Shown: positions 1 through 64,000 of the stretch, piece after piece
How the letters are laid out: every line of letters begins with the position of its first letter
Position numbering within the stretch: the first letter of the stretch is position 1
DNA from: Halieaceae bacterium
GTDB taxonomy: Bacteria > Pseudomonadota > Gammaproteobacteria > Pseudomonadales > Halieaceae
Length of the DNA stretch: 64,000 nucleotides
Assembly: GCA_902520195.1 (NCBI GenBank)
Contig: CABYND010000001.1
Location: 62,001-126,000, forward strand
Direction of reading: 5' to 3'
Program-made: the position numbers and the translations under genes
Notes under the pieces: generated by a model
Told to the model about the DNA's origin: nothing
Databases searched by the model: none
The model's input: the letters and a program-made list of their open reading frames with translations, nothing else

Positions 1-302
1 TGAAATCGCGCGATGTGGTGCACATGCAACTGCGCCACCTGATTACCAAGCGCAGCAATGTTGAGTTTGTCGGAGGCAAAGTGTGCTTTCATCGCCGCGC
101 CCAGCCGCATCGATTCCTGCCACAGCTGCGCCTGATCAGCCTCGCTGAGCTGAAAAGGTTCGGTGACGTCGCTGCGCCGGGGTACCAGAATCAGCCAGGG
201 GTAGCGGGCGTCGTTCATCAGCAACACCTGACTGAGTGGCGTCTCCCCCACTAAAAAGGTATCGGCCGCCAACCGCGGGTCGAGCTGGAATGGGTCAGAC
301 AC
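1..302 (-). CDS. HIT family (histidine triad) protein, 3' end cut by window edge
   Basis: HIT proteins are small nucleotide hydrolases or transferases. Reading the minus strand from a GTG at 302 gives a protein starting MSDPFQLDPRLAADT, then a YPWLILVPRR stretch, and near the window edge QLHVHHIARF, which carries the histidine-triad HxHxx signature. This marks the catalytic end of the domain. About 100 residues are visible and the last part lies beyond position 1. The GTG start is chosen because an in-frame stop lies at 339-341 and family members begin with a similar short lead. The gene lies 36 bp after the preceding gene on the same strand, so it is probably the last gene of that run. Family assignment is firm; the substrate is unknown. 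Confidence 0.85.
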   Translation of the reverse strand, partial: MSDPFQLDPRLAADTFLVGETPLSQVLLMNDARYPWLILVPRRSDVTEPFQLSEADQAQLWQESMRLGAAMKAHFASDKLNIAALGNQVAQLHVHHIARF

Positions 303-338
303 TCGCAGGCACCAAAGCGCGCCGGAGTGGCACAGTCC

Positions 339-1700
339 TCATGGGCTGTCCCCTTGCAAGGGAGGCGCCGCTACCCGGCCGCGCGAAATCCAGCGGCTGG
401 CCACCGCCGAGAAGCGCGCAAGCTGCAGGATCACCGCGGCATCAAGCTCCGCGATGGCGGGCTCGCCCTGCTCATCGGCAACCCGCTGCACGATAGATCG
501 CTCAAAGCCTGAACCCGTCCACTCAAAGTCGGGGTCGCTGACAAAGCGAGATGGCACATTGCGCTCGATGGCCGCGTCGAACTCGGCCGCCGCCTCGACT
601 GAATCAGCCGTCAATGCCATGACAAAGGACTCGTATTCGACGGCGGTTGCATCCGGGTTATCGGATATTGCTTTCAACAGCGGCGCTGACCACTGCCGGG
701 CTTCTAATGCGCGGGTCAGCCGCTGGTATTGGTAAGACTCGATCACGCCGTGTCGGTTGGAGACCAATTGCACCAGCTCTCCTGTTTTGCCCTGCACCAC
801 CGACCACAATGCGTCGACGGTATCGACGCCGGGTAGCGGGATCGCATGATAGGGCTGGGTGAGATCACCAACGTAGTGCAGACCCCAGCCGAGAAAGCGC
901 CAGCCCCAATAGTCGTGTCCAGTGCTAAACGCAAGCTCGGCCAACTCACCGAACAATGCGATGCGCCACAGGGGGTAAGTCCGCAGCAGCGAGGGCTGTG
1001 CCGTCCGTGTCAGCCAGTCCAGATGGTAAAACCCCATGTGAAAGGGGGCTTGAGAGCTGTACTCAAGGTTGGGGTTCCCAAAGGGTTGGATACCAAAGCC
1101 GTAGCGCTGACCGAAGTCGGTGCCGTTATCCGCAAAGAGCCCGATGTCCATCCCGAAGTCAGGCTCGTCGTTGGCACTGGCAATCACCTCCGCGATCGAT
1201 ACGGGTTCGCCCGGTGCCAACGCCCAGTAACGCGCCGCCAGCTGCGAGGTACCCCCTCCCAAAAAACTCAGCTCGTACCAGGCCAGCGGCGGCTGCTCCG
1301 GCTGGGCACGCTCGGGGGAAAGATCCACGTAAAGGCGATACGGCAGCATCGGGTTGACCCTGATCGCCGCAAAAAAGCGCTCAGTAGTGGGCGCGTGATC
1401 CGTCCCCCAGCGCAATTCTTCCGGGGTCGGCGGGTAGTGCTCGATGGTGGCGACAGACCACGACTCGACCGCTTCTAAGGTCTCGGTGATACCCGTTTGC
1501 TGAGCGGCCAAAAAGGCGCCGAGCGGCTCGGCCGCTACGGTCTGGTGAATCAGCTCAGGCTGACTCCTGAGCAAGGGCCAGACGAAACTCGCGTGGTCGG
1601 ACCAGGCCCGGACGGGCGACACCAGCGCGACGGCCAGCAACGCCGCGGCCATCGCCTGATTCATGGCGGTGCGCACCAGTGGAATGAGCATCCTGTTCAT
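339..1700 (-). CDS. Secreted S1/P1-nuclease / phospholipase C-fold protein
   Basis: 453 residues with an N-terminal signal peptide (hydrophobic AAALLAVALVSPVRA). The mature protein would start close to AWSDHASFVWP, which fits this fold, where the mature N-terminal Trp often ligates zinc. Around residue 270 the motif HYVGDLTQPYH matches the HxxGDxxQPxH zinc-binding signature of the S1/P1 nuclease and zinc-dependent phospholipase C superfamily. It probably hydrolyses phosphoesters outside the cytoplasm; the sequence does not decide between nucleic acid and phospholipid. It follows the glucosylglycerate genes by 46 bp on the same strand and precedes the HIT gene, so cotranscription is possible although the function looks unrelated. 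Confidence 0.7.
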   Translation of the reverse strand: MNRMLIPLVRTAMNQAMAAALLAVALVSPVRAWSDHASFVWPLLRSQPELIHQTVAAEPLGAFLAAQQTGITETLEAVESWSVATIEHYPPTPEELRWGTDHAPTTERFFAAIRVNPMLPYRLYVDLSPERAQPEQPPLAWYELSFLGGGTSQLAARYWALAPGEPVSIAEVIASANDEPDFGMDIGLFADNGTDFGQRYGFGIQPFGNPNLEYSSQAPFHMGFYHLDWLTRTAQPSLLRTYPLWRIALFGELAELAFSTGHDYWGWRFLGWGLHYVGDLTQPYHAIPLPGVDTVDALWSVVQGKTGELVQLVSNRHGVIESYQYQRLTRALEARQWSAPLLKAISDNPDATAVEYESFVMALTADSVEAAAEFDAAIERNVPSRFVSDPDFEWTGSGFERSIVQRVADEQGEPAIAELDAAVILQLARFSAVASRWISRGRVAAPPLQGDSP

Positions 1701-1746
1701 GGGAACAGGCTGACACGGTTAGCGTGAGCGTTTCAAGCGGTGGATG

Positions 1747-3483
1747 TCAGGCGTTGGTTATCCAAAGCGTTTGGTAGGGAGCCAGGGTCCACTCGGGTAA
1801 TCCCTCCTCGACGGGCGCCCCGGAGATGAGCTCCCGCCAACGGTGATTGACCACGAGGTTCAGGCGGCTCAACGGCAGGATCTGCTCTTCATGGGTGAGA
1901 TTGTGCACGCAGAAAAGGCTCTGGCACCGATCGAGTGACTGTCGCCAGAACCCGAATAGTTCATCACCCAAGTGCAGGGTGAATTGGGTCGCGTTGGGAT
2001 GAAATGCCGGCTGCGCCTTGCGCAGGGCAATGAGGTGCTTCAGCGCCTCAAAGACGGCGTGGTGACCCGACGCGTTGCAATCGAGCGCGCTAGACAGCGC
2101 GCCCAGCTCCCACTGGTGCCGGTTGATCGACCGGTTATGGCTGGTGTGGGCCAGACGCTTCAGGTCATTACGGGTACCGAGCAAGGAGTGAATATAAAAA
2201 GCGGGCACACCCTCGAGCCCCAGCATGATGGCGTGCGCGCATAGGAAGCGCTCGAGCCCCCACTGGTCCTTGCCACGGGTGGTGCCCTGGAGCGCGTCTC
2301 GCAGCGCAATGTTGATCTCATAGGGTTTGGCTTCACTGCCGGCTGCCTGCCGCCACGAGACACGACCCCCGAACTGCTCCATGGTGGCCAAAAGCTCATC
2401 GACCTCAGCCTTCTCCAGCAGGCCCTCTACCGGGCGCAGCCCGATGCCATCATGGGAGGCAATAAAGTTAAAGTAGATGGTGCCGTCCTGTGCCGGCGGC
2501 ATGCTCATCATCCAGGTCGACAGGTAGCGACTGGTGCCTGTGACCAACGCGTGCACCAGAAGCGGCGGCAGGGAGAAGTTGTAAATGCCGTGCGCCTCAT
2601 TGGCATTGCCAAAGTAGGACAGGTTCTCGCGGTTGGGCACGTTGGTCTCGGTGATAACGATCGCATCGGGCTGAGCGCACTCGATGATCAGGCGAAACAG
2701 TCTGATCAGCTCGTGCGTCTGGGGCAGGTTCATGCAGGTGGTGCCGCTCTCTTTCCACAGAAACGCCACGGCATCGAGCCTGAACACCCGTACGCCGGCG
2801 TCGAGTAACTCGCGAATGATGCTGACGAACTCCACGACCACCGCGGGGTTGGCGAAATTAAAGTCGACCTGATCGGGACTGAAGGTGCACCAGACGGCGC
2901 GCTCGCCCTGCTGGGTTGCCACAACGTTCAGGAGCGGCGTAGTCCGGGGCCTGACCACGTGGCTGGTATCGAAGGTCTCGTCCGGTGCAAAAAAGTAATC
3001 GTCGCCGGGGGCCTCACCCTTACGAAAGTTCTCAAACCAGGCCGAACGACTCGAGCAGTGGTTGAGCACGAGGTCTGCCATCAGACGATAGTCGACGCCC
3101 AAGCGGGTGATATCCGACCAGTTGCCGAGCGCCTCGTTGACACTCGAGTAATCGAGCACAGCAAAGCCATCATCCGAAGTCCAGGGGTGGAAGGGCAGCA
3201 CGTGCACCCAGCTCACGAGTGCGCCCAATCGTTGTGTCAAAAAGCCATGGAGGGTCTTGAGGGGCGCCTCCTCACCGTTGAGTAGTGAGTCGCCATAGGT
3301 GATCACCGCCACATCGGTCTCGTCCCACAGGTTGCGATGCGCCGGCGGCGGCGACTGCGTTGCACTAAGCTGCGCAGCGTCAAGTAACCGGTCAACCCAA
3401 CCGTCTAGCGCGCCGTCTGACACCGCATCGCAGTAGACCGCGGCGAGGTGCTCCCGCAGCCGCTGGGATAGCGTGGTGATCAT
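1747..3483 (-). CDS. GH13_18 sucrose-phosphorylase-like enzyme, probable glucosylglycerate phosphorylase
   Basis: 578-residue GH13 alpha-amylase-family enzyme of the sucrose phosphorylase subgroup. The catalytic set is visible: nucleophile Asp237 in FRLDAVAF, acid/base Glu279 in ITETN and transition-state Asp345 in ASHDGIGLRP. Subfamily GH13_18 includes sucrose, glucosylglycerol and glucosylglycerate phosphorylases. The neighbours make glucosylglycerate and phosphorylate glycerate, so the likely reaction is glucosylglycerate plus phosphate giving glucose 1-phosphate and D-glycerate. The start ATG overlaps the stop of the upstream synthase by 4 bp (ATGA at 3480-3483), implying translational coupling. 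Substrate is inferred from context; sucrose phosphorylase is the alternative. Confidence 0.8.
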   Translation of the reverse strand: MITTLSQRLREHLAAVYCDAVSDGALDGWVDRLLDAAQLSATQSPPPAHRNLWDETDVAVITYGDSLLNGEEAPLKTLHGFLTQRLGALVSWVHVLPFHPWTSDDGFAVLDYSSVNEALGNWSDITRLGVDYRLMADLVLNHCSSRSAWFENFRKGEAPGDDYFFAPDETFDTSHVVRPRTTPLLNVVATQQGERAVWCTFSPDQVDFNFANPAVVVEFVSIIRELLDAGVRVFRLDAVAFLWKESGTTCMNLPQTHELIRLFRLIIECAQPDAIVITETNVPNRENLSYFGNANEAHGIYNFSLPPLLVHALVTGTSRYLSTWMMSMPPAQDGTIYFNFIASHDGIGLRPVEGLLEKAEVDELLATMEQFGGRVSWRQAAGSEAKPYEINIALRDALQGTTRGKDQWGLERFLCAHAIMLGLEGVPAFYIHSLLGTRNDLKRLAHTSHNRSINRHQWELGALSSALDCNASGHHAVFEALKHLIALRKAQPAFHPNATQFTLHLGDELFGFWRQSLDRCQSLFCVHNLTHEEQILPLSRLNLVVNHRWRELISGAPVEEGLPEWTLAPYQTLWITNA

Positions 3484-4733
3484 CCCCGGGCGACTTTTGG
3501 CAGCCCGGGCGCGGCAGAAAATTCCTCGTGATCGGCCTCTATCGCTGCGACCAGTTCGTCAAAGATGTCGGGCATGGCGCTGAACACCCGGTTCCAGGTG
3601 GGAATAAAGGGCACCTCGGAAGAGCGCTCCAAAAACTGCACGCCGGCCTCGAGAATGTTCTCGGCGAACAGCTCGATCGCCTCCTCTTCCCTGTGAATGT
3701 CAAAACTCAATCCATTCATGATCGCGTCGTTGCGATACGTCTCGATCAAATCGAGCGCCATCCGATAGTAGGTGGCTTTTAAGGTCCTGAACGTTTCCTG
3801 ATTGAACACCGTGCCCTGAATCGCCAGCTTGCGATATAGCGATCGTGCGATATCGAGTGACATGCGCGACAGGCCAGCGTTCTGATCACCCAGCGACAAA
3901 TCCTGGTGCTTGTGATCGTAGTTGTCGGCGATGTCGACCTGGCAAATCTGCTTATTGCTGTTGCTGCGGTAAACCTCCGAGACCACGCCGATCTCGAGAC
4001 CCCAGTCGGTGGGGATTCTCAGATCACCGAGTAGACGCTTTCGGAACGCAAACTCACCCGCAAGGATGTACCGGTAGCTGTCCAGATAATTGAGGTACGG
4101 CGACTCGCCGACGATGCGCTTTAGCGCGCGGATCATCGGCGTCACCAACAGCCTGCACACCCTGCCGTTGATTTTGTTTTCGGAAACCCGCGGGTAATAG
4201 CCCTTGCAGAACTCATAACCAAAGAGCGGATGGGCCACCGGATAAATAAGCCGCGCCAGCAAGCTGCGGTCGTAGGTCAGGATGTCGCAGTCATGCAGCG
4301 CAATCGCCTCCGCCCGGCCGGTGGCCAATGCATAGCCCATGCAGTACCAAACGTTTCGGCCCTTGCCAAGTTCTTGTGGCGCGAGACCCGCCTCCTGCAG
4401 CCGCGCGTCAAGGGCTCTTAAGCGGGGGCCGTCGTTCCACAGTACGCGATGGTGCTGGGGCAGATCGGCAAAGAAGCTGAGCGCGTGCTGATACTCATCC
4501 TGGGTCGCCCGATCGAGGCCAATCACAATCTGCGAGAGATACGGAACCGATTTCAGCTCCTGAATGATGGCGGGCAGCGCGGGTGTCTCAATCTCCGAGT
4601 ACAGCGAAGGCAGTATCAAGCCCAGAGGGCGTCGCTCACTGAACTGCAGCAGGTCCTGCTCCAACTCTGCGGTGGAGCGCTCCCCCAGGTTATGCAGCGT
4701 TGTGATCGTGCCGTTTTGATAAAAGTCGGCCAC
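3480..4733 (-). CDS. gpgS: Glucosyl-3-phosphoglycerate synthase-type glycosyltransferase
   Basis: About 417 residues from the GTG start. This GT-A-fold glycosyltransferase would transfer glucose from an NDP-glucose to 3-phosphoglycerate, the first step of glucosylglycerate synthesis. The motif ALHDCDI contains the metal-binding DxD (about residues 148-150), followed by a LARLIYPV stretch typical of this group. A longer reading from an ATG at 4760 is open, but the GTG at 4733 follows a very strong GGAGGAGGA ribosome site and gives the expected N-terminus VADFYQNGTITTLHN. It overlaps the phosphatase gene by 44 bp and the phosphorylase by 4 bp. A mannosyl donor or acceptor cannot be excluded from sequence alone. 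Confidence 0.8.
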   Translation of the reverse strand: MADFYQNGTITTLHNLGERSTAELEQDLLQFSERRPLGLILPSLYSEIETPALPAIIQELKSVPYLSQIVIGLDRATQDEYQHALSFFADLPQHHRVLWNDGPRLRALDARLQEAGLAPQELGKGRNVWYCMGYALATGRAEAIALHDCDILTYDRSLLARLIYPVAHPLFGYEFCKGYYPRVSENKINGRVCRLLVTPMIRALKRIVGESPYLNYLDSYRYILAGEFAFRKRLLGDLRIPTDWGLEIGVVSEVYRSNSNKQICQVDIADNYDHKHQDLSLGDQNAGLSRMSLDIARSLYRKLAIQGTVFNQETFRTLKATYYRMALDLIETYRNDAIMNGLSFDIHREEEAIELFAENILEAGVQFLERSSEVPFIPTWNRVFSAMPDIFDELVAAIEADHEEFSAAPGLPKVARG

Positions 4734-5568
4734 GGTCCTCCTCCTCTTCCACTCGCTCAATTAGCGCTTCGATTCCTTCGGCCCAACCTGCAGGACCCTC
4801 GGCGTCGCTGATCACCAGTCCACCCTGACGGCGCACAGTCGGCGGCTCGTTCACGGGGGATCTCACCAACAGCGCGAGATCGGTCACTTCAAGCATTTCC
4901 ACATCGTTCTCAGCGTCGCCCGCCGAAAGGCTGATCGCGCCATCGAACCCGGGTCGCTCTCTGCAGATTTTGTGATGCAGCCAGCTGACTGCCTCCGCCT
5001 TACCACCGGAGGCCAGCACATGAACAAAGCGGCCGCCCTGCAGGCACCGCATGTTCAGAGTCTCGACCTGCTCGGCAAATGTTTTGCGATCCGCGGGGGT
5101 ACCTAACCAGATCAGCGTCTCGCAATACTGGCGTTGCTTTGCCCGCGCCGCGCCGTCAAGATCGAGGCCCGTCACCGCAGCAACTTGCTTGTCGGACAGG
5201 TCACAGAGCGACTGGTAACGGTTGCCCCACTCGATGCTCAAAATAGCCAGCTGGCGGCGGATCATGCTGCGAGAGGGACCAAAGCTGTGGCACCAGGCAT
5301 CGGCGTCACTGGCTGAACCCGCGGGGCGCTCGAGACCCCAATCTTGCGGCACCCAGATCGCTGCGCCGTTCTCGACGATCATGGGGCCATCGATGCCCAT
5401 GGCCTGCATCAGCCTCATCGTCTCTGCGCGGGTTTTGCTCGTGCAGGGAATGATCGGGATGCCGCGATCCTTGAGTGCTTTGATGGTTTCCAGCGCCTCA
5501 TCGAAAGCGTAGGTGTGATGGTCCAACAAGGTGCCATCGAGGTCGGTATAGATCACTGCACTGCTCAT
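4690..5568 (-). CDS. Glucosyl/mannosyl-3-phosphoglycerate phosphatase (HAD-IIB)
   Basis: 292-residue HAD phosphatase of the mannosyl-3-phosphoglycerate phosphatase type. It should remove phosphate from glucosyl-3-phosphoglycerate to release glucosylglycerate. Motif I is YTDLDGTLL with nucleophile Asp9 and acid/base Asp11. Motif IV is SAGDAENDVEML. The region between them fits a C2 cap. The ATG at 5568 is preferred over an upstream one at 5625 because it sits behind GGAGGAC, overlaps the kinase stop by 4 bp (ATGA) and gives the short MSSAVIYTDLDG N-terminus typical of the family. Second gene of the four-gene operon. Confidence 0.85.
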   Translation of the reverse strand: MSSAVIYTDLDGTLLDHHTYAFDEALETIKALKDRGIPIIPCTSKTRAETMRLMQAMGIDGPMIVENGAAIWVPQDWGLERPAGSASDADAWCHSFGPSRSMIRRQLAILSIEWGNRYQSLCDLSDKQVAAVTGLDLDGAARAKQRQYCETLIWLGTPADRKTFAEQVETLNMRCLQGGRFVHVLASGGKAEAVSWLHHKICRERPGFDGAISLSAGDAENDVEMLEVTDLALLVRSPVNEPPTVRRQGGLVISDAEGPAGWAEGIEALIERVEEEEDRGRLLSKRHDHNAA

Positions 5569-6503
5569 GCCGCGTCCTCCATCAACCACAAGCGCTCGAC
5601 AGAGCGATCGGTCGCCAGCTCCCACACGATGTCAGCTCGATCGGGGAGCGTCTTCAACCCATGCTCGGTCAAGCGCTGGTAGTGCAGGATGAAGTCCGCC
5701 AGCTCCGAGCGACTCATGGTGGGGTCGGGCTTGTCAGGGTGATCCTGCTGAAACTGCTGGGATAAACATTGCTCCTGCTGCCAGCGCCAATCGAATACCG
5801 CATCAAAGCTGGGCGCCTGCAGCAACAGCAGCGCATCCAGCTTGCCAAACAGATCCGCATACTTAGTAGCGAGCTGCCGGTTGACCTCGCCTCGCCACAC
5901 CCGTGATGGATCCTGTTCAGCCTCCATCGGGTTAATGGGCGCCTCCAGCTCACTCTCCTGTTGCGGCGAGAGGCCAACGCACCATCCTTCAAGGAAAATC
6001 AGCTCCACAGGCGCACTCACTTGGCGCCAATGCACCATTTCGGTGCGATCATCGAGCGCTTTGTCAAATGCCGGCACGGACACCGCGCCCCCGGGCGGGG
6101 GTTGGCGCAGCGCGGCAATCGTCTCATTCAACAGCACCAGATCATGGGTGCCCGGCACCCCTCGGGTAGCAAACAGCGGGTGAATCGACTGCGCCAACGC
6201 GACTCTCGTGGCCTTAGTGAGGTAAAAATCATCCAAGGAAAGCACTACTGTCGAGATGCCATGGAACTCGCGCATCACCTTGACCATGAGCGCCACCAGC
6301 GTGCTTTTACCAGAGCCCTGACAGCCGCTAAACCCCACTAGTAGCGGGGTTTCAGCGGTCTTCGCGCGTTGCGCCAGACTCCGGGTAACGCCGGCATACC
6401 ACCTCATAAAATGAAAGGCGACGCTGTCGGGCAAAAGCGCCTCTTGAACAAATCTCGCCAGCACTGCTTGCAGTGCCGCATGGGTGTTTTGTTCATCATC
6501 CAT
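5565..6503 (-). CDS. D-glycerate 3-kinase (GLYK-type P-loop kinase)
   Basis: 312-residue P-loop kinase with Walker A GCQGSGKS at residues 60-67 and the VLSLDDFYLT motif characteristic of the plant/yeast-type D-glycerate 3-kinase family (related to PRK/uridine kinase folds). It phosphorylates D-glycerate with ATP to 3-phosphoglycerate. It is the promoter-proximal gene of the operon. Its product is the acceptor used by the synthase two genes downstream, and its substrate is the expected product of the phosphorylase. The start ATG at 6503 directly follows the 269-bp divergent intergenic region. Family call is strong. Confidence 0.85.
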   Translation of the reverse strand: MDDEQNTHAALQAVLARFVQEALLPDSVAFHFMRWYAGVTRSLAQRAKTAETPLLVGFSGCQGSGKSTLVALMVKVMREFHGISTVVLSLDDFYLTKATRVALAQSIHPLFATRGVPGTHDLVLLNETIAALRQPPPGGAVSVPAFDKALDDRTEMVHWRQVSAPVELIFLEGWCVGLSPQQESELEAPINPMEAEQDPSRVWRGEVNRQLATKYADLFGKLDALLLLQAPSFDAVFDWRWQQEQCLSQQFQQDHPDKPDPTMSRSELADFILHYQRLTEHGLKTLPDRADIVWELATDRSVERLWLMEDAA

Positions 6504-6561
6504 AATGTTTTCCGTCCACTTTGTTAACTCAGTGTTCCTCGTGTCACGCCATCCATCCTGA

Positions 6562-6589
6562 TAGCGCGCCCCCTTTTATTTGCGCGCTA
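6562..6589. repeat. 8-bp inverted repeat in the divergent region upstream of the glucosylglycerate operon
   Basis: TAGCGCGC at 6562-6569 is mirrored by GCGCGCTA at 6582-6589 with a 12-base T-rich spacer. It lies 59 bp upstream of the glycerate kinase start and about 184 bp upstream of the patatin-like gene. It could be an operator or a 5' UTR hairpin. The remainder of 6504-6772 shows no coding potential I can support. Confidence 0.4.
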
Positions 6590-6772
6590 GTTGCAACACA
6601 GCCCGCGAGGACACAGCGAATTTGTCCCGCCGCATCGCGTCCCAGGTGTTAACGATGCAAGCACCGTGCCTATTTTGACCAAAAACGGGCAAACGACCTT
6701 AATTCGTTAGACTGAAGTGGACAAAACACCAACAATCGTGTGTCGAGTGCGGTATGGCAGAGGTCAGGAACC

Positions 6773-7834
6773 ATGCAAAGCGCCCTTTCCGTATTCATGG
6801 GCAGTGAGGCCGCCAAAACCATCTGCGAGCAGGGTTGGCAGGCAGCCCACTTCAGCACGCTGATTGGCGCCTCGGGCGGCCCAAAGTGGCTCATCCTCTC
6901 AGAGCTGGACAAGGTGCTGGGTCGAGCCCTGCTGCTGGAGCGAGGCGAACCGATGACGTTGTTGGGGTCCTCGATCGGCACCTGGCGCCTCGCCTGCCTG
7001 AGCCTCAATGATCCCGGCGCAGCGATTTCACGACTGCAACAGGCCTACCTCTACCAGGAATACAGCTGCGCGAAGCCTTCGCCCATTGAGGTCAGCGAAG
7101 TCGCAGAGCAGATGCTGCGGGAAGCGCTTGGGCCAGTGGGTGCGCGCCAGATTAGTAACCACGCGACCTTACGCATTGCGATCGTCACCGCACGCGCCAA
7201 GGGCGTTGCGCGAGGAGAGAGCGGCTGGAAACTGGGTGTGGGCATGGCGACTGCGACCGTCAGCAACGCTGTGAGTCGCAAAGGACTGGGGTTGTTGTTC
7301 GATCGCGTCGCGTTTTGTCATGGCGAGCTCAACGCGCTGCCGTTTGCCGACGGCTTCAATACTCAGCTCATAGCCATTAACGAGCTGAATTTAATCCCGG
7401 CGCTCAAAGCGAGCGGCGCCATCCCCTTTTTGATGCAGTGCGAACCTACCATCCCCGGCGCCTCCGGCGGGCCTTTCTGGGACGGGGGCATCATTGATTA
7501 CCACTTCACGCTGAAAGCCAATCAAACACCGGGGTTGGTGCTGTACCCCCACTTTCGCGACCGACTGACACCGGGCTGGTTCGACAAAATGCTCCACTGG
7601 CGAACCCCCCAGCGATCAGTGATCGACCAGCTCGTGCTGATGTGCCCGAGCGACGCGTTTCTCGCGCAACTGCCACATGGCAAGATTCCTAACCGCGACG
7701 ACTTTCGGGTGATGTCACCCCAGGGCCGGGTCGCGTATTGGGAGACCTGTGTTCGTGAGAGCGAGCGACTGGCGGAGGCTTTTCACAACCTGATCAGCGG
7801 TGACGACCCCCTCCGGGGCGTGACCGTGCTCTGA
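6773..7834 (+). CDS. Patatin-like phospholipase
   Basis: 353-residue patatin-family acyl hydrolase. The oxyanion-hole segment GASGGPKW (residues 32-39) is followed by the nucleophile elbow GSSIG (Ser67, a GxSxG match). The catalytic Asp of the Ser-Asp dyad is probably in WDGGIIDYH near residue 240. It has no signal peptide, so a cytoplasmic or membrane-associated lipase or acyl hydrolase is likely. An upstream in-frame start at 6740 exists; the ATG at 6773 gives the more compact N-terminus. It is transcribed away from the glucosylglycerate operon. Substrate unknown. Confidence 0.8.
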   Translation: MQSALSVFMGSEAAKTICEQGWQAAHFSTLIGASGGPKWLILSELDKVLGRALLLERGEPMTLLGSSIGTWRLACLSLNDPGAAISRLQQAYLYQEYSCAKPSPIEVSEVAEQMLREALGPVGARQISNHATLRIAIVTARAKGVARGESGWKLGVGMATATVSNAVSRKGLGLLFDRVAFCHGELNALPFADGFNTQLIAINELNLIPALKASGAIPFLMQCEPTIPGASGGPFWDGGIIDYHFTLKANQTPGLVLYPHFRDRLTPGWFDKMLHWRTPQRSVIDQLVLMCPSDAFLAQLPHGKIPNRDDFRVMSPQGRVAYWETCVRESERLAEAFHNLISGDDPLRGVTVL

Positions 7835-7844
7835 CGTCGGTCGC

Positions 7845-8927
7845 CTAGGTCGAGCTGATCAACTCACTGATTGCCGCACTCAACTCGCGGTGACGAGACT
7901 CCTGCAGGAAGTGACCGCCGCGCGGAAACATCTGATGTGGCAGCCCCGTTGTGCCGGGCACACGCCCGATAAAGCTTCTCTCCGCCCCGCGTGTCACCGG
8001 GTCGTCCTCAGTAAACAGGCAAAGAAACGGCTTGTCGAACTGCAGGAAAAACTCCCAGGCCTTTTTTTGCGCCTCAAGCGAAGGATCGGTGGGCAACGTC
8101 GGTACCTGGCTGGGCATGGCGCGCGGACCCATTTTGTAGGAGGCATCGGGGAATGGCGCCTCATAGGCGCGACCCAATGGCGTGATGGGACGCAGGGCGG
8201 TTCCCAGATGCTGATTCAGTAGCACGCGCGGCGCGACCTTCCAGGCTGCAGGCCGATTGATCATCATCTCCATCAGAAAGCCAGCAGGTATATCTACCGT
8301 GTTCCAACAGAATTTTTGCCAGTGAGCGAAACCCATAGGGAAAGCGTCTGGCTCATCAACTACACTCCCCAGACGCGATAAGGCGAAGGCCATATCGCGG
8401 AAGCTCAGCCGCTGCCCGTCCTGCCGGAAAGCCATGACCTTGTCGATAATGTCTTGCTCAAGGTCGGCGGTTAAAGGTAGCCCGGTGTTACCGACTACGA
8501 CCCGGGCAAAGCGATCGGGGTGGTCGACCACCATCCGCAGACCAATCAAGCCACCCCAGTCCTGACCAAAAAAGGTGACGTCGCCGAAATCGTTGGCCTC
8601 CAGCCAGCGGCCCATCCAATCGACCTGCCGCTGGTAGCTGTAATCCTCGCGCGCCGCGGGCTTGTCTGATTTCCCATACCCCGGCAGATCCGGGGCGATC
8701 ACCCGCAATCCCGATGTAGTGAGTAGCGGCGCCATCTTGCGATAGAGGTAGCTCCAACTCGGCTGCCCGTGCAGGCACAGCACGATCGGCGCCGCGCGAT
8801 CGCCCTCATCAATATGATGGATCCTGAGGCTGCCACCTTCACCCGAGTCGATCTCGGTGTAATGGGGCTCAAAGGGATAGTCCGGTAAATGTTGAAAGTG
8901 GTTATCGGGGGTTCGAAGCATTTCCAT
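7845..8927 (-). CDS. Haloalkane-dehalogenase-like alpha/beta hydrolase (HLD subfamily I type)
   Basis: 360-residue alpha/beta hydrolase. HGQPSWSYLYR provides the oxyanion region, and FGQDWGG carries nucleophile Asp123 followed by the halide-binding Trp124, both hallmarks of haloalkane dehalogenases. Downstream are the family-typical YEAPFPDASYK segment, a TEDDPVTRG acid region and GGHFLQES with the catalytic His. Family members of subfamily I usually have about 300 residues; the extra length is mainly in the cap and N-terminal regions. Expected reaction: hydrolytic dehalogenation to an alcohol, or epoxide/ester hydrolysis in a relative. It is divergent from the DUF1330 gene, with a perfect palindrome between them. 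Confidence 0.75.
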   Translation of the reverse strand: MEMLRTPDNHFQHLPDYPFEPHYTEIDSGEGGSLRIHHIDEGDRAAPIVLCLHGQPSWSYLYRKMAPLLTTSGLRVIAPDLPGYGKSDKPAAREDYSYQRQVDWMGRWLEANDFGDVTFFGQDWGGLIGLRMVVDHPDRFARVVVGNTGLPLTADLEQDIIDKVMAFRQDGQRLSFRDMAFALSRLGSVVDEPDAFPMGFAHWQKFCWNTVDIPAGFLMEMMINRPAAWKVAPRVLLNQHLGTALRPITPLGRAYEAPFPDASYKMGPRAMPSQVPTLPTDPSLEAQKKAWEFFLQFDKPFLCLFTEDDPVTRGAERSFIGRVPGTTGLPHQMFPRGGHFLQESRHRELSAAISELISST

Positions 8928-8961
8928 TGTGTCGCGCCATCTAGGCTCACCGCTTAAGTTA

Positions 8962-8978
8962 TGGCATAAATTATGCCA
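8962..8978. promoter_or_regulatory. Perfect 17-bp palindrome, candidate operator
   Basis: TGGCATAA, one central A, then TTATGCCA: two perfect 8-base arms. It lies 34 bp upstream of the dehalogenase-like start (8927, minus strand) and 122 bp upstream of the DUF1330 start (9101, plus strand), in the only intergenic region between the divergent genes. Symmetry, AT-rich core and location fit a dimeric repressor site; no regulator gene is adjacent. Confidence 0.55.
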
Positions 8979-9100
8979 CTATATTGAGGCGATCACACCC
9001 CGCATACCCGATTCAATCGGGAGGATAAGTCGAGGCTTGCCTAGCTATCGGGCATTTGGAAAGATCGAGTCACAAAGACAAAACGAGACAGGAGCTACCG

Positions 9101-9517
9101 ATGCAAGTGCACAACGCCGTCACGCCCACCGCGGAACAGATTGAGGGGTTCCTTGCCCCCGACGCAGCCGGGCCGATCTACATGGTGAACCTGCTCAAAT
9201 TTAAAGCGCATGCCGAGTACGAAGATGGCCGGGAAACATCGCTGTCGGGTCGGGAGGCTTACATGCTCTACGCCACTGAGGTCGCAAAGATGATCACTCA
9301 GGTAGGCGGGAAACTGACTTTCGGGGCCGAGGTGAAGCGGCTGATGCTGGGAGAAGTAGAAGAGTTGTGGGATCAGGTCGCAATCGCAATGTACCCCTCC
9401 CGCGCGGCCATGTTTGAGATGATTCAACTTCCCGAGTACGCCGAGATCAGTGTGCACCGTAACGCGGGGCTCGCTGGCCAGCTCAATATTGAAACAGTGG
9501 CACCCTCGTCAGATTGA
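9101..9517 (+). CDS. DUF1330-type dimeric alpha/beta-barrel protein
   Basis: 138 residues. The segment GPIYMVNLLKFK followed by a YATEVAKMI helix and a GEVEELWDQVAIAMYPS strand is typical of DUF1330 proteins, which adopt a dimeric ferredoxin-like barrel related to ABM and EthD domains. No catalytic role is established for the family. The ATG at 9101 is chosen because AGGAG precedes it closely; a longer open frame to 9056 lacks this. It is divergent from the dehalogenase-like gene and may share its control through the palindrome at 8962-8978. Confidence 0.75.
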   Translation: MQVHNAVTPTAEQIEGFLAPDAAGPIYMVNLLKFKAHAEYEDGRETSLSGREAYMLYATEVAKMITQVGGKLTFGAEVKRLMLGEVEELWDQVAIAMYPSRAAMFEMIQLPEYAEISVHRNAGLAGQLNIETVAPSSD

Positions 9518-9668
9518 ACCACCGCTGGGGCTCGGTTGGGATCCCGTCGTCGCGTCGAGACTTGACCATTTCCTGCTCGCGCCGGTGAGCAACGCACCCC
9601 TGCAGCAAGGCGGGTCGAGCGAAGCGCGCTGAGCCAATCCGTTCTAACGCGCCTACCGTCGGCCTCTA

Positions 9669-10415
9669 TCAGAAATCATCACTGTCCAGCCACGTTCGTT
9701 GCTGCGTGATCCGGCCTTCGGTCACGACAAATTCATCCCGACCCGATGCCACCCGGCCTTCCGCGCCCGTAATCTCCCAAGCGACCTCGGCATGATGCTG
9801 ATCAGTGGCTTTCACATCGCCGAATGCCAACTCGCGATCTTTAAGCCGCGCTGGGACAGTCTCAAAGTAATCGGCGATCTCAGACCAACCGGTATGGTGC
9901 GTGTCGGGCCGAGCCAGCACCGCGTCCAATGCATAGTCCGACGTCATGGCAACCGGGTCTCGCGTGGCCACTGCGCCCAGATGCTGTAACACCACCTCTT
10001 CAGCAGATCGCGCTGCAAGCTTCTGCCATACCGGCGTGACGCGATCTCGCCATTCACCGAGATCAACATAATCCCTGACTTCACTGACAGTGTCCGTGGC
10101 AGGATCAGCTGTGAATACACCATTACACTCAACGGCATGCTCCTCGCCCAGCAACCAAAACCGGTCAACTCGCTCATACCAACCGACCCGACCCTCGACT
10201 GAAGAGGAGATCACATCCCAACGCACCTGATCCGACCAACAAAGGATATTGGCCAGCAATGCCATCACGGCTGGCCGGCCTTTGGCAGCCGGGTGCGGCA
10301 CATTTTGCCAGGTCGCGTTGGGGTGTAGAGCAGCCTGAACAGCGCGCAAGTCGCGAGACTCGATGGCCAGTAGTAATCGGTCGATCGTCTGGCGGGTTCG
10401 CAGATCTTCGTTCAC
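9669..10415 (-). CDS. Tandem SnoaL/NTF2-like domain protein
   Basis: 248 residues that read as two NTF2-like cone-shaped domains. The first (about 1-120) starts with a TIDRLLLAIESRDLRAVQAAL helix pair and contains ATWQNVPHPAAKGR, like limonene-epoxide-hydrolase/SnoaL proteins. The second (about 135-248) repeats the pattern with LQHLGAVATRDPVAMTSDY. The fold is used by polyketide cyclases, isomerases and epoxide hydrolases, or simply as a ligand-binding scaffold. No function can be fixed. It ends convergently 151 bp from the DUF1330 gene. Confidence 0.6.
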   Translation of the reverse strand: MNEDLRTRQTIDRLLLAIESRDLRAVQAALHPNATWQNVPHPAAKGRPAVMALLANILCWSDQVRWDVISSSVEGRVGWYERVDRFWLLGEEHAVECNGVFTADPATDTVSEVRDYVDLGEWRDRVTPVWQKLAARSAEEVVLQHLGAVATRDPVAMTSDYALDAVLARPDTHHTGWSEIADYFETVPARLKDRELAFGDVKATDQHHAEVAWEITGAEGRVASGRDEFVVTEGRITQQRTWLDSDDF

Positions 10416-10549
10416 AGAGGAATCATAGCCGCGCTGGCCGACCGACGGAATCCGGTTCGGGAGCTCACGCCTAAAAATTTCCCCCTCCAGTCAGCCAAGG
10501 CGTTACTCTTGCCGTCCCTTTGTCTTTAAGCGCAGGAGCTTTCCCAGTC

Positions 10550-11728
10550 ATGTCCCTCACAGACAAGCCTTTCGATATCGTTGTTTTTGGCGCCTCGGGT
10601 TATACCGGCCGTCTGGTTGCTGAATATCTCGCGGCCGAATATACCGGATCAGACTTGAAGTGGGCGATGGCGGGCAGGTCGTTGGAAAAGCTCGCCGCTG
10701 TCCGCGCGGAGATCGGCATCAGTGAAGCCGTCGAGCTCCTCGCTGTGGATGTGGACGACCCTGGCTCGGTGACGCACATGGTCGACGCGTGCCGGGTCGT
10801 CATTACAACCGTCGGGCCCTACCAGCTTTATGGTGACGAACTGGTCAAGCAATGTGCCGAGCGCGGCACCGACTATGTGGATCTCACAGGAGAGCCGAGC
10901 TGGATGCACGAGACTATCGCGCAGTACAGCAGCGCGGCCACAGCATCGGGCGCGCGCATCGTTCACAGCTGCGGCTTCGACTCCATTCCGTTTGACTTGG
11001 GTGTGTATCGGCTACAACAACACGCGATCGCAAAAACGGGCCAGCCGATCGTCACGGTCAAAGGCCGGGTCCGTGCCATGAACGGCACTTTCTCCGGCGG
11101 CACTATCGCGTCTATGCGCGCGACGATGGCCTCGGCCAAGGCTAACCCCGCCATCATTCAGGTCCTGATCAACCCCTTTGCCCTCACAGAGGGATTTACA
11201 GGGCCTGAGCAACCCGCCGGCATGGCGCCGCAATACGATGAAGAACTTAAAAGCTGGAGTGCGCCTTTCATCATGGCGCCGATCAACACCAAGAATATCC
11301 ACCGCTCTAATTTTTTGCTGGGCCACCAATACGGTGAAGATTTCCGCTACGACGAAATGCTTCTGACCGGCGATGGCGATCAGGGCAAAGCCGCGGCTGA
11401 CTATGTGGCCAAAGACGACTCAGTCGCCAAAAGCGACCTCCAACCGGGCGAGGGTCCCACCAAGGAGGAGCGCGAGAACGGTAATTACGACGCGATCTTT
11501 GCGGGCGAGACGAGTGAAGGCGAACTAATGATCAGCAGCGTGCAGGGAGACCGGGATCCCGGCTACGGCTCAACATCGAAAATGCTAGCCGAAGCGGCGA
11601 TGTGTTTATTGGTCAACCGGGATCTGGCTTCTGGAGGGCTATGGACGCCCGCCGCAGCGATGGGTGACGCGCTGATGGCGCGGCTGCAGGAGCACGCAGG
11701 GCTGACCTTCAAGATCGAAAAGGGCTGA
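10550..11728 (+). CDS. Saccharopine-dehydrogenase-like / trans-acting enoyl-reductase-like oxidoreductase
   Basis: 392 residues with an N-terminal Rossmann fold, VVFGASGYTGRLVAEYL, and the TDYVDLTGEPSW and HSCGFDSIPFDLG segments of the SCCPDH / trans-acting enoyl reductase family. Members include a mycobacterial enoyl reductase acting on lipid intermediates; most bacterial members are uncharacterised. The start is the ATG at 10550 after AGGAG rather than the upstream ATG at 10520. It leads a plus-strand run with a phosphotransferase, DUF6285 and acyl-CoA dehydrogenase, suggesting a role in acyl or lipid metabolism. Confidence 0.75.
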   Translation: MSLTDKPFDIVVFGASGYTGRLVAEYLAAEYTGSDLKWAMAGRSLEKLAAVRAEIGISEAVELLAVDVDDPGSVTHMVDACRVVITTVGPYQLYGDELVKQCAERGTDYVDLTGEPSWMHETIAQYSSAATASGARIVHSCGFDSIPFDLGVYRLQQHAIAKTGQPIVTVKGRVRAMNGTFSGGTIASMRATMASAKANPAIIQVLINPFALTEGFTGPEQPAGMAPQYDEELKSWSAPFIMAPINTKNIHRSNFLLGHQYGEDFRYDEMLLTGDGDQGKAAADYVAKDDSVAKSDLQPGEGPTKEERENGNYDAIFAGETSEGELMISSVQGDRDPGYGSTSKMLAEAAMCLLVNRDLASGGLWTPAAAMGDALMARLQEHAGLTFKIEKG

Positions 11729-11771
11729 CCGCTGCCCCGCCTCGCGCAGTGTGTCCGGAACGTGTTCACCA

Positions 11772-12785
11772 ATGTCACCTGATCAACTGACGGCGCTACT
11801 CAATACCGCGTTGAGCGAGCACCTCGCCGGGAAAATTCCCGGCAAGGAGTTAATGCAGCTTGAGAGGCTCTCGGGCGGCGCCAACAACGAGACATGGCGG
11901 CTGACGTGGGGCGGCACGCCAATGATCTTGCGGCGGCGACCGTTCTCGGCTGACTCTGTCGATCAGCTCGAGGGCAATATTCTCGGACTGTCGCTGGTAG
12001 ATGAGGCAGCAGTCATACAACTGGCGACCTCGACGTCGGTGCCAGTCCCCGACATCCACGCAGTCTTTGACGCCTCGCACCCCATTGGCGAGGCCTTTCT
12101 GATGGGCTTTATTCCCGGTGAGAGCATCCCGCAGAAATGGCTGGTAGACGACACTTATGAAGTCGCGCGAAGCCGGCTGGCGTTTCAATGTGGCGAGGCA
12201 CTGGGACGCATTCACAGCATCGACTGCTCACTCCTCCCGGCCAATATTGGCCCCACCACATTGGACAAACGCTTTGCCGCGGCGCAAAAGCGACTGCACG
12301 CATTTGGCGATATCTCTCCTGTGATGCAGTTCGGATTGAACTGGCTCATAGATCACGCACCAACCGAGGCACCCTGCGTCCTCTTGCACGGTGATTTCCG
12401 CACGGGCAACCTGCTGGTGGATGAACAGGGTCTGGCAGGCGTGCTCGACTGGGAGCTCACACACCAAGGCCCGGCAGAGGAAGATCTGGGATATCTCTGC
12501 GCCAACGTTTGGCGATTCGGGCACCTACAGAACCCCGTGGGTGGCTTTGGTGGCTACGACGATTTGATCGCCGGCTATGCATCGACCGCGGGGTGGACGC
12601 CCGAGCTGTCTACCATCCGCTATTGGGAAATCTTCGCGGCACTCAGTTGGGGTTTGGTCTGCCAGACCATGGGCGCGCTGTGGCACAGCGGCCATGGCGA
12701 CGTGGAGCGCGCCGCGGTGGCGCGCCGGCGGTCGGAAGCAGAACTCGATATCCTGCTATTAATAGAAGAATGGGGAAACGCATGA
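11772..12785 (+). CDS. APH-family phosphotransferase (acyl-CoA dehydrogenase-associated kinase)
   Basis: 337-residue kinase-fold protein. HGDFRTGNLL (about residues 206-215) is the catalytic loop and LDWELTHQGP contains the metal-binding Asp, as in aminoglycoside phosphotransferase and ACAD10/11 kinase domains. In ACAD10/11-type systems such kinases phosphorylate 4-hydroxyacyl substrates so that acyl-CoA dehydrogenases can process them; a similar role is plausible because an acyl-CoA dehydrogenase follows two genes later. A GTG at 11751 could extend it by seven residues. Its stop overlaps the next gene by 4 bp. Confidence 0.8.
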   Translation: MSPDQLTALLNTALSEHLAGKIPGKELMQLERLSGGANNETWRLTWGGTPMILRRRPFSADSVDQLEGNILGLSLVDEAAVIQLATSTSVPVPDIHAVFDASHPIGEAFLMGFIPGESIPQKWLVDDTYEVARSRLAFQCGEALGRIHSIDCSLLPANIGPTTLDKRFAAAQKRLHAFGDISPVMQFGLNWLIDHAPTEAPCVLLHGDFRTGNLLVDEQGLAGVLDWELTHQGPAEEDLGYLCANVWRFGHLQNPVGGFGGYDDLIAGYASTAGWTPELSTIRYWEIFAALSWGLVCQTMGALWHSGHGDVERAAVARRRSEAELDILLLIEEWGNA

Positions 12786-13189
12786 GTCAGGCCAACGAGC
12801 AAACAACCGCCTCTGACGTCACCATCTCGGAGTTACTGGGGGCGGTCAAAGGCTTCCTGATGGACAGCGCATCGCCCGCACTGTCCGGACGCGATCAATT
12901 TAATGCCCGTGTGGCCGCCAACGTGCTGGGCATCATCGACCGGGAACAACAAGTGGGCCCGGAGCTGGCAGCGCTGGATGCCGCCGCCGCGCAGCAATGG
13001 CTCCCGGGTGACTCAGGGTCAGGCACCGCGCTGCAGCAACTATCCCGGGCGCTCGCAGCGAGAGAGATCGATGCTGACACCGACTTTTTTGAGTACCTGA
13101 GGCAGCGGCAACTTCTGGTCGCCACGATCAATAACCCCCGCTATGCCAGTCGCAAAGTGGCGGAGGAAAGGTGGCGGAGTGAGTCGTGA
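12782..13189 (+). CDS. DUF6285 domain protein
   Basis: 135 residues, largely helical: an N-terminal helix with ISELLGAVKGFLMDS, then RDQFNARVAANVLGIIDREQQ and a C-terminal LVATINNPRYASR. This matches the small DUF6285 family, which is commonly encoded beside APH-type kinases and acyl-CoA dehydrogenases. The start ATG at 12782 overlaps the kinase stop (ATGA), implying coupled translation and perhaps a physical partner. No catalytic motif is visible; an accessory role to the kinase is an inference from context. Confidence 0.75.
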   Translation: MSQANEQTTASDVTISELLGAVKGFLMDSASPALSGRDQFNARVAANVLGIIDREQQVGPELAALDAAAAQQWLPGDSGSGTALQQLSRALAAREIDADTDFFEYLRQRQLLVATINNPRYASRKVAEERWRSES

Positions 13190-13310
13190 AAACATTTAAC
13201 GTCTTATCACTGATAGCCCACAGCGCCCGCGGCAGGCGGCTTATTTCCGATTGGCCTCACCGCGCTACCAGACGGGACGCTGTCGCAGAAATCCGATCAT
13301 CGAGGCACGT

Positions 13311-14588
13311 ATGAGCCAGCCTTTTTTATTCGATATCCCCCAGTCCATCGAGGATTACCTCGTCGTACTCGATGAATTCATTGAACGCGAAATCAAGCCT
13401 CTCGAAGCACAGGATGACAACATCCGCTTCTTTGACCACCGGCGCGAGCACGCCCGCACGGACTGGGATCGAAACGGCTTGCCCCGCGAAGACTGGGAAG
13501 CGCTGCTCAAAGAAATGCGCCGACGCACGGATGCAGCCGGGCACTTTCGCTACGCGCTGCCCGAAGAATTTGGCGGGCAGAATGGCAGCAATCTGGCAAT
13601 GGCGCGCATCCGGGAGTATCTCGCCAGTAAAGGCCTGGGACTACACAACGATCTCCAGAATGAAACCTCGATCGTCGGCAATTTGATGACGCCAATGATG
13701 CTGCACGACTTCGGTACGGTCGATCAGCAGTCACGATGGATGGAGCCGCTGCTGCAAGGTGACCTGGGTTGGTGTTTCGGTCTGACCGAGGCGGCGCACG
13801 GGTCCGACGCCACCTGGATGGAAACGCGAGCCGAGCGCACCACGCGTGACGGAGTCTCAGGCTGGTCAATCACCGGCGAAAAAATGTGGACCACCGGCCT
13901 GCATAAGGCCAGCCATGTGTTGGTGTTCGCGCGACACGCTGGCGAGGATGGCAGCCCCACGGGCATCGGCTGTTTCGTGACCTCAACGAAAGCGACAGGC
14001 TTTGAAATTGGGGAGTATTTGTGGACCTTCAACATGCCCACCGATCACCCTCACTGCACCCTGAAAGAAGTGTTCGTGCCCGATAGCGATGTGTTGGGCG
14101 ACATCGATCAGGGTCTGCGGGTCGCCATGCATTTTGTACACGAGAGTCGGATTCGTCAGGCCGCCTCGTCTCTGGGTGCCGCCCAGTATTGTCTTAATGA
14201 GACCTTTGCCTACACCAAGGAAAGAGCGCCCTTTGGTAAGCCGCTATCAACCAATCAGGGCATACAGTTCCCGCTGGTGGAGCTACAGACAGAGGCTGAA
14301 ATGCTGCGGTTGCTGATTTATAAAACCGCAGCGCAGATGGACCAGATGGATAAAGTCGACGTGGCCAAAAAGCTGACCGACAAAGTCTCGATGTGTAACT
14401 ACCGCGCCAACCGCCTGGTCTGTGATGCCGCTGATACCGCGATGCAATTCCATGGCGGCATCGGCTATTCGCGACACAAGCCGTTCGAACACATCTTCCG
14501 GCACCATCGCCGTTATCGCATCACCGAGGGAGCTGAAGAAATTCAGCTGCGCAAGATTGCCGGGGTGCTCTACGGCTTCGTGTCCTGA
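13311..14588 (+). CDS. Acyl-CoA dehydrogenase (ACAD10/11-like group)
   Basis: 425-residue FAD-dependent acyl-CoA dehydrogenase, introducing an alpha-beta double bond into an acyl-CoA. CFGLTEAAHGSDATWM and WSITGEKMWTTG are the FAD-binding signatures. The C-terminal RYRITEGAEEIQ places the catalytic Glu at about residue 406, the position used by medium-chain-type enzymes. The ATG at 13311 gives the expected MSQPFLFDIP N-terminus. It is 121 bp after DUF6285 and probably in the same operon, as the terminal enzyme of the kinase/DUF6285 module. Confidence 0.85.
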   Translation: MSQPFLFDIPQSIEDYLVVLDEFIEREIKPLEAQDDNIRFFDHRREHARTDWDRNGLPREDWEALLKEMRRRTDAAGHFRYALPEEFGGQNGSNLAMARIREYLASKGLGLHNDLQNETSIVGNLMTPMMLHDFGTVDQQSRWMEPLLQGDLGWCFGLTEAAHGSDATWMETRAERTTRDGVSGWSITGEKMWTTGLHKASHVLVFARHAGEDGSPTGIGCFVTSTKATGFEIGEYLWTFNMPTDHPHCTLKEVFVPDSDVLGDIDQGLRVAMHFVHESRIRQAASSLGAAQYCLNETFAYTKERAPFGKPLSTNQGIQFPLVELQTEAEMLRLLIYKTAAQMDQMDKVDVAKKLTDKVSMCNYRANRLVCDAADTAMQFHGGIGYSRHKPFEHIFRHHRRYRITEGAEEIQLRKIAGVLYGFVS

Positions 14589-14609
14589 CGCGCGACACAC
14601 CAGTCATCG

Positions 14610-15228
14610 CTAGCGCTCGAGCAGGCACTGGCCACCAAGAGGCGACTGCGGCCAGGGTGATGTCAGGCCGGCCAGCTCCCGCCGCAAGGCGCCCAACAAC
14701 ATGTTCTCGTAGTACCCCGACACCTGATCCGCAGCGGCGTCGAGAAATCCCGCCAACAGATCCGCATCCAGCACCACGCCGCAGTCCGACCAGCGGTCAC
14801 CCACAGCGTTATCAAAGTAAGCCAGTCGCGCTGACTTGTGTCCCGCCTCTGCTGCGCGCCGCATCCAGGGCGCCGCCTCGCAGGCTCGTGATTCACGGGA
14901 CAGCATCAGCCCGTAACAAACATCGCCTGAGTGTGACCAGCCGCCGCCGACTGCGCCAGGTAGACTGTGCCTTCCTCGTAGGAGGTCCTATGTCTGTCTG
15001 CGTGATAGACGATCGCTCTGGACAACTGGTATTGCAGCCTCAGATTGTCAGGTCCGTCTCGAGTTGGCCCCTACAAGCTGCTATGGCCCGTTCGGTATCC
15101 ACTTTGGAGGATGACACACTGGGTCCAACGCGGTCCGGGTCAGATGGGTGACCCACCTCCCAATCGCAGGCAGTGATGGCTGGCGCCGTGGCGCCTGCAG
15201 GCAGGTCCAGCGCAATAAAAACTAACAA
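14610..15228 (-). pseudogene. Sel1/TPR-repeat secreted protein, disrupted by two frameshifts
   Basis: Three consecutive minus-strand frames together read as one Sel1-like protein. Frame one (15228-15040, TTG start) has a signal peptide and ACDWEVGHPSDPDRVGP followed by AIAACRGQL, the usual N-terminus of these proteins. Frame two (about 15055-14906) continues with LQYQLSRAIVYHAD and SAAAGHTQAMF. Frame three (about 14920-14610) continues with CYGLMLSRES and WMRRAAEAGHKSAR. Frames one and two end at stops (15040-15042 and 14906-14908) just past the points where the family pattern moves to another frame. Sel1 repeats are helical protein-binding modules. Two sequence errors are the alternative. 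Confidence 0.75.
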
Positions 15229-15277
15229 AGTCGCGACCAGGCAGGCGCGGGGCGGTCAGCGCCAGCTGTTTATCACG

Positions 15278-15565
15278 TTAGACACCTGAGTCTTCGGCAA
15301 TCCGAATGACCGGCGGTGCGGCCAGCATATCGACCAGACGATTCAGCACCCCGGTTTCGGTGCGCCAATTCAGGTAACGCTGATATTGCTCGGCGCTGTC
15401 CCAATGCTCGATAAACACGATGCTCTCACCGTCACCCTCGATGTAAACCTTGAGATCCTGACAGCCATCAAAACTTCGTGTATCCGGCAAAATCTCCGTC
15501 AGGAAATCGAGGATGGGCTGACAACCACCCTCTCCAGGTTTGAGATCGACCCATACTACGGTCAT
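15278..15565 (-). CDS. ABM-domain (antibiotic biosynthesis monooxygenase-like) protein
   Basis: 95-residue dimeric ferredoxin-like barrel protein. VVWVDLKPGEG, DLKVYIEGDGESIVFIEHWDS and YQRYLNWR follow the ABM/YgiN pattern, in which the EHWDS strand and following helix are diagnostic. Such proteins act as cofactor-free monooxygenases or as stress-related quinol monooxygenases; the specific role is unknown. The ATG at 15565 is preferred because GGGGGAA precedes it; a longer open frame to 15715 has no family match. It is isolated, downstream of the gene remnant at 15722-15847 and upstream of the Sel1 pseudogene. Confidence 0.75.
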   Translation of the reverse strand: MTVVWVDLKPGEGGCQPILDFLTEILPDTRSFDGCQDLKVYIEGDGESIVFIEHWDSAEQYQRYLNWRTETGVLNRLVDMLAAPPVIRIAEDSGV

Positions 15566-15721
15566 GACGTTTCCCCCTGTTAAGTTTTTGTCTGTGCAGT
15601 GTCCAAGAATAATTGTACTGGCGCCGGCTCGCCGGTCTCGATAAGTAATGCTCGCTTGCGCAAAAACCGGGTGAGTCTGGCGGGTCCCATGCGCGATCTG
15701 CCCATGCCGGGCCAACTAAAA

Positions 15722-15847
15722 CTATTTTTCCGCATAGTTGACGATGTCGGTCAGCGATGCATCGTCGATACCAATGGCGCCAACAAAGAGACGCTCTGCG
15801 ACTGTTTTCACGGCGTAAGCATCGGCAGAGAATACCGCAGCAAAAAG
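15722..15847 (-). pseudogene. Short coding-like remnant, probable 3' end of a lost gene
   Basis: The minus strand reads AVFSADAYAVKTVAERLFVG followed by AIGIDDASLTDIVNYAEK and a TAG, a compositionally normal protein C-terminus of about 40 residues. It has no upstream start and a TGA just before it at 15848-15850. It lies inside the 491-bp stretch 15566-16056 between the ABM gene and the GntR gene, where I see nothing else coding. I do not recognise the family. It may be chance. Confidence 0.3.
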
Positions 15848-16001
15848 TCAAAATGTCGAATCGTTGGCAAGCGCGCCGGTTTCTCCCTCCTCACTTAAGG
15901 TGACAACTGTAATCACAGGGTCAAACGTCTAGTCCTGCATAATCAACACGCCATGGAACAGATTAAGGCCAAGCACTTTACGCCAACTTGTACGCAATAC
16001 A

Positions 16002-16030
16002 TTGCCTTTGATATATCTTTAAGCCTATTA
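16002..16030 (+). promoter_or_regulatory. Possible sigma-70 promoter for the GntR gene
   Basis: TTGCCT at 16002-16007 and CTATTA at 16025-16030 with a 17-base AT-rich spacer, 26 bp before the ATG at 16057. Match quality is moderate and no transcription evidence is available. Confidence 0.25.
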
Positions 16031-16056
16031 AGTTTGGCAGCACCCAGAGACGGAAT

Positions 16057-16827
16057 ATGGACGACGGTTTCAGCTCACATTTAATTGGTCAGGTCTGCAG
16101 ATCCTCGCCGACACCCCTCTACTACCAGCTCTTTTCCCTGCTCAAGGAAAGTATTCTGGATGGCACCCTGGCGTTAGGGCTGCAACTGCCTCCCGAAGAG
16201 CAGCTGGCTGACCTGTTCAAGGTATCGCGTATTACGGCCAAGCGCGCCATGGATGATTTGGCCGCTGAAGGATTGGTTGAGCGACAGCGGGGTCGTGGCA
16301 CCCATGTAATTTTTCAGTACTCTCCAAAGCCCGTGTGTGCGCCGCTGACAGGGATGCTGCAGGAGATCGAGCGTTCGGTGAGTAACTCCTCGGCGCAAAT
16401 TCTCGATTACGGTATGCGGGTGCCGCCCCGGGATATCCGTGAAGATCTGCGACTCGCTGACGGCGAGACGGCCCTGCACCTTTTGCGGGTCCGCGAGCGC
16501 GACGGCATGAAGTTTGGGCATTACAGCAGCTGGACCGCCAGAGTGGACATGCCAGCAGACCCGGCGATTTTCGAGAATACCCCGCGACTCAGTTATTACC
16601 GGCAACAGGGTCTGGAGGTCAGTCATGCGACGCAAACCCTGTCTGCGGTCTCTGCTGATACGTCGGTGGCGGATGCATTGGATGTAGCTGAAGGAAATCC
16701 GCTACTGAGTCTGACCAGACGCTCATATCAAAAGACGGGGGCAGGTGATGAACAAATTTTGGATTTTCTCGAAGTGCTATGTAACCCCGCCTACTTTCAA
16801 TGCTCCATGGACCTCATACTGGACTGA
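16057..16827 (+). CDS. GntR/HutC-family transcriptional regulator
   Basis: 256 residues. The N-terminal winged helix-turn-helix (about 18-85) contains TPLYYQLFSLLKESI, LPPEEQLADLFKVSRITAKR and LVERQRGRGTHV, the standard GntR DNA-binding signature. The C-terminal half (about 95-250) fits a UTRA ligand-binding domain (ALHLLRVRERDGMKFGHYSS; PLLSLTRRSYQ). HutC-type regulators usually respond to the substrate of an adjacent catabolic gene. Here the downstream neighbour is a decayed flavin oxidoreductase, so this may be an orphaned regulator. It appears intact with a normal length. Confidence 0.9.
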   Translation: MDDGFSSHLIGQVCRSSPTPLYYQLFSLLKESILDGTLALGLQLPPEEQLADLFKVSRITAKRAMDDLAAEGLVERQRGRGTHVIFQYSPKPVCAPLTGMLQEIERSVSNSSAQILDYGMRVPPRDIREDLRLADGETALHLLRVRERDGMKFGHYSSWTARVDMPADPAIFENTPRLSYYRQQGLEVSHATQTLSAVSADTSVADALDVAEGNPLLSLTRRSYQKTGAGDEQILDFLEVLCNPAYFQCSMDLILD

Positions 16828-16927
16828 CAGATCAGATCAGGCCCGCTTTTTTACCGCCTGCGATCACGACTAGTTGCTGCTCCAGAGAGTTCGACCAGTC
16901 TGGCACCGTAATCGCGCCTTTGTCCTG

Positions 16928-18442
16928 CTGCGGGGCGGCTTTTCAGGGGTTGAGATTTCAGCGGGGCATGGGTACCTGTTACATCAGTTCTAATCTCTCT
17001 GGTCGAACCGGCGAACTGATGAGTAGGGCTGCGACCTGAGGAACCGGACGCGCTTCCTCACCGAGTTGGTCTCGGCGATACGAGGCAAGTTTGGGAAGCC
17101 CTTCATCATCGCGTTGAAGCCTCCCGGTGACGACGGTGTTGCGGGGGGCATTGACCTTGAGATGGCGTCGGCCATCAACACGTTGCTGGCTGTGCACGCC
17201 GAAGATTTTGATTTGTTGACGTCGGTCTGGGGTGCGCATGCCCGATCGCTACATCTGCACTTGCCCGACGCCCATGGCCCCCGGCACCCATACCCTGAGG
17301 ACATCAAAGCGCTGCGGTCTGCACACCCGGGCATCGCGGCAAGCGCAATTGGTTACCTCACGGACCCGGTCGAACGCGAGACCGCTCTAACTAATGGCAC
17401 AAGTGACGTAGTTTTTCTCGGGCGACCCTTGATCACCGACGCCGCGTTTCCGAACAAGGCTGCCGAGGGCAAGATTGAAAATATCCGCTACTGCGTAACG
17501 TGTAATAGTTGCTGGCGGAGCATCATCGAAGCGGGCGCTTTAGCCTGCGACAACAACCCAAAAGTGGGCGAGCCCGACGAGCACTTCGTTGCGCCACCCG
17601 CTGTCACCTCGCGCCGGCACGTGGTGATCATCGGCACCTGAGTCGCGGCGCTTGAAGCCGCCCACACAGCAGCGGCTCGCGGCCACAAGGTCACCTTACT
17701 TGGCGACCACGACGCTTTTGGGGGTAAAACGCGACTCCATGCCCAGATGCCCGGCGGAGAAAATCGGTCGAGCGTGTATGACTATCAGTGCCTGAAGGCA
17801 CAGCAGCTGGGTGTGAAATTTGAGCTGGGCCGGCAGGCCCGCATTGAAGACGTCTTGTCTTGCGACCCCGATGTAGTGTTGCTGGCAACCGGCTCTCGGT
17901 GTGCCCGACCGGGGTGGCTGCCTGAAGACTGGTTTGCCCAAGGGCTCATCCCCAGCCTGCGTGATATGGCCAAGCAGCTGACCCAAGGTATAGGCCGAGC
18001 GCCCGGCCGCGCGATCATCGTCGATCAGGATCATACCGAGATGACCTACGCCACCGCACTGCGAATGGCGACCTACTTTGATCAGATGACGTTGGTCACC
18101 TCGCGTGACCGTTTCGCGAACGATGTCTCGCTGATCAATCGACAAGGCATTTTGAAACGCTTGTTTGAGAGTCACGTGGAGCTAATCTGCCACGTCGAAC
18201 CAGAGGGCGTCACGGAATTGAAAGAGGGCCAGTTCGCCCTGCGGAATGTTTACAACGGCGCGCTCGAGACGCTGGATTCCGTAACTGCCGTAATCCACGC
18301 CAGTAGCCGAATCCCCAACGACGGCTCACGCGAACCCCTGCTAGCAAAAGAGCTGGACGTCATCCCCATAGGCGATTGCAAAGCACCCCGATCGCTGATG
18401 GCCGCTACGCGCGAGGGTTACGATATAGCCAACGCGCTGTAA
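16928..18442 (+). pseudogene. Old-yellow-enzyme-type (2,4-dienoyl-CoA reductase-like) FMN/FAD/4Fe-4S oxidoreductase, three nonsense codons, 5' deleted
   Basis: One continuous frame reads GHGYLLHQF, stop TAA (16991-16993), WSNRRTDE, stop TAG (17024-17026, where the family has the Tyr of DEYGGSL), LRNRTRFLTELV, then the TIM-barrel C-terminal half, the iron-sulphur segment RYCVTCNSC, and HVVIIGT interrupted by TGA (17639-17641, in place of the second Gly of the FAD-binding GxG). The FAD/NAD-binding domains follow without further stops to 18442. The N-terminal 150 or so residues are missing: only about 100 bp separate this from the GntR stop. Three independent in-frame stops and a 5' loss make it a true pseudogene rather than an error. 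The ancestral role was probably reduction of an unsaturated carbonyl. Confidence 0.9.
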
Positions 18443-18540
18443 GACAGCTTCTCTCAGGCTCTGAAATACCCGCATGGGGCCATCCCTTCTTCGCGAGATT
18501 GAGGCACCCCGAAGCGCTATATCGACAGTCCTGTTGGCAC

Positions 18541-18564
18541 AAAAAAGGGCGCCTAATGGCGCCC
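18541..18564 (-). terminator. Rho-independent terminator after the TonB receptor gene
   Basis: On the minus strand GGGCGCC, loop ATTA, GGCGCCC is followed by six T. It is placed 20 bp after the receptor stop at 18584, so it ends that transcript. Confidence 0.85.
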
Positions 18565-18583
18565 TTCTTGGTACAAGACCGAA

Positions 18584-21040
18584 TCAGAACTTCAGCTGTA
18601 CTTCCACACCGAAGTATCGCGGTCGATTTGGCGTACCAAATGACCATGCTCCGGGCGCATATCTTGGTGTGGGGTCAGTAGCCGAGGTGGCGACATTATT
18701 TCCACCGACATCAAGAAAGGACATTAGATAAGTCTCATCTGTAAGGTTTTTACCGAAGAAAGAAATCGTCCAATTCTCGGTTTCCCAGTTGATAGAGGCG
18801 TCAAGCAAACCGAAGGCTTCTACCAATGACGGATTATCTGCGTAACCAGCTCCTCCTTGAGATACTGGAATAGTCTTATCTCCGCCGTTGGTGCTTGCGG
18901 AGACATAGTAATCGTCCTTCCAAGTATAATTTAGGGTTGCCACCAAGAAGTGGCCCTCAGCCATCTCACGTTCGAACAACAACCCTAGCCCTGCAGTCAT
19001 ATCGGGCGCTCGTCGGATAGCGATCCCACTCAAATCGACCGTGCCTGTCGCACTAGAGGTCAGAAAATCATCAAATGACGCATCAAGCAACCCTACATTA
19101 CCCCTCAAGGACAGACCGTCGGCAATAACCCAGCTAAAGTCCATCTCTAAACCTTCCATGGTCGCAGTAGATGCGTTTTGGACTACGGTTAACGTGGCCT
19201 GCCCGTCAGTTCCTGGCTTTACAATATCTTCTTGCTTGTCTTTGTACTCAATGGAAAACGCCGCCACGTTTATTTGGAAGCGATTTTCAAACATGGTGAA
19301 TTTCGCACCTGCTTCCCAACTTTCTACCGACTCGGGGTCATAAGGGCCCGTATTGCCGGGAGCGGTTGCGCGCCCGTTGAAACCACCTGAGCGGAAACCT
19401 TCGGAGTAAGTGACATAGGCCATACCAGAATCGAACGAATACTGCGCTGCGACTCGAGGCGTAAACTCATCCCACGAGGCCGTTCCATCAAAGGAATCGT
19501 CATAAACCGAGGCAGCCCATGAGGGGCAGTTAGCGCCCCAGGCGGCGCCTTGCACATTGCCGCCCAATAAATATGGATACGGATCCAGAGTCTTATCACG
19601 ACCAGAAATATCGGTATAGGCAACAGACCCAGGAGGAAGCCCTAACAATGTTTGCAGTGGGTTAATGGGATAGCCTGTCACTGTCATACAAGCTTCCTTT
19701 TCCTCATCAATCCAGCGGCCGCCCACACTTACCATTAGGCGCTCAGTCACATCCCAATCGACCTGGCCAAAAACAGCAGTCGACTCAACATCTTGACTAT
19801 AGAGCGGCGACGCCGAGTAGTTGGTAACTGGGGTAGGATTTATGTTGTTAAGGATTCCTGTATTCTGCTGCAGTGTATAGTCACTTTCCCAAATAAATAC
19901 GCCAAAGGTGGAGCGCAAGCTGTCGCTCCAGTCAGACTCAAGTCTGAACTCATAACTAGTTTGATTTTCAAGCGTGGGTCGATCAGTCCAGAAAACATCG
20001 GTAGAGGTGCCGTCAAACTCGTTCAGAGCCTGTTCGTCTGTGTCTCTGTCGCCAAATACAAAAGCCAGTTTATGGTTGTCTGCAAACTGCCAATTTGCAT
20101 GAATGGTTATGGAGTCAGTCCTTAGTTCTGCGTATTGATCATACGTTGTGTAGCTGAGATACAAATCTTCATCTGACCTCCCTGCACCCAGGCACTCTCC
20201 AGACGGAGCGCCAGTAGCTGGATTGATACAGGCTAGCCCATAAAAAGCCTCGCCGGGCGCGGTCAGTGCGGCCAACGGCCTAGTGGGCGTCTCGTCGTCG
20301 ATATAATCGTATATAACGCGGATGTCAAAATTATCAGTCGGGGCGAACAATGCATCGACGGTCATCATTGTTAAATCATTCTCACCCTCGTCTTCATCTC
20401 TTACCGGGTTATAAAAATATTCCCCTCCCTGAATGCTGGCAGCAGACAGCTTTACCGACAAGCCACCCATCTCTGGCAGGTTAATCAGGCCCTTAAGGTC
20501 AGTCTGATTGTCCTCCGCGAAAGTGCCTACCAATTTACCACCCCATTCACCTGTCGGCTTCGAGCGGATAACATGTACCAACCCGCCTATAGTATTTCGG
20601 CCGAAAAGAGTACCCTGAGGACCCCGCAAGACCTCAATGCGCTCCGCGTCCCACATATTCCTGAGCGCGCCTGTAGTTGAGGACAGATATATGCCGTCCT
20701 GATAGATTGCAACCGCTGGGTCGAAGCTTTTTTCCACCTCTGCATGCTGCATTCCTCGGATAGACACTCCGACAGTTCCGTTGCCCAAAATTGGATTGAT
20801 GATCAAATTGGGGGACATGCCGGTAATCTCATCAATCGTTCGCGCGAAAGACTTCTCGATCGCATTGGCGTCCATGGCAGACATTGATATCGCCACGTCT
20901 TGCATATTCTCTTCGCGCTTTTGCGCAGTTACCAAAACCTCCTCAATTTCGGTGGTGGTTGATCGCTGCGCATTGACCTGACCTGAGATGGCCATAGATA
21001 CGGCTACAGCCAGGAGTGAGGCTTTACGAATCGTTCTCAT
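18584..21040 (-). CDS. TonB-dependent outer-membrane receptor
   Basis: 818 residues. A signal peptide (MRTIRKASLLAVAVSMAISG) is followed by the TonB-box region EEVLVTAQKREENMQDV, a plug domain with the VLRGPQGTLFGRNTIGG signature near residue 135, and a beta-barrel ending in the aromatic FGVEVQLKF. It imports an unknown ligand across the outer membrane; the closest general type is the Caulobacter/marine receptor group linked to complex organics rather than classical siderophores. By eye it is more AT-rich than most neighbours (one 60-base line is about 45% GC). It is monocistronic, with its own terminator. A weak TGCCG-AA-CGGCA inverted repeat lies at 21091-21102 upstream. Confidence 0.9.
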   Translation of the reverse strand: MRTIRKASLLAVAVSMAISGQVNAQRSTTTEIEEVLVTAQKREENMQDVAISMSAMDANAIEKSFARTIDEITGMSPNLIINPILGNGTVGVSIRGMQHAEVEKSFDPAVAIYQDGIYLSSTTGALRNMWDAERIEVLRGPQGTLFGRNTIGGLVHVIRSKPTGEWGGKLVGTFAEDNQTDLKGLINLPEMGGLSVKLSAASIQGGEYFYNPVRDEDEGENDLTMMTVDALFAPTDNFDIRVIYDYIDDETPTRPLAALTAPGEAFYGLACINPATGAPSGECLGAGRSDEDLYLSYTTYDQYAELRTDSITIHANWQFADNHKLAFVFGDRDTDEQALNEFDGTSTDVFWTDRPTLENQTSYEFRLESDWSDSLRSTFGVFIWESDYTLQQNTGILNNINPTPVTNYSASPLYSQDVESTAVFGQVDWDVTERLMVSVGGRWIDEEKEACMTVTGYPINPLQTLLGLPPGSVAYTDISGRDKTLDPYPYLLGGNVQGAAWGANCPSWAASVYDDSFDGTASWDEFTPRVAAQYSFDSGMAYVTYSEGFRSGGFNGRATAPGNTGPYDPESVESWEAGAKFTMFENRFQINVAAFSIEYKDKQEDIVKPGTDGQATLTVVQNASTATMEGLEMDFSWVIADGLSLRGNVGLLDASFDDFLTSSATGTVDLSGIAIRRAPDMTAGLGLLFEREMAEGHFLVATLNYTWKDDYYVSASTNGGDKTIPVSQGGAGYADNPSLVEAFGLLDASINWETENWTISFFGKNLTDETYLMSFLDVGGNNVATSATDPTPRYAPGAWSFGTPNRPRYFGVEVQLKF

Positions 21041-21246
21041 GGGTTCCCTCGTTAATGTTTATTTATGAGTGTTATGAAAATTTCAGAACCTGCCGAACGG
21101 CAAAAACCTACTGACAGGACTGAGTTTTTGTTATGTCCGGACAAAGATTACCAGAGTCTCTGTAAAAATAACCTCTAAAACGCGGGTTGAACAGACCTAA
21201 TTAGTAGAAATCTATATTGGTATAAATCTATGCGTTTACAGGCTGA

Positions 21247-21565
21247 ATGCCTGCCATCCCACTCTCAAATCCGACTCACACATTAGCGGCCTCGATACCA
21301 AAACAGGGTTATGGCAACACCGTGACTTTCAGGAAGCGCCGCCCGCTTCGCTCGACAACTTTATGCTGGCTAAATTACCGAGGGCGTCCGCAGCCAATTG
21401 CCATTCGCCGGCCGAGCTCTTGGACATTGCGCAGCAGACACTGTCGAGTGGCGCATCGCGCTAACATCACCTGCAGGCCGCAGAGGCGCATCAGAAGACA
21501 CCGTGGCCCAGCAAGGCCGAGGCGTTGTGCTGGTGTCTCAGGCCACACGAACGCAACAAGACTAG
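21247..21565 (+). pseudogene. Unrecognised coding-like remnant spread over three frames
   Basis: The plus strand shows protein-like stretches in successive frames: MPAIPLSNPTHTLAAS and PKQGYGNTVTF from the ATG at 21247, then QEAPPASLDNFMLAKLPRAS and ELLDIAQQTLSSGASR in a second frame, then IALTSPAGRRGASEDTV and QGRGVVLVSQATRTQQD ending in TAG at 21563-21565. Together they suggest a small protein of about 105 residues broken by two frameshifts. I do not recognise the family. The stop abuts the protease stop on the other strand. The 206 bp before it (21041-21246) look like regulatory DNA for the TonB receptor. Confidence 0.35.
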
Positions 21566-23871
21566 CGGATCTCAATAATCTGGAAATCCTGAGCCGCGGT
21601 GCGCCAGTCCAGCAAGATGTCGTAAACCTGACCATCCATCACCGCATCACCCAATGAAATCTGGCTGTCAGAGACCGAGCACTGAGCACCAGACAGATCG
21701 ACCTTATCATCTGCACCCAAGTAAGGTTTGTGAAAGCGGGTCACGAGAAAAGTTTTGCTACTCTCGGCGTATTGACCGTTAGTGTTAAAGGCTCTCGCTG
21801 TGATTGTGTGCTCACCCAAGTCCATTAGGTTGTAGTTCCAAGCGGTAGAAAAGCCAGAGTTCAAAGACTCGTTAATATCTGGGAACACTCCTCCCACATC
21901 TCCGCGCTCACCGCCATACGGCGCATCGAGAGCGTATGCTCCGTCAATCCAAATTTCGACGCGGTCGACGCCCACTGTCGCAACAGCCCAACCCCTCAAG
22001 TTGCCAATCCCGGAGTAGGTGTCTCTACTTACTGGCTCTTCCAGAGACACTCTCAGCGTATCGCCTGGTATCACGGTCGCATCAAAAACCGGTTCTATCA
22101 AACAGTCGCTGGTCACCTGATTCACCGTAAAGGCGTTGCCCTGTAGGCTGCCACCGCAGGAGCTCTCAACACTGGAGAGTGCAAAGCCACTGGCCGGTAA
22201 GAAATTCACGGTCAGGGACTCTCCCGTTTTCACCATGCGAGTGGTATGACCTTCGGCGGCGCCTTCAGCCGACGAGGCTGTTCTCACCTCAGCATAAGCA
22301 CCGCTGTAATCGTCATCCCAGAGCAGGTGGAGCGATTCGATCAGCTTGTTAGAAGTTGGGTCAAAATAAGTAAACCACGATTCTACATAGTCGCTACCGA
22401 AGGGACTGGCCTCGTCCAACGGGTGACATATTGCGGGCAAGTATTGCCCGGCTGCTAAAGACAGCTCTCCCGGTTCATATGTCCAGCTAAGCGTCTCCCC
22501 CGCTGCATTCAATACCGACTCAGCGCGAACGCCGATGGTATGTGGCGACTGATTATCGATAGCAGGCCCTTTTTGGAAGCCTTCGGTTCCGTCACTTCGT
22601 GTGCAGGTCTGAGTGACCATTGGGAAAACACTCACGAGCTCAGATGCCAAAGATTCGCTTTCGTATCCCGCCAACATGAATCGGACTTGCGTGAACCCGC
22701 GCGCATTGTCCGCGGAATCGGGGTCACCTGCTGCCACCCCGCAGGCCTGCCCACCGCAGCTGCCTAGGTTTGGGTTGGAAAACACTACAATCTCGGGCTC
22801 AAAGCCATAGCTCATGATCGTATGGAAAATCCCTTCGCCATAATGACCGAAACTAAAGGGGTATGCCTGGGAATCGCCTTCCTCTGCGATGCGGCGCTCA
22901 TGGGAAGAACCCAATAAATGGCCAATCTCGTGAGCGGTAGTGGTATCCGGGCAGTAAAATTCAGATGCGGCTTCAACTGGTAACCACTGCACGGCAGTAA
23001 TGTAGTCATATCGGTATGGCAAACCATCGACAACGCCAACGGGGGCGATCCCGCAAGCATCGTCATCGTCGGGAATGTTTTCACGAAGCGCCACCACCAG
23101 ATCCGCGCCATAAAAAGACCGGTCACTCTCGACATCGGTGAACGGTGCCTCCTGATAATACATTTGAGAGAGGACATCCTCCTGCAGTGTTGCGGGATCA
23201 ATCGCAAGAGCTTTCACAGCAACGACATTCGCGCGCAGAGCAATCTGGCTGTCGACCATCGCCTGATTGGTAACTTCTGTAACAAGGTCCGCGATCGCTT
23301 CCGGAGTTTCCATGCCGGCCTCGTGGTAGAAGAGCAGGTCCAGTGTCGCCGTGCCTGAACCAAATACTGGGTAGTGGATCGTCTGCTCAGAGAGATCCTT
23401 TAACGCTGTGCGTTCCATTCGCTTGAGATCTCGATTCAATTCACCGACGGGTCCGGTTTTATCGAATCGCTCTAACCTAACACCGCCCCGGTCAGCGGGG
23501 CGAGCCAGATACGGATCGGCGAAGTACCAGACGATGTCTCCGCCTTCCCGCACCAGCCGATAAGTTCTGCCGTCCTCGCGAAGATACCCCTGAAGCTGGC
23601 CGTCAGACGTTACGACCATTGTCAGACGGCCACCCGCCTCATTTACACCCCGAATCACCTTGTTACCGGAATTGGTCCGCCGGGACGTTTCCACGCGGAA
23701 CGCGAAGTCCTCACCAACCTCAGAGCTCAGCGAGAGGATGTCGCCTGCCCGAGTATCGAGTTGTTTAAGCGACTTCACTGCTTGCGGGAGTTCATCTCTA
23801 TGCGTGAGCGTTAAAGTCAACGCCTCACCTGCAGACATGGCTAGGGAGGGAAATGCAAGACATAACGACAA
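21562..23871 (-). CDS. Secreted metzincin (reprolysin-like) zinc metalloprotease with C-terminal accessory domains
   Basis: About 769 residues. The zinc site TAHEIGHLLGSSH (near residue 312) and downstream Met-turn IMSYGF identify a metzincin of the reprolysin/M12B-like type. N-terminally there is a secretory h-region (LCLAFPSLAMSA) and a propeptide-like region up to about residue 160. After the catalytic domain come a cysteine-bearing segment (SSCGGSLQG) and an Ig-like domain containing GNLRGWAVATVGVDRVEIWIDG. It should be exported and degrade extracellular protein. No ATG is available at a sensible place: TTG at 23871 gives a short signal peptide without basic residues, while an upstream in-frame CTG near 23925 would supply RR and a longer h-region. 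Confidence 0.8.
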   Translation of the reverse strand: MSLCLAFPSLAMSAGEALTLTLTHRDELPQAVKSLKQLDTRAGDILSLSSEVGEDFAFRVETSRRTNSGNKVIRGVNEAGGRLTMVVTSDGQLQGYLREDGRTYRLVREGGDIVWYFADPYLARPADRGGVRLERFDKTGPVGELNRDLKRMERTALKDLSEQTIHYPVFGSGTATLDLLFYHEAGMETPEAIADLVTEVTNQAMVDSQIALRANVVAVKALAIDPATLQEDVLSQMYYQEAPFTDVESDRSFYGADLVVALRENIPDDDDACGIAPVGVVDGLPYRYDYITAVQWLPVEAASEFYCPDTTTAHEIGHLLGSSHERRIAEEGDSQAYPFSFGHYGEGIFHTIMSYGFEPEIVVFSNPNLGSCGGQACGVAAGDPDSADNARGFTQVRFMLAGYESESLASELVSVFPMVTQTCTRSDGTEGFQKGPAIDNQSPHTIGVRAESVLNAAGETLSWTYEPGELSLAAGQYLPAICHPLDEASPFGSDYVESWFTYFDPTSNKLIESLHLLWDDDYSGAYAEVRTASSAEGAAEGHTTRMVKTGESLTVNFLPASGFALSSVESSCGGSLQGNAFTVNQVTSDCLIEPVFDATVIPGDTLRVSLEEPVSRDTYSGIGNLRGWAVATVGVDRVEIWIDGAYALDAPYGGERGDVGGVFPDINESLNSGFSTAWNYNLMDLGEHTITARAFNTNGQYAESSKTFLVTRFHKPYLGADDKVDLSGAQCSVSDSQISLGDAVMDGQVYDILLDWRTAAQDFQIIEIR

Positions 23872-24000
23872 AAAAAGACTGAGACTGTACCTACGTAAGG
23901 CACTGCGATCACAAAGGGAAAAGTCCAGTTTTACCGCCTCTGATCTGCTTCGACTGAAAACGGTATAACATCTCCGCAGTCCGGATTGAAGGGAATCACC

Positions 24001-24411
24001 GTGGCACCAGAACCGACTTTCTATGCAATTTATGACGCGGACGGCTCATTCATGGGTGAGGTCCGCTACCTTCGCGACAAGTGCTTGGGTAAGGCGGAGT
24101 GCGCGCTGTGTGACCTGTCCCACGGTTGGAGCCCACTGGGTCGATCAGACTGGCGCAGGCGCAAAGGCGTCTCGGCCTCGCTCCACTGGTTACATCGCGA
24201 TGAGCTGCCCGGGCACGTTGCCGCTCAGGTCGCGGGCCAGCTGCCCTGTGTCGCGGTGGACCGCGACGGCGAGATAGAGATCATGATTGGCCGCGAAGCG
24301 CTGCGAGGATGCGAGGGGGACTTCAGCGTCTTTGAGCACTTGTTGGAGCAAACAGTACGGGCGCTAAACGCTGAGCCAGCGCCCGATACTGATAGGGGGT
24401 CGACCGCTTAG
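24001..24411 (+). CDS. Conserved hypothetical protein with CxxC motif
   Basis: 136 residues from GTG 24001, which follows GAAGGGA at good spacing; an in-frame TTG at 23986 is less likely. The protein begins APEPTFYAIYDADGSFMGE and has a cysteine cluster, CLGKAECALCDLSHG, which could bind metal or form a redox pair. No enzyme motif or membrane segment is visible. Similar short proteins are found in proteobacteria without known function. It starts divergently from the protease and its 3' end overlaps the next gene by 4 bp, convergently. Confidence 0.65.
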   Translation: MAPEPTFYAIYDADGSFMGEVRYLRDKCLGKAECALCDLSHGWSPLGRSDWRRRKGVSASLHWLHRDELPGHVAAQVAGQLPCVAVDRDGEIEIMIGREALRGCEGDFSVFEHLLEQTVRALNAEPAPDTDRGSTA

Positions 24412-25127
24412 CTTTCTGCAGCGAAGACCACTCTGCAGTTCATGGTGAAGCCATGCTCGTACTGCCTGACTTTGGCCATATCACCGAGAATAGCCGATGC
24501 CCAGTCACTCTCCAGCGCATCAAGCATGGCACCAAGGCGGTTGCCGGTTGGCGCCTCCACCACTGCCATCAACTTGCCCGCATTCTCGCCGCTAAGATAG
24601 CTATATACCGTGAAGCGGATATCTGAAAAGCCGTTTTCGTCCGCCGCCGCAGACATGCGCGCTATCTCTTTCAGATACTGGGCCTGATCATCGGTCGATA
24701 TCACAACGTTCCAGTTGGAGAAGGTATCGCCGACTGCATAGTCACCGGGTTCCGCATAGACCACGCTGTATGCATCGCCGCGGGAAACGACGCGATCGGC
24801 CTTGAGTTTGTTCAGCTCCTTCATCACTGTCGGGTTGTACTGCTCTGAACCCAACGCGGTCGCATGGTCACCAAAGAGGTGCCAGTAGTACAGCTCGCCG
24901 GGGCCGTAGAAACCCGCCGACGGCACGCAGATACCACCGACAGCCGCATCAATCGATTCTGCGATGGCCTCTCCGCTACCCTGCACCCATTGCAGGTACG
25001 CTGCCGGGTCCTTGGTGTTAACCGTCAGCACGGACATCGCTGGACGCGACCAGGCCTGACCGGCCATCAGTGTCAGCATCAAACCCACCGCGGTGCTGAT
25101 CCCCAAAAAAGTTTTTACGTTATTCAT
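24408..25127 (-). CDS. Secreted protein of unknown function (possible dimeric-barrel fold)
   Basis: 239 residues with a clear signal peptide (TAVGLMLTLMAGQAWS). The mature part has two similar halves, each with a strand-helix pattern: PAMSVLTVNTKDPAAYLQWV near the N-terminus and the FTVYSYLSGENAGKLMAVVEA region later, suggesting tandem ferredoxin-like alpha/beta units. It has two cysteines but no recognisable active site. It is followed upstream on the same strand by a secreted AhpD-like protein (69 bp away), so the pair may be coexpressed in the periplasm. Confidence 0.6.
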   Translation of the reverse strand: MNNVKTFLGISTAVGLMLTLMAGQAWSRPAMSVLTVNTKDPAAYLQWVQGSGEAIAESIDAAVGGICVPSAGFYGPGELYYWHLFGDHATALGSEQYNPTVMKELNKLKADRVVSRGDAYSVVYAEPGDYAVGDTFSNWNVVISTDDQAQYLKEIARMSAAADENGFSDIRFTVYSYLSGENAGKLMAVVEAPTGNRLGAMLDALESDWASAILGDMAKVRQYEHGFTMNCRVVFAAES

Positions 25128-25196
25128 CCTATTCTCCTTGTGTGAGTCGAGCTTAAGGCATGTGGAGCCACCTTGCAGGCAGCTCCGGAACAGCCG

Positions 25197-25592
25197 TCAC
25201 TCAAACATTTTCATAAAGGTTTCCATATCGAATTGATTGCCGTAGAGCATGGAGCTGTTCAGCGCCACGTCTGCCGCAATTGCCACGGCGGTTTTGATCT
25301 CCTCCTCCGTGGCGCCCGCTGCGCGCGCAAACGCGGTGTGCGCGGGAATGCAGTAAACACACTTCATCGCCACAGAAGCGGATATGGCTGCAAGCTGCGC
25401 ATGCTTGAGCGAAATCGCGCCATTGAACACATTTTTCTCCACCGCGGCGTAATACGCCTCAGCCGCGACCTGCTGCGACTCGGGGTGCAGCAGAATAAAC
25501 GGGTTAGCGGTTTTGACATCGCGCATGGCTTCCTCTTCGGCAAACGCCGATGCGCCCATCAACAACAGGCATAGCACCATCAAAAATCTCAT
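25197..25592 (-). CDS. Exported carboxymuconolactone decarboxylase / AhpD-like protein
   Basis: 131 residues. A signal peptide (MRFLMVLCLLLMGASAFA) is followed by a single CMD domain with the redox motif CVYCIPAH (Cys78, Cys81, His85), the arrangement used by AhpD-type alkylhydroperoxidases. CMD proteins are normally cytoplasmic and trimeric or hexameric; export to the periplasm is unusual. It could be a periplasmic peroxidase or thiol oxidoreductase. No lipobox is visible. Followed on the same strand by the secreted protein at 24408-25127. Confidence 0.75.
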   Translation of the reverse strand: MRFLMVLCLLLMGASAFAEEEAMRDVKTANPFILLHPESQQVAAEAYYAAVEKNVFNGAISLKHAQLAAISASVAMKCVYCIPAHTAFARAAGATEEEIKTAVAIAADVALNSSMLYGNQFDMETFMKMFE

Positions 25593-25626
25593 CGGATAGC
25601 TCCTTCTGGCTAAAACTGCGAATGAT

Positions 25627-25650
25627 CACGCCCCAAAAAAAGGGGGCGTG
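25627..25650. terminator. Strong hairpin between the desaturase-like and AhpD-like genes
   Basis: CACGCCCC (25627-25634), an A-rich 8-base loop, and GGGGCGTG (25643-25650) form a perfect 8-bp stem. On the minus strand it follows the desaturase stop by 117 bp and precedes the AhpD-like start by 35 bp. The loop rather than the tail is T-rich, so it may be a weak terminator or a 5' UTR structure. Confidence 0.4.
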
Positions 25651-25766
25651 AACTGAGGTCAGGCCTTTGTTGAAACCTGTTTAGGGGGCTGACACCACAA
25701 TGTACCACCCTGAACGTGAAGGTCACGTGACACGGCGGTCTGTCAATGGCCGCCGGCAATGAGGCA

Positions 25767-26611
25767 TCAGATCAGCTGCTTCACCGGTACACCGCCGCCC
25801 AACAGATAAGGCTTTAGTGCCTTGTATACCCGTCGGTAGCGGAAAAAAGGTACCTTGGGGAAAATATGATGGATGGCGTGATAATTCTGATAGCCCCACA
25901 ATAACGTCATCACCGTATCGAGCCCTGTTCGCGCCTGATAGACCGTCGTGGTCTGCATCCGATCCTGCTCGGTGTGTGGGTGATGTACCGACCAGGCGAA
26001 AAGGGTAACCAGCACCGCATTGCCAATGAGCTGTCCGACCAAGAGCGTGAGCAACGTCACACCGAGATCAGCGCAGAAAGCCAGCAACACCAGTCGCGTC
26101 AGGATAATGGCGATGAACTCGCGCCTCACCATGACCTTCTCCGCGTCGGTGAAATGCCCGAAAGCAGCCGCGAATAACCACTCCTTCGGAACACCTTGTA
26201 ACCAAGCGAGCACGAGTTGGAAGGCATTATCTGCTGAGAGCACCATATCAGGGTCTTCGCTGGGGTGGTTGGTCGAGCGATGGTGTTTCAGGTGGGAGCG
26301 ACGGTGAGCAGTGAACGAAATACCTAAAAAGTGGGCGGCGACGTAACCGGTCCACTCATTGATCCAACGGCGCTCGAGGCTCATCCCGATGACCGCGCCG
26401 TGAACCGCTTCGTGCAGCGGGGTATAGATCGCGTAGGTGCAAAAGGCGATGCCCGCCAGCGCCCACCAGGAAAAGGTAGGCTCGGTCAGCAAATGTGCCA
26501 CGGCAGCCACATACATCCCCGCACTACTCACCAGTAAAAGCAGGTTGGCCAAGCGAACCCGCCAATATGGCGAATAACAACCTGTTGGGCTTCCTGTTCG
26601 CTACTGACCAT
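25767..26611 (-). pseudogene. Membrane fatty acid desaturase family protein with a 5' frameshift
   Basis: The main frame (from about 26552) encodes a membrane di-iron hydroxylase/desaturase with the three histidine clusters HEAVHG, HRRSHLKHH and NYHAIHHIFP, plus several hydrophobic segments. It has no good start: only an in-frame TTG. In a neighbouring frame an ATG at 26611 begins MVSSEQEAQQVVIRHIGGFA followed by WPT, a convincing desaturase-type N-terminus, which then hits a stop. A single missing base around 26541-26547 (ACC-CTG reduced to ACC-TG) would join them into about 281 residues. The gene is thus either recently inactivated, mis-sequenced, or translated from TTG without its N-terminus. 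Fatty acid desaturation or carotenoid ring modification are both possible. Confidence 0.7.
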
Positions 26612-26882
26612 CGCGGCCTCGATATGCTTTGCTCTTTATTTTGTGATCGACGTTACCCAAACAGGTTACGCGAACCAATACACCAACGCTTTGCGTCACT
26701 CGAATCTCCTCAATTTAGTGCAAAACGTGACAACGAGCATCGCGTGTCACCTTTTGCTAAACCAGATCCATTTGGATTAAAGGGTCTGTGGAATTCTTGG
26801 CGTATACCCCGCAAAACAGCGGTTTTTGCAAATCCGCGGATAGCCGGTAGATTGATGTCATTGGATCATGAAGGACATCGCC

Positions 26883-27341
26883 ATGAACGCCACCGATACC
26901 GTTCGCCTTGCAGAGAGCAGTGATCTTGATCAGCTCGCTGACCTTTTTGATCAGTACCGGCAATTCTATGAATGCCCGCCAGATCTCCGTGCTGCGAAAA
27001 GCTGGATTGCGGAAAATTTTGAGCGGGGGCGCTCAACGATCTTCGTCGCAGGTGATGGCCATCAACTGATTGGGTTCACGCAGCTTTATCCCGCGCTTTG
27101 CTCGGTAGACCTTGTTGAGTACTTCGTGCTGTATGACCTGTTCGTAGCCCCATCAGCGCGAAGACAGGGTATTGCGCGCGCCTTAATGAAGGCAGCCAGC
27201 GAGTGGGCCACAGCGCAAGGTGCGGCACGGCTGGACCTCGAGACTGCTCGTGATAACTATCCGGGGCAGGCGCTCTATAGGGATCTGGGCTACGAGCTTG
27301 ATGAGGTCTTTCTGAAATTCAGCTTGGATTTGGGTAGGTGA
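26883..27341 (+). CDS. GNAT family N-acetyltransferase
   Basis: 152 residues from ATG 26883, which follows AAGGA; an alternative ATG is at 26868. It shows the GNAT pattern: VRLAESSDLDQLADLFDQYR at the start, a LYDLFVAPSARRQGIARALM stretch with the acetyl-CoA pyrophosphate-binding RRQGIA loop, and a C-terminal ALYRDLGYELDEVFLKFSL motif. It transfers an acetyl group from acetyl-CoA to an unknown amine. The 271 bp upstream (26612-26882) contain no gene I can support. Its 3' end overlaps the frameshifted GGDEF gene on the other strand by 52 bp. Confidence 0.85.
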   Translation: MNATDTVRLAESSDLDQLADLFDQYRQFYECPPDLRAAKSWIAENFERGRSTIFVAGDGHQLIGFTQLYPALCSVDLVEYFVLYDLFVAPSARRQGIARALMKAASEWATAQGAARLDLETARDNYPGQALYRDLGYELDEVFLKFSLDLGR

Positions 27342-28456
27342 GCATCAGGTCCTCGCCAGACCGTCACCACCTTGTTGCGACCTGAGTTTTTGGCGGCGTA
27401 TTGGCCTTCGTCCACACGCTTCAAGATCTGATCTGCGCTCTGACCCGAGGCGCTATGGGCCACACCAATACTGATTGTGGTCTTCAGGATGTCATCCGTG
27501 CCCGCTTCGATCATTTGACGCAGCGACTCTGCGATAGAAGCGGACTCATCGCGCGTCACAATTTCGACAATCACCAGAAATTCTTCTCCACCCCATCGGG
27601 CCACAGTATCCTGCACCCGCGTACGGGACTTCAGGATTTCAGCAATTCTCGGCAGTATCCGGTCTCCCATGTCATGGCCATGCTGGTCATTGATTGCCTT
27701 GAAATGATCTATCGACCATCATTACCGCGTAGCGGCGCTGCCCGGTGGCAAACAGACTAAGCGCTCGCTCTGCGACCCGCCGGTTGGCAATACCGGTCAA
27801 GGTGTCGGTGTTCGCTGCTTTGCGCAGTTTCTCCAAACGTTCCGCCGTCCCACGAAGTTCACCGCGCTCACGTACCCAAATGCTGAGAAGCCATGAGAAC
27901 ACGCCGTAGACACCAAGGATCAGCGAAGCAATGCGCCAGTCATTGAGATAAGCGCCAGCGAGCGCTCCCGGGAGCTGCCAGCGTAAGCGATTAGCCCCAT
28001 GACCAAACCGGTGCCCGCACCGATGTACAAACTGAGTCGCCCCCAAAGCAGCGTAGTGATGGTGATCATGACTGGCGTGTACAGGAGGCCAGTGATGGCG
28101 TCGGCCGGCTCGGCGGAGAGCCATGACATCGACCATCTGGTCACGATGAGCAAGAGGATGACCACCGCGATACCGCGGTGCCAGAACAGATTCATCCGAG
28201 GCCAGGCCAGCAACAAAACCGAGAACACGGCGAGACAGCCGCCAGCAAGCGCGCTGGAGAAGTCGGTGCCATAATCAAAAAGACCGGAGACCAAGACAGC
28301 CCCCGCCAGCGCCCAAGCAAACAGCATGAGCACCCTCAGCATGTGGGATGCGGACCGCTGGTCGACTTCTGCTGCGGTAAATGCCTCGCCGTCTTCAGCC
28401 GGCACGCCATTATGCGTTGGCAGCCCGGGCAACTGGGTGGTCGTCTCCTGACTCAT
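27290..28456 (-). pseudogene. Membrane GGDEF diguanylate cyclase, two frameshifts
   Basis: Starting at ATG 28456 (MSQETTTQLPGLPTHNG) the first frame covers a cytoplasmic lead and about five membrane segments, ending in a stop at 27920. The second frame carries on with NDWRIASLILGVYGVFSWLL and ANTDTLTGIANRR to YAVMMVD and stops at 27687. The third carries the active site RWGGEEFLV, TISIGVA and AAKNSGRN to 27290. The first shift lies around 27945-27985. The second lies at about 27705-27712, where DxDHFKAIN is broken by a 2-base loss or 1-base gain. Intact, it would make cyclic di-GMP. The GGEEF site itself is preserved. The last 20 or so residues run into the convergent GNAT gene. Confidence 0.85.
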
Positions 28457-28502
28457 AGGCGGAGTGTGTGCGCCCCCTGCGAGCTTACCCAACCGGAAGT
28501 AG

Positions 28503-29708
28503 CTACCCTGTCGGCACCTCATTGAACGGAATGCCCTTATCGAGCCGGGGCTCTTGGGGTAAACCCAGTACCCGCTCAGCAATAATATTCGCCATAATTT
28601 CGTCTGTGCCCCCGGCAATGCGCAGACCCGGTGCCCCCATATAAGCCCGCTGTATGATGCCGGCTTTGGCCGCTAACGCCTCATCTGCAATGGCGCCACT
28701 GGCACCCAAGAGATCCATCAGGTATGACGACATCGCCTGCATTTTGGGCGCACCGACGAGCTTACCAATGGAATTCTCCGGTCCCGGCAAGGCGCCACGA
28801 GACAGTGCGGTCAGCGATCGGTAGCCGGTGTACTTCAACCCGGCTTCCTGTACATACCAGTCTGCAATCCGGGCGCGAACCGCCGCGTCCTCCATCGCCG
28901 GCCGGCCGTCAATCTCAACCTCTGCTGCCACGGACATGGCCAGCGACACATCCATCTGGCCAAAACTACCGCCAATCGCGGCGCGCTCATTCATAAGCGT
29001 GGTGAGCGACACCTGCCAGCCCTGACCCACCTCACCCAAGCGCTGACTGTCCGAAACCCTGACGTCGGTGAAGTACACCTCGTTAAAGTCCGAATCTCCC
29101 GTCAGCTGCTTGATTGGCTTGATCTCGACACCCGGCGCCTTCATGTCGATATAAAAATAGCTAAGCCCTTTGTGCTTCGGCACGGTGGGGTCAGTGCGCA
29201 CCACGATCACACCGTAATCAGAATAATGGGCACCTGAAGTCCAAATCTTTTGCCCATTGATCACCCAGTCGTCACCATCGCGCTCCGCGCGGGTCCGCAA
29301 CGCGGCGAGGTCAGAGCCTCCGGCAGGTTCCGAGAACAGCTGGCACCAGACTTCCTCACCGCTGGCCAGCTGCGGCAGGAAGCGGGCTTTATCCTCATCA
29401 CTCGCCCAGGCCATGAGCGTTGGCCCAATCATGCCCTGTCCGATCAGGAAAAAGTTGGCCGGCAGGTCGTACTGGCTTTCCTCCTGACGCCAAATCACCT
29501 CTTCAATTGCGGAAGCGCCGCGGCCGCCGAAGTCTGGCGCCCAGCCGATACAGGCCCAACCGGCGTCGTATTTTCTTTTTTGCCAGACCTTAGCCTGCTC
29601 CAGCGGGGACAGCGCCCGAAAGGCGTCATCGGTTGGCGCATTCTCGGCAAGCCAGGAGGAGGCTTCTTCGCGGAAGCGCGCTTCTTCAGGAGTATCGTTA
29701 AAGTCCAT
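28503..29708 (-). CDS. Acyl-CoA dehydrogenase subunit/paralogue lacking the C-terminal catalytic Glu
   Basis: 401 residues with FAD-binding signatures QLFSEPAGGSDLA and WVINGQKIWTSGAHYSDYG. At the usual catalytic position the sequence reads LRIAGGTDEIMANI, where Gly replaces the Glu of medium-chain enzymes, as in long-chain/FadE-type proteins that place the base elsewhere or in heterotetrameric enzymes. The next gene on the strand, 12 bp upstream, is a second acyl-CoA dehydrogenase, so an alpha2-beta2 complex is plausible. Substrate could be a branched or steroid-like side-chain acyl-CoA; this is not decided by sequence. Confidence 0.85.
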   Translation of the reverse strand: MDFNDTPEEARFREEASSWLAENAPTDDAFRALSPLEQAKVWQKRKYDAGWACIGWAPDFGGRGASAIEEVIWRQEESQYDLPANFFLIGQGMIGPTLMAWASDEDKARFLPQLASGEEVWCQLFSEPAGGSDLAALRTRAERDGDDWVINGQKIWTSGAHYSDYGVIVVRTDPTVPKHKGLSYFYIDMKAPGVEIKPIKQLTGDSDFNEVYFTDVRVSDSQRLGEVGQGWQVSLTTLMNERAAIGGSFGQMDVSLAMSVAAEVEIDGRPAMEDAAVRARIADWYVQEAGLKYTGYRSLTALSRGALPGPENSIGKLVGAPKMQAMSSYLMDLLGASGAIADEALAAKAGIIQRAYMGAPGLRIAGGTDEIMANIIAERVLGLPQEPRLDKGIPFNEVPTG

Positions 29709-29720
29709 CTGCTCTCTCCC

Positions 29721-30836
29721 TCAGGCTGCTGCGCTTTGTGCGGCCAATGCCGACACCAATCGGTCTTGCCACACTGCCTCGCTACCAATCGCCAAGCTCA
29801 ATAACTTCGCTCGGCGCAGATAAAAGTGGCAATCAAATTCCCAAGTGAAACCCATTCCGCCATGGGTCTGGATATTCTCTTCCGCCGCGTAGGTGGAGGC
29901 CTGTATCGCCGCCACACGCGCGGTAGCGGCTGCCAGCGGCAACTCGTCACTTCCCCCGGACAAAGCCCAAACGCCGTAGTAGGCGTTGCTGCGGGCAAGC
30001 GTGTTCTTCACATACATATTGGCCAGCTTGTGCTTGATCGCCTGATAAGAGCCGATTGCGCGGCCAAAGGCGAACCGCTGCAGGGCGTAGTCCCGGGCCT
30101 GAGTCAGCGCAGTCTCCGCCAGACCCAGCTGCTCCCAGGCAAGCAAGACTGCGGCACCATCGAGCAAACTCTCCCAGTCCTCGGGATTGAGCGTGGTTTC
30201 CCCCAATACCTCCGCCTCGGCGCCGTCGAAAGTCACGGAGCTGTGGCCGCGGCTGGTATCAAATGTCAGTACCGGCTCCACCGAGACGCCAGCCTGCTGG
30301 AGCGGCACCAGGCAAGCCTCAAGCCCTGCATCGGAACGAGCCAACACCACCGCCACCTCCGCTACCGAGGCGTCAGCAACCGGGACTTTCGTACCTGACA
30401 GCTGCGACCCGCCGCGTCGGGTTTCAAGCTGCTCAAGCGCCAGACGACCCGCACGCTCTGCCATGGCAACGGTCGCGACACACTCACCACTGGCGAGTCT
30501 GGGCAGCCACGCTGATTTTTGTGCCTCGTTGCCGAAGCGCTGAATCGCCTCGCTGGCCAGATAGACAGAGCTGCTAAAAGGCAGAGGTGCCGCGCTGCGG
30601 CCCATTTCCTCAGCAATAATCGCCAGCTCGTAATAACTCAGACCCAGACCACCGTAGGCTTCGGGAATCACCGTGGCTGTCCATCCCATTTCGGCAACCT
30701 TCTGCCACAGCGCGGCGTCCCAGTCTTGGTCACCATCCAGTACCGCCCTCACCGCGGAGGTGGGGCAATGCTCGGTCAAAAACCCACGCGCCTGCTCTCT
30801 AAGCAATTGCTGCTCGTCAGAAAACTCAAAATTCAT
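29721..30836 (-). CDS. Acyl-CoA dehydrogenase, second of an adjacent pair
   Basis: 371 residues from ATG 30836 (MNFEFSDEQQLLREQARGFL), the standard N-terminus of the family; the open frame extends to 31046 but without family sequence. Segments such as PEAYGGLGLSYYELAIIAEEM, AFGRAIGSYQAIKHKLA and THGGMGFTWEFDCHFYLRRA are typical. The central FAD-binding GSD region is divergent (ATVAMAERAGRLALEQL), as in the less conserved subunit of heteromeric acyl-CoA dehydrogenases. It is 12 bp from the 401-residue partner and 49 bp from the Coq4 gene, all on one strand. Confidence 0.85.
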   Translation of the reverse strand: MNFEFSDEQQLLREQARGFLTEHCPTSAVRAVLDGDQDWDAALWQKVAEMGWTATVIPEAYGGLGLSYYELAIIAEEMGRSAAPLPFSSSVYLASEAIQRFGNEAQKSAWLPRLASGECVATVAMAERAGRLALEQLETRRGGSQLSGTKVPVADASVAEVAVVLARSDAGLEACLVPLQQAGVSVEPVLTFDTSRGHSSVTFDGAEAEVLGETTLNPEDWESLLDGAAVLLAWEQLGLAETALTQARDYALQRFAFGRAIGSYQAIKHKLANMYVKNTLARSNAYYGVWALSGGSDELPLAAATARVAAIQASTYAAEENIQTHGGMGFTWEFDCHFYLRRAKLLSLAIGSEAVWQDRLVSALAAQSAAA

Positions 30837-30885
30837 GGCTAACGCCCGCTTACAAAAGCGTAGGGTAGCAGAACTGCTTATGGCT

Positions 30886-31650
30886 TCACGCCGCAAAAAG
30901 GAGTTGGGGCGCTTGCTCCCGCAGGCGCTGATATCGATGAGGTGGCTGGAACCCCAGCTCCGAGCGGACCGCATCAATTGGCTCTGCAAGTCGCTCCTCC
31001 CATTCGATTTCGGCCATCCAGGTCGCCTGCCGGGCGATCTGGGCACCTTCCCGAATCAGCGGTCGTACATCAAACTGCGGCACCTCGCGGAGATACTTCC
31101 ACTTGGCGATCCACACAATAAAGCTGATGCCGCGGTTAGCGGTTTGAGTCTTCATAAAGGAAAGCAGGCTCAGCTCGCCGACCGGATCCCGCCCGTAGCC
31201 CGTCATGACATGCTGCAGGTCGTGAATGTCTCGCAGCCGGTCGGCCAACCAGATTTCATCGCCGGATAGCACGCGATAAATATCTTCGCGCGCGGACGTG
31301 TCACTGGAGGCAATCAATCCGTCGGCTGAGAGATCCTCAGCGTGCACAAAATCATAATAGGCGCGTCCGATGCTGTTGGCGGGGAGGCTTAACAACCACT
31401 CGCGGTCATTGAGCTTGCTGACAATATCGGGCTTTTTTTGCAGGAGCGCGCGGCCGCGATCAGAGGACCTCAAGCGCCCCACTGCGGCACCCAGACTATT
31501 GCCCTTGAGCGCTTCGATGATATGGAACACCTGCGTGGTGTCGTCAGGGTTTTTGAGCAACTCGCGCATGGCGCGCCACGCCACAAGGGGTTTAATCTGG
31601 TTGCGAAGCCACAGTGATTTCAGGCGTTTCATTTTCGTTTGTTCTCTCAC
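30886..31650 (-). CDS. Coq4 family ubiquinone biosynthesis protein
   Basis: 254 residues with the Coq4 zinc motif HDLQH followed after 11 residues by Glu (His143, Asp144, His147, Glu159: HDxxHx11E), inside IHDLQHVMTGYGRDPVGEL. In eukaryotes Coq4 is required for ubiquinone synthesis and was recently linked to oxidative decarboxylation of the ring; bacterial homologues occur in proteobacteria. Largely helical with no signal peptide. It precedes two acyl-CoA dehydrogenases that ultimately feed electrons to ubiquinone, but a direct link is only inferred. Start ATG 31650; an ATG six codons later is also possible. Confidence 0.8.
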   Translation of the reverse strand: MREQTKMKRLKSLWLRNQIKPLVAWRAMRELLKNPDDTTQVFHIIEALKGNSLGAAVGRLRSSDRGRALLQKKPDIVSKLNDREWLLSLPANSIGRAYYDFVHAEDLSADGLIASSDTSAREDIYRVLSGDEIWLADRLRDIHDLQHVMTGYGRDPVGELSLLSFMKTQTANRGISFIVWIAKWKYLREVPQFDVRPLIREGAQIARQATWMAEIEWEERLAEPIDAVRSELGFQPPHRYQRLREQAPQLLFAA

Positions 31651-31767
31651 CCTTCCTTGACTTCACGGGCTTTGACGTCACAGGACAGGCAAAGACCGCG
31701 CCTTGGCACAACACACACTTCTCACCAAAGGTCCTGACCGCCCACACCGAGAACCGGACCAGAGCGT

Positions 31768-33102
31768 TCAGGCCATTACCACAAAGAGGATAGCGGCGAT
31801 GGCCGCGCCGAACAACGCATAGGGTAGCTGGGTGATCGCGTGCTCATGAGTTCGACAACCCGCCCCCTGCGCCGAGAGCACCGTCGAATCCGAGTAAAAA
31901 CAGGCATGGGAGCCAAAGCCACTGGCAGAGAACAATGCGCCCATCACAAGCGGAATGCTGACCTCGAGGGCCTGCGCCAACGGGAAAGCAATGGGCATGG
32001 TGATGGCAATCACACCCCAATTGGATCCCGTGGTGAACGACAGCAGCGACACGGTGATGAACACCACCACCGGTAACAACTGCGGGGTCATAAAGGGAGA
32101 CACTGCGTCGATAACGTAGGGCGTGAGACCGAGACGGTCGTTGGCCTCAACAAACACAAATAGCGTCAGTAGCATTGCCAGCACCGGCACCATGGATTTC
32201 ACGCCGTCGATACAGGTATCGAATAGTTCACCCAGCGGCATGACGCGCATCACAGCATAGTGGACAAAGGTCACCAGAATTCCGGCGATGACACCCCGCA
32301 GTAAATCGATGCTCGGAAACACCGTGAAGAAGACCATCGCAATGATGGGAAGGAAAAATACGCTCATACCGCCCCGTGCGGTTTCCTCCACCGCCAACGC
32401 ATCGTCCTCGACAATACCGAGATCACCTGTGCTCTCGGCGTGGGCCTCAGCGCGCCGCATGGCTCCGAGCAAGGGAATGAACCCCAGCGCCACCAGCGGA
32501 ACAATCAGCAGCGCGACCATGGGATAAAAGAGATAAGGGATGGTATCGATGAATACCGACAGGCCCTGACCCTCGGGCGCGACACCGTTTTGCTCCAGCA
32601 GGCTGGCGAAATAGGCGCCCCAGCTCGATAGCGGGACCAGCAAGCACAGCGGCGCCGCGGTTGAATCCACGACATAGGCGAGCATCGCGCGCGAGGTGCG
32701 GAAGCGATCGGTCACCGCTTTCATGGTGGCACCCACTGTTAGCGAGTTCAGGTAATCGTCGAGAAAGATCACCAAGCCGAGACCCCAGGTAGCGAGCAGG
32801 CCACCGCGCTTGGTCTCGATGCGTCTCATCACCGCCCGGCCAAATGCATAGGAACCGCCGCCTTTGACCAACAAGCCGATAAAGCCACCGTAAAGACCGC
32901 AGACCAGCATGACCCACGCCACGTCCTCGGTCATCAGTGTGGTCAGCGTGGCCTCCGCCATGGCATCGAGAAAGCCGAACCCCTCCATGGTGAAAAAGGC
33001 GAATAAAGCCCCCGCCAGCACCGATTCAAGCGTGCGACGGCTCCAGATTGCCAGACCCAACACGAGCAAGGTAGGTAGTAAAGTGACTAAGCCGTAATCC
33101 AT
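31768..33102 (-). CDS. NhaC-family Na+/H+ antiporter-like transporter
   Basis: 444-residue inner-membrane protein with about 11-12 hydrophobic segments. The segment FLDDYLNSLTVGATMKAVTD is a hallmark of the NhaC/antiporter superfamily, and a second-half SFTTGSNWGVIAITMPIA loop is also typical. The closest general type is the NhaC-like subgroup that includes amino-acid and lactate/malate antiporters, so the cargo may be Na+/H+ or an organic acid. A marine habitat fits sodium coupling. It is preceded by a 249-bp divergent gap with the phospholipid operon. Confidence 0.8.
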   Translation of the reverse strand: MDYGLVTLLPTLLVLGLAIWSRRTLESVLAGALFAFFTMEGFGFLDAMAEATLTTLMTEDVAWVMLVCGLYGGFIGLLVKGGGSYAFGRAVMRRIETKRGGLLATWGLGLVIFLDDYLNSLTVGATMKAVTDRFRTSRAMLAYVVDSTAAPLCLLVPLSSWGAYFASLLEQNGVAPEGQGLSVFIDTIPYLFYPMVALLIVPLVALGFIPLLGAMRRAEAHAESTGDLGIVEDDALAVEETARGGMSVFFLPIIAMVFFTVFPSIDLLRGVIAGILVTFVHYAVMRVMPLGELFDTCIDGVKSMVPVLAMLLTLFVFVEANDRLGLTPYVIDAVSPFMTPQLLPVVVFITVSLLSFTTGSNWGVIAITMPIAFPLAQALEVSIPLVMGALFSASGFGSHACFYSDSTVLSAQGAGCRTHEHAITQLPYALFGAAIAAILFVVMA

Positions 33103-33351
33103 CGTTTTTTGAGACCTATGCCTTTGTTAACAACACCCTAATAGACCTCGACTAGGAGGACGCGCCGGTCTGATAAACCTCATGTCCCTCTAGCGAGGCC
33201 ATCCGCCGCTCCACGGATGCACCGCCGTAAGCGGGACATCTCGGGCCAACGCGAGCCAGCTTGTGGGGTTTTTACGCATGGAGCTGTCACAAACAGGCGT
33301 GTAAGGTGCTCTTACTGTCTGTTAGCCAGAATACGCGAAGTCGAGCCTGTC

Positions 33352-35004
33352 GTGTCACTTTCCACTCTGCTCCAGAACATTGCCGATGCCGAGCCAGGCC
33401 CTGAAACCTGCGCGGTATTTGATTTTGACGGGACCATCATCTCGGGCTACTCCGCGACTGCGTTCCTTAAAGATCAAATTGCCCGGGGCGAGATCTCACC
33501 CGCAGACTTGGTGCACCTGACTCAGGCGGCGACCCGCTTTGGCATCGGATCCTTGGGCTTCTCGGCACTGATGGCAGTCCACGCCCAATATCTCGCAGGG
33601 CGCTCAGAGGCCGACTACGTCGCCAATAGCGAGCGACTGTTCCGCAGAGCGATCGCCAAACTGATTTACCCTGAGGCTAGACAACTCATCGAAGCGCACC
33701 GCGCAGCCGGTCACAGCATCGCAATCATCAGCTCAGCCACGCCGTATCAGGTGCGGCCCGCGGCGAATGACCTCGGCATTAAGCACGTCTATGCGACGGA
33801 TCTCGAAGTGGAGGACGGGCAGTTCACGGGTGGTGTCGTGCAGCCCACCTGTTTTGGCATAGGCAAGGTGCATGCCGCCGAGCGTTTCACAGCCGAGCAG
33901 GGCAGCAATCTGGAAAATTGCTTCTTCTACAGCGATAGCACCGACGATATTGAACTGCTGGAAACAGCAGGGCGCCCGGTGGTGTTAAACGGCAGCCGTG
34001 ATCTCAAGCAGATCTCCCGCGAAGCCGGTTGGTCGATGGCTGACTTCAGCAGCCGGGGTAATGCCACAAGCAGTCAGGTCTTGCGCTCACTCGCCGCAAC
34101 CGGATCGCTCGTGGGAAGCTTCATGATGGGCTTGCCGCTCTACGCCTTGAGTGGCTCACGGCGGGACTCTCTCAATTTCTCGATTTCCCTGTTCGCCGAA
34201 ACTGCCAGCGCACTGATCGGATTGGATCTCGATGTGCGCGGCCGAGAAAACCTCTGGAAACAGCGCCCGGCAATCTTCATGTTCAACCACCAGAGCAACG
34301 CTGACATGCTGATCATGGCCAGCTTGATCCGCCGGGATATTGTGGGCGTCGGTAAACGGGAGCTGAAAAACCTGCCGGTCATCGGCCCTCTCATGGGTGC
34401 AGCAGGCGTTGTGTTTATTGATCGTAGTGACCGACAAGCGGCGATCGAAACCATGAAGCCACTGGTGCAAGCAATGCAGGAAGAAAAGAAGAGCCTCGTC
34501 ATCGCGCCGGAGGGCACACGTGCCCCAACTCGGAAGCTGGGCGCCTTCAAAAAAGGCGGCTTCCACGTGGCGATTCAGTCGGGTGTACCCATTGTACCGG
34601 TCGTCATTCATAACTCTGGCGACATCTCCCCCAAGGGGGATAAAATCTTCCGCAGCGGTACCGTGCACGTCGACGTGTTGCAGGCTATTGAAACCACCGA
34701 CTGGTCTGTTGCCAACATCGATGAGCATGTGGCCGACGTGCGCAATGCCTTCCTGCGAACCTTGGGTCAGCCGGAGTTGTCTGTAGAAGAGACAGCCAGA
34801 GCACGACGCGACACACCTGATGACCTGAAGCCCGAGGTGCGAGGCCACCGGAAGAGAGCCGGTCTCAAAAAATCCGCGTCCGATCCGAGCGAGCAAGACA
34901 GCGTGCCGCCAAAACGTCGCGGCAAACGCGGCATTCCTAACGAGATGCGGTCAGTTGGCTCACAAAATGGCCTCGACCCAGAGGCTCCGGCCACGAGGCA
35001 CTGA
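33352..35004 (+). CDS. HAD-IB hydrolase / PlsC-type lysophosphatidate acyltransferase fusion
   Basis: About 550 residues from GTG 33352 (an ATG at 33217 is open but precedes non-family sequence). The N-terminal HAD domain shows FDFDGTIISGYSA (nucleophile in DxDGT), SSATP and YSDSTDDIELL. The C-terminal domain has the acyltransferase block NHQSNAD (HX4D, about residue 312) and APEGTR (about residue 386). Similar HAD-PlsC fusions are known in actinobacteria and proteobacteria. It would acylate 1-acyl-glycerol-3-phosphate; the HAD part may hydrolyse a phosphate. Its stop is immediately followed by the PlsB start, and gpsA follows, giving a glycerolipid operon. A basic, low-complexity tail ends the protein. 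Confidence 0.85.
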   Translation: MSLSTLLQNIADAEPGPETCAVFDFDGTIISGYSATAFLKDQIARGEISPADLVHLTQAATRFGIGSLGFSALMAVHAQYLAGRSEADYVANSERLFRRAIAKLIYPEARQLIEAHRAAGHSIAIISSATPYQVRPAANDLGIKHVYATDLEVEDGQFTGGVVQPTCFGIGKVHAAERFTAEQGSNLENCFFYSDSTDDIELLETAGRPVVLNGSRDLKQISREAGWSMADFSSRGNATSSQVLRSLAATGSLVGSFMMGLPLYALSGSRRDSLNFSISLFAETASALIGLDLDVRGRENLWKQRPAIFMFNHQSNADMLIMASLIRRDIVGVGKRELKNLPVIGPLMGAAGVVFIDRSDRQAAIETMKPLVQAMQEEKKSLVIAPEGTRAPTRKLGAFKKGGFHVAIQSGVPIVPVVIHNSGDISPKGDKIFRSGTVHVDVLQAIETTDWSVANIDEHVADVRNAFLRTLGQPELSVEETARARRDTPDDLKPEVRGHRKRAGLKKSASDPSEQDSVPPKRRGKRGIPNEMRSVGSQNGLDPEAPATRH

Positions 35005-37362
35005 TTGAGTCTGGCCACCGCGCTGCAGGATCAGCTTACCCACAATCCCTGGCCGCCCGCTGCCCAGCAGGTCATTTTTCTGCTAGACACAACACGGGGA
35101 TTCGAGCGACAGCTGCTCGAGCAGTGGATCGCCGCGCACGACAGCCACGCTGCTAACCACGCGGTCGTGCTGCTGGATCTGCGCGATGACCGCAAAACAC
35201 TGAATGTCGAGAAACTGTCAGAGGCACTTCAGCAACACCCGGACGCCATGGTGGCACCGCTCAGAGTGTCGTGGTTACAAGCCGACAGAAGCACCAGCAC
35301 CGGACCGCGATTACGCGACGCCCTTCGCGGCGGCGAGCGCAGACCCCCGGGCTGGCTGGCTGATCGTGTCGCCAGACTGAACCCCGAGCGCGTGCATCTC
35401 ACCGTGGCCGAGCCGGGGGCGAATCGAGACCTCGCCGAACGCTTTAAGGCCAAGACAGGATTATCGGGCGCCAATGAGCCCGGGGACTTCGCGGTGTTTG
35501 TCGCGCGGCAGGCCGCCGTGGTCATCGATATCGCGGAGCGTCAGCTAATTGGTGGTCGCTATAAAGTGCCGCGCTATGTTCACCAAAGCATTCGGAACAA
35601 CCGTGCCTTCCGGGCGGGTCTGATAGACATCGCCAGTGAGCGGGAGCAACCGACCAAGGCGGTGAGGGAGGAGGCTAGCGAATACCTGCGGGAAATGATT
35701 TCGATCCCCACCCGCTTCTGGCTCGATGTGTGGGCCCAGCTGTGTGGGATCTGCTTGGGGCTGGGCTACGAAAAAACGCTGCACTACGACCCGATTGACC
35801 TCGAACGGATCAGACACCTTGTCCGTCACTACCCCTCAGCCCTGCTCTGGACCCACAAAACTTACATCGACGGATTCGTGGTACCGAAAATCCTGTTCGA
35901 CAATGACTTCCCGATGCCGCATTTCTTTGGAGGCGCCAATCTGAATATCCCGATCCTGGGCTTCTTCCTGCGCCGGGCAGGCGGTATCTTCATTCGCCGC
36001 AGTTTCCAGGACAACGAGGTCTACAAACTCAGCCTCAAGCAGTACATCGGTTATTTGATGGAAAAGCGCTTCCCGATGACCTGGTCATTTGAGGGCACGC
36101 GATCGCGGCTCGGCAAGTTGATGCCACCCAAATACGGGCTACTCAAATACGTGCTGGAGGGCGCACACCACGCGGGCTCACGTGACATTCACATTATCCC
36201 CGTGTCGGTTTCCTATGACCTTGTCAGAGACGCAGAAGAGTACGCCCGCGAACAGTCGGGCACGCCCAAGGCACCCGAGTCTGTAGGCTGGATGGTGCGC
36301 TATCTAAAAAGTCTTGCCCGTCCGATGGGTCGGATTCATGTGGACTTCGGGGAGCCCGTGCGCCTCGACGCCTCACCAGATCCAGAGGACCAGCTGGCGA
36401 TCTCGAAGATCGCCTTCCAGGTGGCCGTAGAGGCCAACCGCGTCACGCCCGCCACATTTCCGGCGGTCGTCTCCAGTGCGCTATTAGGCGCCTTCCCGCG
36501 GGCCTTAACCGAGCCGGAAATCGTCAAAGAAGTCTCAATCATGACCGAGTGGGCAACGGCTCGCGGCGTGAGGCTATCCCCCGACTTCAACCTCAATTAC
36601 GCGGAGGAGATCGGCAGCCTGCTGGCCAACATGATGGAGGAAGGCATCATCACCCGATTCGAAGGTGGCCCGGAGACGGTCTACGGCATCGCTGAGGGTC
36701 AGGCACCGATCGCCAGTTTCTACCGCAACACCATTGTGCATTTCTTTCTCACCCGCGCCGTCGCCGAATTGGCGCTACTGGCTGTCAGCGAGCAACGTGA
36801 AAGCAGCGAGTCACTCTCACAGTTCTGGTCCGAGGTACAGGAGCTGCGGGATCTCTTTAAATTCGAGTTCTTCTACCCCGACACCCAGTTATTCGAGCAA
36901 CAGATCGACGTTGAGCTATGCCGTGACGAGCCCAACTGGCGGGCCTTGTTGAGCGAGAACCCCGACAATGCGCGGCTGATCATGAATCGGCTCTCACCCA
37001 AACTGGGGCACGTAGCGCTCACCGTTTTTGCCGAGGCCTACAGTATTGGCACCGATATTCTCATCCGCCATTCAGGCGGAGAGCCGATGGAGGAAGACGC
37101 CTTTGTCGAGCGGTGCATGAGCTATGGCAAGCAGGCATACTTGCAGCGCCGAATCAGCAGCGAGGCCTCGATTGGAAAACTGCTCTTTGCCAACGCATGG
37201 AAAATGCTCGTGAGCCGCGGGCTGATCACCGATGCAGACGGTCGATCCCGTCAGGCAGAGGCGCTGAACCAGCTGATTCGTCGCCTTGAGGTGATTCGCG
37301 CGCTAAGCATTGCCGACCGCGGCGCCAGCACCCTGAGGGACGTTGCCCGTGAAACGCTCTAA
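35005..37362 (+). CDS. plsB: Glycerol-3-phosphate 1-O-acyltransferase (PlsB family)
   Basis: 785 residues, start TTG 35005 directly adjacent to the previous stop. Acyltransferase block I reads THKTYIDGF (HX4D kept, but not the common HRSHMD), followed by FGGANLNIPILGFFLRRAGGIFIRR (block II region, given here in part) and FEGTRSRLGK (block III). The length and large N- and C-terminal extensions match PlsB rather than PlsC. It acylates glycerol 3-phosphate at sn-1, feeding the PlsC-like fusion upstream, while GpsA downstream supplies the substrate. A TTG start with direct abutment suggests strong translational coupling and low expression. Confidence 0.85.
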   Translation: MSLATALQDQLTHNPWPPAAQQVIFLLDTTRGFERQLLEQWIAAHDSHAANHAVVLLDLRDDRKTLNVEKLSEALQQHPDAMVAPLRVSWLQADRSTSTGPRLRDALRGGERRPPGWLADRVARLNPERVHLTVAEPGANRDLAERFKAKTGLSGANEPGDFAVFVARQAAVVIDIAERQLIGGRYKVPRYVHQSIRNNRAFRAGLIDIASEREQPTKAVREEASEYLREMISIPTRFWLDVWAQLCGICLGLGYEKTLHYDPIDLERIRHLVRHYPSALLWTHKTYIDGFVVPKILFDNDFPMPHFFGGANLNIPILGFFLRRAGGIFIRRSFQDNEVYKLSLKQYIGYLMEKRFPMTWSFEGTRSRLGKLMPPKYGLLKYVLEGAHHAGSRDIHIIPVSVSYDLVRDAEEYAREQSGTPKAPESVGWMVRYLKSLARPMGRIHVDFGEPVRLDASPDPEDQLAISKIAFQVAVEANRVTPATFPAVVSSALLGAFPRALTEPEIVKEVSIMTEWATARGVRLSPDFNLNYAEEIGSLLANMMEEGIITRFEGGPETVYGIAEGQAPIASFYRNTIVHFFLTRAVAELALLAVSEQRESSESLSQFWSEVQELRDLFKFEFFYPDTQLFEQQIDVELCRDEPNWRALLSENPDNARLIMNRLSPKLGHVALTVFAEAYSIGTDILIRHSGGEPMEEDAFVERCMSYGKQAYLQRRISSEASIGKLLFANAWKMLVSRGLITDADGRSRQAEALNQLIRRLEVIRALSIADRGASTLRDVARETL

Positions 37363-38353
37363 GATCGCGGTTCTCGGTGGGGGCTCCTGGGGCACCACCA
37401 CCGCCTCGGTGATCAGCCGTCAATGCGATGCTGTGCTGTGGGCGCGCGACGCGCAAATCGTCGATGAGATCAACCAAGACCACACCAACACGCGCTATCT
37501 GGCGGACGCCACGCTGCATCCCAAGCTCACCGCTACGACCGCGCTGAACGTCGCGGTTGAGCACGCCGATGCCGTCTTGATTGCCGTGCCCAGTAGCCAC
37601 TTCCGCGAGGTGCTGGTGAACGCGCTGCCCGATATACCGCGGGACATTCCGGTAATCAGTTTAAGTAAGGGGTTAGAGAAGAGCAGCCGGATGCGCATGA
37701 CCGAGATCATCCGCGACGTGTCGCCCCATAGCATCCCCGGGGTGCTGACCGGACCGAACCTCGCCCGTGAGATCGTCGCAGGGCAGGCGGCGGCAAGTGT
37801 GCTGGCGCTTGAGGCGCACGACGCTGCCCTCGCATTGCAGCCCACTTTGAACAATGGCCTGTTCCGCGTGTACACCAATCAGGACGTCATCGGTTGCGAG
37901 CTGGGCGGCGTGTTGAAGAACATCATTGCCATTGCGGTAGGCATGGGAGACGGACTGGGCGCGGGTGACAACACCCGCGCGGCGCTCATCACCCGAGGGC
38001 TGGCCGAAATGAGCAGACTGGGCGAAGCAATGGGCGGCAAGGCCGAGACCTTCGCGGGACTCGCGGGCATGGGCGACATGATCGCCACCTGCACCAGCCC
38101 GCAGAGCCGGAACCGCCATGTCGGCATGGAGCTGGCAAAAGGCCGTTCGATTGAGGACATCATCGATAGCATGCACATGGTGGCAGAGGGTGTAAAAAGT
38201 GTCCCGACCGTGATCGAGCTGGCTCGGGAAAAAGGGATCAGCTTGCCGATCAGCGAGGATGTATATAGCGTGATCACTGGCGAATCGAACGCGCGAGGTG
38301 TATATCGCGGCTTGTTGCGCGTTACGGCCGGCGCCGAGTCAGAGCCGGGTTAA
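37349..38353 (+). CDS. gpsA: NAD(P)-dependent glycerol-3-phosphate dehydrogenase
   Basis: 334 residues. N-terminal Rossmann motif VLGGGSWGTTTA, then PVISLSKGLEK, GVLTGPNLAREI and the C-terminal segment ELGGVLKNIIAIAVGMGDGL with the catalytic Lys region; all are standard for GpsA. It reduces dihydroxyacetone phosphate to sn-glycerol 3-phosphate for phospholipid synthesis. The GTG at 37349, behind GAGGG, overlaps the end of plsB by 14 bp; a TTG two codons earlier is also in frame. Third gene of the glycerolipid operon. Confidence 0.92.
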   Translation: MKRSKIAVLGGGSWGTTTASVISRQCDAVLWARDAQIVDEINQDHTNTRYLADATLHPKLTATTALNVAVEHADAVLIAVPSSHFREVLVNALPDIPRDIPVISLSKGLEKSSRMRMTEIIRDVSPHSIPGVLTGPNLAREIVAGQAAASVLALEAHDAALALQPTLNNGLFRVYTNQDVIGCELGGVLKNIIAIAVGMGDGLGAGDNTRAALITRGLAEMSRLGEAMGGKAETFAGLAGMGDMIATCTSPQSRNRHVGMELAKGRSIEDIIDSMHMVAEGVKSVPTVIELAREKGISLPISEDVYSVITGESNARGVYRGLLRVTAGAESEPG

Positions 38354-38476
38354 CATCGCTGCCGAGGAGACATGCAGCCGGTATAACGCGCTGCAGCGTG
38401 ATAAATACCTAAACGATGGAACACAGCTTTCGCTAGGCTGTATGAGCACAACAATGGCATTAGAAGGAGCTGACTA

Positions 38477-39310
38477 ATGGGCCGCCAAATGATCATACGC
38501 ACAAGGCACTGGGCCCTTTTGGCCGTTTGGGTGCTTCTATCGAGCTGTGCGGTGAGTCCGACCGGGCGCACCCAGTTCATTATCATCTCCCCCGATGCCG
38601 CGATTATCGAGTCAGAGGCGGCTTACATGGATACCGTCCGGCAGTTGGACAACGAGGACAAGCTGGTCGGCGACCCGCTAACGGTAGCGAGAGTTGCGCG
38701 GATCACGGGGCGGCTGGTTTCCATTGCCGTCGCCGACTTCCCCGGGAGCGCTGACTGGAAGTGGAGCGTGGCGATTGTTGATGACACGGAGACCGTCAAT
38801 GCCTGGTGCATGGCAGGGGGTCGGATGGCGGTCTACACGGGGCTATTTGATCAGCTCGAACTCACCGATGATGAATTTGCGCAAATCATGGGTCACGAAA
38901 TTTCGCATGCGCTAGCGAACCACACCGCAGAGCGGATGTCGCGGGCAATGGCCACAGCTACGGGGATGGCAGTCATTGGCGCAGCCTCAGATAACAGTAG
39001 CGTGGCGATGGCCGGCGCCTCGGTGCTCGCCAACGTGGCCCTCACACTCCCCAACAGTCGCGACGCCGAGAACGAAGCCGACGTGATGGGCATAGTATTG
39101 GCGAGCAAGGCGGGCTATGACCCTGAAGCGGCGGTCACACTTTGGCAAAAAATGGGGGACCTTAATGACGAGCGCCCCGCGGAGTTTCTTAGTACACACC
39201 CCGCTCCGGAAAACCGGCAGGCCGCGCTCAATGTCATGATCCCTCGGATGCTAAAGATTAACTCTGATAGGACCAAAGCGCCCATTCACCCGGTCACGAT
39301 CGTTCAATAA
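38477..39310 (+). CDS. M48 family metalloprotease lipoprotein (LoiP-like)
   Basis: 277 residues. The N-terminus has a lipoprotein signal with lipobox LSSC (Cys24). The zinc site is HEISH (His140, Glu141, His144) within IMGHEISHALANH, with the third ligand in ENEADVMG. This matches the small periplasmic M48 peptidases of the LoiP/YcaL group, which act in outer-membrane quality control. The ATG at 38477 follows AAGGAG. It lies 123 bp after gpsA, so it probably has its own promoter, and ends convergently 20 bp from the BCCT gene. Confidence 0.85.
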   Translation: MGRQMIIRTRHWALLAVWVLLSSCAVSPTGRTQFIIISPDAAIIESEAAYMDTVRQLDNEDKLVGDPLTVARVARITGRLVSIAVADFPGSADWKWSVAIVDDTETVNAWCMAGGRMAVYTGLFDQLELTDDEFAQIMGHEISHALANHTAERMSRAMATATGMAVIGAASDNSSVAMAGASVLANVALTLPNSRDAENEADVMGIVLASKAGYDPEAAVTLWQKMGDLNDERPAEFLSTHPAPENRQAALNVMIPRMLKINSDRTKAPIHPVTIVQ

Positions 39311-39330
39311 ACCGCCATCCGGGCCCTGGC

Positions 39331-41298
39331 CTACTCCCGAAGCGTGTGGAGGAAGTGAAGGTGATCCTCATACTGGTTGAGGATATCGACAATGATCTGC
39401 TCCTGAGACCAGCCCATCACGTCATAGTCCTGGCCGCCCTCCGCGAGGTGTACTTCAGCGCGGAAGAAGCTTTCAGCTTGAGCACTACCCTCGGCCACAC
39501 CGATCGAGGCATCAGGTAGCGAGTGACGACTCGCTCGCACCTCATAGGTGAAATCAACCTCCTCGCCATGGGACACCTCTAGGCGGACCGAGAGCGCATC
39601 GTCTTCCGCCACGACTCTCGCCGCCACGCCACGCTCTGCCAATTCACTGGCAAACGACTGCATCGCAGCGTGCACGGTATTGCGCTGAAAGGTTTGCACG
39701 GTCCGGTCATCGGGATAATCCAGCAGCAATCGCAGGCGATCCCGCCAGCCCTCAGCCGCCATCACGGGTGGCGCATGAATCGAGTGTGCCTGGCGCTTCG
39801 CGCCATCCGCCAAGATGGCGCGGCCAAAGCCCCAGAATGCACCGAGCATGGCGATCGCAAAGGGCAGCGCACTGGCAATCGTCGCGGTCTGCAGCGCCTG
39901 CAACCCACCGCCCAGCAGCAGCAGTGACGCGGCCAACGCGATCACCATCGTCCAGAGCGTGCGCTGCAGGGCGGGGGTGTTATCCACCCCTTTGGCGCTC
40001 AGCATGTTAAGCACCATCGCGCCGCTATCCGCGGAAGTTACAAAGAAGATCACGATCATCATCAGAGAGATGACGCTCAACACTTCTGTAGCCGGCAGGT
40101 ACTCGAGAAAGCGGAACAGACCCACCGCCGGATTCTCCTGCACCCCGGTACCCAACTCCTCAAATCCCTGGTTGGTGATGAGCTCCAGGGCGCTGCCACC
40201 CAATACCCCCATCCACAAACAGATGAATAGAGTGGGTACCAGCGTCACGCCAATCAGGAACTCCCGTATCGTGCGCCCGCGGGAGATGCGCGCAACGAAG
40301 ACACCGACAAAGGGCGCCCAGCTGATCCACCAGCCCCAGTAGAAAATCGTCCACCCGCCGAACCAGTCGGTGGGTTCATAGACATACATATCTAGCGTGC
40401 GCGGAACGAGGCCCGCCACATAGGCACCGAAATTTTGGAGCGTACCGGCCAGCAGCAGGGCGGTTGGACCCGTCAGCAAGATAAGCAGCAACAGCAGCAT
40501 CGCCAGCACGATATTGATCTCAGACAGACGCTTGATGCCGGTATCCAGCCCGAGGATCACCGAGACTGTGGCCAGCGCCATCGTGGCAAAAATCAGCCCA
40601 ACTTGCACCCAGACATCGATCGGCAAGCCGAACAGGTAATTTAAGCCAGTGTTGATTTGCAGCACACCAAGGCCGAGGCTCACCGAGATGCCGCAGGTCG
40701 TGCAGATCACTGCGAAGACATCCACAGACGCACCGATTGGTCCGTGGATCCGCTCGCCAATCAGCGGATAGAAAGCGGAGCGCAGTGTCAGGGGGAGTTC
40801 ATGTCGGTAGGCGAAGTAGGCGAGAATCAACGCGACGATGGCGTAGATCGCCCAAGCATTGAAACCCCAGTGAAAGTAGCTGATCTGGATCGCCTCGGTG
40901 GCGGCAGCCGGCGTACCTCCAGGACCGGTCGGTGGCGCCAAGAAGTGCATGACGGGCTCGGCGATACCGTAAAACATCATGCCGATGCCGATACCCGCCG
41001 AAAACAACATCGCGAACCAGGAAATGTAACTGTAGGCCGGCTCCGCATGGTCTGGCCCCAGCTTAATGTCGCCAAAGCGAGATAGCGCAAGATAGATGAC
41101 GATCACTGCAATAAGCGTCACAATCAAGACATAAAACCAGCTAGCAGTATCCACAATCACCGCCTGCAGCCCGACAAACGGGTTGCTGCCTTTCTCAGGT
41201 ATCGTTAGCACCATCGCAATGGCGCCAAATAGCAGAAACAAGGCGGGAAAGAACACCGCTTTGTCGATGGTGAAGCGTGAGGAAGTGCGCTGGGTCAT
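39331..41298 (-). CDS. BCCT family transporter (betaine/choline/carnitine type) with long C-terminal domain
   Basis: About 655 residues with 12 predicted membrane helices and a cytoplasmic C-terminal domain of about 150 residues, as in BetT-type choline transporters. The BCCT signature lies around WTIFYWGWWISWAPFVGV with the following ARISRGRTIREF. In the substrate-path helix the sequence is SAGIGIGMMFYG. Na+-coupled members such as BetP have GxGIG here, while H+-coupled BetT has an Asp, so Na+ coupling is the better guess. ATG 41298 (MTQRTSS) is chosen; ATG 41313 adds five residues. It should import an osmolyte or its precursor. Confidence 0.88.
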   Translation of the reverse strand: MTQRTSSRFTIDKAVFFPALFLLFGAIAMVLTIPEKGSNPFVGLQAVIVDTASWFYVLIVTLIAVIVIYLALSRFGDIKLGPDHAEPAYSYISWFAMLFSAGIGIGMMFYGIAEPVMHFLAPPTGPGGTPAAATEAIQISYFHWGFNAWAIYAIVALILAYFAYRHELPLTLRSAFYPLIGERIHGPIGASVDVFAVICTTCGISVSLGLGVLQINTGLNYLFGLPIDVWVQVGLIFATMALATVSVILGLDTGIKRLSEINIVLAMLLLLLILLTGPTALLLAGTLQNFGAYVAGLVPRTLDMYVYEPTDWFGGWTIFYWGWWISWAPFVGVFVARISRGRTIREFLIGVTLVPTLFICLWMGVLGGSALELITNQGFEELGTGVQENPAVGLFRFLEYLPATEVLSVISLMMIVIFFVTSADSGAMVLNMLSAKGVDNTPALQRTLWTMVIALAASLLLLGGGLQALQTATIASALPFAIAMLGAFWGFGRAILADGAKRQAHSIHAPPVMAAEGWRDRLRLLLDYPDDRTVQTFQRNTVHAAMQSFASELAERGVAARVVAEDDALSVRLEVSHGEEVDFTYEVRASRHSLPDASIGVAEGSAQAESFFRAEVHLAEGGQDYDVMGWSQEQIIVDILNQYEDHLHFLHTLRE

Positions 41299-41360
41299 AT
41301 CGTGCTCATACATCAGGCGAGAGCAGAGTGTACCCGAAGCTTGCTACAGCGCTTTAGAGC

Positions 41361-41375
41361 CTTGTTTGAAACAAG
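41361..41375. promoter_or_regulatory. Perfect 15-bp palindrome between BCCT and TonB receptor genes
   Basis: CTTGTTT, central G, AAACAAG. It lies 63 bp upstream of the BCCT start and 100 bp upstream of the receptor start, in the only divergent gap, and is a candidate operator for one or both genes. Confidence 0.5.
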
Positions 41376-41474
41376 TTTTACATTTGCAGGCAGAGTCTAG
41401 AACGGGTAGCCTAACCCGTCGGAATCTACCAACAATAATCAGTTTTTTAGGCCATGAGAAAAAAGGGAGCCAGT

Positions 41475-44132
41475 ATGTCTCATCCCCACCGTTTTCAACG
41501 CACGCCTTTGGCAGCCGCTCTCGGCGCAGCACTCTTGCCACTGGTGGCGAGCCCAGTCCACGCGCAACTGGAAGAGGTTGTAGTCACAGCGACCAAGCAG
41601 GAAGCCAGCCTGCAGGACGTGCCCGTAGCGGTATCGGCCCTCACTGAAGAGTCGCTGAACCAGCGTGGCGTGTCTAACTTCTCCGACTACCTGATCGAGC
41701 TGCCCAATGTGTCAGCAGGTGGCGCGGGTCCCGGCCAAAGCACAATGTATATCCGAGGTGTCGCATCGACCACGCCTAACCTGACCACCTCGGGCGTGGC
41801 GGGTCTTAGCCCCAACGTGGCACTCTATCTCGATGAGCAACCGATGGCACAGCCCGGTCGTAACCTCGATATCTACATCACTGACATTAACCGGGTAGAG
41901 GTGCTCGCGGGTCCGCAGGGCACACTGTTTGGCGCGAGCTCGCAGGCTGGCGTGGTGCGCTTGATTACCAACAAACCTGATCCGTCTGGCTTCTTCGGTC
42001 GCGTTCAGGCTGGCGCCTCGGGAATGAGGGACGGTGAAGCCAACTACAACATCAATGCCATGTTGAATATTCCGCTGAGCGATAACTTTGCTATTCGCGG
42101 TGTGGTCTTCACAGATGAGAAAGGCGGCTATATCGATAATGTCCCGGGCACGCGGACCGCGGCAGAAAGCGCGCGATTCCGGCCTGGTAGCGCAGTCCGC
42201 TCTAACGGGACTGAGGTCGGCTTTCGCGGCGGTTTCCAGGCTGGCGTCACAGATTTCAGTAACGTTACTTTCCTCGAAGCAAACAACAGCGCACTTGTCG
42301 AGGATGACTTCAACGACACCACCTACAGTGGCGGGCGAATTGCCGCACAATGGGACATCAATGACAACTGGCGTCTTAGCGCGGGTGCCATGGCCCAGAA
42401 GATTGAGAGTGATGGCACGTTCTATGCCGACCCCAATCTGGGCGACGATTACCAGATACAGCGGTTTGAAAAGGAGTTTGTTGAGGACGAGTACACCAAT
42501 GTGCATTGGACCATCGAAGGTCGCATTGGTGCCCTAGAAGTCCTTTACACCGGTGCATTTACTGAGCGTGAGACCGATCAACGAACCGATTACTCGGATT
42601 ACCTGTTCATCGGGCAGTACATCCCGTACTACATCTGCGACTACTACGTGTCTTACACCGGATACTCTCCGGCTGGTGCGGGGATCCCCTCGGGGACCTG
42701 TCAGCCGCCTAACCTTTATACCACCAATAAGGTCGACAGCGAATTCACCAGTCATGAAATCCGCTTCAGTACAGACCAAGACGCGCGCTTCCGTGTCACT
42801 GCAGGTGCTTTCTTAAGTGAGATGGAACTGACCGAGATGGTCGACTTCTCCTACCCTGGCAGCAAATTTGTCAACGTTTGGGGTGGCGGCTATGACGGCA
42901 CAGGTTTCGGTTTCCCGACAAATTACAACTATCCCTACGATGGCCAAGGCGGTTACAAAGTAGGAGCGGGTCCGTATCCGAGAGACACAATCTTTAGGAA
43001 CGATATTCTTCGTACAGATGACCGAATGGGCGTCTTCGGTGAAATCACCTTTGATCTGACCGACAGCTTGTCGATTACCGGTGGCCTGCGCTGGTTCGAG
43101 TATGAAGTCGACCTAGCAGGTAGCGCAAACGGCTCCTTCTACAACATGTCAGGGACCGATTACAACAAGTTCGGCACCAACATCAACGATCTTTACGACG
43201 GCGACCAGTCCATTCGCTGGACCTATTCAGGGTTTTTCCCTTATGAAGCTAGTCCGGTGTACACGCCAAACAACTTACCTTCAGAGGATGACTCCAACTA
43301 CCAGCGGATCGTCAACAGCATCTACGCGCCAGACGTCGCTGAAGATGACGGCGTAATTGGTAAGGTGACAATCTCCTGGCGCCCCAACGACGACCAGCTA
43401 TGGTACGTGACATGGTCTGAGGGTTTCCGGACCGGATTGCTTAACAGACCGGGCGGCGCATACCAAGCAGCCAACGACTACACCGTGCCATTCGAGGTAA
43501 TGTCAGATGAGTTGGTCAACATAGAGTTGGGTTGGAAGCTCGACATGCTGGACAACACCCTGCGCTTCAACGGCTCGGTGTTCTTCCTGGATATCTCCGA
43601 TCTACAGACCACCATCTTTGATACCAGCATCGTGAACCTGTTCTTCTCGGACAACGCTGCAGATGCCGAAGTCACGGGACTCGAGGCTGACATCACTTAC
43701 GCGCCCTCTGCCGGGCTAACCCTGGGTGCCGCGTTTTCAGTCCTTGACTCTGAGATAACTGATACCAAGACCCCCTCGACCGACGTAGTAGAGGGGATGG
43801 AACTTGCCTATGCCCCCAAGTTTCAGGGCAATGTGTGGGCTCGTTACGAATGGGCGATGGCCAATGGATGGATGGGGCATGTGATGCCTAGCATAAGTCA
43901 CTCGGCCAAGTCCTATAGTGACATTATTACGATAAACCGAATGGATGTGCCCAATTGGACAATGGTGAACATTTCAGCAGGAATCGCTTCTGACGACTGG
44001 ATGATAGAGGGGTTTATTACCAACCTCACAGATGAGCAGGTAGTTACGGGAGCCAATTACGTCAACGACCGTGAGCGTTTGGCACTGGCTCCACCCACCA
44101 CCCTGGGTGTTCGAGTCTCCTTCGACTTCTAA
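41475..44132 (+). CDS. TonB-dependent outer-membrane receptor
   Basis: 885 residues from ATG 41475, which has GGGAG just upstream; the ATG at 41454 only adds a short basic lead. Signal peptide (LAAALGAALLPLVASPVHA), TonB box region LEEVVVTATKQEASLQDVPV, plug signature VLAGPQGTLFGASSQAGVVR, and a barrel ending in GVRVSFDF. It belongs to the marine receptor type with an acidic, Tyr-rich barrel. Ligand unknown. A strong terminator follows 22 bp later and then a TPR-sulfotransferase gene. Confidence 0.92.
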   Translation: MSHPHRFQRTPLAAALGAALLPLVASPVHAQLEEVVVTATKQEASLQDVPVAVSALTEESLNQRGVSNFSDYLIELPNVSAGGAGPGQSTMYIRGVASTTPNLTTSGVAGLSPNVALYLDEQPMAQPGRNLDIYITDINRVEVLAGPQGTLFGASSQAGVVRLITNKPDPSGFFGRVQAGASGMRDGEANYNINAMLNIPLSDNFAIRGVVFTDEKGGYIDNVPGTRTAAESARFRPGSAVRSNGTEVGFRGGFQAGVTDFSNVTFLEANNSALVEDDFNDTTYSGGRIAAQWDINDNWRLSAGAMAQKIESDGTFYADPNLGDDYQIQRFEKEFVEDEYTNVHWTIEGRIGALEVLYTGAFTERETDQRTDYSDYLFIGQYIPYYICDYYVSYTGYSPAGAGIPSGTCQPPNLYTTNKVDSEFTSHEIRFSTDQDARFRVTAGAFLSEMELTEMVDFSYPGSKFVNVWGGGYDGTGFGFPTNYNYPYDGQGGYKVGAGPYPRDTIFRNDILRTDDRMGVFGEITFDLTDSLSITGGLRWFEYEVDLAGSANGSFYNMSGTDYNKFGTNINDLYDGDQSIRWTYSGFFPYEASPVYTPNNLPSEDDSNYQRIVNSIYAPDVAEDDGVIGKVTISWRPNDDQLWYVTWSEGFRTGLLNRPGGAYQAANDYTVPFEVMSDELVNIELGWKLDMLDNTLRFNGSVFFLDISDLQTTIFDTSIVNLFFSDNAADAEVTGLEADITYAPSAGLTLGAAFSVLDSEITDTKTPSTDVVEGMELAYAPKFQGNVWARYEWAMANGWMGHVMPSISHSAKSYSDIITINRMDVPNWTMVNISAGIASDDWMIEGFITNLTDEQVVTGANYVNDRERLALAPPTTLGVRVSFDF

Positions 44133-44154
44133 AAGTCGCTAGAGACATCTCTTG

Positions 44155-44184
44155 AAAAAGTGCCCCAATCGGGGCACTTTTTTT
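44155..44184 (+). terminator. Rho-independent terminator after the TonB receptor
   Basis: AAAAAGTGCCCC, loop AATC, GGGGCACTTTTTTT: a 6-bp GC stem extended by A-T pairs, with a run of seven T. It is the end of the receptor transcript and separates it from the TPR-sulfotransferase gene, which begins 34 bp later. Confidence 0.9.
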
Positions 44185-44217
44185 GTCTGTTAACTTCCTG
44201 CGGTGTAAAACAACATC

Positions 44218-46206
44218 ATGACTGCTTCTCCTGCCAACGAAGATCCGGACGCGCTGGGCGCCGTGCAACGGCTGCTGCAGCAGGGAGAAGTTGCCAAAGC
44301 ACTTGAGACTCTCAATAGCCTTGCCGAAAGCACTCAGTCTTCGGCTATGGGTCAATACATGCGAGGCGTCTGCTTTCGACTGATGCGGGATTTCGCCAAT
44401 GCGGAGTCTGCCCTCAGACAGCTGGTGGAAGGCAACCCTTCCTATGGCAGAGCTTTTCAGGAGCTTGGTCATCTGTATCGAGACGCCAATATGCCCACCG
44501 AGGCACTCAATGCCTACGCCACCGCCTGTCATCTCAACCCCGGTCTCAAAGCCAGTTGGGCAGCACAGAGAGACCTGATTGATAAAGGTTCACCTGAACG
44601 CGCGGCTCAGATCAATCAGAGGCTCCAGTGGCTGGAGTCCTTACCGCCTGCTCTTTTAGCCAGCTGGGATCTGCTTCACGAAGGCAAGCTGCACAAAGCC
44701 GAGCAGTTGTGCCGACAGTTTATGCAACAGAATCCTCAGCATATCGACGGGATGCGCGTACTGGCAGAAATTGCCACCCGGCATGGCGTTTTGGAGGACG
44801 CTGAGTTCCTCCTTGAGAGCGCGGTAGAGTTCGAGCCAGAGCACAGGCAAGCGCGCATCGACTATGTCCAGATCCTCAGCAAGCGACAGCGCTTCCAGCG
44901 CGCGGTAGACGAAGCCAAAGCGCTACTGGATCAAGCGCCTGATAATCCCCAGCTGCAGTCTCTCTATGCCATTCAATGTATGCAGCTGGGAGACTACGAG
45001 GCAGCGCTGACGCTGTTCGACAAAATTTTGGACCGCGTGCCTAATGATCCCGTGACGAATGTGTCAAAGGGCCATGCACTGAAGACGGGGGGTCGGTCAG
45101 AGGATGCGATTACCGCTTACCGCACCGCTCTAAAGTCTCAGCCATTTTACTGCGATGCCTGGTACTCGCTGGCTAACCTGAAGGTTTACCAATTTGACGA
45201 TGACGAGCTGTCATCGATGCAAGCGCTGGATGATAACCCCCATCTCGGTGGCCAGGATCGCGTGTATTTGCAGTTCGCGCTGGGTAAAGCGTTTGAGGAT
45301 AGGAAGAATTACGAGCAATCTTTTCATCACTACGCCAAAGGCAACGCTATCAAAAAAAACCAGCTTCAATATAAGGCGGAGGGCACCACTCAGGAGTGCG
45401 ACGACCAGATTACCGCGTGCACTCGGCAGGTGTTCGAGCGCGAAACGGGCCATACGGCACCCGACCCCATCTTCATTCTCGGGCTACCGCGCGCCGGCTC
45501 GACGCTGCTTGAGCAGATTCTCTCATCACACAGCATGGTCGATGGCACGCTGGAGCTACCCAACGTGTTGTCGATCAGCGGCAAGCTCCGCCGGCTGGGT
45601 CAGCGAGAGGGCAATCATAAATATCCTTTCAATCTGGCAGGTCTGTCTGCGGAGCAACTCGCCACACTGGGCGAGGAGTACATCCGCGATACACAGGTGC
45701 ACCGGATGGGCGCGCCCTTCTTCATCGACAAGATGCCAAATAACTTCCGCCACATTGGGCTCATTAAGCTGATGCTGCCCAACGCCAAGGTCATTGACGC
45801 ACGTCGGGACCCGATGTCCTGCTGCTTCTCAGGTTTTAAGCAGCTATTCGCCGAAGGGCAGATGTTCAGCTACGACCAGGAAGACATTGCCCGGTACTTC
45901 CTCGACTATGTGCGCCTGATGGACCACTGGGATGAGGTCATCCCCGGCTATGTGCTGCGCGTGCAGCATGAGGACGTGGTGGCTGACCTTGAGACCCAGG
46001 TTCGGCGGATGCTCGACTTCTGCGGGCTCCCCTTTGAGGACGCCTGCCTTGAATTTCATAAAACAGAACGCAATGTGCGAACGCCATCATCGGAGCAGGT
46101 AAGACAGCCGATTTTCTCGACCGCGCTGGAGCAGTGGAAGCACTATGAGCCTTGGCTGGGGCCGCTAAAAGCCCGCCTGGGGCCCGACTGGATCGCACAG
46201 GACTGA
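44218..46206 (+). CDS. TPR-repeat sulfotransferase family protein
   Basis: 662 residues: about 390 residues of TPR-like helical repeats (for example GQYMRGVCFRLMRDFANAES and EALNAYATACHLNPG), then a sulfotransferase domain. The PAPS-binding loop is ILGLPRAGSTLLEQIL (about residue 420), and a second motif is IDARRDPMSCCFSGFKQLF (3'-phosphate binding). It would transfer sulfate from PAPS to an unknown acceptor, or act as a substrate-recruiting scaffold. No signal peptide, so cytoplasmic. Such proteins are often encoded directly after TonB-dependent receptors in marine alpha- and gammaproteobacteria, as here. Confidence 0.88.
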   Translation: MTASPANEDPDALGAVQRLLQQGEVAKALETLNSLAESTQSSAMGQYMRGVCFRLMRDFANAESALRQLVEGNPSYGRAFQELGHLYRDANMPTEALNAYATACHLNPGLKASWAAQRDLIDKGSPERAAQINQRLQWLESLPPALLASWDLLHEGKLHKAEQLCRQFMQQNPQHIDGMRVLAEIATRHGVLEDAEFLLESAVEFEPEHRQARIDYVQILSKRQRFQRAVDEAKALLDQAPDNPQLQSLYAIQCMQLGDYEAALTLFDKILDRVPNDPVTNVSKGHALKTGGRSEDAITAYRTALKSQPFYCDAWYSLANLKVYQFDDDELSSMQALDDNPHLGGQDRVYLQFALGKAFEDRKNYEQSFHHYAKGNAIKKNQLQYKAEGTTQECDDQITACTRQVFERETGHTAPDPIFILGLPRAGSTLLEQILSSHSMVDGTLELPNVLSISGKLRRLGQREGNHKYPFNLAGLSAEQLATLGEEYIRDTQVHRMGAPFFIDKMPNNFRHIGLIKLMLPNAKVIDARRDPMSCCFSGFKQLFAEGQMFSYDQEDIARYFLDYVRLMDHWDEVIPGYVLRVQHEDVVADLETQVRRMLDFCGLPFEDACLEFHKTERNVRTPSSEQVRQPIFSTALEQWKHYEPWLGPLKARLGPDWIAQD

Positions 46207-46219
46207 GGCCGCAACTAGG

Positions 46220-47113
46220 TTACTGGGCTTTCACCCACTCCAAGATGGAGGAGAAATCCCGTGGGCCGTTGCCCTCGGCCTGATGCGCTGAATAGGCTGC
46301 CATGGCCTTTTTGCCCATCTGATTATCGACCCCGCAGCTCTCTGCAACTTCACAGGCCAAGCCCAGGTCCTTGACCATAAGATCCACCATGAAGCCCGGT
46401 TGATAATTATTGCTGGAGGGAACACCCTCCATCACATCCGGCCAGGGGTTGTAGACCTGCAGGGACCAGTTGTTACCGGAGCTGGCCTTCATGATCTCCG
46501 AGAGCACCGCGGGATCCAGCCCGTGCGCCTCACCCATAGCCAGCGCCTCTGAGGTGCCGATCATATGCACTGCCAGCAACATATTGTTGGCCGCCTTAGC
46601 CACTTGACCGGCGCCAGCAGGCCCGGCGTGAAAGATTTTTTCCGAGCTGCCCATGCCTTCGAGGATCGGCTTGGCCCGATCAAATGCCGCTGCACTGCCG
46701 CCACACATAAAGGCCAGAGTTCCGGCGGCGGCTGCCGCCACACCGCCTGATACCGGGGTGTCCATAAAATCGATACCGAGCTCAGCAGCCGCCTCGCCGA
46801 CCTGCCGCGCAGTCGCCGCGTCGATGGTGCTGGCGTCGAGGATAAGTGTGTCAGTCGACACCTTCGCCAAGAGGCCGCCCTCGCCCAGGAAGGTGCCCGC
46901 GACGTGCTTGCCTGCCGGCAACATACTGATGATCACATCGGCGCTCTCTGCCGCCTCAGCCGCAGACGCGGCAATCGAGGCGCCCTCAGCTGCGACTGCC
47001 GCACAGGCCGCTTCGACCAAATCGAATACGGTAAGCAAATGACCCACAGCGAGCAGGTTCTTGGCCATTGGCCCGCCCATATTGCCCAAACCCAGAAACG
47101 CGATCGTGGCCAT
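46220..47113 (-). CDS. mmsB: 3-hydroxyisobutyrate dehydrogenase
   Basis: 297 residues. Rossmann motif AFLGLGNMGGPMAKNL at the start, substrate-binding DTPVSGGVAAA at about 118-128 and catalytic Lys173 in GAGQVAKAANNMLL. This is the beta-hydroxyacid dehydrogenase family; the context identifies 3-hydroxyisobutyrate as substrate, oxidised with NAD+ to methylmalonate semialdehyde. It is the last gene of the valine operon, 3 bp after the hydrolase. No methylmalonate-semialdehyde dehydrogenase (mmsA) is present in the window. Confidence 0.92.
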   Translation of the reverse strand: MATIAFLGLGNMGGPMAKNLLAVGHLLTVFDLVEAACAAVAAEGASIAASAAEAAESADVIISMLPAGKHVAGTFLGEGGLLAKVSTDTLILDASTIDAATARQVGEAAAELGIDFMDTPVSGGVAAAAAGTLAFMCGGSAAAFDRAKPILEGMGSSEKIFHAGPAGAGQVAKAANNMLLAVHMIGTSEALAMGEAHGLDPAVLSEIMKASSGNNWSLQVYNPWPDVMEGVPSSNNYQPGFMVDLMVKDLGLACEVAESCGVDNQMGKKAMAAYSAHQAEGNGPRDFSSILEWVKAQ

Positions 47114-47116
47114 CTG

Positions 47117-48223
47117 TTACTCCGGTAATCCGAGCACCGGCATGTCTGCCGGCGCAGTGAAGAATGAGTCGACGATGTTGGCAGGCACTGAAGCAAGGTC
47201 CGGATAGGCCCAAGCAGGGGATCTGTCTTTGTCTACCAGCAGCGCCCGCACGCCCTCGGCGAACTCGGGGTGGCGCATGATGTTGCAGCCCAATATCAGC
47301 TCCGACTCAAAGACCGCCTCGAGAGTGGCCTCCTGGGTTTGGTTGAGCTGGCGAAAAATCCAACTGGCGGCCAGCGGCGAGCCATGGGCAAAGCCATCAC
47401 GGGCCTTACACAGCCAGCTGTCGTCGCCCTGCCAGCCCATCACGCGGGCATGAATCGCTCCGAGATCACCGCCTGCCATCCACTCGTTAATCGTATCGAT
47501 ATGAGGCTCAAGCTGTGCTTCGGGTTGTTCAACGCCAGCCACGCAGTCGGCGAGCAAAGCGCCGACAAGCTCATGGTTCGCGGCGGCATCACCCGACCAC
47601 GCCCGTTTGGTTAGCTCCGCAAGGAAATCGACCTTCTGCTCGTTAGAGAGATAGTGTGTGCCCAAACCGCAATAGAGCGCATCGGTAGCATTGATGTGGG
47701 ATGAGGTCAGCGCCAGAAAGCGCCCCACCTGCCCGGGCATGCGATTCAGGAACCAGCTGCCACCGACATCCGGGAACAAAGCAATCGTGATTTCGGGCAT
47801 CCCGATACGCGTGCGCTCGCTGACTACGCGATATCGGCACCCGGCAAGAATACCGAGCCCCCCGCCCATGACCACGCCATGACCCCAGCAAATCAGAGGC
47901 TTGGCGTAGGTATGCAGCAGGTAATTCATGCGGTACTCGCGAGCAAAAAAGTGCTCGGCGTAATCGCAGGGGCCACCGGGCGTCTCGATACAGGAGTTAC
48001 GCAGCGCCTGCACATCACCGCCGGCACAAAAGGCTTTTTCGCCGGCGCCATCGATAAACACCGCGACCACCTTGTCATCGTCAGCCCAGGCTTCGAGCCG
48101 ATCGGTGATGATCTCCACCATCTCCCGGGTCAGGGAGTTCAGCGTCTTCGCAACGTTGAGAGTGAGCTGCCCAACCACCCGGTCTCCCGCGGGATGCTCG
48201 GCAACCAGCACGCTGTCGGTCAT
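47117..48223 (-). CDS. 3-hydroxyisobutyryl-CoA hydrolase (crotonase family)
   Basis: 368 residues from ATG 48223, which overlaps the preceding stop (ATGA); a GTG at 48235 is possible. Crotonase-fold signatures AFCAGGDVQAL and WGHGVVMGGGLGILAG provide the CoA oxyanion hole, and MPEITIALFPDVGGSWFLNRM is the HIBCH-type catalytic region. The length exceeds that of simple enoyl-CoA hydratases because of the C-terminal HIBCH extension. It removes CoA from 3-hydroxyisobutyryl-CoA to give free acid for MmsB. Confidence 0.9.
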   Translation of the reverse strand: MTDSVLVAEHPAGDRVVGQLTLNVAKTLNSLTREMVEIITDRLEAWADDDKVVAVFIDGAGEKAFCAGGDVQALRNSCIETPGGPCDYAEHFFAREYRMNYLLHTYAKPLICWGHGVVMGGGLGILAGCRYRVVSERTRIGMPEITIALFPDVGGSWFLNRMPGQVGRFLALTSSHINATDALYCGLGTHYLSNEQKVDFLAELTKRAWSGDAAANHELVGALLADCVAGVEQPEAQLEPHIDTINEWMAGGDLGAIHARVMGWQGDDSWLCKARDGFAHGSPLAASWIFRQLNQTQEATLEAVFESELILGCNIMRHPEFAEGVRALLVDKDRSPAWAYPDLASVPANIVDSFFTAPADMPVLGLPE

Positions 48224-49008
48224 TGATTTTTCCACTCGGGCTCACGCTTCTCGAGGAACGCGTTAGTGCCTTCCTGCTGATCCTCGGTCGAGAAGAGTGC
48301 GACAAACTCGTCGCGCTCCGCGACAAGGCCATCGGCGATCGCAATATTGCGCGCCGAGTGAATCAGACGTTTGCAAGCCGCCACCGAAGAAGGAGACTGA
48401 TTACCTACCTTGGCCGCCAGCGCGGTCGCGGTGGTCAGCGCCTCACCCGTTGGCACGACTTCCTCAACCAGCCCCAGCGTTTGCGCTTGCTGCGCACCAA
48501 TGCGCTCACCACAGAGGATCATGCGCTTGGCCCAGCCCTCACCCACCAGCTGGGTCAGCCGTTGGGTGCCACCGGCACAGGGCAGCAGGCCAACCCGCGC
48601 CTCGGGTAGCGCCAGCGCCGCCTGCTCTTCGGCAATGCGGATATCGCAGGCCAGCGCCACTTCCAGGCCGCCGCCCATCGCGAATCCATTGATAGCGGCA
48701 ATCGACACCCCCCGAAAATCGGCCAGCGTTTCAAACGCTTCGCCAAAGGCCTCGCCCACGGCCCGGGCCACATCCGCATCACCGGAAGCGAACTGGTTAA
48801 GATCCGCACCCGCCGAGAAGAATTTCTCACCCGCGCCCGTCAGCACTAGGGCGTAAACGGTGGGCTCTGCATTCAAGGCCTCGATCACGGCCTTGAGCGC
48901 CGGCAAGCTTTCACGATCCCAGGTATTGGCAGACGGGTTATCGATCACAACTTTGGCGACATTGCCCTCGATCGAGACTTTGATTTTTTCAGATGGACTG
49001 ATGCTCAT
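48220..49008 (-). CDS. Enoyl-CoA hydratase (methacrylyl-CoA hydration)
   Basis: 262 residues. Oxyanion-hole motif FSAGADLNQF, and the two catalytic glutamates of the hydratase are present: Glu116 in GGGLEVALACD and Glu136 in LPEARVGLLPCAGG. In this operon it would hydrate methacrylyl-CoA to 3-hydroxyisobutyryl-CoA. ATGA overlaps with both neighbours show tight translational coupling: dehydrogenase, then hydratase, then hydrolase. Confidence 0.9.
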   Translation of the reverse strand: MSISPSEKIKVSIEGNVAKVVIDNPSANTWDRESLPALKAVIEALNAEPTVYALVLTGAGEKFFSAGADLNQFASGDADVARAVGEAFGEAFETLADFRGVSIAAINGFAMGGGLEVALACDIRIAEEQAALALPEARVGLLPCAGGTQRLTQLVGEGWAKRMILCGERIGAQQAQTLGLVEEVVPTGEALTTATALAAKVGNQSPSSVAACKRLIHSARNIAIADGLVAERDEFVALFSTEDQQEGTNAFLEKREPEWKNQ

Positions 49009-50165
49009 TGAATGACCTCCAGAGCGCCGTCCATCAGCAACTTTCGGCCGACGATGACGCGCATAATTTCATTGGTTCCTTCGAGAATTTGATGCACTCG
49101 AGTGTCGCGTACGTAGCGCTCCATCGGATACTCCTTGATATAGCCATAACCGCCCAGCAACTGCAGGGCATCATTGCAGACTGTGAAGCCCACATCGGTG
49201 GCGAAGCGCTTGGCCATGGCACAATACGTGGTTGCCTGCGGGTCGTTGTTGTCCAGCTTGCTGGCGGCGAGCCGAATCATCTGCCGGGCTGCCACCAGCT
49301 CTGTCAGCATGTCGGCGAGCCTGAATTGGGTGTTCTGGAAATCCGCGATTGCGGTATCGAACTGCTTGCGATCCTGCACGTAGTCAGTCGCATCCTGAAT
49401 GGCCCGCTGTGCGGTACCCACGGAACAGGTCGCGATATTAATGCGCCCACCGTCCAGCCCTTCCATCGCTATGGCAAAACCCTGGCCTTCTTCACCCAAG
49501 CGGTTCGAGACCGGAACACGCACATTATCGAAGGTGATCATGCGCGTAGGTTGGGCATTCCAGCCCATCTTGTGTTCTTTCTTTCCGTACTCAATGCCCT
49601 CGGCATCCGCCGGTACCAGCAGCGCCGTGACCCCTTTCGGCCCCGCATCCGCGGTGCGGGTCATTACCACCAGTACATCGGTCTCGCCCGCGCCGGAGAT
49701 AAACACTTTGCTGCCATTGACGACATAGGCATCGCCATCGAGCACTGCACTGGTGCGCAAGCTGCCGGCGTCGGAACCTGCGCCTGGTTCAGTAAGGCAG
49801 TAAGACGCCAACTTTTCGCCCATCACTAATTCGGGGCACCATTCATCGACCGCGGCCTGCTGGCAGTACTTGCCGATCATGGCGGTCGCCATGTTGTGAA
49901 TGGTCAGAAATGCGGCGGTGGTCGTGCACCCCTTCGCGAGCTCTTCCACGATCAGACTGGCATCCAGACGTCCCATACCCAACCCCCCCGCAGCCTCGGG
50001 GGTATACATACCCATGAAGCCCAATTCGCCCGCGGCTTTGAGCGCGTCCTTGGCAAAAACGGACTCGGCGTCCCAATGCGCAGCGTGAGGCGCGAGCTCC
50101 TTGTCAGAGAAGGCCTTGGCGCTGGCTATGTAAGCCTGCTGATCATCGTTCAGTTCAAAGTTCAC
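49005..50165 (-). CDS. Acyl-CoA dehydrogenase, probable isobutyryl-CoA dehydrogenase
   Basis: 386 residues. MNFELNDDQQAYIASAKAF at the start, YCLTEPGAGSDAGSLRT and FISGAGETDVLVVMTRT in the FAD-binding region, and catalytic Glu362 in HQILEGTNEIMRVI. Similar to ACAD8-type isobutyryl-CoA dehydrogenases, and the downstream hydratase, HIBCH and MmsB define the valine pathway. It is promoter-proximal and lies 235 bp from the divergent aldehyde dehydrogenase; that gap (50166-50400) shows no repeat or gene I can support. Confidence 0.88.
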   Translation of the reverse strand: MNFELNDDQQAYIASAKAFSDKELAPHAAHWDAESVFAKDALKAAGELGFMGMYTPEAAGGLGMGRLDASLIVEELAKGCTTTAAFLTIHNMATAMIGKYCQQAAVDEWCPELVMGEKLASYCLTEPGAGSDAGSLRTSAVLDGDAYVVNGSKVFISGAGETDVLVVMTRTADAGPKGVTALLVPADAEGIEYGKKEHKMGWNAQPTRMITFDNVRVPVSNRLGEEGQGFAIAMEGLDGGRINIATCSVGTAQRAIQDATDYVQDRKQFDTAIADFQNTQFRLADMLTELVAARQMIRLAASKLDNNDPQATTYCAMAKRFATDVGFTVCNDALQLLGGYGYIKEYPMERYVRDTRVHQILEGTNEIMRVIVGRKLLMDGALEVIQ

Positions 50166-50400
50166 TCAGGGTGCTCCAACCGCTTGGGGCTATCGACACT
50201 GTGCGTGGCGAGCAAAAAGGCTTCGCTGCGCGGGCACACAGTATAAACCGATTATGGCTCAACCCGGCGTTTCGATACACCGGTGAAATCGATTGCAAGC
50301 CGCGTCAACCCTCAGTTTTTGGGATGAGTTCACTGGCGTGAGACGGCCGGGCGGTTTACCCTAAGTACTCGGTTTTTTGATGATTGGGGGATGGACCGTC

Positions 50401-51810
50401 ATGTCGCAGGATAACGGTGACGCCAAGGCATTTATCGCGGGTCTGGTTGCGCGATCGCGCGCCGCTCAGAAGCAGATCGAGCACTATTCGCAGGAGCAGG
50501 TCGATGCTCTGATCCGGGCGATGGTGTGGTCCGTGGCGCGGCCGGGCGTTGCGGAAGAAATCGCCCAATTCACCGTTGATGAGACCCAGCTTGGCAACTA
50601 TGACGGCAAGTTCCTGAAGATCCAGCGCAAGACCCGCGCGACCCTCCTCGACATCATTCATGACAAGTCCGTTGGCATCATTGAGGAATATCCCGAGCGT
50701 AATATCCGCGTGCTCGCCAAGCCGCTGGGCGTAATCGGCGCGCTGGCGCCCTCAACCAACCCGGAAGCGACCCCCGTCATCAAAGGCATTCACGCCGTCA
50801 AAGGCCGCAACTCGATCATCGTCGCGCCCCATCCCCGAGCCAAGCTGACCAACAAAAAGATCTGTGACCTGATGCGCGCCGCGCTGAAGAAAATGGGCGC
50901 ACCTGAGGACCTGGTGATCGGTATCGAAACACCCAGCCTGGAAACCACCAACGAATTAATGCGCCAGTGCGATCTGGTACTTGCGACAGGCGGCGGTGCC
51001 ATGGTGCACGCGGCTTACTCCAGTGGCTCACCCGCGCTGGGTGTTGGTGTCGGTAACGCCGTCATCACCGTGGATGACACGGCCGATCTTGACGCGGCAG
51101 CAGAGAAAATCCGCCTGTCTAAAACTTTGGATCTGGCGGCATCCTGCTCGTCGGATAACTCGGTGGTGCTGCTCGATGGCATATATGAACCCATGCTGGA
51201 GAAGCTAAAGGCGCAGGGTGGTTATCTCTGTAACGAGGAAGAGAAAGCCGCGCTTCGCAACACACTCTGGGATGAAGAGCTCCATCTTAATACCGCCATC
51301 GTGGCGCAACCCCCGGAAAAGATCGCCCAAATGGCGGGGCTATCGATTCCCGAGGAGACGAAATTCTTCATCGTGCCCGAGGAGGGTTGGGGTCCTGAGC
51401 ATCCCTTCTCTGGGGAAAAACTGTCGGTGATAATGGCGCTCTATCGCGCGCGCGATATCGATCACGCCATCGAACTCACCCAGAACATTCAGGCCTATCA
51501 GGGTCAGGGGCACAGCTGCGGCATTTACTCAAGCAGCGACGAGAACATCATGAAGCTGGCCGAGAACACCTACACATCCCGCGTGATGGTGAACCAGCCT
51601 CAAGCAGCGTCCAACAGCGGTAACGTCTGGAACGGCATGCGGCAAACGTTCTCTCTGGGCTGCGGTTCCTGGGGCGGCAATGGCACCAACAACAACATCT
51701 CCTGGCGCGATCTCATTAACGAGACCTGGGTCTCGATGCCGCTGGCTGAAAATAAGGTGATCCCCCCGGACGAAGAGCTGTTTGGCGACGTGATCAACCA
51801 GCTGGGCTAG
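50401..51810 (+). CDS. CoA-acylating aldehyde dehydrogenase (SauS/EutE type)
   Basis: 469 residues from ATG 50401; ATG 50377 would add eight. Catalytic Cys249 is in LAASCSSDNSVV and the cofactor region includes LATGGGAMVHAAY and GVGVGNAVITVDD. The family (with EutE, PduP and the AdhE N-terminus) converts an aldehyde plus CoA and NAD(P)+ to acyl-CoA. The closest named type is sulfoacetaldehyde dehydrogenase (acylating), but no other taurine/sulfonate genes are nearby, so the substrate is open. It leads a plus-strand oxidative run (P450, AhpD-like, PQQ dehydrogenase, cupin). Confidence 0.8.
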   Translation: MSQDNGDAKAFIAGLVARSRAAQKQIEHYSQEQVDALIRAMVWSVARPGVAEEIAQFTVDETQLGNYDGKFLKIQRKTRATLLDIIHDKSVGIIEEYPERNIRVLAKPLGVIGALAPSTNPEATPVIKGIHAVKGRNSIIVAPHPRAKLTNKKICDLMRAALKKMGAPEDLVIGIETPSLETTNELMRQCDLVLATGGGAMVHAAYSSGSPALGVGVGNAVITVDDTADLDAAAEKIRLSKTLDLAASCSSDNSVVLLDGIYEPMLEKLKAQGGYLCNEEEKAALRNTLWDEELHLNTAIVAQPPEKIAQMAGLSIPEETKFFIVPEEGWGPEHPFSGEKLSVIMALYRARDIDHAIELTQNIQAYQGQGHSCGIYSSSDENIMKLAENTYTSRVMVNQPQAASNSGNVWNGMRQTFSLGCGSWGGNGTNNNISWRDLINETWVSMPLAENKVIPPDEELFGDVINQLG

Positions 51811-51819
51811 CGCTAAATC

Positions 51820-53085
51820 ATGTCAAATCAGGGTGGGCGAGTAACAGATTCGGAGCTACCTGACCTGATGGATCCTGAGGTCCAGCAGTGCCCCTACGGG
51901 CTCTATCAAACCCTCCGGCATCACGCCCCATTGTATCGAATGCCCTCGACCGGGTTTCACTTGGTCACCAGCTATGAATTGGCGCGCGAGGTCATCAGGG
52001 CACCGGATCAGTACGTGAGCGGCGTGAGCCCAATGGCCCTGTCCGACGACGGTATCCCTCAGGAAATCATCGATATCTACGAGAAAGAAGGCTGGCTGCC
52101 GCTGGCCTCCTGCTCGACATCAGATCCGCCGCAGCACACACGGGTCAGAGGTTTTCTGGAGAAGCTCTTTACTGCAGAACGGGTCCGCGCCGCGACGCCC
52201 TCCATTGATGCCATCGCTGAGTCACTGCTCGACGAGCTTGAGGGGCGTTCGGAAGTGGAGTTTATTCAGGACTTCGCGCACCCCCTCCCGATGATGGTCA
52301 TTGCGGATCTGCTGGGTGTGCCGCGCGCTGACATTGGGCAGTTCAAAATCTGGTCTGACGCCATCGTTGAGCCTTTCAGCATGATGGCCACCCGGGAGCG
52401 CAGAATCGAATGCGCCCGGCTGGTGGTTGAGATGCAGGCCTACTTTGCTGACATGGTGGCAGAGCGGCGCAAAAACCCCCGCGACGATCTGATCAGCGAG
52501 GCCATTGATTACCGAGATCAGGACGGCGAGGCCTTCACCATTCAGGAGCTGATGACCATCATCACCATTGATCTCTTGGCCTCCGGCAACGAAACCACGA
52601 CAGCGGCTATTGGTTCGGGTTTGAAGCTGCTGATTGGGGACCCCGATGCGCTTAATGACGTGCTGGCCGAACCCGAGCTGATACCGACGCTCGCGGAGGA
52701 AATTCTGCGGCTGGAATCGCCAGCACAAGGCATGTTCAGGCGCTGCGCTCACAGTGGCAACCTCGCGGGGGTCAGCCTCGAAGAGGGCGAACTGCTGAAT
52801 ATTCGCTTTGGCGCAGCCAATCGCGATGAGGCGCAATTTTCAGAACCGGATCGAATCAACCTCCAACGCAAGAAACCGGGCAGTCACCTCGCATTTGGTA
52901 TGGGCCGGCATGTCTGTGTGGGTGCCGCACTGGCTCGTCAGGAAATCATCAGCGCGTTTCAGGCGCTGACCTGCCGCTACGATCGCTTCTGGTTGCTACC
53001 GGACCGTCCTGCGCCGGTCTACCAACCGAGCCTCTTTGGCCGTAATTTGCTGTCTCTACACGTTGGGTGGTTACCCCACCGATAG
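51820..53085 (+). CDS. Cytochrome P450
   Basis: 421 residues of a soluble bacterial class P450. I-helix oxygen-activation motif LLASGNETTTAAIG, ExxR in EEILRLES, and the heme-binding loop FGMGRHVCVGAALAR with Cys366. It would hydroxylate a hydrophobic substrate using ferredoxin and reductase encoded elsewhere. It starts 9 bp after the aldehyde dehydrogenase, so cotranscribed. The substrate is unknown; the neighbouring alcohol- and aldehyde-oxidising enzymes fit stepwise oxidation of an alkyl or terpenoid group. Confidence 0.92.
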   Translation: MSNQGGRVTDSELPDLMDPEVQQCPYGLYQTLRHHAPLYRMPSTGFHLVTSYELAREVIRAPDQYVSGVSPMALSDDGIPQEIIDIYEKEGWLPLASCSTSDPPQHTRVRGFLEKLFTAERVRAATPSIDAIAESLLDELEGRSEVEFIQDFAHPLPMMVIADLLGVPRADIGQFKIWSDAIVEPFSMMATRERRIECARLVVEMQAYFADMVAERRKNPRDDLISEAIDYRDQDGEAFTIQELMTIITIDLLASGNETTTAAIGSGLKLLIGDPDALNDVLAEPELIPTLAEEILRLESPAQGMFRRCAHSGNLAGVSLEEGELLNIRFGAANRDEAQFSEPDRINLQRKKPGSHLAFGMGRHVCVGAALARQEIISAFQALTCRYDRFWLLPDRPAPVYQPSLFGRNLLSLHVGWLPHR

Positions 53086-53172
53086 CATCGTCAGACGGAA
53101 CAAGTGGTCACGCCGTGAGCGCCCCTCTAGAATGCCAATTCAAATACGTGCATGACATAAAACGAGGGACAC

Positions 53173-53769
53173 ATGAGTCGCATCAGCTTTGTACCAACCT
53201 CCGAGTGGAGTGAAGAGCTCCGCACATTCGTCGCCGCCGACAGCGCGACCGAGCTGGAATTGGGCATCACACGGATGCTCGCCCACGCACCGGAACTCGC
53301 AATGGGTTTGCTTGGCTTTGGCGGGGCCATGACTACTAAAAGAACGCTCCCTGAGCGCCTGATCGAGCTCTTACGACTGCGCGTCGCCTCTCACAACCAG
53401 TGCCGGAGCTGCATGGCGATCCGTTACCGCGCGGCCAATGCCGATATTTCCGAGGCCGAGGTCTGCAGTTTGGAGCAGCCTCATGAAGCCGAGTCACTGG
53501 ACGACCGGGAGCGCCTTGCAGTTGAGCTGGGCGATCGATTCGCCTGTGATCATTTATCCATCGACGAGGCGTTTTTTGGGGAGCTTAAAGCGCTCTTTTC
53601 GGAGGCTGAAATCGTGGAGCTACTGATGCATTGCGCGCTCTATGTCGGGGTGGGCCGACTGGCCGCGGTGCTGGATATGACCGAAGACCTTCCCGAGGGT
53701 TTCAACTTGCCCTTCGGCCAAGGTCACCACGTCACGCCGACCTCGGGTGAACCCGTGGTGGTGAGGTAA
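53173..53769 (+). CDS. Carboxymuconolactone decarboxylase / AhpD-like family protein
   Basis: 198 residues with the CMD redox motif CRSCMAIRY (Cys77, Cys80) after LIELLRLRVASHNQ, and a C-terminal YVGVGRLAAVLD helix. This is the alkylhydroperoxidase-like form of the family. ATG 53173 is 11 bases after GAGGGA. It ends 5 bp before the PQQ dehydrogenase start and so belongs to the same operon. It may protect against peroxides generated by the oxidative enzymes around it; direct catalysis on a lactone cannot be ruled out. Confidence 0.8.
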   Translation: MSRISFVPTSEWSEELRTFVAADSATELELGITRMLAHAPELAMGLLGFGGAMTTKRTLPERLIELLRLRVASHNQCRSCMAIRYRAANADISEAEVCSLEQPHEAESLDDRERLAVELGDRFACDHLSIDEAFFGELKALFSEAEIVELLMHCALYVGVGRLAAVLDMTEDLPEGFNLPFGQGHHVTPTSGEPVVVR

Positions 53770-53774
53770 ACAGG

Positions 53775-55862
53775 GTGACAATAACTTTCTCTGGGTATCG
53801 CCTTGTCGCGCGCGATCACCCTTCTGCTCTAGCGGCTGGGGCGCATAAAAGCCCGCGGGGCATCGTGCTCCTTTTCGCGCTGCTGGCCGCACTGCTGGTC
53901 GCGCCCCAGGCTTTAACAGCGCCTTATCAAGGTTGGTCCCTGCCCGGCGCGGATGAGGGCGGTGGGCACTTCAGTCACGCGACGCAAATTACGGCAGACA
54001 ATGTCACCGATCTCGAGATTGCGTGGACGCATCGCTCGGGTGACTTCAGAGAAGGTGAGAACTTCATTGGTGGGCTAAGCGGCGAGGCGCCGTTGCAATC
54101 ATCGTGGCAGGCTACGCCCGTTCTTATCGAAGACCATTTGTATCTCTGCACGCCTTTTAACCGGATTCTAGCGATTCACGCCGAAACCGGCGCCGAGCGC
54201 TGGTCCTACTTCCCCAACATCGATCTGGAAAGCTTTCCTATGCCACGCTGTCGCGGCGTGACCCAATGGACTGACGAGCGCATCCCACCGACCGACCCCT
54301 GCCATCGCGTTGTCATTGCGCCAATCATGGATGCGCGGGTCGTAGGGCTCGATGCGACCACCGGCCAGACCTGCCCGTTTGGTGAGGTAGCGGAACTTGA
54401 CCTAAGCAAAGGCCTTGGCCCCTATGAGGCCGGGTTTTACATGCTGAATACCCCGCCGGCAATTACCGGCAATACGCTGATCACGGGCGGTTCAGTCGCA
54501 GATAACATCACCACCGCCGTCCCCAGTGGCGTGGTGCGCGCCTACGATTTGACCTCAGGCAACCTGCTGTGGGCCTGGGAGCCCGTCGTCGCCGTAGAAC
54601 CCTCAGACGCCGCCATAGCTGACGAGGATGGCGATAGTTCCCCAGCGACAGAGGGCGCCACAGATCAGCGCTATCAGCAGGGCACGACCAACTCCTGGTC
54701 CTACCTGTCGGTCGACCCCGAACTGGGCCTGGTCTATGTCCCCACCGGCAATACCTCGCCCGACTACTATGGCGGGCACCGCGGCAACCTCGATTACTAC
54801 TCAAGCTCGGTAGTGGCGCTGTCGATCGCCACGGGAGAGGTGGTGTGGCACTTCCAAACTGTGCATCACGACATCTGGGATTTTGATGTGCCCTCCCAGC
54901 CAACCCTCTTTGAGGCAGAGATCAAAGGCCGCACGGTCAAGGGCTTGGCCCAGACCACGAAGCAGGGTTATGTCTTTCTGCTCGACCGGGTGACAGGCGA
55001 ACCACTTTTCCCGGTCGAGGAAGTGCCGATGCCACAAGGAACCGTGCCCGGAGACTACACGTCTCCTACCCAGCCGGTCCCCACCAAGCCGCGCTCGTTA
55101 TTTGATTTGCCCGGTGATAGAGATCCCGTCTGGGGCTTGGTGCCCTGGGACAAATGGGCCTGCGAGGACACGCTCGCCAATTTGCGTTACGAGGGGCCCT
55201 TTACCCCTGCCGCGCTGGAGGGAGCGCTGCACATGCCCAGCGCCTTTGGCGGACAAAACTGGGGGGGGCCGTCGATTGATCCCGTTCGCCAGAAACTGGT
55301 GGTCAACACGCTCCACATGGGAACGGTGTTGCAATTGATTCCCCGGGACCAGTGTGACGGTGAGGGGCCGGAACCGGTGGCGGATGGCCCATTTTTGCTC
55401 GAACCCTCGGAGGGCACGCCCTACTGCAATCGACGCTGGCTCGGTTTTGTTTCCCCGCTCGGCGTGCCGTGTACGCCGCCGCCCTGGGGGACCCTTACGG
55501 GTATTGACCTGCAGACCGGCAATGTGGACTGGCAGGTGCCGCTGGGCACCACGCGGGATATGGCGCCCTGGCCGTTCTGGTACATTCAGGGCTCCCCCAA
55601 TCTCGGTGGCCCGGTCAGCACGGCCAGTGGCCTCACTTTCATTGGCGCGACCACCGATCATTTCTTGCGCGCCTTTGATACCGACACCGGAGAGGAACTG
55701 TGGAAAGGCCGATTGCCGACTTCCGGGCATGGGCTACCCATCACCTACCAACTCAGCGAGAGCGGCAAACAGTATGTGGTGATCGCCGCAGGTGGTCACG
55801 CCGCGATGGGCACACCCCCAGGCGACTACCTGATTGCGTTCACGCTACCTGACGAATCTTGA
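53775..55862 (+). CDS. PQQ-dependent dehydrogenase (quinoprotein, glucose/quinate-type without membrane domain)
   Basis: 695 residues, GTG start. A hydrophobic export segment (GIVLLFALLAALLVAPQALT) is followed by an eight-bladed propeller. Recognisable elements are LEIAWTHRSGDF, the repeated W-motif segments (AIHAETGAERWSY; AFDTDTGEELWKG), PMPRCRGVTQW, and a C-terminal AAGGHAAMGTPPGDYLIAF characteristic of quinate/glucose-type PQQ enzymes. It oxidises an alcohol or aldose in the periplasm and passes electrons to ubiquinone or cytochrome. PQQ synthesis genes are not in the window. Confidence 0.88.
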   Translation: MTITFSGYRLVARDHPSALAAGAHKSPRGIVLLFALLAALLVAPQALTAPYQGWSLPGADEGGGHFSHATQITADNVTDLEIAWTHRSGDFREGENFIGGLSGEAPLQSSWQATPVLIEDHLYLCTPFNRILAIHAETGAERWSYFPNIDLESFPMPRCRGVTQWTDERIPPTDPCHRVVIAPIMDARVVGLDATTGQTCPFGEVAELDLSKGLGPYEAGFYMLNTPPAITGNTLITGGSVADNITTAVPSGVVRAYDLTSGNLLWAWEPVVAVEPSDAAIADEDGDSSPATEGATDQRYQQGTTNSWSYLSVDPELGLVYVPTGNTSPDYYGGHRGNLDYYSSSVVALSIATGEVVWHFQTVHHDIWDFDVPSQPTLFEAEIKGRTVKGLAQTTKQGYVFLLDRVTGEPLFPVEEVPMPQGTVPGDYTSPTQPVPTKPRSLFDLPGDRDPVWGLVPWDKWACEDTLANLRYEGPFTPAALEGALHMPSAFGGQNWGGPSIDPVRQKLVVNTLHMGTVLQLIPRDQCDGEGPEPVADGPFLLEPSEGTPYCNRRWLGFVSPLGVPCTPPPWGTLTGIDLQTGNVDWQVPLGTTRDMAPWPFWYIQGSPNLGGPVSTASGLTFIGATTDHFLRAFDTDTGEELWKGRLPTSGHGLPITYQLSESGKQYVVIAAGGHAAMGTPPGDYLIAFTLPDES

Positions 55863-55872
55863 GGCGAATCTC

Positions 55873-56313
55873 ATGAATGCACCCATTACCACGACACCTG
55901 CCGGCGACATCCTTGCAAACATTCACGAGCTCGAGTGGCTCGATGTGGGTGGCGGCACCCAGTTCAAGGTGCTCCGGATCTGCGAAAAAACCGGTCAGTG
56001 GGCGCTCTATGTGCATATGGAACCCGGAGCGCGATTTCAGGCGCATCGCCACGAGGGTACCGGGCAGTTTTTTATTCTGAGTGGTGAATTAATCTACGAC
56101 GTCGGCACCGCCCCCGCTGGGACCTATGGCTTTGAACCGGTGTTCGCCGAGCACAGCGACGCGCATTGCGTGGTGGAAACCGAGATGCTGTTTCTTGGTG
56201 AAGGTGCTGTCACCTATTTCACCCCAGAAGGCGAAGTTGACTACGTGTTCAATGCGATGACTTTGAAGGCCGCTCAGGAAGGGGCAGCACAGATAGATCT
56301 CTGCCCTGACTGA
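55873..56313 (+). CDS. Cupin-domain protein
   Basis: 146 residues from ATG 55873, 10 bp after the PQQ dehydrogenase stop. The first cupin motif has FQAHRHEGTGQFFILSGEL, with two His and Glu as likely metal ligands. The second motif is weaker (AEHSDAHCVVETEMLFLGEG). It resembles cupins of the ChrR/2,4'-dihydroxyacetophenone-dioxygenase type, which may bind Zn or Fe. Its role is probably in the same catabolic operon, as a dioxygenase or isomerase; I cannot decide. It ends convergently 17 bp from the mini-E2 gene. Confidence 0.75.
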   Translation: MNAPITTTPAGDILANIHELEWLDVGGGTQFKVLRICEKTGQWALYVHMEPGARFQAHRHEGTGQFFILSGELIYDVGTAPAGTYGFEPVFAEHSDAHCVVETEMLFLGEGAVTYFTPEGEVDYVFNAMTLKAAQEGAAQIDLCPD

Positions 56314-56330
56314 AGGCAATTAAAAAACGA

Positions 56331-56828
56331 TCACCCGATAGCCCGGTCAACATCCTCTTTAGTAATGCGGCCTTCCGGCCCCGATCCCTCTATTTGCTCA
56401 GGGTCGATGCCCGCCCTCTCTAACTTGCGACGCAAAGCGGGCGCAATGCGCGTAGCCGAAGCGCGATCATGCTTGGCAATCTGGACCTCGGGTAATGCAG
56501 AGATTGTCTCCTCCTCGGCAACAGCATCCTCGTCACTGCTCTGTGCGGCGATAAACGCCTCAATCGCATCGTCCGTCACAGCTTCAGATGCGATAACGCC
56601 AATCAAATAACCCACCGGCAACTCTTCGCCCACCTCGGCCAGGATTCGCACCAGCGTGCCTGAGCTTCGCGCCTCAAAGCTATTCACAATTTTATCCGTT
56701 TCGATATCGACGATTTCCTCGCCGGCCTTCACGGTGTCTCCCTCCTCTTTGTGCCAGGCGACGATCGTGCCTCCCGTCATTTCAATGCCCCACTTGGGAA
56801 TCGTCACCGCATCCAGACTCTTACTCAT
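56331..56828 (-). CDS. Mini-E2: lipoyl domain plus E3-binding domain, no acyltransferase core
   Basis: 165 residues. Residues 1-80 are a lipoyl domain with the attachment Lys46 in DIETDKIV. Residues 81-125 form an acidic linker. Residues 126-164 are a peripheral subunit (E3/E1)-binding domain with TRIAPALRRKLE and GSGPEGRITKEDV. A normal E2 would continue with a 230-residue acyltransferase carrying HxxxDG, but the gene ends at a TGA and only 17 bp separate it from the convergent cupin. It should shuttle an acyl group from the E1 subunits encoded upstream and dock E3. The ATG overlaps the quinoprotein stop by 8 bp. Confidence 0.9.
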   Translation of the reverse strand: MSKSLDAVTIPKWGIEMTGGTIVAWHKEEGDTVKAGEEIVDIETDKIVNSFEARSSGTLVRILAEVGEELPVGYLIGVIASEAVTDDAIEAFIAAQSSDEDAVAEEETISALPEVQIAKHDRASATRIAPALRRKLERAGIDPEQIEGSGPEGRITKEDVDRAIG

Positions 56829-58728
56829 CGCGGGTACTCCTTGCGAGGTCCGCCTCCGGCGGTAATGAAAAGACCATCAGGGCGTTGCCGGGCATGCGGG
56901 CACCGAACTGGTACCCCGAATTGATTAGCACATGCCCTTTGTAAAGCACGGGGCCATCAGACTCGATGGAGCCACCCAATGCGGTATCACCCGATACTGA
57001 TTCGAAGTCACCGAAGGTGTCGAACGACCAGAGGATCTCGCCAGAGAGGCTGTCGTAAACATTGAGGTTGCCGTCGAGGCTACCGGCAAAGACCAGCTGG
57101 TCAGTGCTGGTAATCGCCGCGGACATGCCTTGATCACAGACGGGGATTGGCGACTTACCGTCGCAATCAGCCACGCTGGGCGTATACCACCGCACCTCAC
57201 CCGAGGTGGGGTCGAGCGCATGGATCCCGGGAGAAACCGGCCCGCTAAAACGGCCGGTGATCGTCGTGTCAGCGATCGGCACAAACAACGAATCACCATT
57301 TGCTGACATGCCCCAGTGGACACCTCCAAGAAAGCCACCGCGACCGACCTTGTTATGCCAGACAACTGCACCCCCCTTGTCAGGGTCCAGCGCGTAGACA
57401 TCGCCGCTCTTCTGACCCACCAGCAAGTAATCGCGCTCGCCACCGGACCACAGCACTATCGAGGCGCCGATGTCCAGATCAGGTCCGTCTTCTTCCGGGC
57501 AGTTGGCAGCCTCACCAATAAAGCACGCCATATTCCAGGCATCGCCACCCAGCAGCTGCTTCGCCCACTGACGCTCGCCAGTGGCCAAAGAAAACGCCAA
57601 TACCGCATCACTGGTATCGGCTGCCGGTGAGGTATAGGACTCGCCGGTGCCGACATAAAGCACGCCACGCTCAGCATCGATGGTCGGGCTGTTCCAGACC
57701 GGCGCACCCGCAGGGCCTTTTCGCGCCGCACCGAAGAGGTTCGTCTCGCCGGTCTCCACCGCTGGCTCATCGATCACATGGGCACGCCAGTTCACCTCAC
57801 CTGAAGCGGCATCTACCGAGACCACGCCGCCGCGGAAGGTGCAGCAGGCGTAGCCGGGATCGGCTGCGGTCGCCCACTCTGACGAGGAGATAGGCACGTA
57901 AAGGCTCCCCTCATGAAGCTTGGGAGAGCCCGTGATCGTCGCATCGGGATGACCCCCGACTGACGAGCGCCATATCAGAGAGCCGTCGCTCGCATCGATG
58001 GCGTGCACCGCTGCGCTGAAATCACCCATATAGAGCACTGGGTCGTCGCGGCCCGGCACCTGACCCAGCGACAGACTGCTGCGGACTTCGGAGCCGGCCG
58101 AGTAGGTCCAGTGCGCGCATCCTGATTCGAGATCGAGGGCATAAATATCGCCCGACTGCGACCCGACAAAGATCACACCATCATGCACCAGAGGCTGTGA
58201 TCGCGCGCGCAGAGCGCCCGGATACGCAAACACCCATTTGAGCGCGAGTCGATCCACGTTATTACGGTCCAGCCCTGCACCATCACTATGTCGGTGGTTT
58301 TTGGCATTGCCACCCCAGCCCTGCATGGCTGCAGCATCGGCGCTGGCGAGTTCGCTCATCGGGTCCGTGCAGGCCAGAATCGGTTTTGGTGGAGCCATCG
58401 CTTCTCCTGCCAAAAAGCCTGCCAGCACCTCGCGCTCGGACGCCGACAACGCCGAGGCCTGCGCGCGCATGACGCCGTTATTCATCGCATTCAATATGGT
58501 GTCAGCACCGATCGTTGAAAAGGTAATCATGTGCGGCGCGCGCGGCACCTGGCCGTCATGGCAGGCAGCGCAGTGCGCTTGATACAGCGCCATACCGTCT
58601 GCCGATCCTGCGATCGCACCTTCAACAGGCTGTCCCGAGGCGGAGGGTGCCGCATGAGCTAGCGGCATCAACGCCGCTGCAGCCATCACCTGACTTATTC
58701 GCCGCATCAGACTTTTCACTGTGATCAT
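56821..58728 (-). CDS. Cytochrome c-PQQ quinohemoprotein, polyvinyl-alcohol-dehydrogenase-like
   Basis: 635 residues. After a signal peptide comes a cytochrome c domain with heme motif CAACH (Cys53, Cys56, His57). Then comes a PQQ beta-propeller containing WGGNAKNHRHSDGAGLDRNN and repeated blade motifs (GDIYALDLESGCAHW; GDVYALDPDKGGAVVW). An adjacent-cysteine pair (YACCTF, about residue 297) is the disulfide seen in quinoprotein alcohol dehydrogenases. The order, with cytochrome at the N-terminus, is that of polyvinyl-alcohol dehydrogenase (EC 1.1.2.6). It oxidises secondary alcohol groups in the periplasm and passes electrons through its heme. Encoded between E1 beta and mini-E2 in one operon. 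Confidence 0.85.
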   Translation of the reverse strand: MITVKSLMRRISQVMAAAALMPLAHAAPSASGQPVEGAIAGSADGMALYQAHCAACHDGQVPRAPHMITFSTIGADTILNAMNNGVMRAQASALSASEREVLAGFLAGEAMAPPKPILACTDPMSELASADAAAMQGWGGNAKNHRHSDGAGLDRNNVDRLALKWVFAYPGALRARSQPLVHDGVIFVGSQSGDIYALDLESGCAHWTYSAGSEVRSSLSLGQVPGRDDPVLYMGDFSAAVHAIDASDGSLIWRSSVGGHPDATITGSPKLHEGSLYVPISSSEWATAADPGYACCTFRGGVVSVDAASGEVNWRAHVIDEPAVETGETNLFGAARKGPAGAPVWNSPTIDAERGVLYVGTGESYTSPAADTSDAVLAFSLATGERQWAKQLLGGDAWNMACFIGEAANCPEEDGPDLDIGASIVLWSGGERDYLLVGQKSGDVYALDPDKGGAVVWHNKVGRGGFLGGVHWGMSANGDSLFVPIADTTITGRFSGPVSPGIHALDPTSGEVRWYTPSVADCDGKSPIPVCDQGMSAAITSTDQLVFAGSLDGNLNVYDSLSGEILWSFDTFGDFESVSGDTALGGSIESDGPVLYKGHVLINSGYQFGARMPGNALMVFSLPPEADLARSTRDE

Positions 58729-58753
58729 CTCTGGGTCGCTTCTTCCGTTCTTG

Positions 58754-59734
58754 TCAGTAAGACAACGTTTCTTCTATCGCCGCCATGACCCGCTCCACGC
58801 TGGGCACATAGTTGGCCTCGAGGCAGGGCGTCGCTGGCACCGGCGTATGGGGTGAGGTCACCCGCTTGACCGGCGCATCAAGGGTATCGAAACCGCGCTC
58901 CACCGCCAGCCCCGCGATCTCCGAGGCCATGCTGCAGAAGGGATTCGATTCATCCACGACCACCAGACGCCCGGTTTTGGTGAGGCTTTCCAGCACCGAG
59001 CCTTCATCCAGCGGCGACAACGTGCGTAAATCAATGACCTCGGCGCTGATACCTTTTTGTGCCAGCTGGGTGGCCGCTTCTTCAGCGATCACCGCGGTGC
59101 GCGACATGCCCACGATCGTGATGTCCGAGCCTTCAACAGCGGTGCGTGCCTGACCAAAAGGTAGCAGGTACTCACCTTCGGGCACCTCGCACTCATCCAT
59201 ATAGAGGGCTTTGTGCTCGCAGAAGATCACAGGGTCATCATCGCGGATTGCCGTGGTCAGCAGACCCTTGGCATCGGCGGCGTTGGCGGGCGTCACCACC
59301 TTAATCCCTGGTATCGCGGCCAGCAGCGGATACAGGATCTGCGAATGCTGCGGACCAGTACCCGTACCGGCGCCAATCATGGTGCGAATCACCACCGGCG
59401 TGCGTGCCTGGCCGCCAAACATGTAACGGAACTTGGCGATCTGATTGAGGATCTGGTCGAGACACACGCCCAAAAAGTCCACGAACATGAGCTCGGCAAC
59501 CGGGCGCAGCCCAGTCAGTGCCGCGCCACCTGCGGCCCCCACAATGGCAGACTCGGTAATCGGCGTATCAATCACCCTGTGCAGACCAAACTTGGCGGGC
59601 AGCCCATCGGTAATGCCGTACACGCCACCCTGGTCACTGGCCACGTCTTCACCGAGCACAATCACCCGCTCGTCGCGCTCCATTTCTTGATGGAGGGTCT
59701 GATTAATCGCTTCACGAATCGACATTTTCATCAC
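58754..59734 (-). CDS. 2-oxoacid/acetoin dehydrogenase-type E1 beta subunit
   Basis: 326 residues. VIVLGEDVASDQGGVYG, ITESAIVGAAGGAALTGLRPV and GAGTGTGPQHSQ match E1 beta of the AcoB/PdhB/BkdB group, with the closest overall pattern to AcoB. It forms an alpha2-beta2 thiamine-diphosphate enzyme with the preceding alpha subunit. The start ATG overlaps the alpha stop by 4 bp. The substrate is not fixed by sequence: acetoin or another alpha-hydroxyketone, or a 2-oxoacid. Confidence 0.9.
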   Translation of the reverse strand: MMKMSIREAINQTLHQEMERDERVIVLGEDVASDQGGVYGITDGLPAKFGLHRVIDTPITESAIVGAAGGAALTGLRPVAELMFVDFLGVCLDQILNQIAKFRYMFGGQARTPVVIRTMIGAGTGTGPQHSQILYPLLAAIPGIKVVTPANAADAKGLLTTAIRDDDPVIFCEHKALYMDECEVPEGEYLLPFGQARTAVEGSDITIVGMSRTAVIAEEAATQLAQKGISAEVIDLRTLSPLDEGSVLESLTKTGRLVVVDESNPFCSMASEIAGLAVERGFDTLDAPVKRVTSPHTPVPATPCLEANYVPSVERVMAAIEETLSY

Positions 59735-60705
59735 TGAAGCCTCCCCTCATAGTGGATGTACACATCGGTATAAAGCTTATCGGGTGTCGGATCAGCGGCG
59801 GCATAGGTCACCTCAAAGCCGCGGTCAATCTCCTCGAGAATGGCAGCATTGATCTCGGCGATCTTTTCTTCAGTCAGCGCCGCGGCACGAGGATCCGCGA
59901 GGAAGCGGGGCAGCGGGTCGCTGACCGCGCGCTCCGCGTCGAGCTCCGCCTGATTGCGGTAGGCTTGGGCATCACCCTCGAAGTGGCCGTAATAACGATT
60001 GCACACCGCCTCGATGGCGGTCGGTCCACCACCCTCACGGCCCCGCATTATGGCCCGCTGGCAGGCGTCATACATGGCAAAGAAATCACTGCCATCGACC
60101 ACCTCAGCGGGCATGCCAAATGCACCAGCGCGCTCGGCAATGCGGCCGTCGGGCTTGGGGCTTTTGGTGAATTCCGCATACCGGTTGTTCTCATACATGA
60201 AAATCATCGGCAGCTGCAGCACCACCGCGAGATTCAAGGACTCGGCAACAGTGCCCTGATCCGAGGCGCCATCACCAATAAAGGCCATTGAAACCGCGCC
60301 GTTACCCAGCGTTTTGGCGGTCAGCGCAGCACCCGCAGCAATTGGAGGCCCGCCCCCCACAATCGCATTGGCGCCAAGCATGCCCTTGGACATATCGGCA
60401 ATGTGCATCGAGCCGCCTTTGCCATTGCAGAGGCCGTCTTCTTTGCATGCGAGCTCGAGCAGCATCGCCTCGATTTCGCAGCCTTTGGCGATGCAGTGGC
60501 CATGGCCACGATGGGTGCTGGCGATGTAATCCTCATTGGTCATATCGAGACAGGCGGCGACCGCGATGGCCTCCTGGTTGCGATAGATGTGGATGAACCC
60601 GGGCAACTTGCCCTGTTGGTATTCAGAGCGCATGCGCTCCTCAAACTCGCGGATGGTTTTCATCAGCCGATAGGCGTCGGCCAGTTTTTCAGGTGATATG
60701 TCCAT
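59731..60705 (-). CDS. 2-oxoacid/acetoin dehydrogenase-type E1 alpha subunit
   Basis: 324 residues. The TPP-binding motif GDGASDQG begins at residue 144, with the distal NN at 173-174, and RGHGHCIAKG and NGKGGSMHIAD are typical of the AcoA/PdhA family. The length matches AcoA. It decarboxylates a 2-oxoacid or cleaves an acyloin, passing the acyl group to lipoyl. It is the first gene after the terminator at 60740-60763 and leads alpha-beta-quinoprotein-miniE2 in one overlapped set. GGGGGCGG precedes the ATG at 60705. Confidence 0.9.
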   Translation of the reverse strand: MDISPEKLADAYRLMKTIREFEERMRSEYQQGKLPGFIHIYRNQEAIAVAACLDMTNEDYIASTHRGHGHCIAKGCEIEAMLLELACKEDGLCNGKGGSMHIADMSKGMLGANAIVGGGPPIAAGAALTAKTLGNGAVSMAFIGDGASDQGTVAESLNLAVVLQLPMIFMYENNRYAEFTKSPKPDGRIAERAGAFGMPAEVVDGSDFFAMYDACQRAIMRGREGGGPTAIEAVCNRYYGHFEGDAQAYRNQAELDAERAVSDPLPRFLADPRAAALTEEKIAEINAAILEEIDRGFEVTYAAADPTPDKLYTDVYIHYEGRLQ

Positions 60706-60739
60706 GAGACCGCCCCCGAAGGTGTTTCAAAGACTGGGC

Positions 60740-60763
60740 AAAGAAAGGGCCCCAGAGGGGCCC
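60740..60763 (-). terminator. Hairpin with T-rich tail between TonB receptor and E1 alpha gene
   Basis: On the minus strand GGGCCCC, loop TCT, GGGGCCC followed by TTTCTTT. The receptor stop is 22 bp upstream and the E1 alpha start is 35 bp downstream. It may end the receptor transcript fully or partly, leaving the downstream genes at a lower level. Confidence 0.7.
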
Positions 60764-60785
60764 CAAGAATACTGCCACGGATCAA

Positions 60786-63311
60786 TCAGAAGCTGTATCC
60801 GATCTGGACCCCGTACTCACGCGGCGGTCCGAAGCGAGAGAAGTTCCATAACGTCGCCACAGGGTTGGCCGATACGCGATAACGCTCATCAGTGAGGTTC
60901 TTGCCGTAGACCGAAATCTCAAAGCCCTGAGTGCCGGTGTACGTGATGTAACCGTTCACCAGCGTACGCTCCTCAAGCTGGGTATTGGCCTTCTGCTTGA
61001 TCACAGGATTTGCAGCGGTGCCGCCCTGAACATTTGCCGGGAAAGAGCTTGTCTGCGCGTCGTCCTGATAGTGCATGTTCACGTTGTAAGTGATCATGGC
61101 GCCACTGGAGAGATCCTGGAAGTAGCTCACGCCGATGCCATAATTGAGCTCGGGTGAGAACGGTACCTCGAGGCCACTGAGATCCGGATTGATCTGACCG
61201 CCCGCACCCGTGATACCTAGGTCCGCCGGGTTAATACCGGGACGATAGTCATCGTATTCATGATCCAACCAACCAAGATTACCGTCGATGCGAATGTTGT
61301 CTGTCACCGCCCACTGCATCTCGACTTCGATACCCTGCGCGGTGGACTCGCCTACGTTAACGGCTTGGGTTTCCTGAAACGTGTTACCCGCGGCGTCCTT
61401 GATCGTCACAACCGTGTCACGCTGCAGGCTCTCGTACGTCGTGTTGAAGTAAGCGGCATTCAAGCGAAGCGAGCCATCAAGAAGGTCGGCTTTGACACCG
61501 ATCTCGATGTTCTCGTTTTCTTCCGCATCGTAGGCCGAACATGAAGTCGGCGAACCGCAGGTCTCAGAGAAGCCACCTGCGACAAAGCCAGTGGCAAAGC
61601 TTGCGTAGCCCATCATATCGTCGGTGAATTTGTAGTCCGCCACAATGCGGAACGTGGTCTTGGTCCAGGTTTCAGAGTTCTTCTGCACGTTACCAAATGC
61701 AGACTCGGGTAGCGGGTTAGTGAAAGGACCGTCCCACTGATCGAGCGTAATGAAGTTACTAACGGGGTTGCCGCCACCGCCACCCAGATTAAGTCGAACA
61801 AAGTCCTTCTCGTCGTGGGTATATCGCACGCCACCGGTCAGCGTCAGACGGTCAGTGACCTCAAACGATCCATCGCCATAGACGGCCCAGGTCTTGCGAT
61901 CCTGAGAGGTATATTGAATCTCATAAGTTTCACGGTAGAAGTCGGCGGCCGCCAAGGGCAGAAAGAAACCGAGGTTACCGAAGACAACGAACTCGAGATC
62001 GTCGTTGTACATCGCGGCCCCACTCACAAAGTTGAAGGGTCCGTCGAACTGGCTGGCCACTCGCAGCTCCAACTGGCTTGTCTCACGCGTGGTGTTTCGG
62101 CTTGCGTCATACAGCGACGTGTAGGCCTCACCGGTATAGGTACTGGCGAGAATCTCGTCCTGGTCGCGCATCCCGGTGATGGCTTTGACGACATAGTTAC
62201 CGAGGTCAAACTCCATATTCAAATAGATGCCGTCAGCATCAATCTGGTGACCGCTGGCCATATCAATCGCTTTGGTCTGGGTATAGCTCTGGCCGGTAAT
62301 GAAGGGATCGCTGATGCCTTGATCCTGCCAGCCCGGGAATCCGATAATGGGCCAGATATAGCCCTCGCCTGAAGGAGTATCGTTGGCGGTGGCAGGCGTT
62401 TCTGAGTCATCATCAACGTGCTCAAAGATCAAGTCTGCCGCCATCCAGTCGTTGGGTTCCCAGCGGAACTTCAACTTGCCTGCTAGCACGTCTTTACCGC
62501 CAATGTTCCGACCATCTCCTGTGGTGGGATAGGTCGAACGAATGCTATCAGTGGACGGTGAATTGGGGTCACCCGTGACTTCACTACAGGCAAAGCACAA
62601 AAGGTCGCCGCCCATAGGCTTCGTATTCGACCAGTAGCCATCGGTGTAGTCGCGGATCACAGACAATCGGGCTGCCAAAGTGTCACCCAATGGGACATTG
62701 ATCGCGAACTTGAACTTCTCAATATCGCTGTCATTACTGGTGAACTGACCATAATTCACTTCGAACCTACCAGCGAGCTCCCCACCCACCTCGGGCTTGA
62801 TAGTGGTGAAGGCGATCGCGCCGCCCGTAGTATTCTTACCAAACAGCGTGCCCTGTGGGCCGCGGAAAATTTCGACCTGTTCTATGTCAAAGATCTCAAC
62901 AAACTGCGACTGCACGTGGTTGAACGCGTAGTCATCAACCGTCAAACCCACCGACGGATCCTTGGTCACCAGAATTGAGATAAAGCCCGTGCCGCGCATG
63001 CCACCACCGATCGCGTTGAAGCCGTTCTGCGGTGTGAGCGTCACGTTGGGAGAGAGCTGCGCCAGCTCGGTCACGTCATTCTGGAAGGTTTTCTCCAGCT
63101 GCGCCGCGGTAATGGTGCTGACCGCAATCGGCAGATCCTGCTGGGACACGTCGCGCTTGGTACCCGTTACGATAACCTCTTCCAGCGCCGAGGCAGTCAC
63201 CTCGCCATCATCTTGAGCCAGTGCAGGCAGTGCCTGTGAAGCGATGGCGACTGCTAGAGACAGCGCCATTTTGCGAGCGGGAAACCGCCCGAATCGGGTT
63301 TTGGTCGTCAT
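60786..63311 (-). CDS. TonB-dependent outer-membrane receptor linked to the E1/quinoprotein cluster
   Basis: 841 residues from ATG 63311 (MTTKTRFGRFPARKM); an ATG at 63356 opens earlier but lacks a leader-like start. Signal peptide (LSLAVAIASQALPALA), TonB-box region LEEVIVTGTKRDVSQQDLPI, plug signature IFRGPQGTLFGKNTTGGAI near residue 135, and a barrel ending in EYGVQIGYSF. It imports the presumed substrate or cofactor of the operon that follows in the same direction. Two palindromes lie upstream of its start. Confidence 0.92.
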   Translation of the reverse strand: MTTKTRFGRFPARKMALSLAVAIASQALPALAQDDGEVTASALEEVIVTGTKRDVSQQDLPIAVSTITAAQLEKTFQNDVTELAQLSPNVTLTPQNGFNAIGGGMRGTGFISILVTKDPSVGLTVDDYAFNHVQSQFVEIFDIEQVEIFRGPQGTLFGKNTTGGAIAFTTIKPEVGGELAGRFEVNYGQFTSNDSDIEKFKFAINVPLGDTLAARLSVIRDYTDGYWSNTKPMGGDLLCFACSEVTGDPNSPSTDSIRSTYPTTGDGRNIGGKDVLAGKLKFRWEPNDWMAADLIFEHVDDDSETPATANDTPSGEGYIWPIIGFPGWQDQGISDPFITGQSYTQTKAIDMASGHQIDADGIYLNMEFDLGNYVVKAITGMRDQDEILASTYTGEAYTSLYDASRNTTRETSQLELRVASQFDGPFNFVSGAAMYNDDLEFVVFGNLGFFLPLAAADFYRETYEIQYTSQDRKTWAVYGDGSFEVTDRLTLTGGVRYTHDEKDFVRLNLGGGGGNPVSNFITLDQWDGPFTNPLPESAFGNVQKNSETWTKTTFRIVADYKFTDDMMGYASFATGFVAGGFSETCGSPTSCSAYDAEENENIEIGVKADLLDGSLRLNAAYFNTTYESLQRDTVVTIKDAAGNTFQETQAVNVGESTAQGIEVEMQWAVTDNIRIDGNLGWLDHEYDDYRPGINPADLGITGAGGQINPDLSGLEVPFSPELNYGIGVSYFQDLSSGAMITYNVNMHYQDDAQTSSFPANVQGGTAANPVIKQKANTQLEERTLVNGYITYTGTQGFEISVYGKNLTDERYRVSANPVATLWNFSRFGPPREYGVQIGYSF

Positions 63312-63352
63312 GGCATGTTCCTGTTGTGTTTTTTTAATGTATTGCGGCGCTA

Positions 63353-63380
63353 ACACCAGTGGTGTCGCGGCTCAAGCCGC
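63353..63380. promoter_or_regulatory. Two adjacent palindromes upstream of the TonB receptor
   Basis: ACACCA-G-TGGTGT (63353-63365) and, one base later, GCGGCT-CA-AGCCGC (63367-63380). Both are perfect. They lie 42-69 bp upstream of the receptor start and about 94-121 bp before the divergent M24 gene, so either operator sites or a 5' UTR structure. Confidence 0.45.
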
Positions 63381-63473
63381 TTGCTGAACGCCAACAAGTA
63401 TCAGAATACTGCTAAAATTTTGTCCGTACAAGCACCCAAAAAATGACAAAAACGGGGCTTGGTTGGAGGGGAA

Positions 63474-64000
63474 ATGAACAGTTATTTGCAGAAAATAGGC
63501 CGCATCCGGGCTCAGTTGGCATCAGAGGGCGCCGCCGGGGCGGTACTTAGCACACCTGACAATATTTTTTATGCCACCGGATTCAGCTCCGTCATGGACG
63601 GCTGGCATTTGGTGGAACCGATCGCCGCGGTTTTTGTCCCCGCCGATGCGGCATCGCCAGTGGTCCTGATACTGCCCGAAGCCAGTGTGATCTCACCCAT
63701 TGTCTCCGAGCGCGGCGGGCACCCGGTCCACTTCGACCGACTAGCCACCTTCGACATGCTGAATTTCTGTGAGACCGCGCGCGCCGAAGATGCCCATCTA
63801 GCACTGCCCAAGGACCTGCTGGCTGAGCTGGGCGGCGTCATGGAGCAAGTTGAGGGTCAGTGCGAACCCGACATCATTCACAGCATCGCAGCCTGTCTGT
63901 CACGTCATGTATCCAAGAGGGAGCAGATTCTGTTTGATGACCTTCGCGTGGCCGCGCGGGTCGAAGCTTTAGCGGGACAGGCATCAGGCGATGCGTTGGA
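63474..64000 (+). CDS. M24-family (Xaa-Pro peptidase/creatinase-like) protein, 3' end beyond window
   Basis: The ATG at 63474 follows GGAGGGG at a good distance. The 175 visible residues start MNSYLQKIGRIRAQLASEG and include DNIFYATGFSS and VVLILPEASV, matching the N-terminal creatinase domain that precedes the M24 metallopeptidase domain. The frame stays open to the end of the window, so the pita-bread catalytic domain with its five metal ligands is not seen. Creatinase, Xaa-Pro aminopeptidase or DMSP-lyase-like (DddP-type) functions remain possible. Confidence 0.7.
   Translation, partial: MNSYLQKIGRIRAQLASEGAAGAVLSTPDNIFYATGFSSVMDGWHLVEPIAAVFVPADAASPVVLILPEASVISPIVSERGGHPVHFDRLATFDMLNFCETARAEDAHLALPKDLLAELGGVMEQVEGQCEPDIIHSIAACLSRHVSKREQILFDDLRVAARVEALAGQASGDAL

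Follow-up and report, generated by a model that had tools for sequence, protein, structure and literature searches.

The stretch of DNA analyzed here (the window, 64,000 nt) belongs to a genome of 2.14 Mb in 57 contigs that is 69% complete (G000), and carries on its reverse strand a conserved operon whose first gene encodes a TonB-dependent receptor of 856 aa (60786–63356). It is followed by E1-alpha (324 aa, 59731–60705; Pfam E1_dh), the best plasmid matches of which include acetoin-dehydrogenase loci; E1-beta of the acetoin/2-oxoacid dehydrogenase type (326 aa, 58754–59734; Transket_pyr and Transketolase_C); a fusion of cytochrome c with a PQQ-type propeller, here called the quinoprotein (635 aa, 56821–58728; Cytochrome_CBB3 and PQQ); and a core-less E2 of 165 aa (56331–56828), the mini-E2. 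The genes for E1-alpha and E1-beta overlap by 4 bp and those for the quinoprotein and the mini-E2 by 8 bp; the earlier note had described this five-gene cluster with both overlaps, and our coordinates and Pfam domains agree. Convergent to the operon, on the forward strand, lie an acylating aldehyde dehydrogenase-like gene (477 aa, 50377–51810; nearest models of the SauS, AdhE and EutE type, below their cut-offs), a cytochrome P450 (421 aa, 51820–53085) that several gamma- and alphaproteobacterial loci likewise have close to the operon, a protein assigned by Pfam to the carboxymuconolactone-decarboxylase family (198 aa, 53173–53769), a second PQQ dehydrogenase (695 aa, 53775–55862; nearest model the glucose/quinate/shikimate family, below cut-off) and a ChrR-type cupin (159 aa, 55834–56313) whose stop codon is 17 bp from that of the mini-E2. 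The last two are conserved neighbors of the operon.

The mini-E2 has a lipoyl domain at about residues 5–82 (Biotin_lipoyl, 57.1 bits), with the target-lysine stretch ETDKIVN present, and a peripheral subunit/E3-binding domain (PSBD) at about residues 124–163 (E3_binding, 42.1 bits, profile positions 3–35 of 36), after which the frame stops. These two domains are its entire Pfam content; the C-terminal acyltransferase core is absent, as the earlier note had claimed. A core profile built from relatives found no match in the six frames of the 64-kb window (frames of at least 40 aa, E ≤ 1e-3), and tblastn of a relative's core against the window returned chance matches only (best E 0.54), so neither search found a core or core remnant elsewhere in the window. 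No linked E3 gene was found in the operon.

For the quinoprotein, Pfam and a structure model bear out the proposed fusion of a cytochrome part with a PQQ-dehydrogenase-like propeller. It has a CAACH motif near a hydrophobic N-terminus that by eye resembles a signal peptide, and belongs to a widespread family with 484 relatives found. The predicted structure, of moderate confidence (mean pLDDT 72, from 14 sequences), matches PedH and quinohaemoprotein alcohol dehydrogenases with a best TM-score of about 0.5. Alignment with 1kv9 places an invariant WN at the WD position and no CC opposite the 1kv9 CC, the WD and CC being what we take to be PQQ-site or catalytic residues, while a different CC is invariant across the 14 sequences; for these reasons the catalysis of the quinoprotein may not be that of the enzymes with solved structures. 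Since PqqE scored above its cut-off in one of nine cluster-bearing genomes, several of them incomplete, the PQQ itself may be scavenged. As to the idea that the TonB receptor imports PQQ, no chain named PqqU occurred among its 21 solved-structure matches, which is not decisive.

E1-alpha matched 294 plasmid records, all at less than 60% identity, and six were examined. The top match, from Klebsiella (54.8%), lies in an E1/E1/E2/E3 cluster, and no gene in the displayed stretch is labelled as acetoin-related; two Rhodococcus loci and one Acinetobacter locus (52–53%) carry acetoin reductase and butanediol dehydrogenase, and the Niveispirillum and Sphingobium loci (50–51%) lie beside ring-hydroxylating dioxygenases and have no acetoin genes. 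E1-beta is 56–57% identical to the Niveispirillum and Sphingobium loci versus 54% to the acetoin loci, and its tree joins the acetoin rows to the quinoprotein-linked rows weakly (support 86, drawn open). The best curated model for E1-alpha is pyruvate dehydrogenase (PDH), below cut-off, and its scores to the solved E1-alpha chains of PDH and BCKDH are weaker than those to the plasmid loci. The earlier label of acetoin-type E1 is borne out insofar as the alpha subunit resembles acetoin-dehydrogenase loci, though the beta subunit has slightly higher identity to others. On this resemblance, an acyloin or diketone is a reasonable candidate substrate. The plasmid contexts in Aromatoleum, Sphingopyxis and Niveispirillum gave no substrate clue, and none of the stretches retrieved for more distant relatives (L057–L065) has the acylating aldehyde dehydrogenase.

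Focusing on the operon in related genomes, we searched for the mini-E2 in 140 genomes of the family (E ≤ 1e-12), examining the surroundings of the best matches, and in 390 genomes of the order (E ≤ 1e-16, with at most nine candidates scored per genome), and defined operon-type E2 by an E-value of about 1e-37 or better. Among the matches listed, at least 21 genomes of the window's own genus, Luminiphilus, have an operon-type E2. Core sequence is held in 18 of these 21 and is undamaged in 16, the other two being G095, where both E2 copies are frame-shifted, and G096, where the contig runs out within the core; it is absent in the window genome and in G086 (isolate Ww543), and in G073 the contig ends ahead of the core region. 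Thus, contrary to what the earlier note had implied, the cluster is not core-less by nature. Residues 1–164 of the mini-E2 are up to 73% identical to core-bearing operon E2s of Luminiphilus and Seongchinamella relatives, the relatives' cores that were tested match 2-oxoacid_dh, and the Luminiphilus cores compared carry the DHRxxNG motif. As far as contigs reach, the order of TonB receptor, E1-alpha, E1-beta, quinoprotein and E2, with the cupin and PQQ dehydrogenase convergent, is conserved; about 20 related loci share it, with some differences, so the cluster is not a chance arrangement. The genomes L062 and L064, which belong to a different Halieaceae genus, have this order with changes, and G067 and G095 each have two copies. 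Exceptions are G061, which has no quinoprotein between E1-beta and E2 or elsewhere in its 15.6-kb stretch, and G081, where the receptor is distant (33% identity); in a few relatives' stretches the cupin was not called. The survey of synteny in Halieaceae that had been proposed therefore supports the five-gene set, but not the lack of a core in most of its members.

Every short or edge frame examined among the matches listed in the 140 family and 390 order genomes failed to add a further core-less gene. The frames of G014, G049, G050, G079, G223 and G235 are cut by contig ends, as are those of G024 and G042, which were judged by coordinates only; in G025 the E2 is frame-shifted, and the candidate in G053 is a 77-aa lipoyl gene adjoining a distant E1 pair. 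An apparent lack of E2 in L084 coincides with a run of N at the E2 start. L073 is the G086 contig (identical as reverse complement) and was counted once.

Both core-less Luminiphilus genes terminate identically (RAIG-stop), and the cupin stop follows at a distance of 17 bp in one genome and 18 bp in the other. Between them the mini-E2 has a dS of 0.49 and a dN/dS of 0.084, with values of 0.04 for the lipoyl domain, 0.34 for the linker and 0.023 for the PSBD; in the neighboring genes dN/dS is near that of the whole mini-E2, at 0.057 (quinoprotein), 0.019 (E1-beta) and 0.07 (cupin). E1-beta and quinoprotein frames are intact in both genomes, and E1-alpha of G086 is cut by its contig end. Because of the shared end, the dS of about 0.5 and the purifying selection (dN/dS of about 0.08), the core loss is, judged on sequence, fixed, old and lineage-specific, with the remaining protein under constraint, and does not reflect decay or misassembly. 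Constraint on the operon E2 may already have been generally relaxed before the loss, since in 10 of 10 genome pairs, which are not independent of one another, dN of the operon E2 exceeds that of the paralogous E2 in core and lipoyl domain alike; as the lipoyl dN is raised in all ten, relaxation specific to the core was rejected.

A second core-less form was found among 78 loci around the best 80 of 484 quinoprotein relatives. In two loci of the PS1 clade/Rhodobiaceae (L098, L103) the operon is the same except that a 101-residue lipoyl-only protein occupies the E2 position (Pfam was run on L098 only); the two proteins are 92% identical, with a dS of 0.98 and a dN/dS of 0.053, and at the threshold used the gene occurs in these 2 of 28 PS1-order genomes. 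In a 56-row E1-beta tree built by a quick method, with SH-aLRT as its sole support measure, a 16-row group (98) contains the window pair but not the PS1 pair. Both pairs belong to a 21-row clade (100); of its 17 remaining rows, 15 have a core, frame-shifted in L083, and two are cut off (L081, L095). Because the two pairs sit apart in a clade that is otherwise core-bearing or cut off, the core was lost twice independently, with the carrier kept under selection. Elsewhere in the tree, 12 of the 56 rows lack a same-strand lipoyl gene in the 4.5 kb downstream; a quinoprotein gene is at most 2.5 kb away in 11 of these 12 and 3.5 kb away in L108. Six-frame scans of the whole loci detected no E2 domain in seven of the 12 (L115, L116, L119, L122, L134, L136 and L140); the sole E2 of L101, L117 and L147 is that of another E1/E1/E2 complex, and L108 and L126 have a core fragment at the locus end. 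Some of the more distant E1/quinoprotein clusters therefore have no linked E2.

According to the earlier note, the acyl group must leave by a route other than the usual E2 core, but the genomes do hold other cores. G000 has two, SucB, beside a dihydrolipoyl dehydrogenase (E3), and the E2 of a paralogous E1/E1/E2 complex, which is 42% identical to the mini-E2 over the lipoyl/PSBD part. G086 has AceF beside AceE and a second E2 of 418 aa, together with the E1 pair of the paralogous complex (93–94% identical) on a contig that ends where its E2 would follow; both PS1 genomes with the lipoyl-only gene have three E2 cores each. Each of the four core-less genomes thus has a core to draw on in trans. 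The genome-wide search that had been suggested hence turned up cores and an E3 in G000, and, the genome being 69% complete, a dedicated core may lie elsewhere in it.

We give about an even chance to the reading that the mini-E2 is an adaptor, an ordinary E2 that lost its core and ferries acyl groups to the core of another E2. The operon would link a catabolic acetoin-type E1 to a periplasmic quinohaemoprotein; the ancestor would have carried an ordinary E2, the core of which was deleted in the window lineage while the lipoyl domain and PSBD were retained. E1 would dock on the PSBD and reductively acylate the lipoyl group of the mini-E2, the acyl group would pass to CoA at the borrowed core of another cellular E2, the lipoyl group would be reoxidized by a shared E3, and the neighboring acylating aldehyde dehydrogenase would take up the aldehyde product. 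Docking, core borrowing, the acyloin or diketone substrate and aldehyde removal are all inferred steps, as are the substrate import by the TonB receptor and the direction of flow that the earlier note proposed. A borrowed core is favored because other E2 cores exist in the core-less genomes, and acceptance by the paralogous core is putative given the 42% identity noted above. Docking through a PSBD would not be essential to every core-less form, since the PS1 protein lacks this domain. On this reading, specificity for E1 would lie in the lipoyl domain, and the core would be the part that can be replaced. That the core is lost while selection keeps the carrier suggests that such large complexes may borrow a part from a neighbor instead of having it built in. 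More tentatively, and with somewhat less than even confidence, a marine acetoin-type E1 family may repeatedly shed the E2 core and keep a mobile lipoyl carrier that acts in trans or core-free, with the lipoyl domain as the indispensable partner of E1.

The main rival, proposed in the earlier note, uses no E2 core at all: the lipoyl protein would be a free acyl carrier, its thioester released by a thioesterase, an acyltransferase or hydrolysis. Two independent losses with the carrier kept are compatible with it, as are the 12 E1-beta rows without a nearby downstream lipoyl gene, 11 of them close to a quinoprotein; we nevertheless consider it unlikely, as at least one E2 core was found in 10 of 10 genomes searched and Pfam, applied to 14 proteins of the window (46220–63356), names no thioesterase among them. 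There is, however, an ECH_2 protein (47117–48235), whose family includes a CoA-thioester hydrolase. It is improbable that the E1 is instead a lyase or carboligase that transfers no acyl group, leaving the lipoyl protein as a redox or regulatory leftover: the related clusters without a linked E2 would fit, and PMC12247030 describes the in vitro use of Ao:DCPIP OR, an acetoin-type E1, as a carboligase, but lipoyl domain and PSBD are strongly constrained, as is the lipoyl-only form, which speaks for a lipoyl domain that functions. More improbable again is a decaying remnant of a complex that is dead or disappearing, for although the operon E2 evolves fast in relatives and both G095 copies are frame-shifted, a dN/dS this low at such a dS, with lipoyl domain and PSBD constrained, is not expected of a pseudogene, and the surrounding operon is intact. 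An assembly or binning artefact is scarcely credible, since, although the Luminiphilus and PS1 sequences without a core were taken from many-contig drafts and the Ww543 contig is 4.6 kb, with cov 2.6 in its title, the second Luminiphilus genome ends at the same codon despite 11% divergence at the DNA level, with E2 and cupin frames intact on both sides; the relatives do have a full core, as the earlier note had envisaged for a truncation by assembly, but the truncation itself is genuine.

Returning to the adaptor reading, the E2 core is usually regarded as the scaffold required for a complex of the 2-oxoacid dehydrogenase type. What we describe is a lineage-specific, selected and repeated loss of that core in a complex whose kind is otherwise known. 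Two independent, selected losses would be natural test cases for the need of a dedicated scaffold in active-site coupling, and suggest how small marine genomes may pare a very large complex down to the part that is specific. The portions of the open-access literature covered, including parts of PMC11996626, PMC10100682, PMC7284936 and PMC12124388, hold no description of the set of E1, quinoprotein and core-less E2.

By comparison with known systems, the quinoprotein resembles the polyvinyl alcohol (PVA) dehydrogenase-like quinohaemoproteins in having an N-terminal CxxCH followed by a propeller, and is 36% identical to a PQQ protein of Sphingopyxis sp. 113P3, a PVA degrader, where it is encoded on a 243-kb plasmid. 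The pva operon of that strain is placed on the chromosome in PMC4611681; the plasmid gene is not a proven PVA dehydrogenase, and the window cluster has no link to PVA. The acetoin dehydrogenase complex is similar in its E1-alpha (52–53% identity to the Rhodococcus and Acinetobacter plasmid loci), whereas the known loci have an E2 of about 510–520 aa with a core and a linked E3; the window has a quinoprotein between E1-beta and E2, a mini-E2 without a core and no linked E3. The operon E2s of Luminiphilus and Seongchinamella hold the same operon position and keep the 2-oxoacid_dh core that the mini-E2 has lost. The E3-binding protein of mitochondrial PDH (protein X) has a C-terminal domain joining the core; the mini-E2, unlike it, ends after the PSBD and has no core-integrating domain. 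The two are alike in pairing lipoyl and subunit-binding domains without transferase activity, as protein X is described in PMC10156792. In the Corynebacterium PDH-ODH hybrid, as outlined in PMC7568260, two E1s associate with one E2-E3, so that there too an E1 relies on shared parts; the part shared there is the lipoyl-bearing E2, whereas here the core is missing and the lipoyl part is kept.

In the PS1-clade genomes, lipoyl domain and acyltransferase core were also seen apart in a PDH-like complex (L177:8162-10522 and L178:900-1856). The E1-beta of this complex carries a lipoyl domain at its N-terminus, and its 318-aa E2 has a peripheral subunit-binding domain (PSBD) and a core, with no lipoyl domain found in that E2; these genomes thus have a second complex in which lipoyl domain and core sit on separate polypeptides. 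As a separate observation, another Halieaceae genome (G053) has a free-standing 77-aa lipoyl gene immediately 3' of a distant E1-alpha/beta pair (L172:6689-8898).

The operon itself varied among relatives. G061 has no quinoprotein between E1-beta and E2 (L055:9243-11558), with the remaining members present. In Seongchinamella a 420-aa M24 metallopeptidase-family protein is encoded between the TonB receptor and E1-alpha (L062:4807-6069), and ORFs of 419-420 aa occupy the equivalent place in L064, from the same group, and in PS1-clade loci L098 and L103. The E2 of the four-contig genome G025 is read as two overlapping frames, lipoyl versus PSBD-core (L169:9974-11166), reflecting either a frame shift or a sequencing error. 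Module genes were also present in two MAG records titled Klebsiella pneumoniae (L106 and L126), titles that look wrong.

Beside the operon in the window, a block convergent to it adjoins genes for an acyl-CoA dehydrogenase, two enoyl-CoA hydratase-family proteins and a 3-hydroxyisobutyrate dehydrogenase-like protein (46220-50165), a set we take to be valine-degradation-like.

For cofactor supply, PqqE scored above the curated cut-off in only one (G059) of the nine operon-bearing genomes searched and was absent at that cut-off from G000 (the window's genome), G086, G093, G111, G062, G032, G140 and G141, which suggests PQQ scavenging, with the reservation that several of the genome assemblies are incomplete. 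The adjacent cysteines and WD motif of 1kv9, a solved quinohaemoprotein alcohol dehydrogenase structure, are missing from relatives of the window quinoprotein (56821-58728); a CC pair (residues 295-296) and a WN show no variation across 14 sequences.
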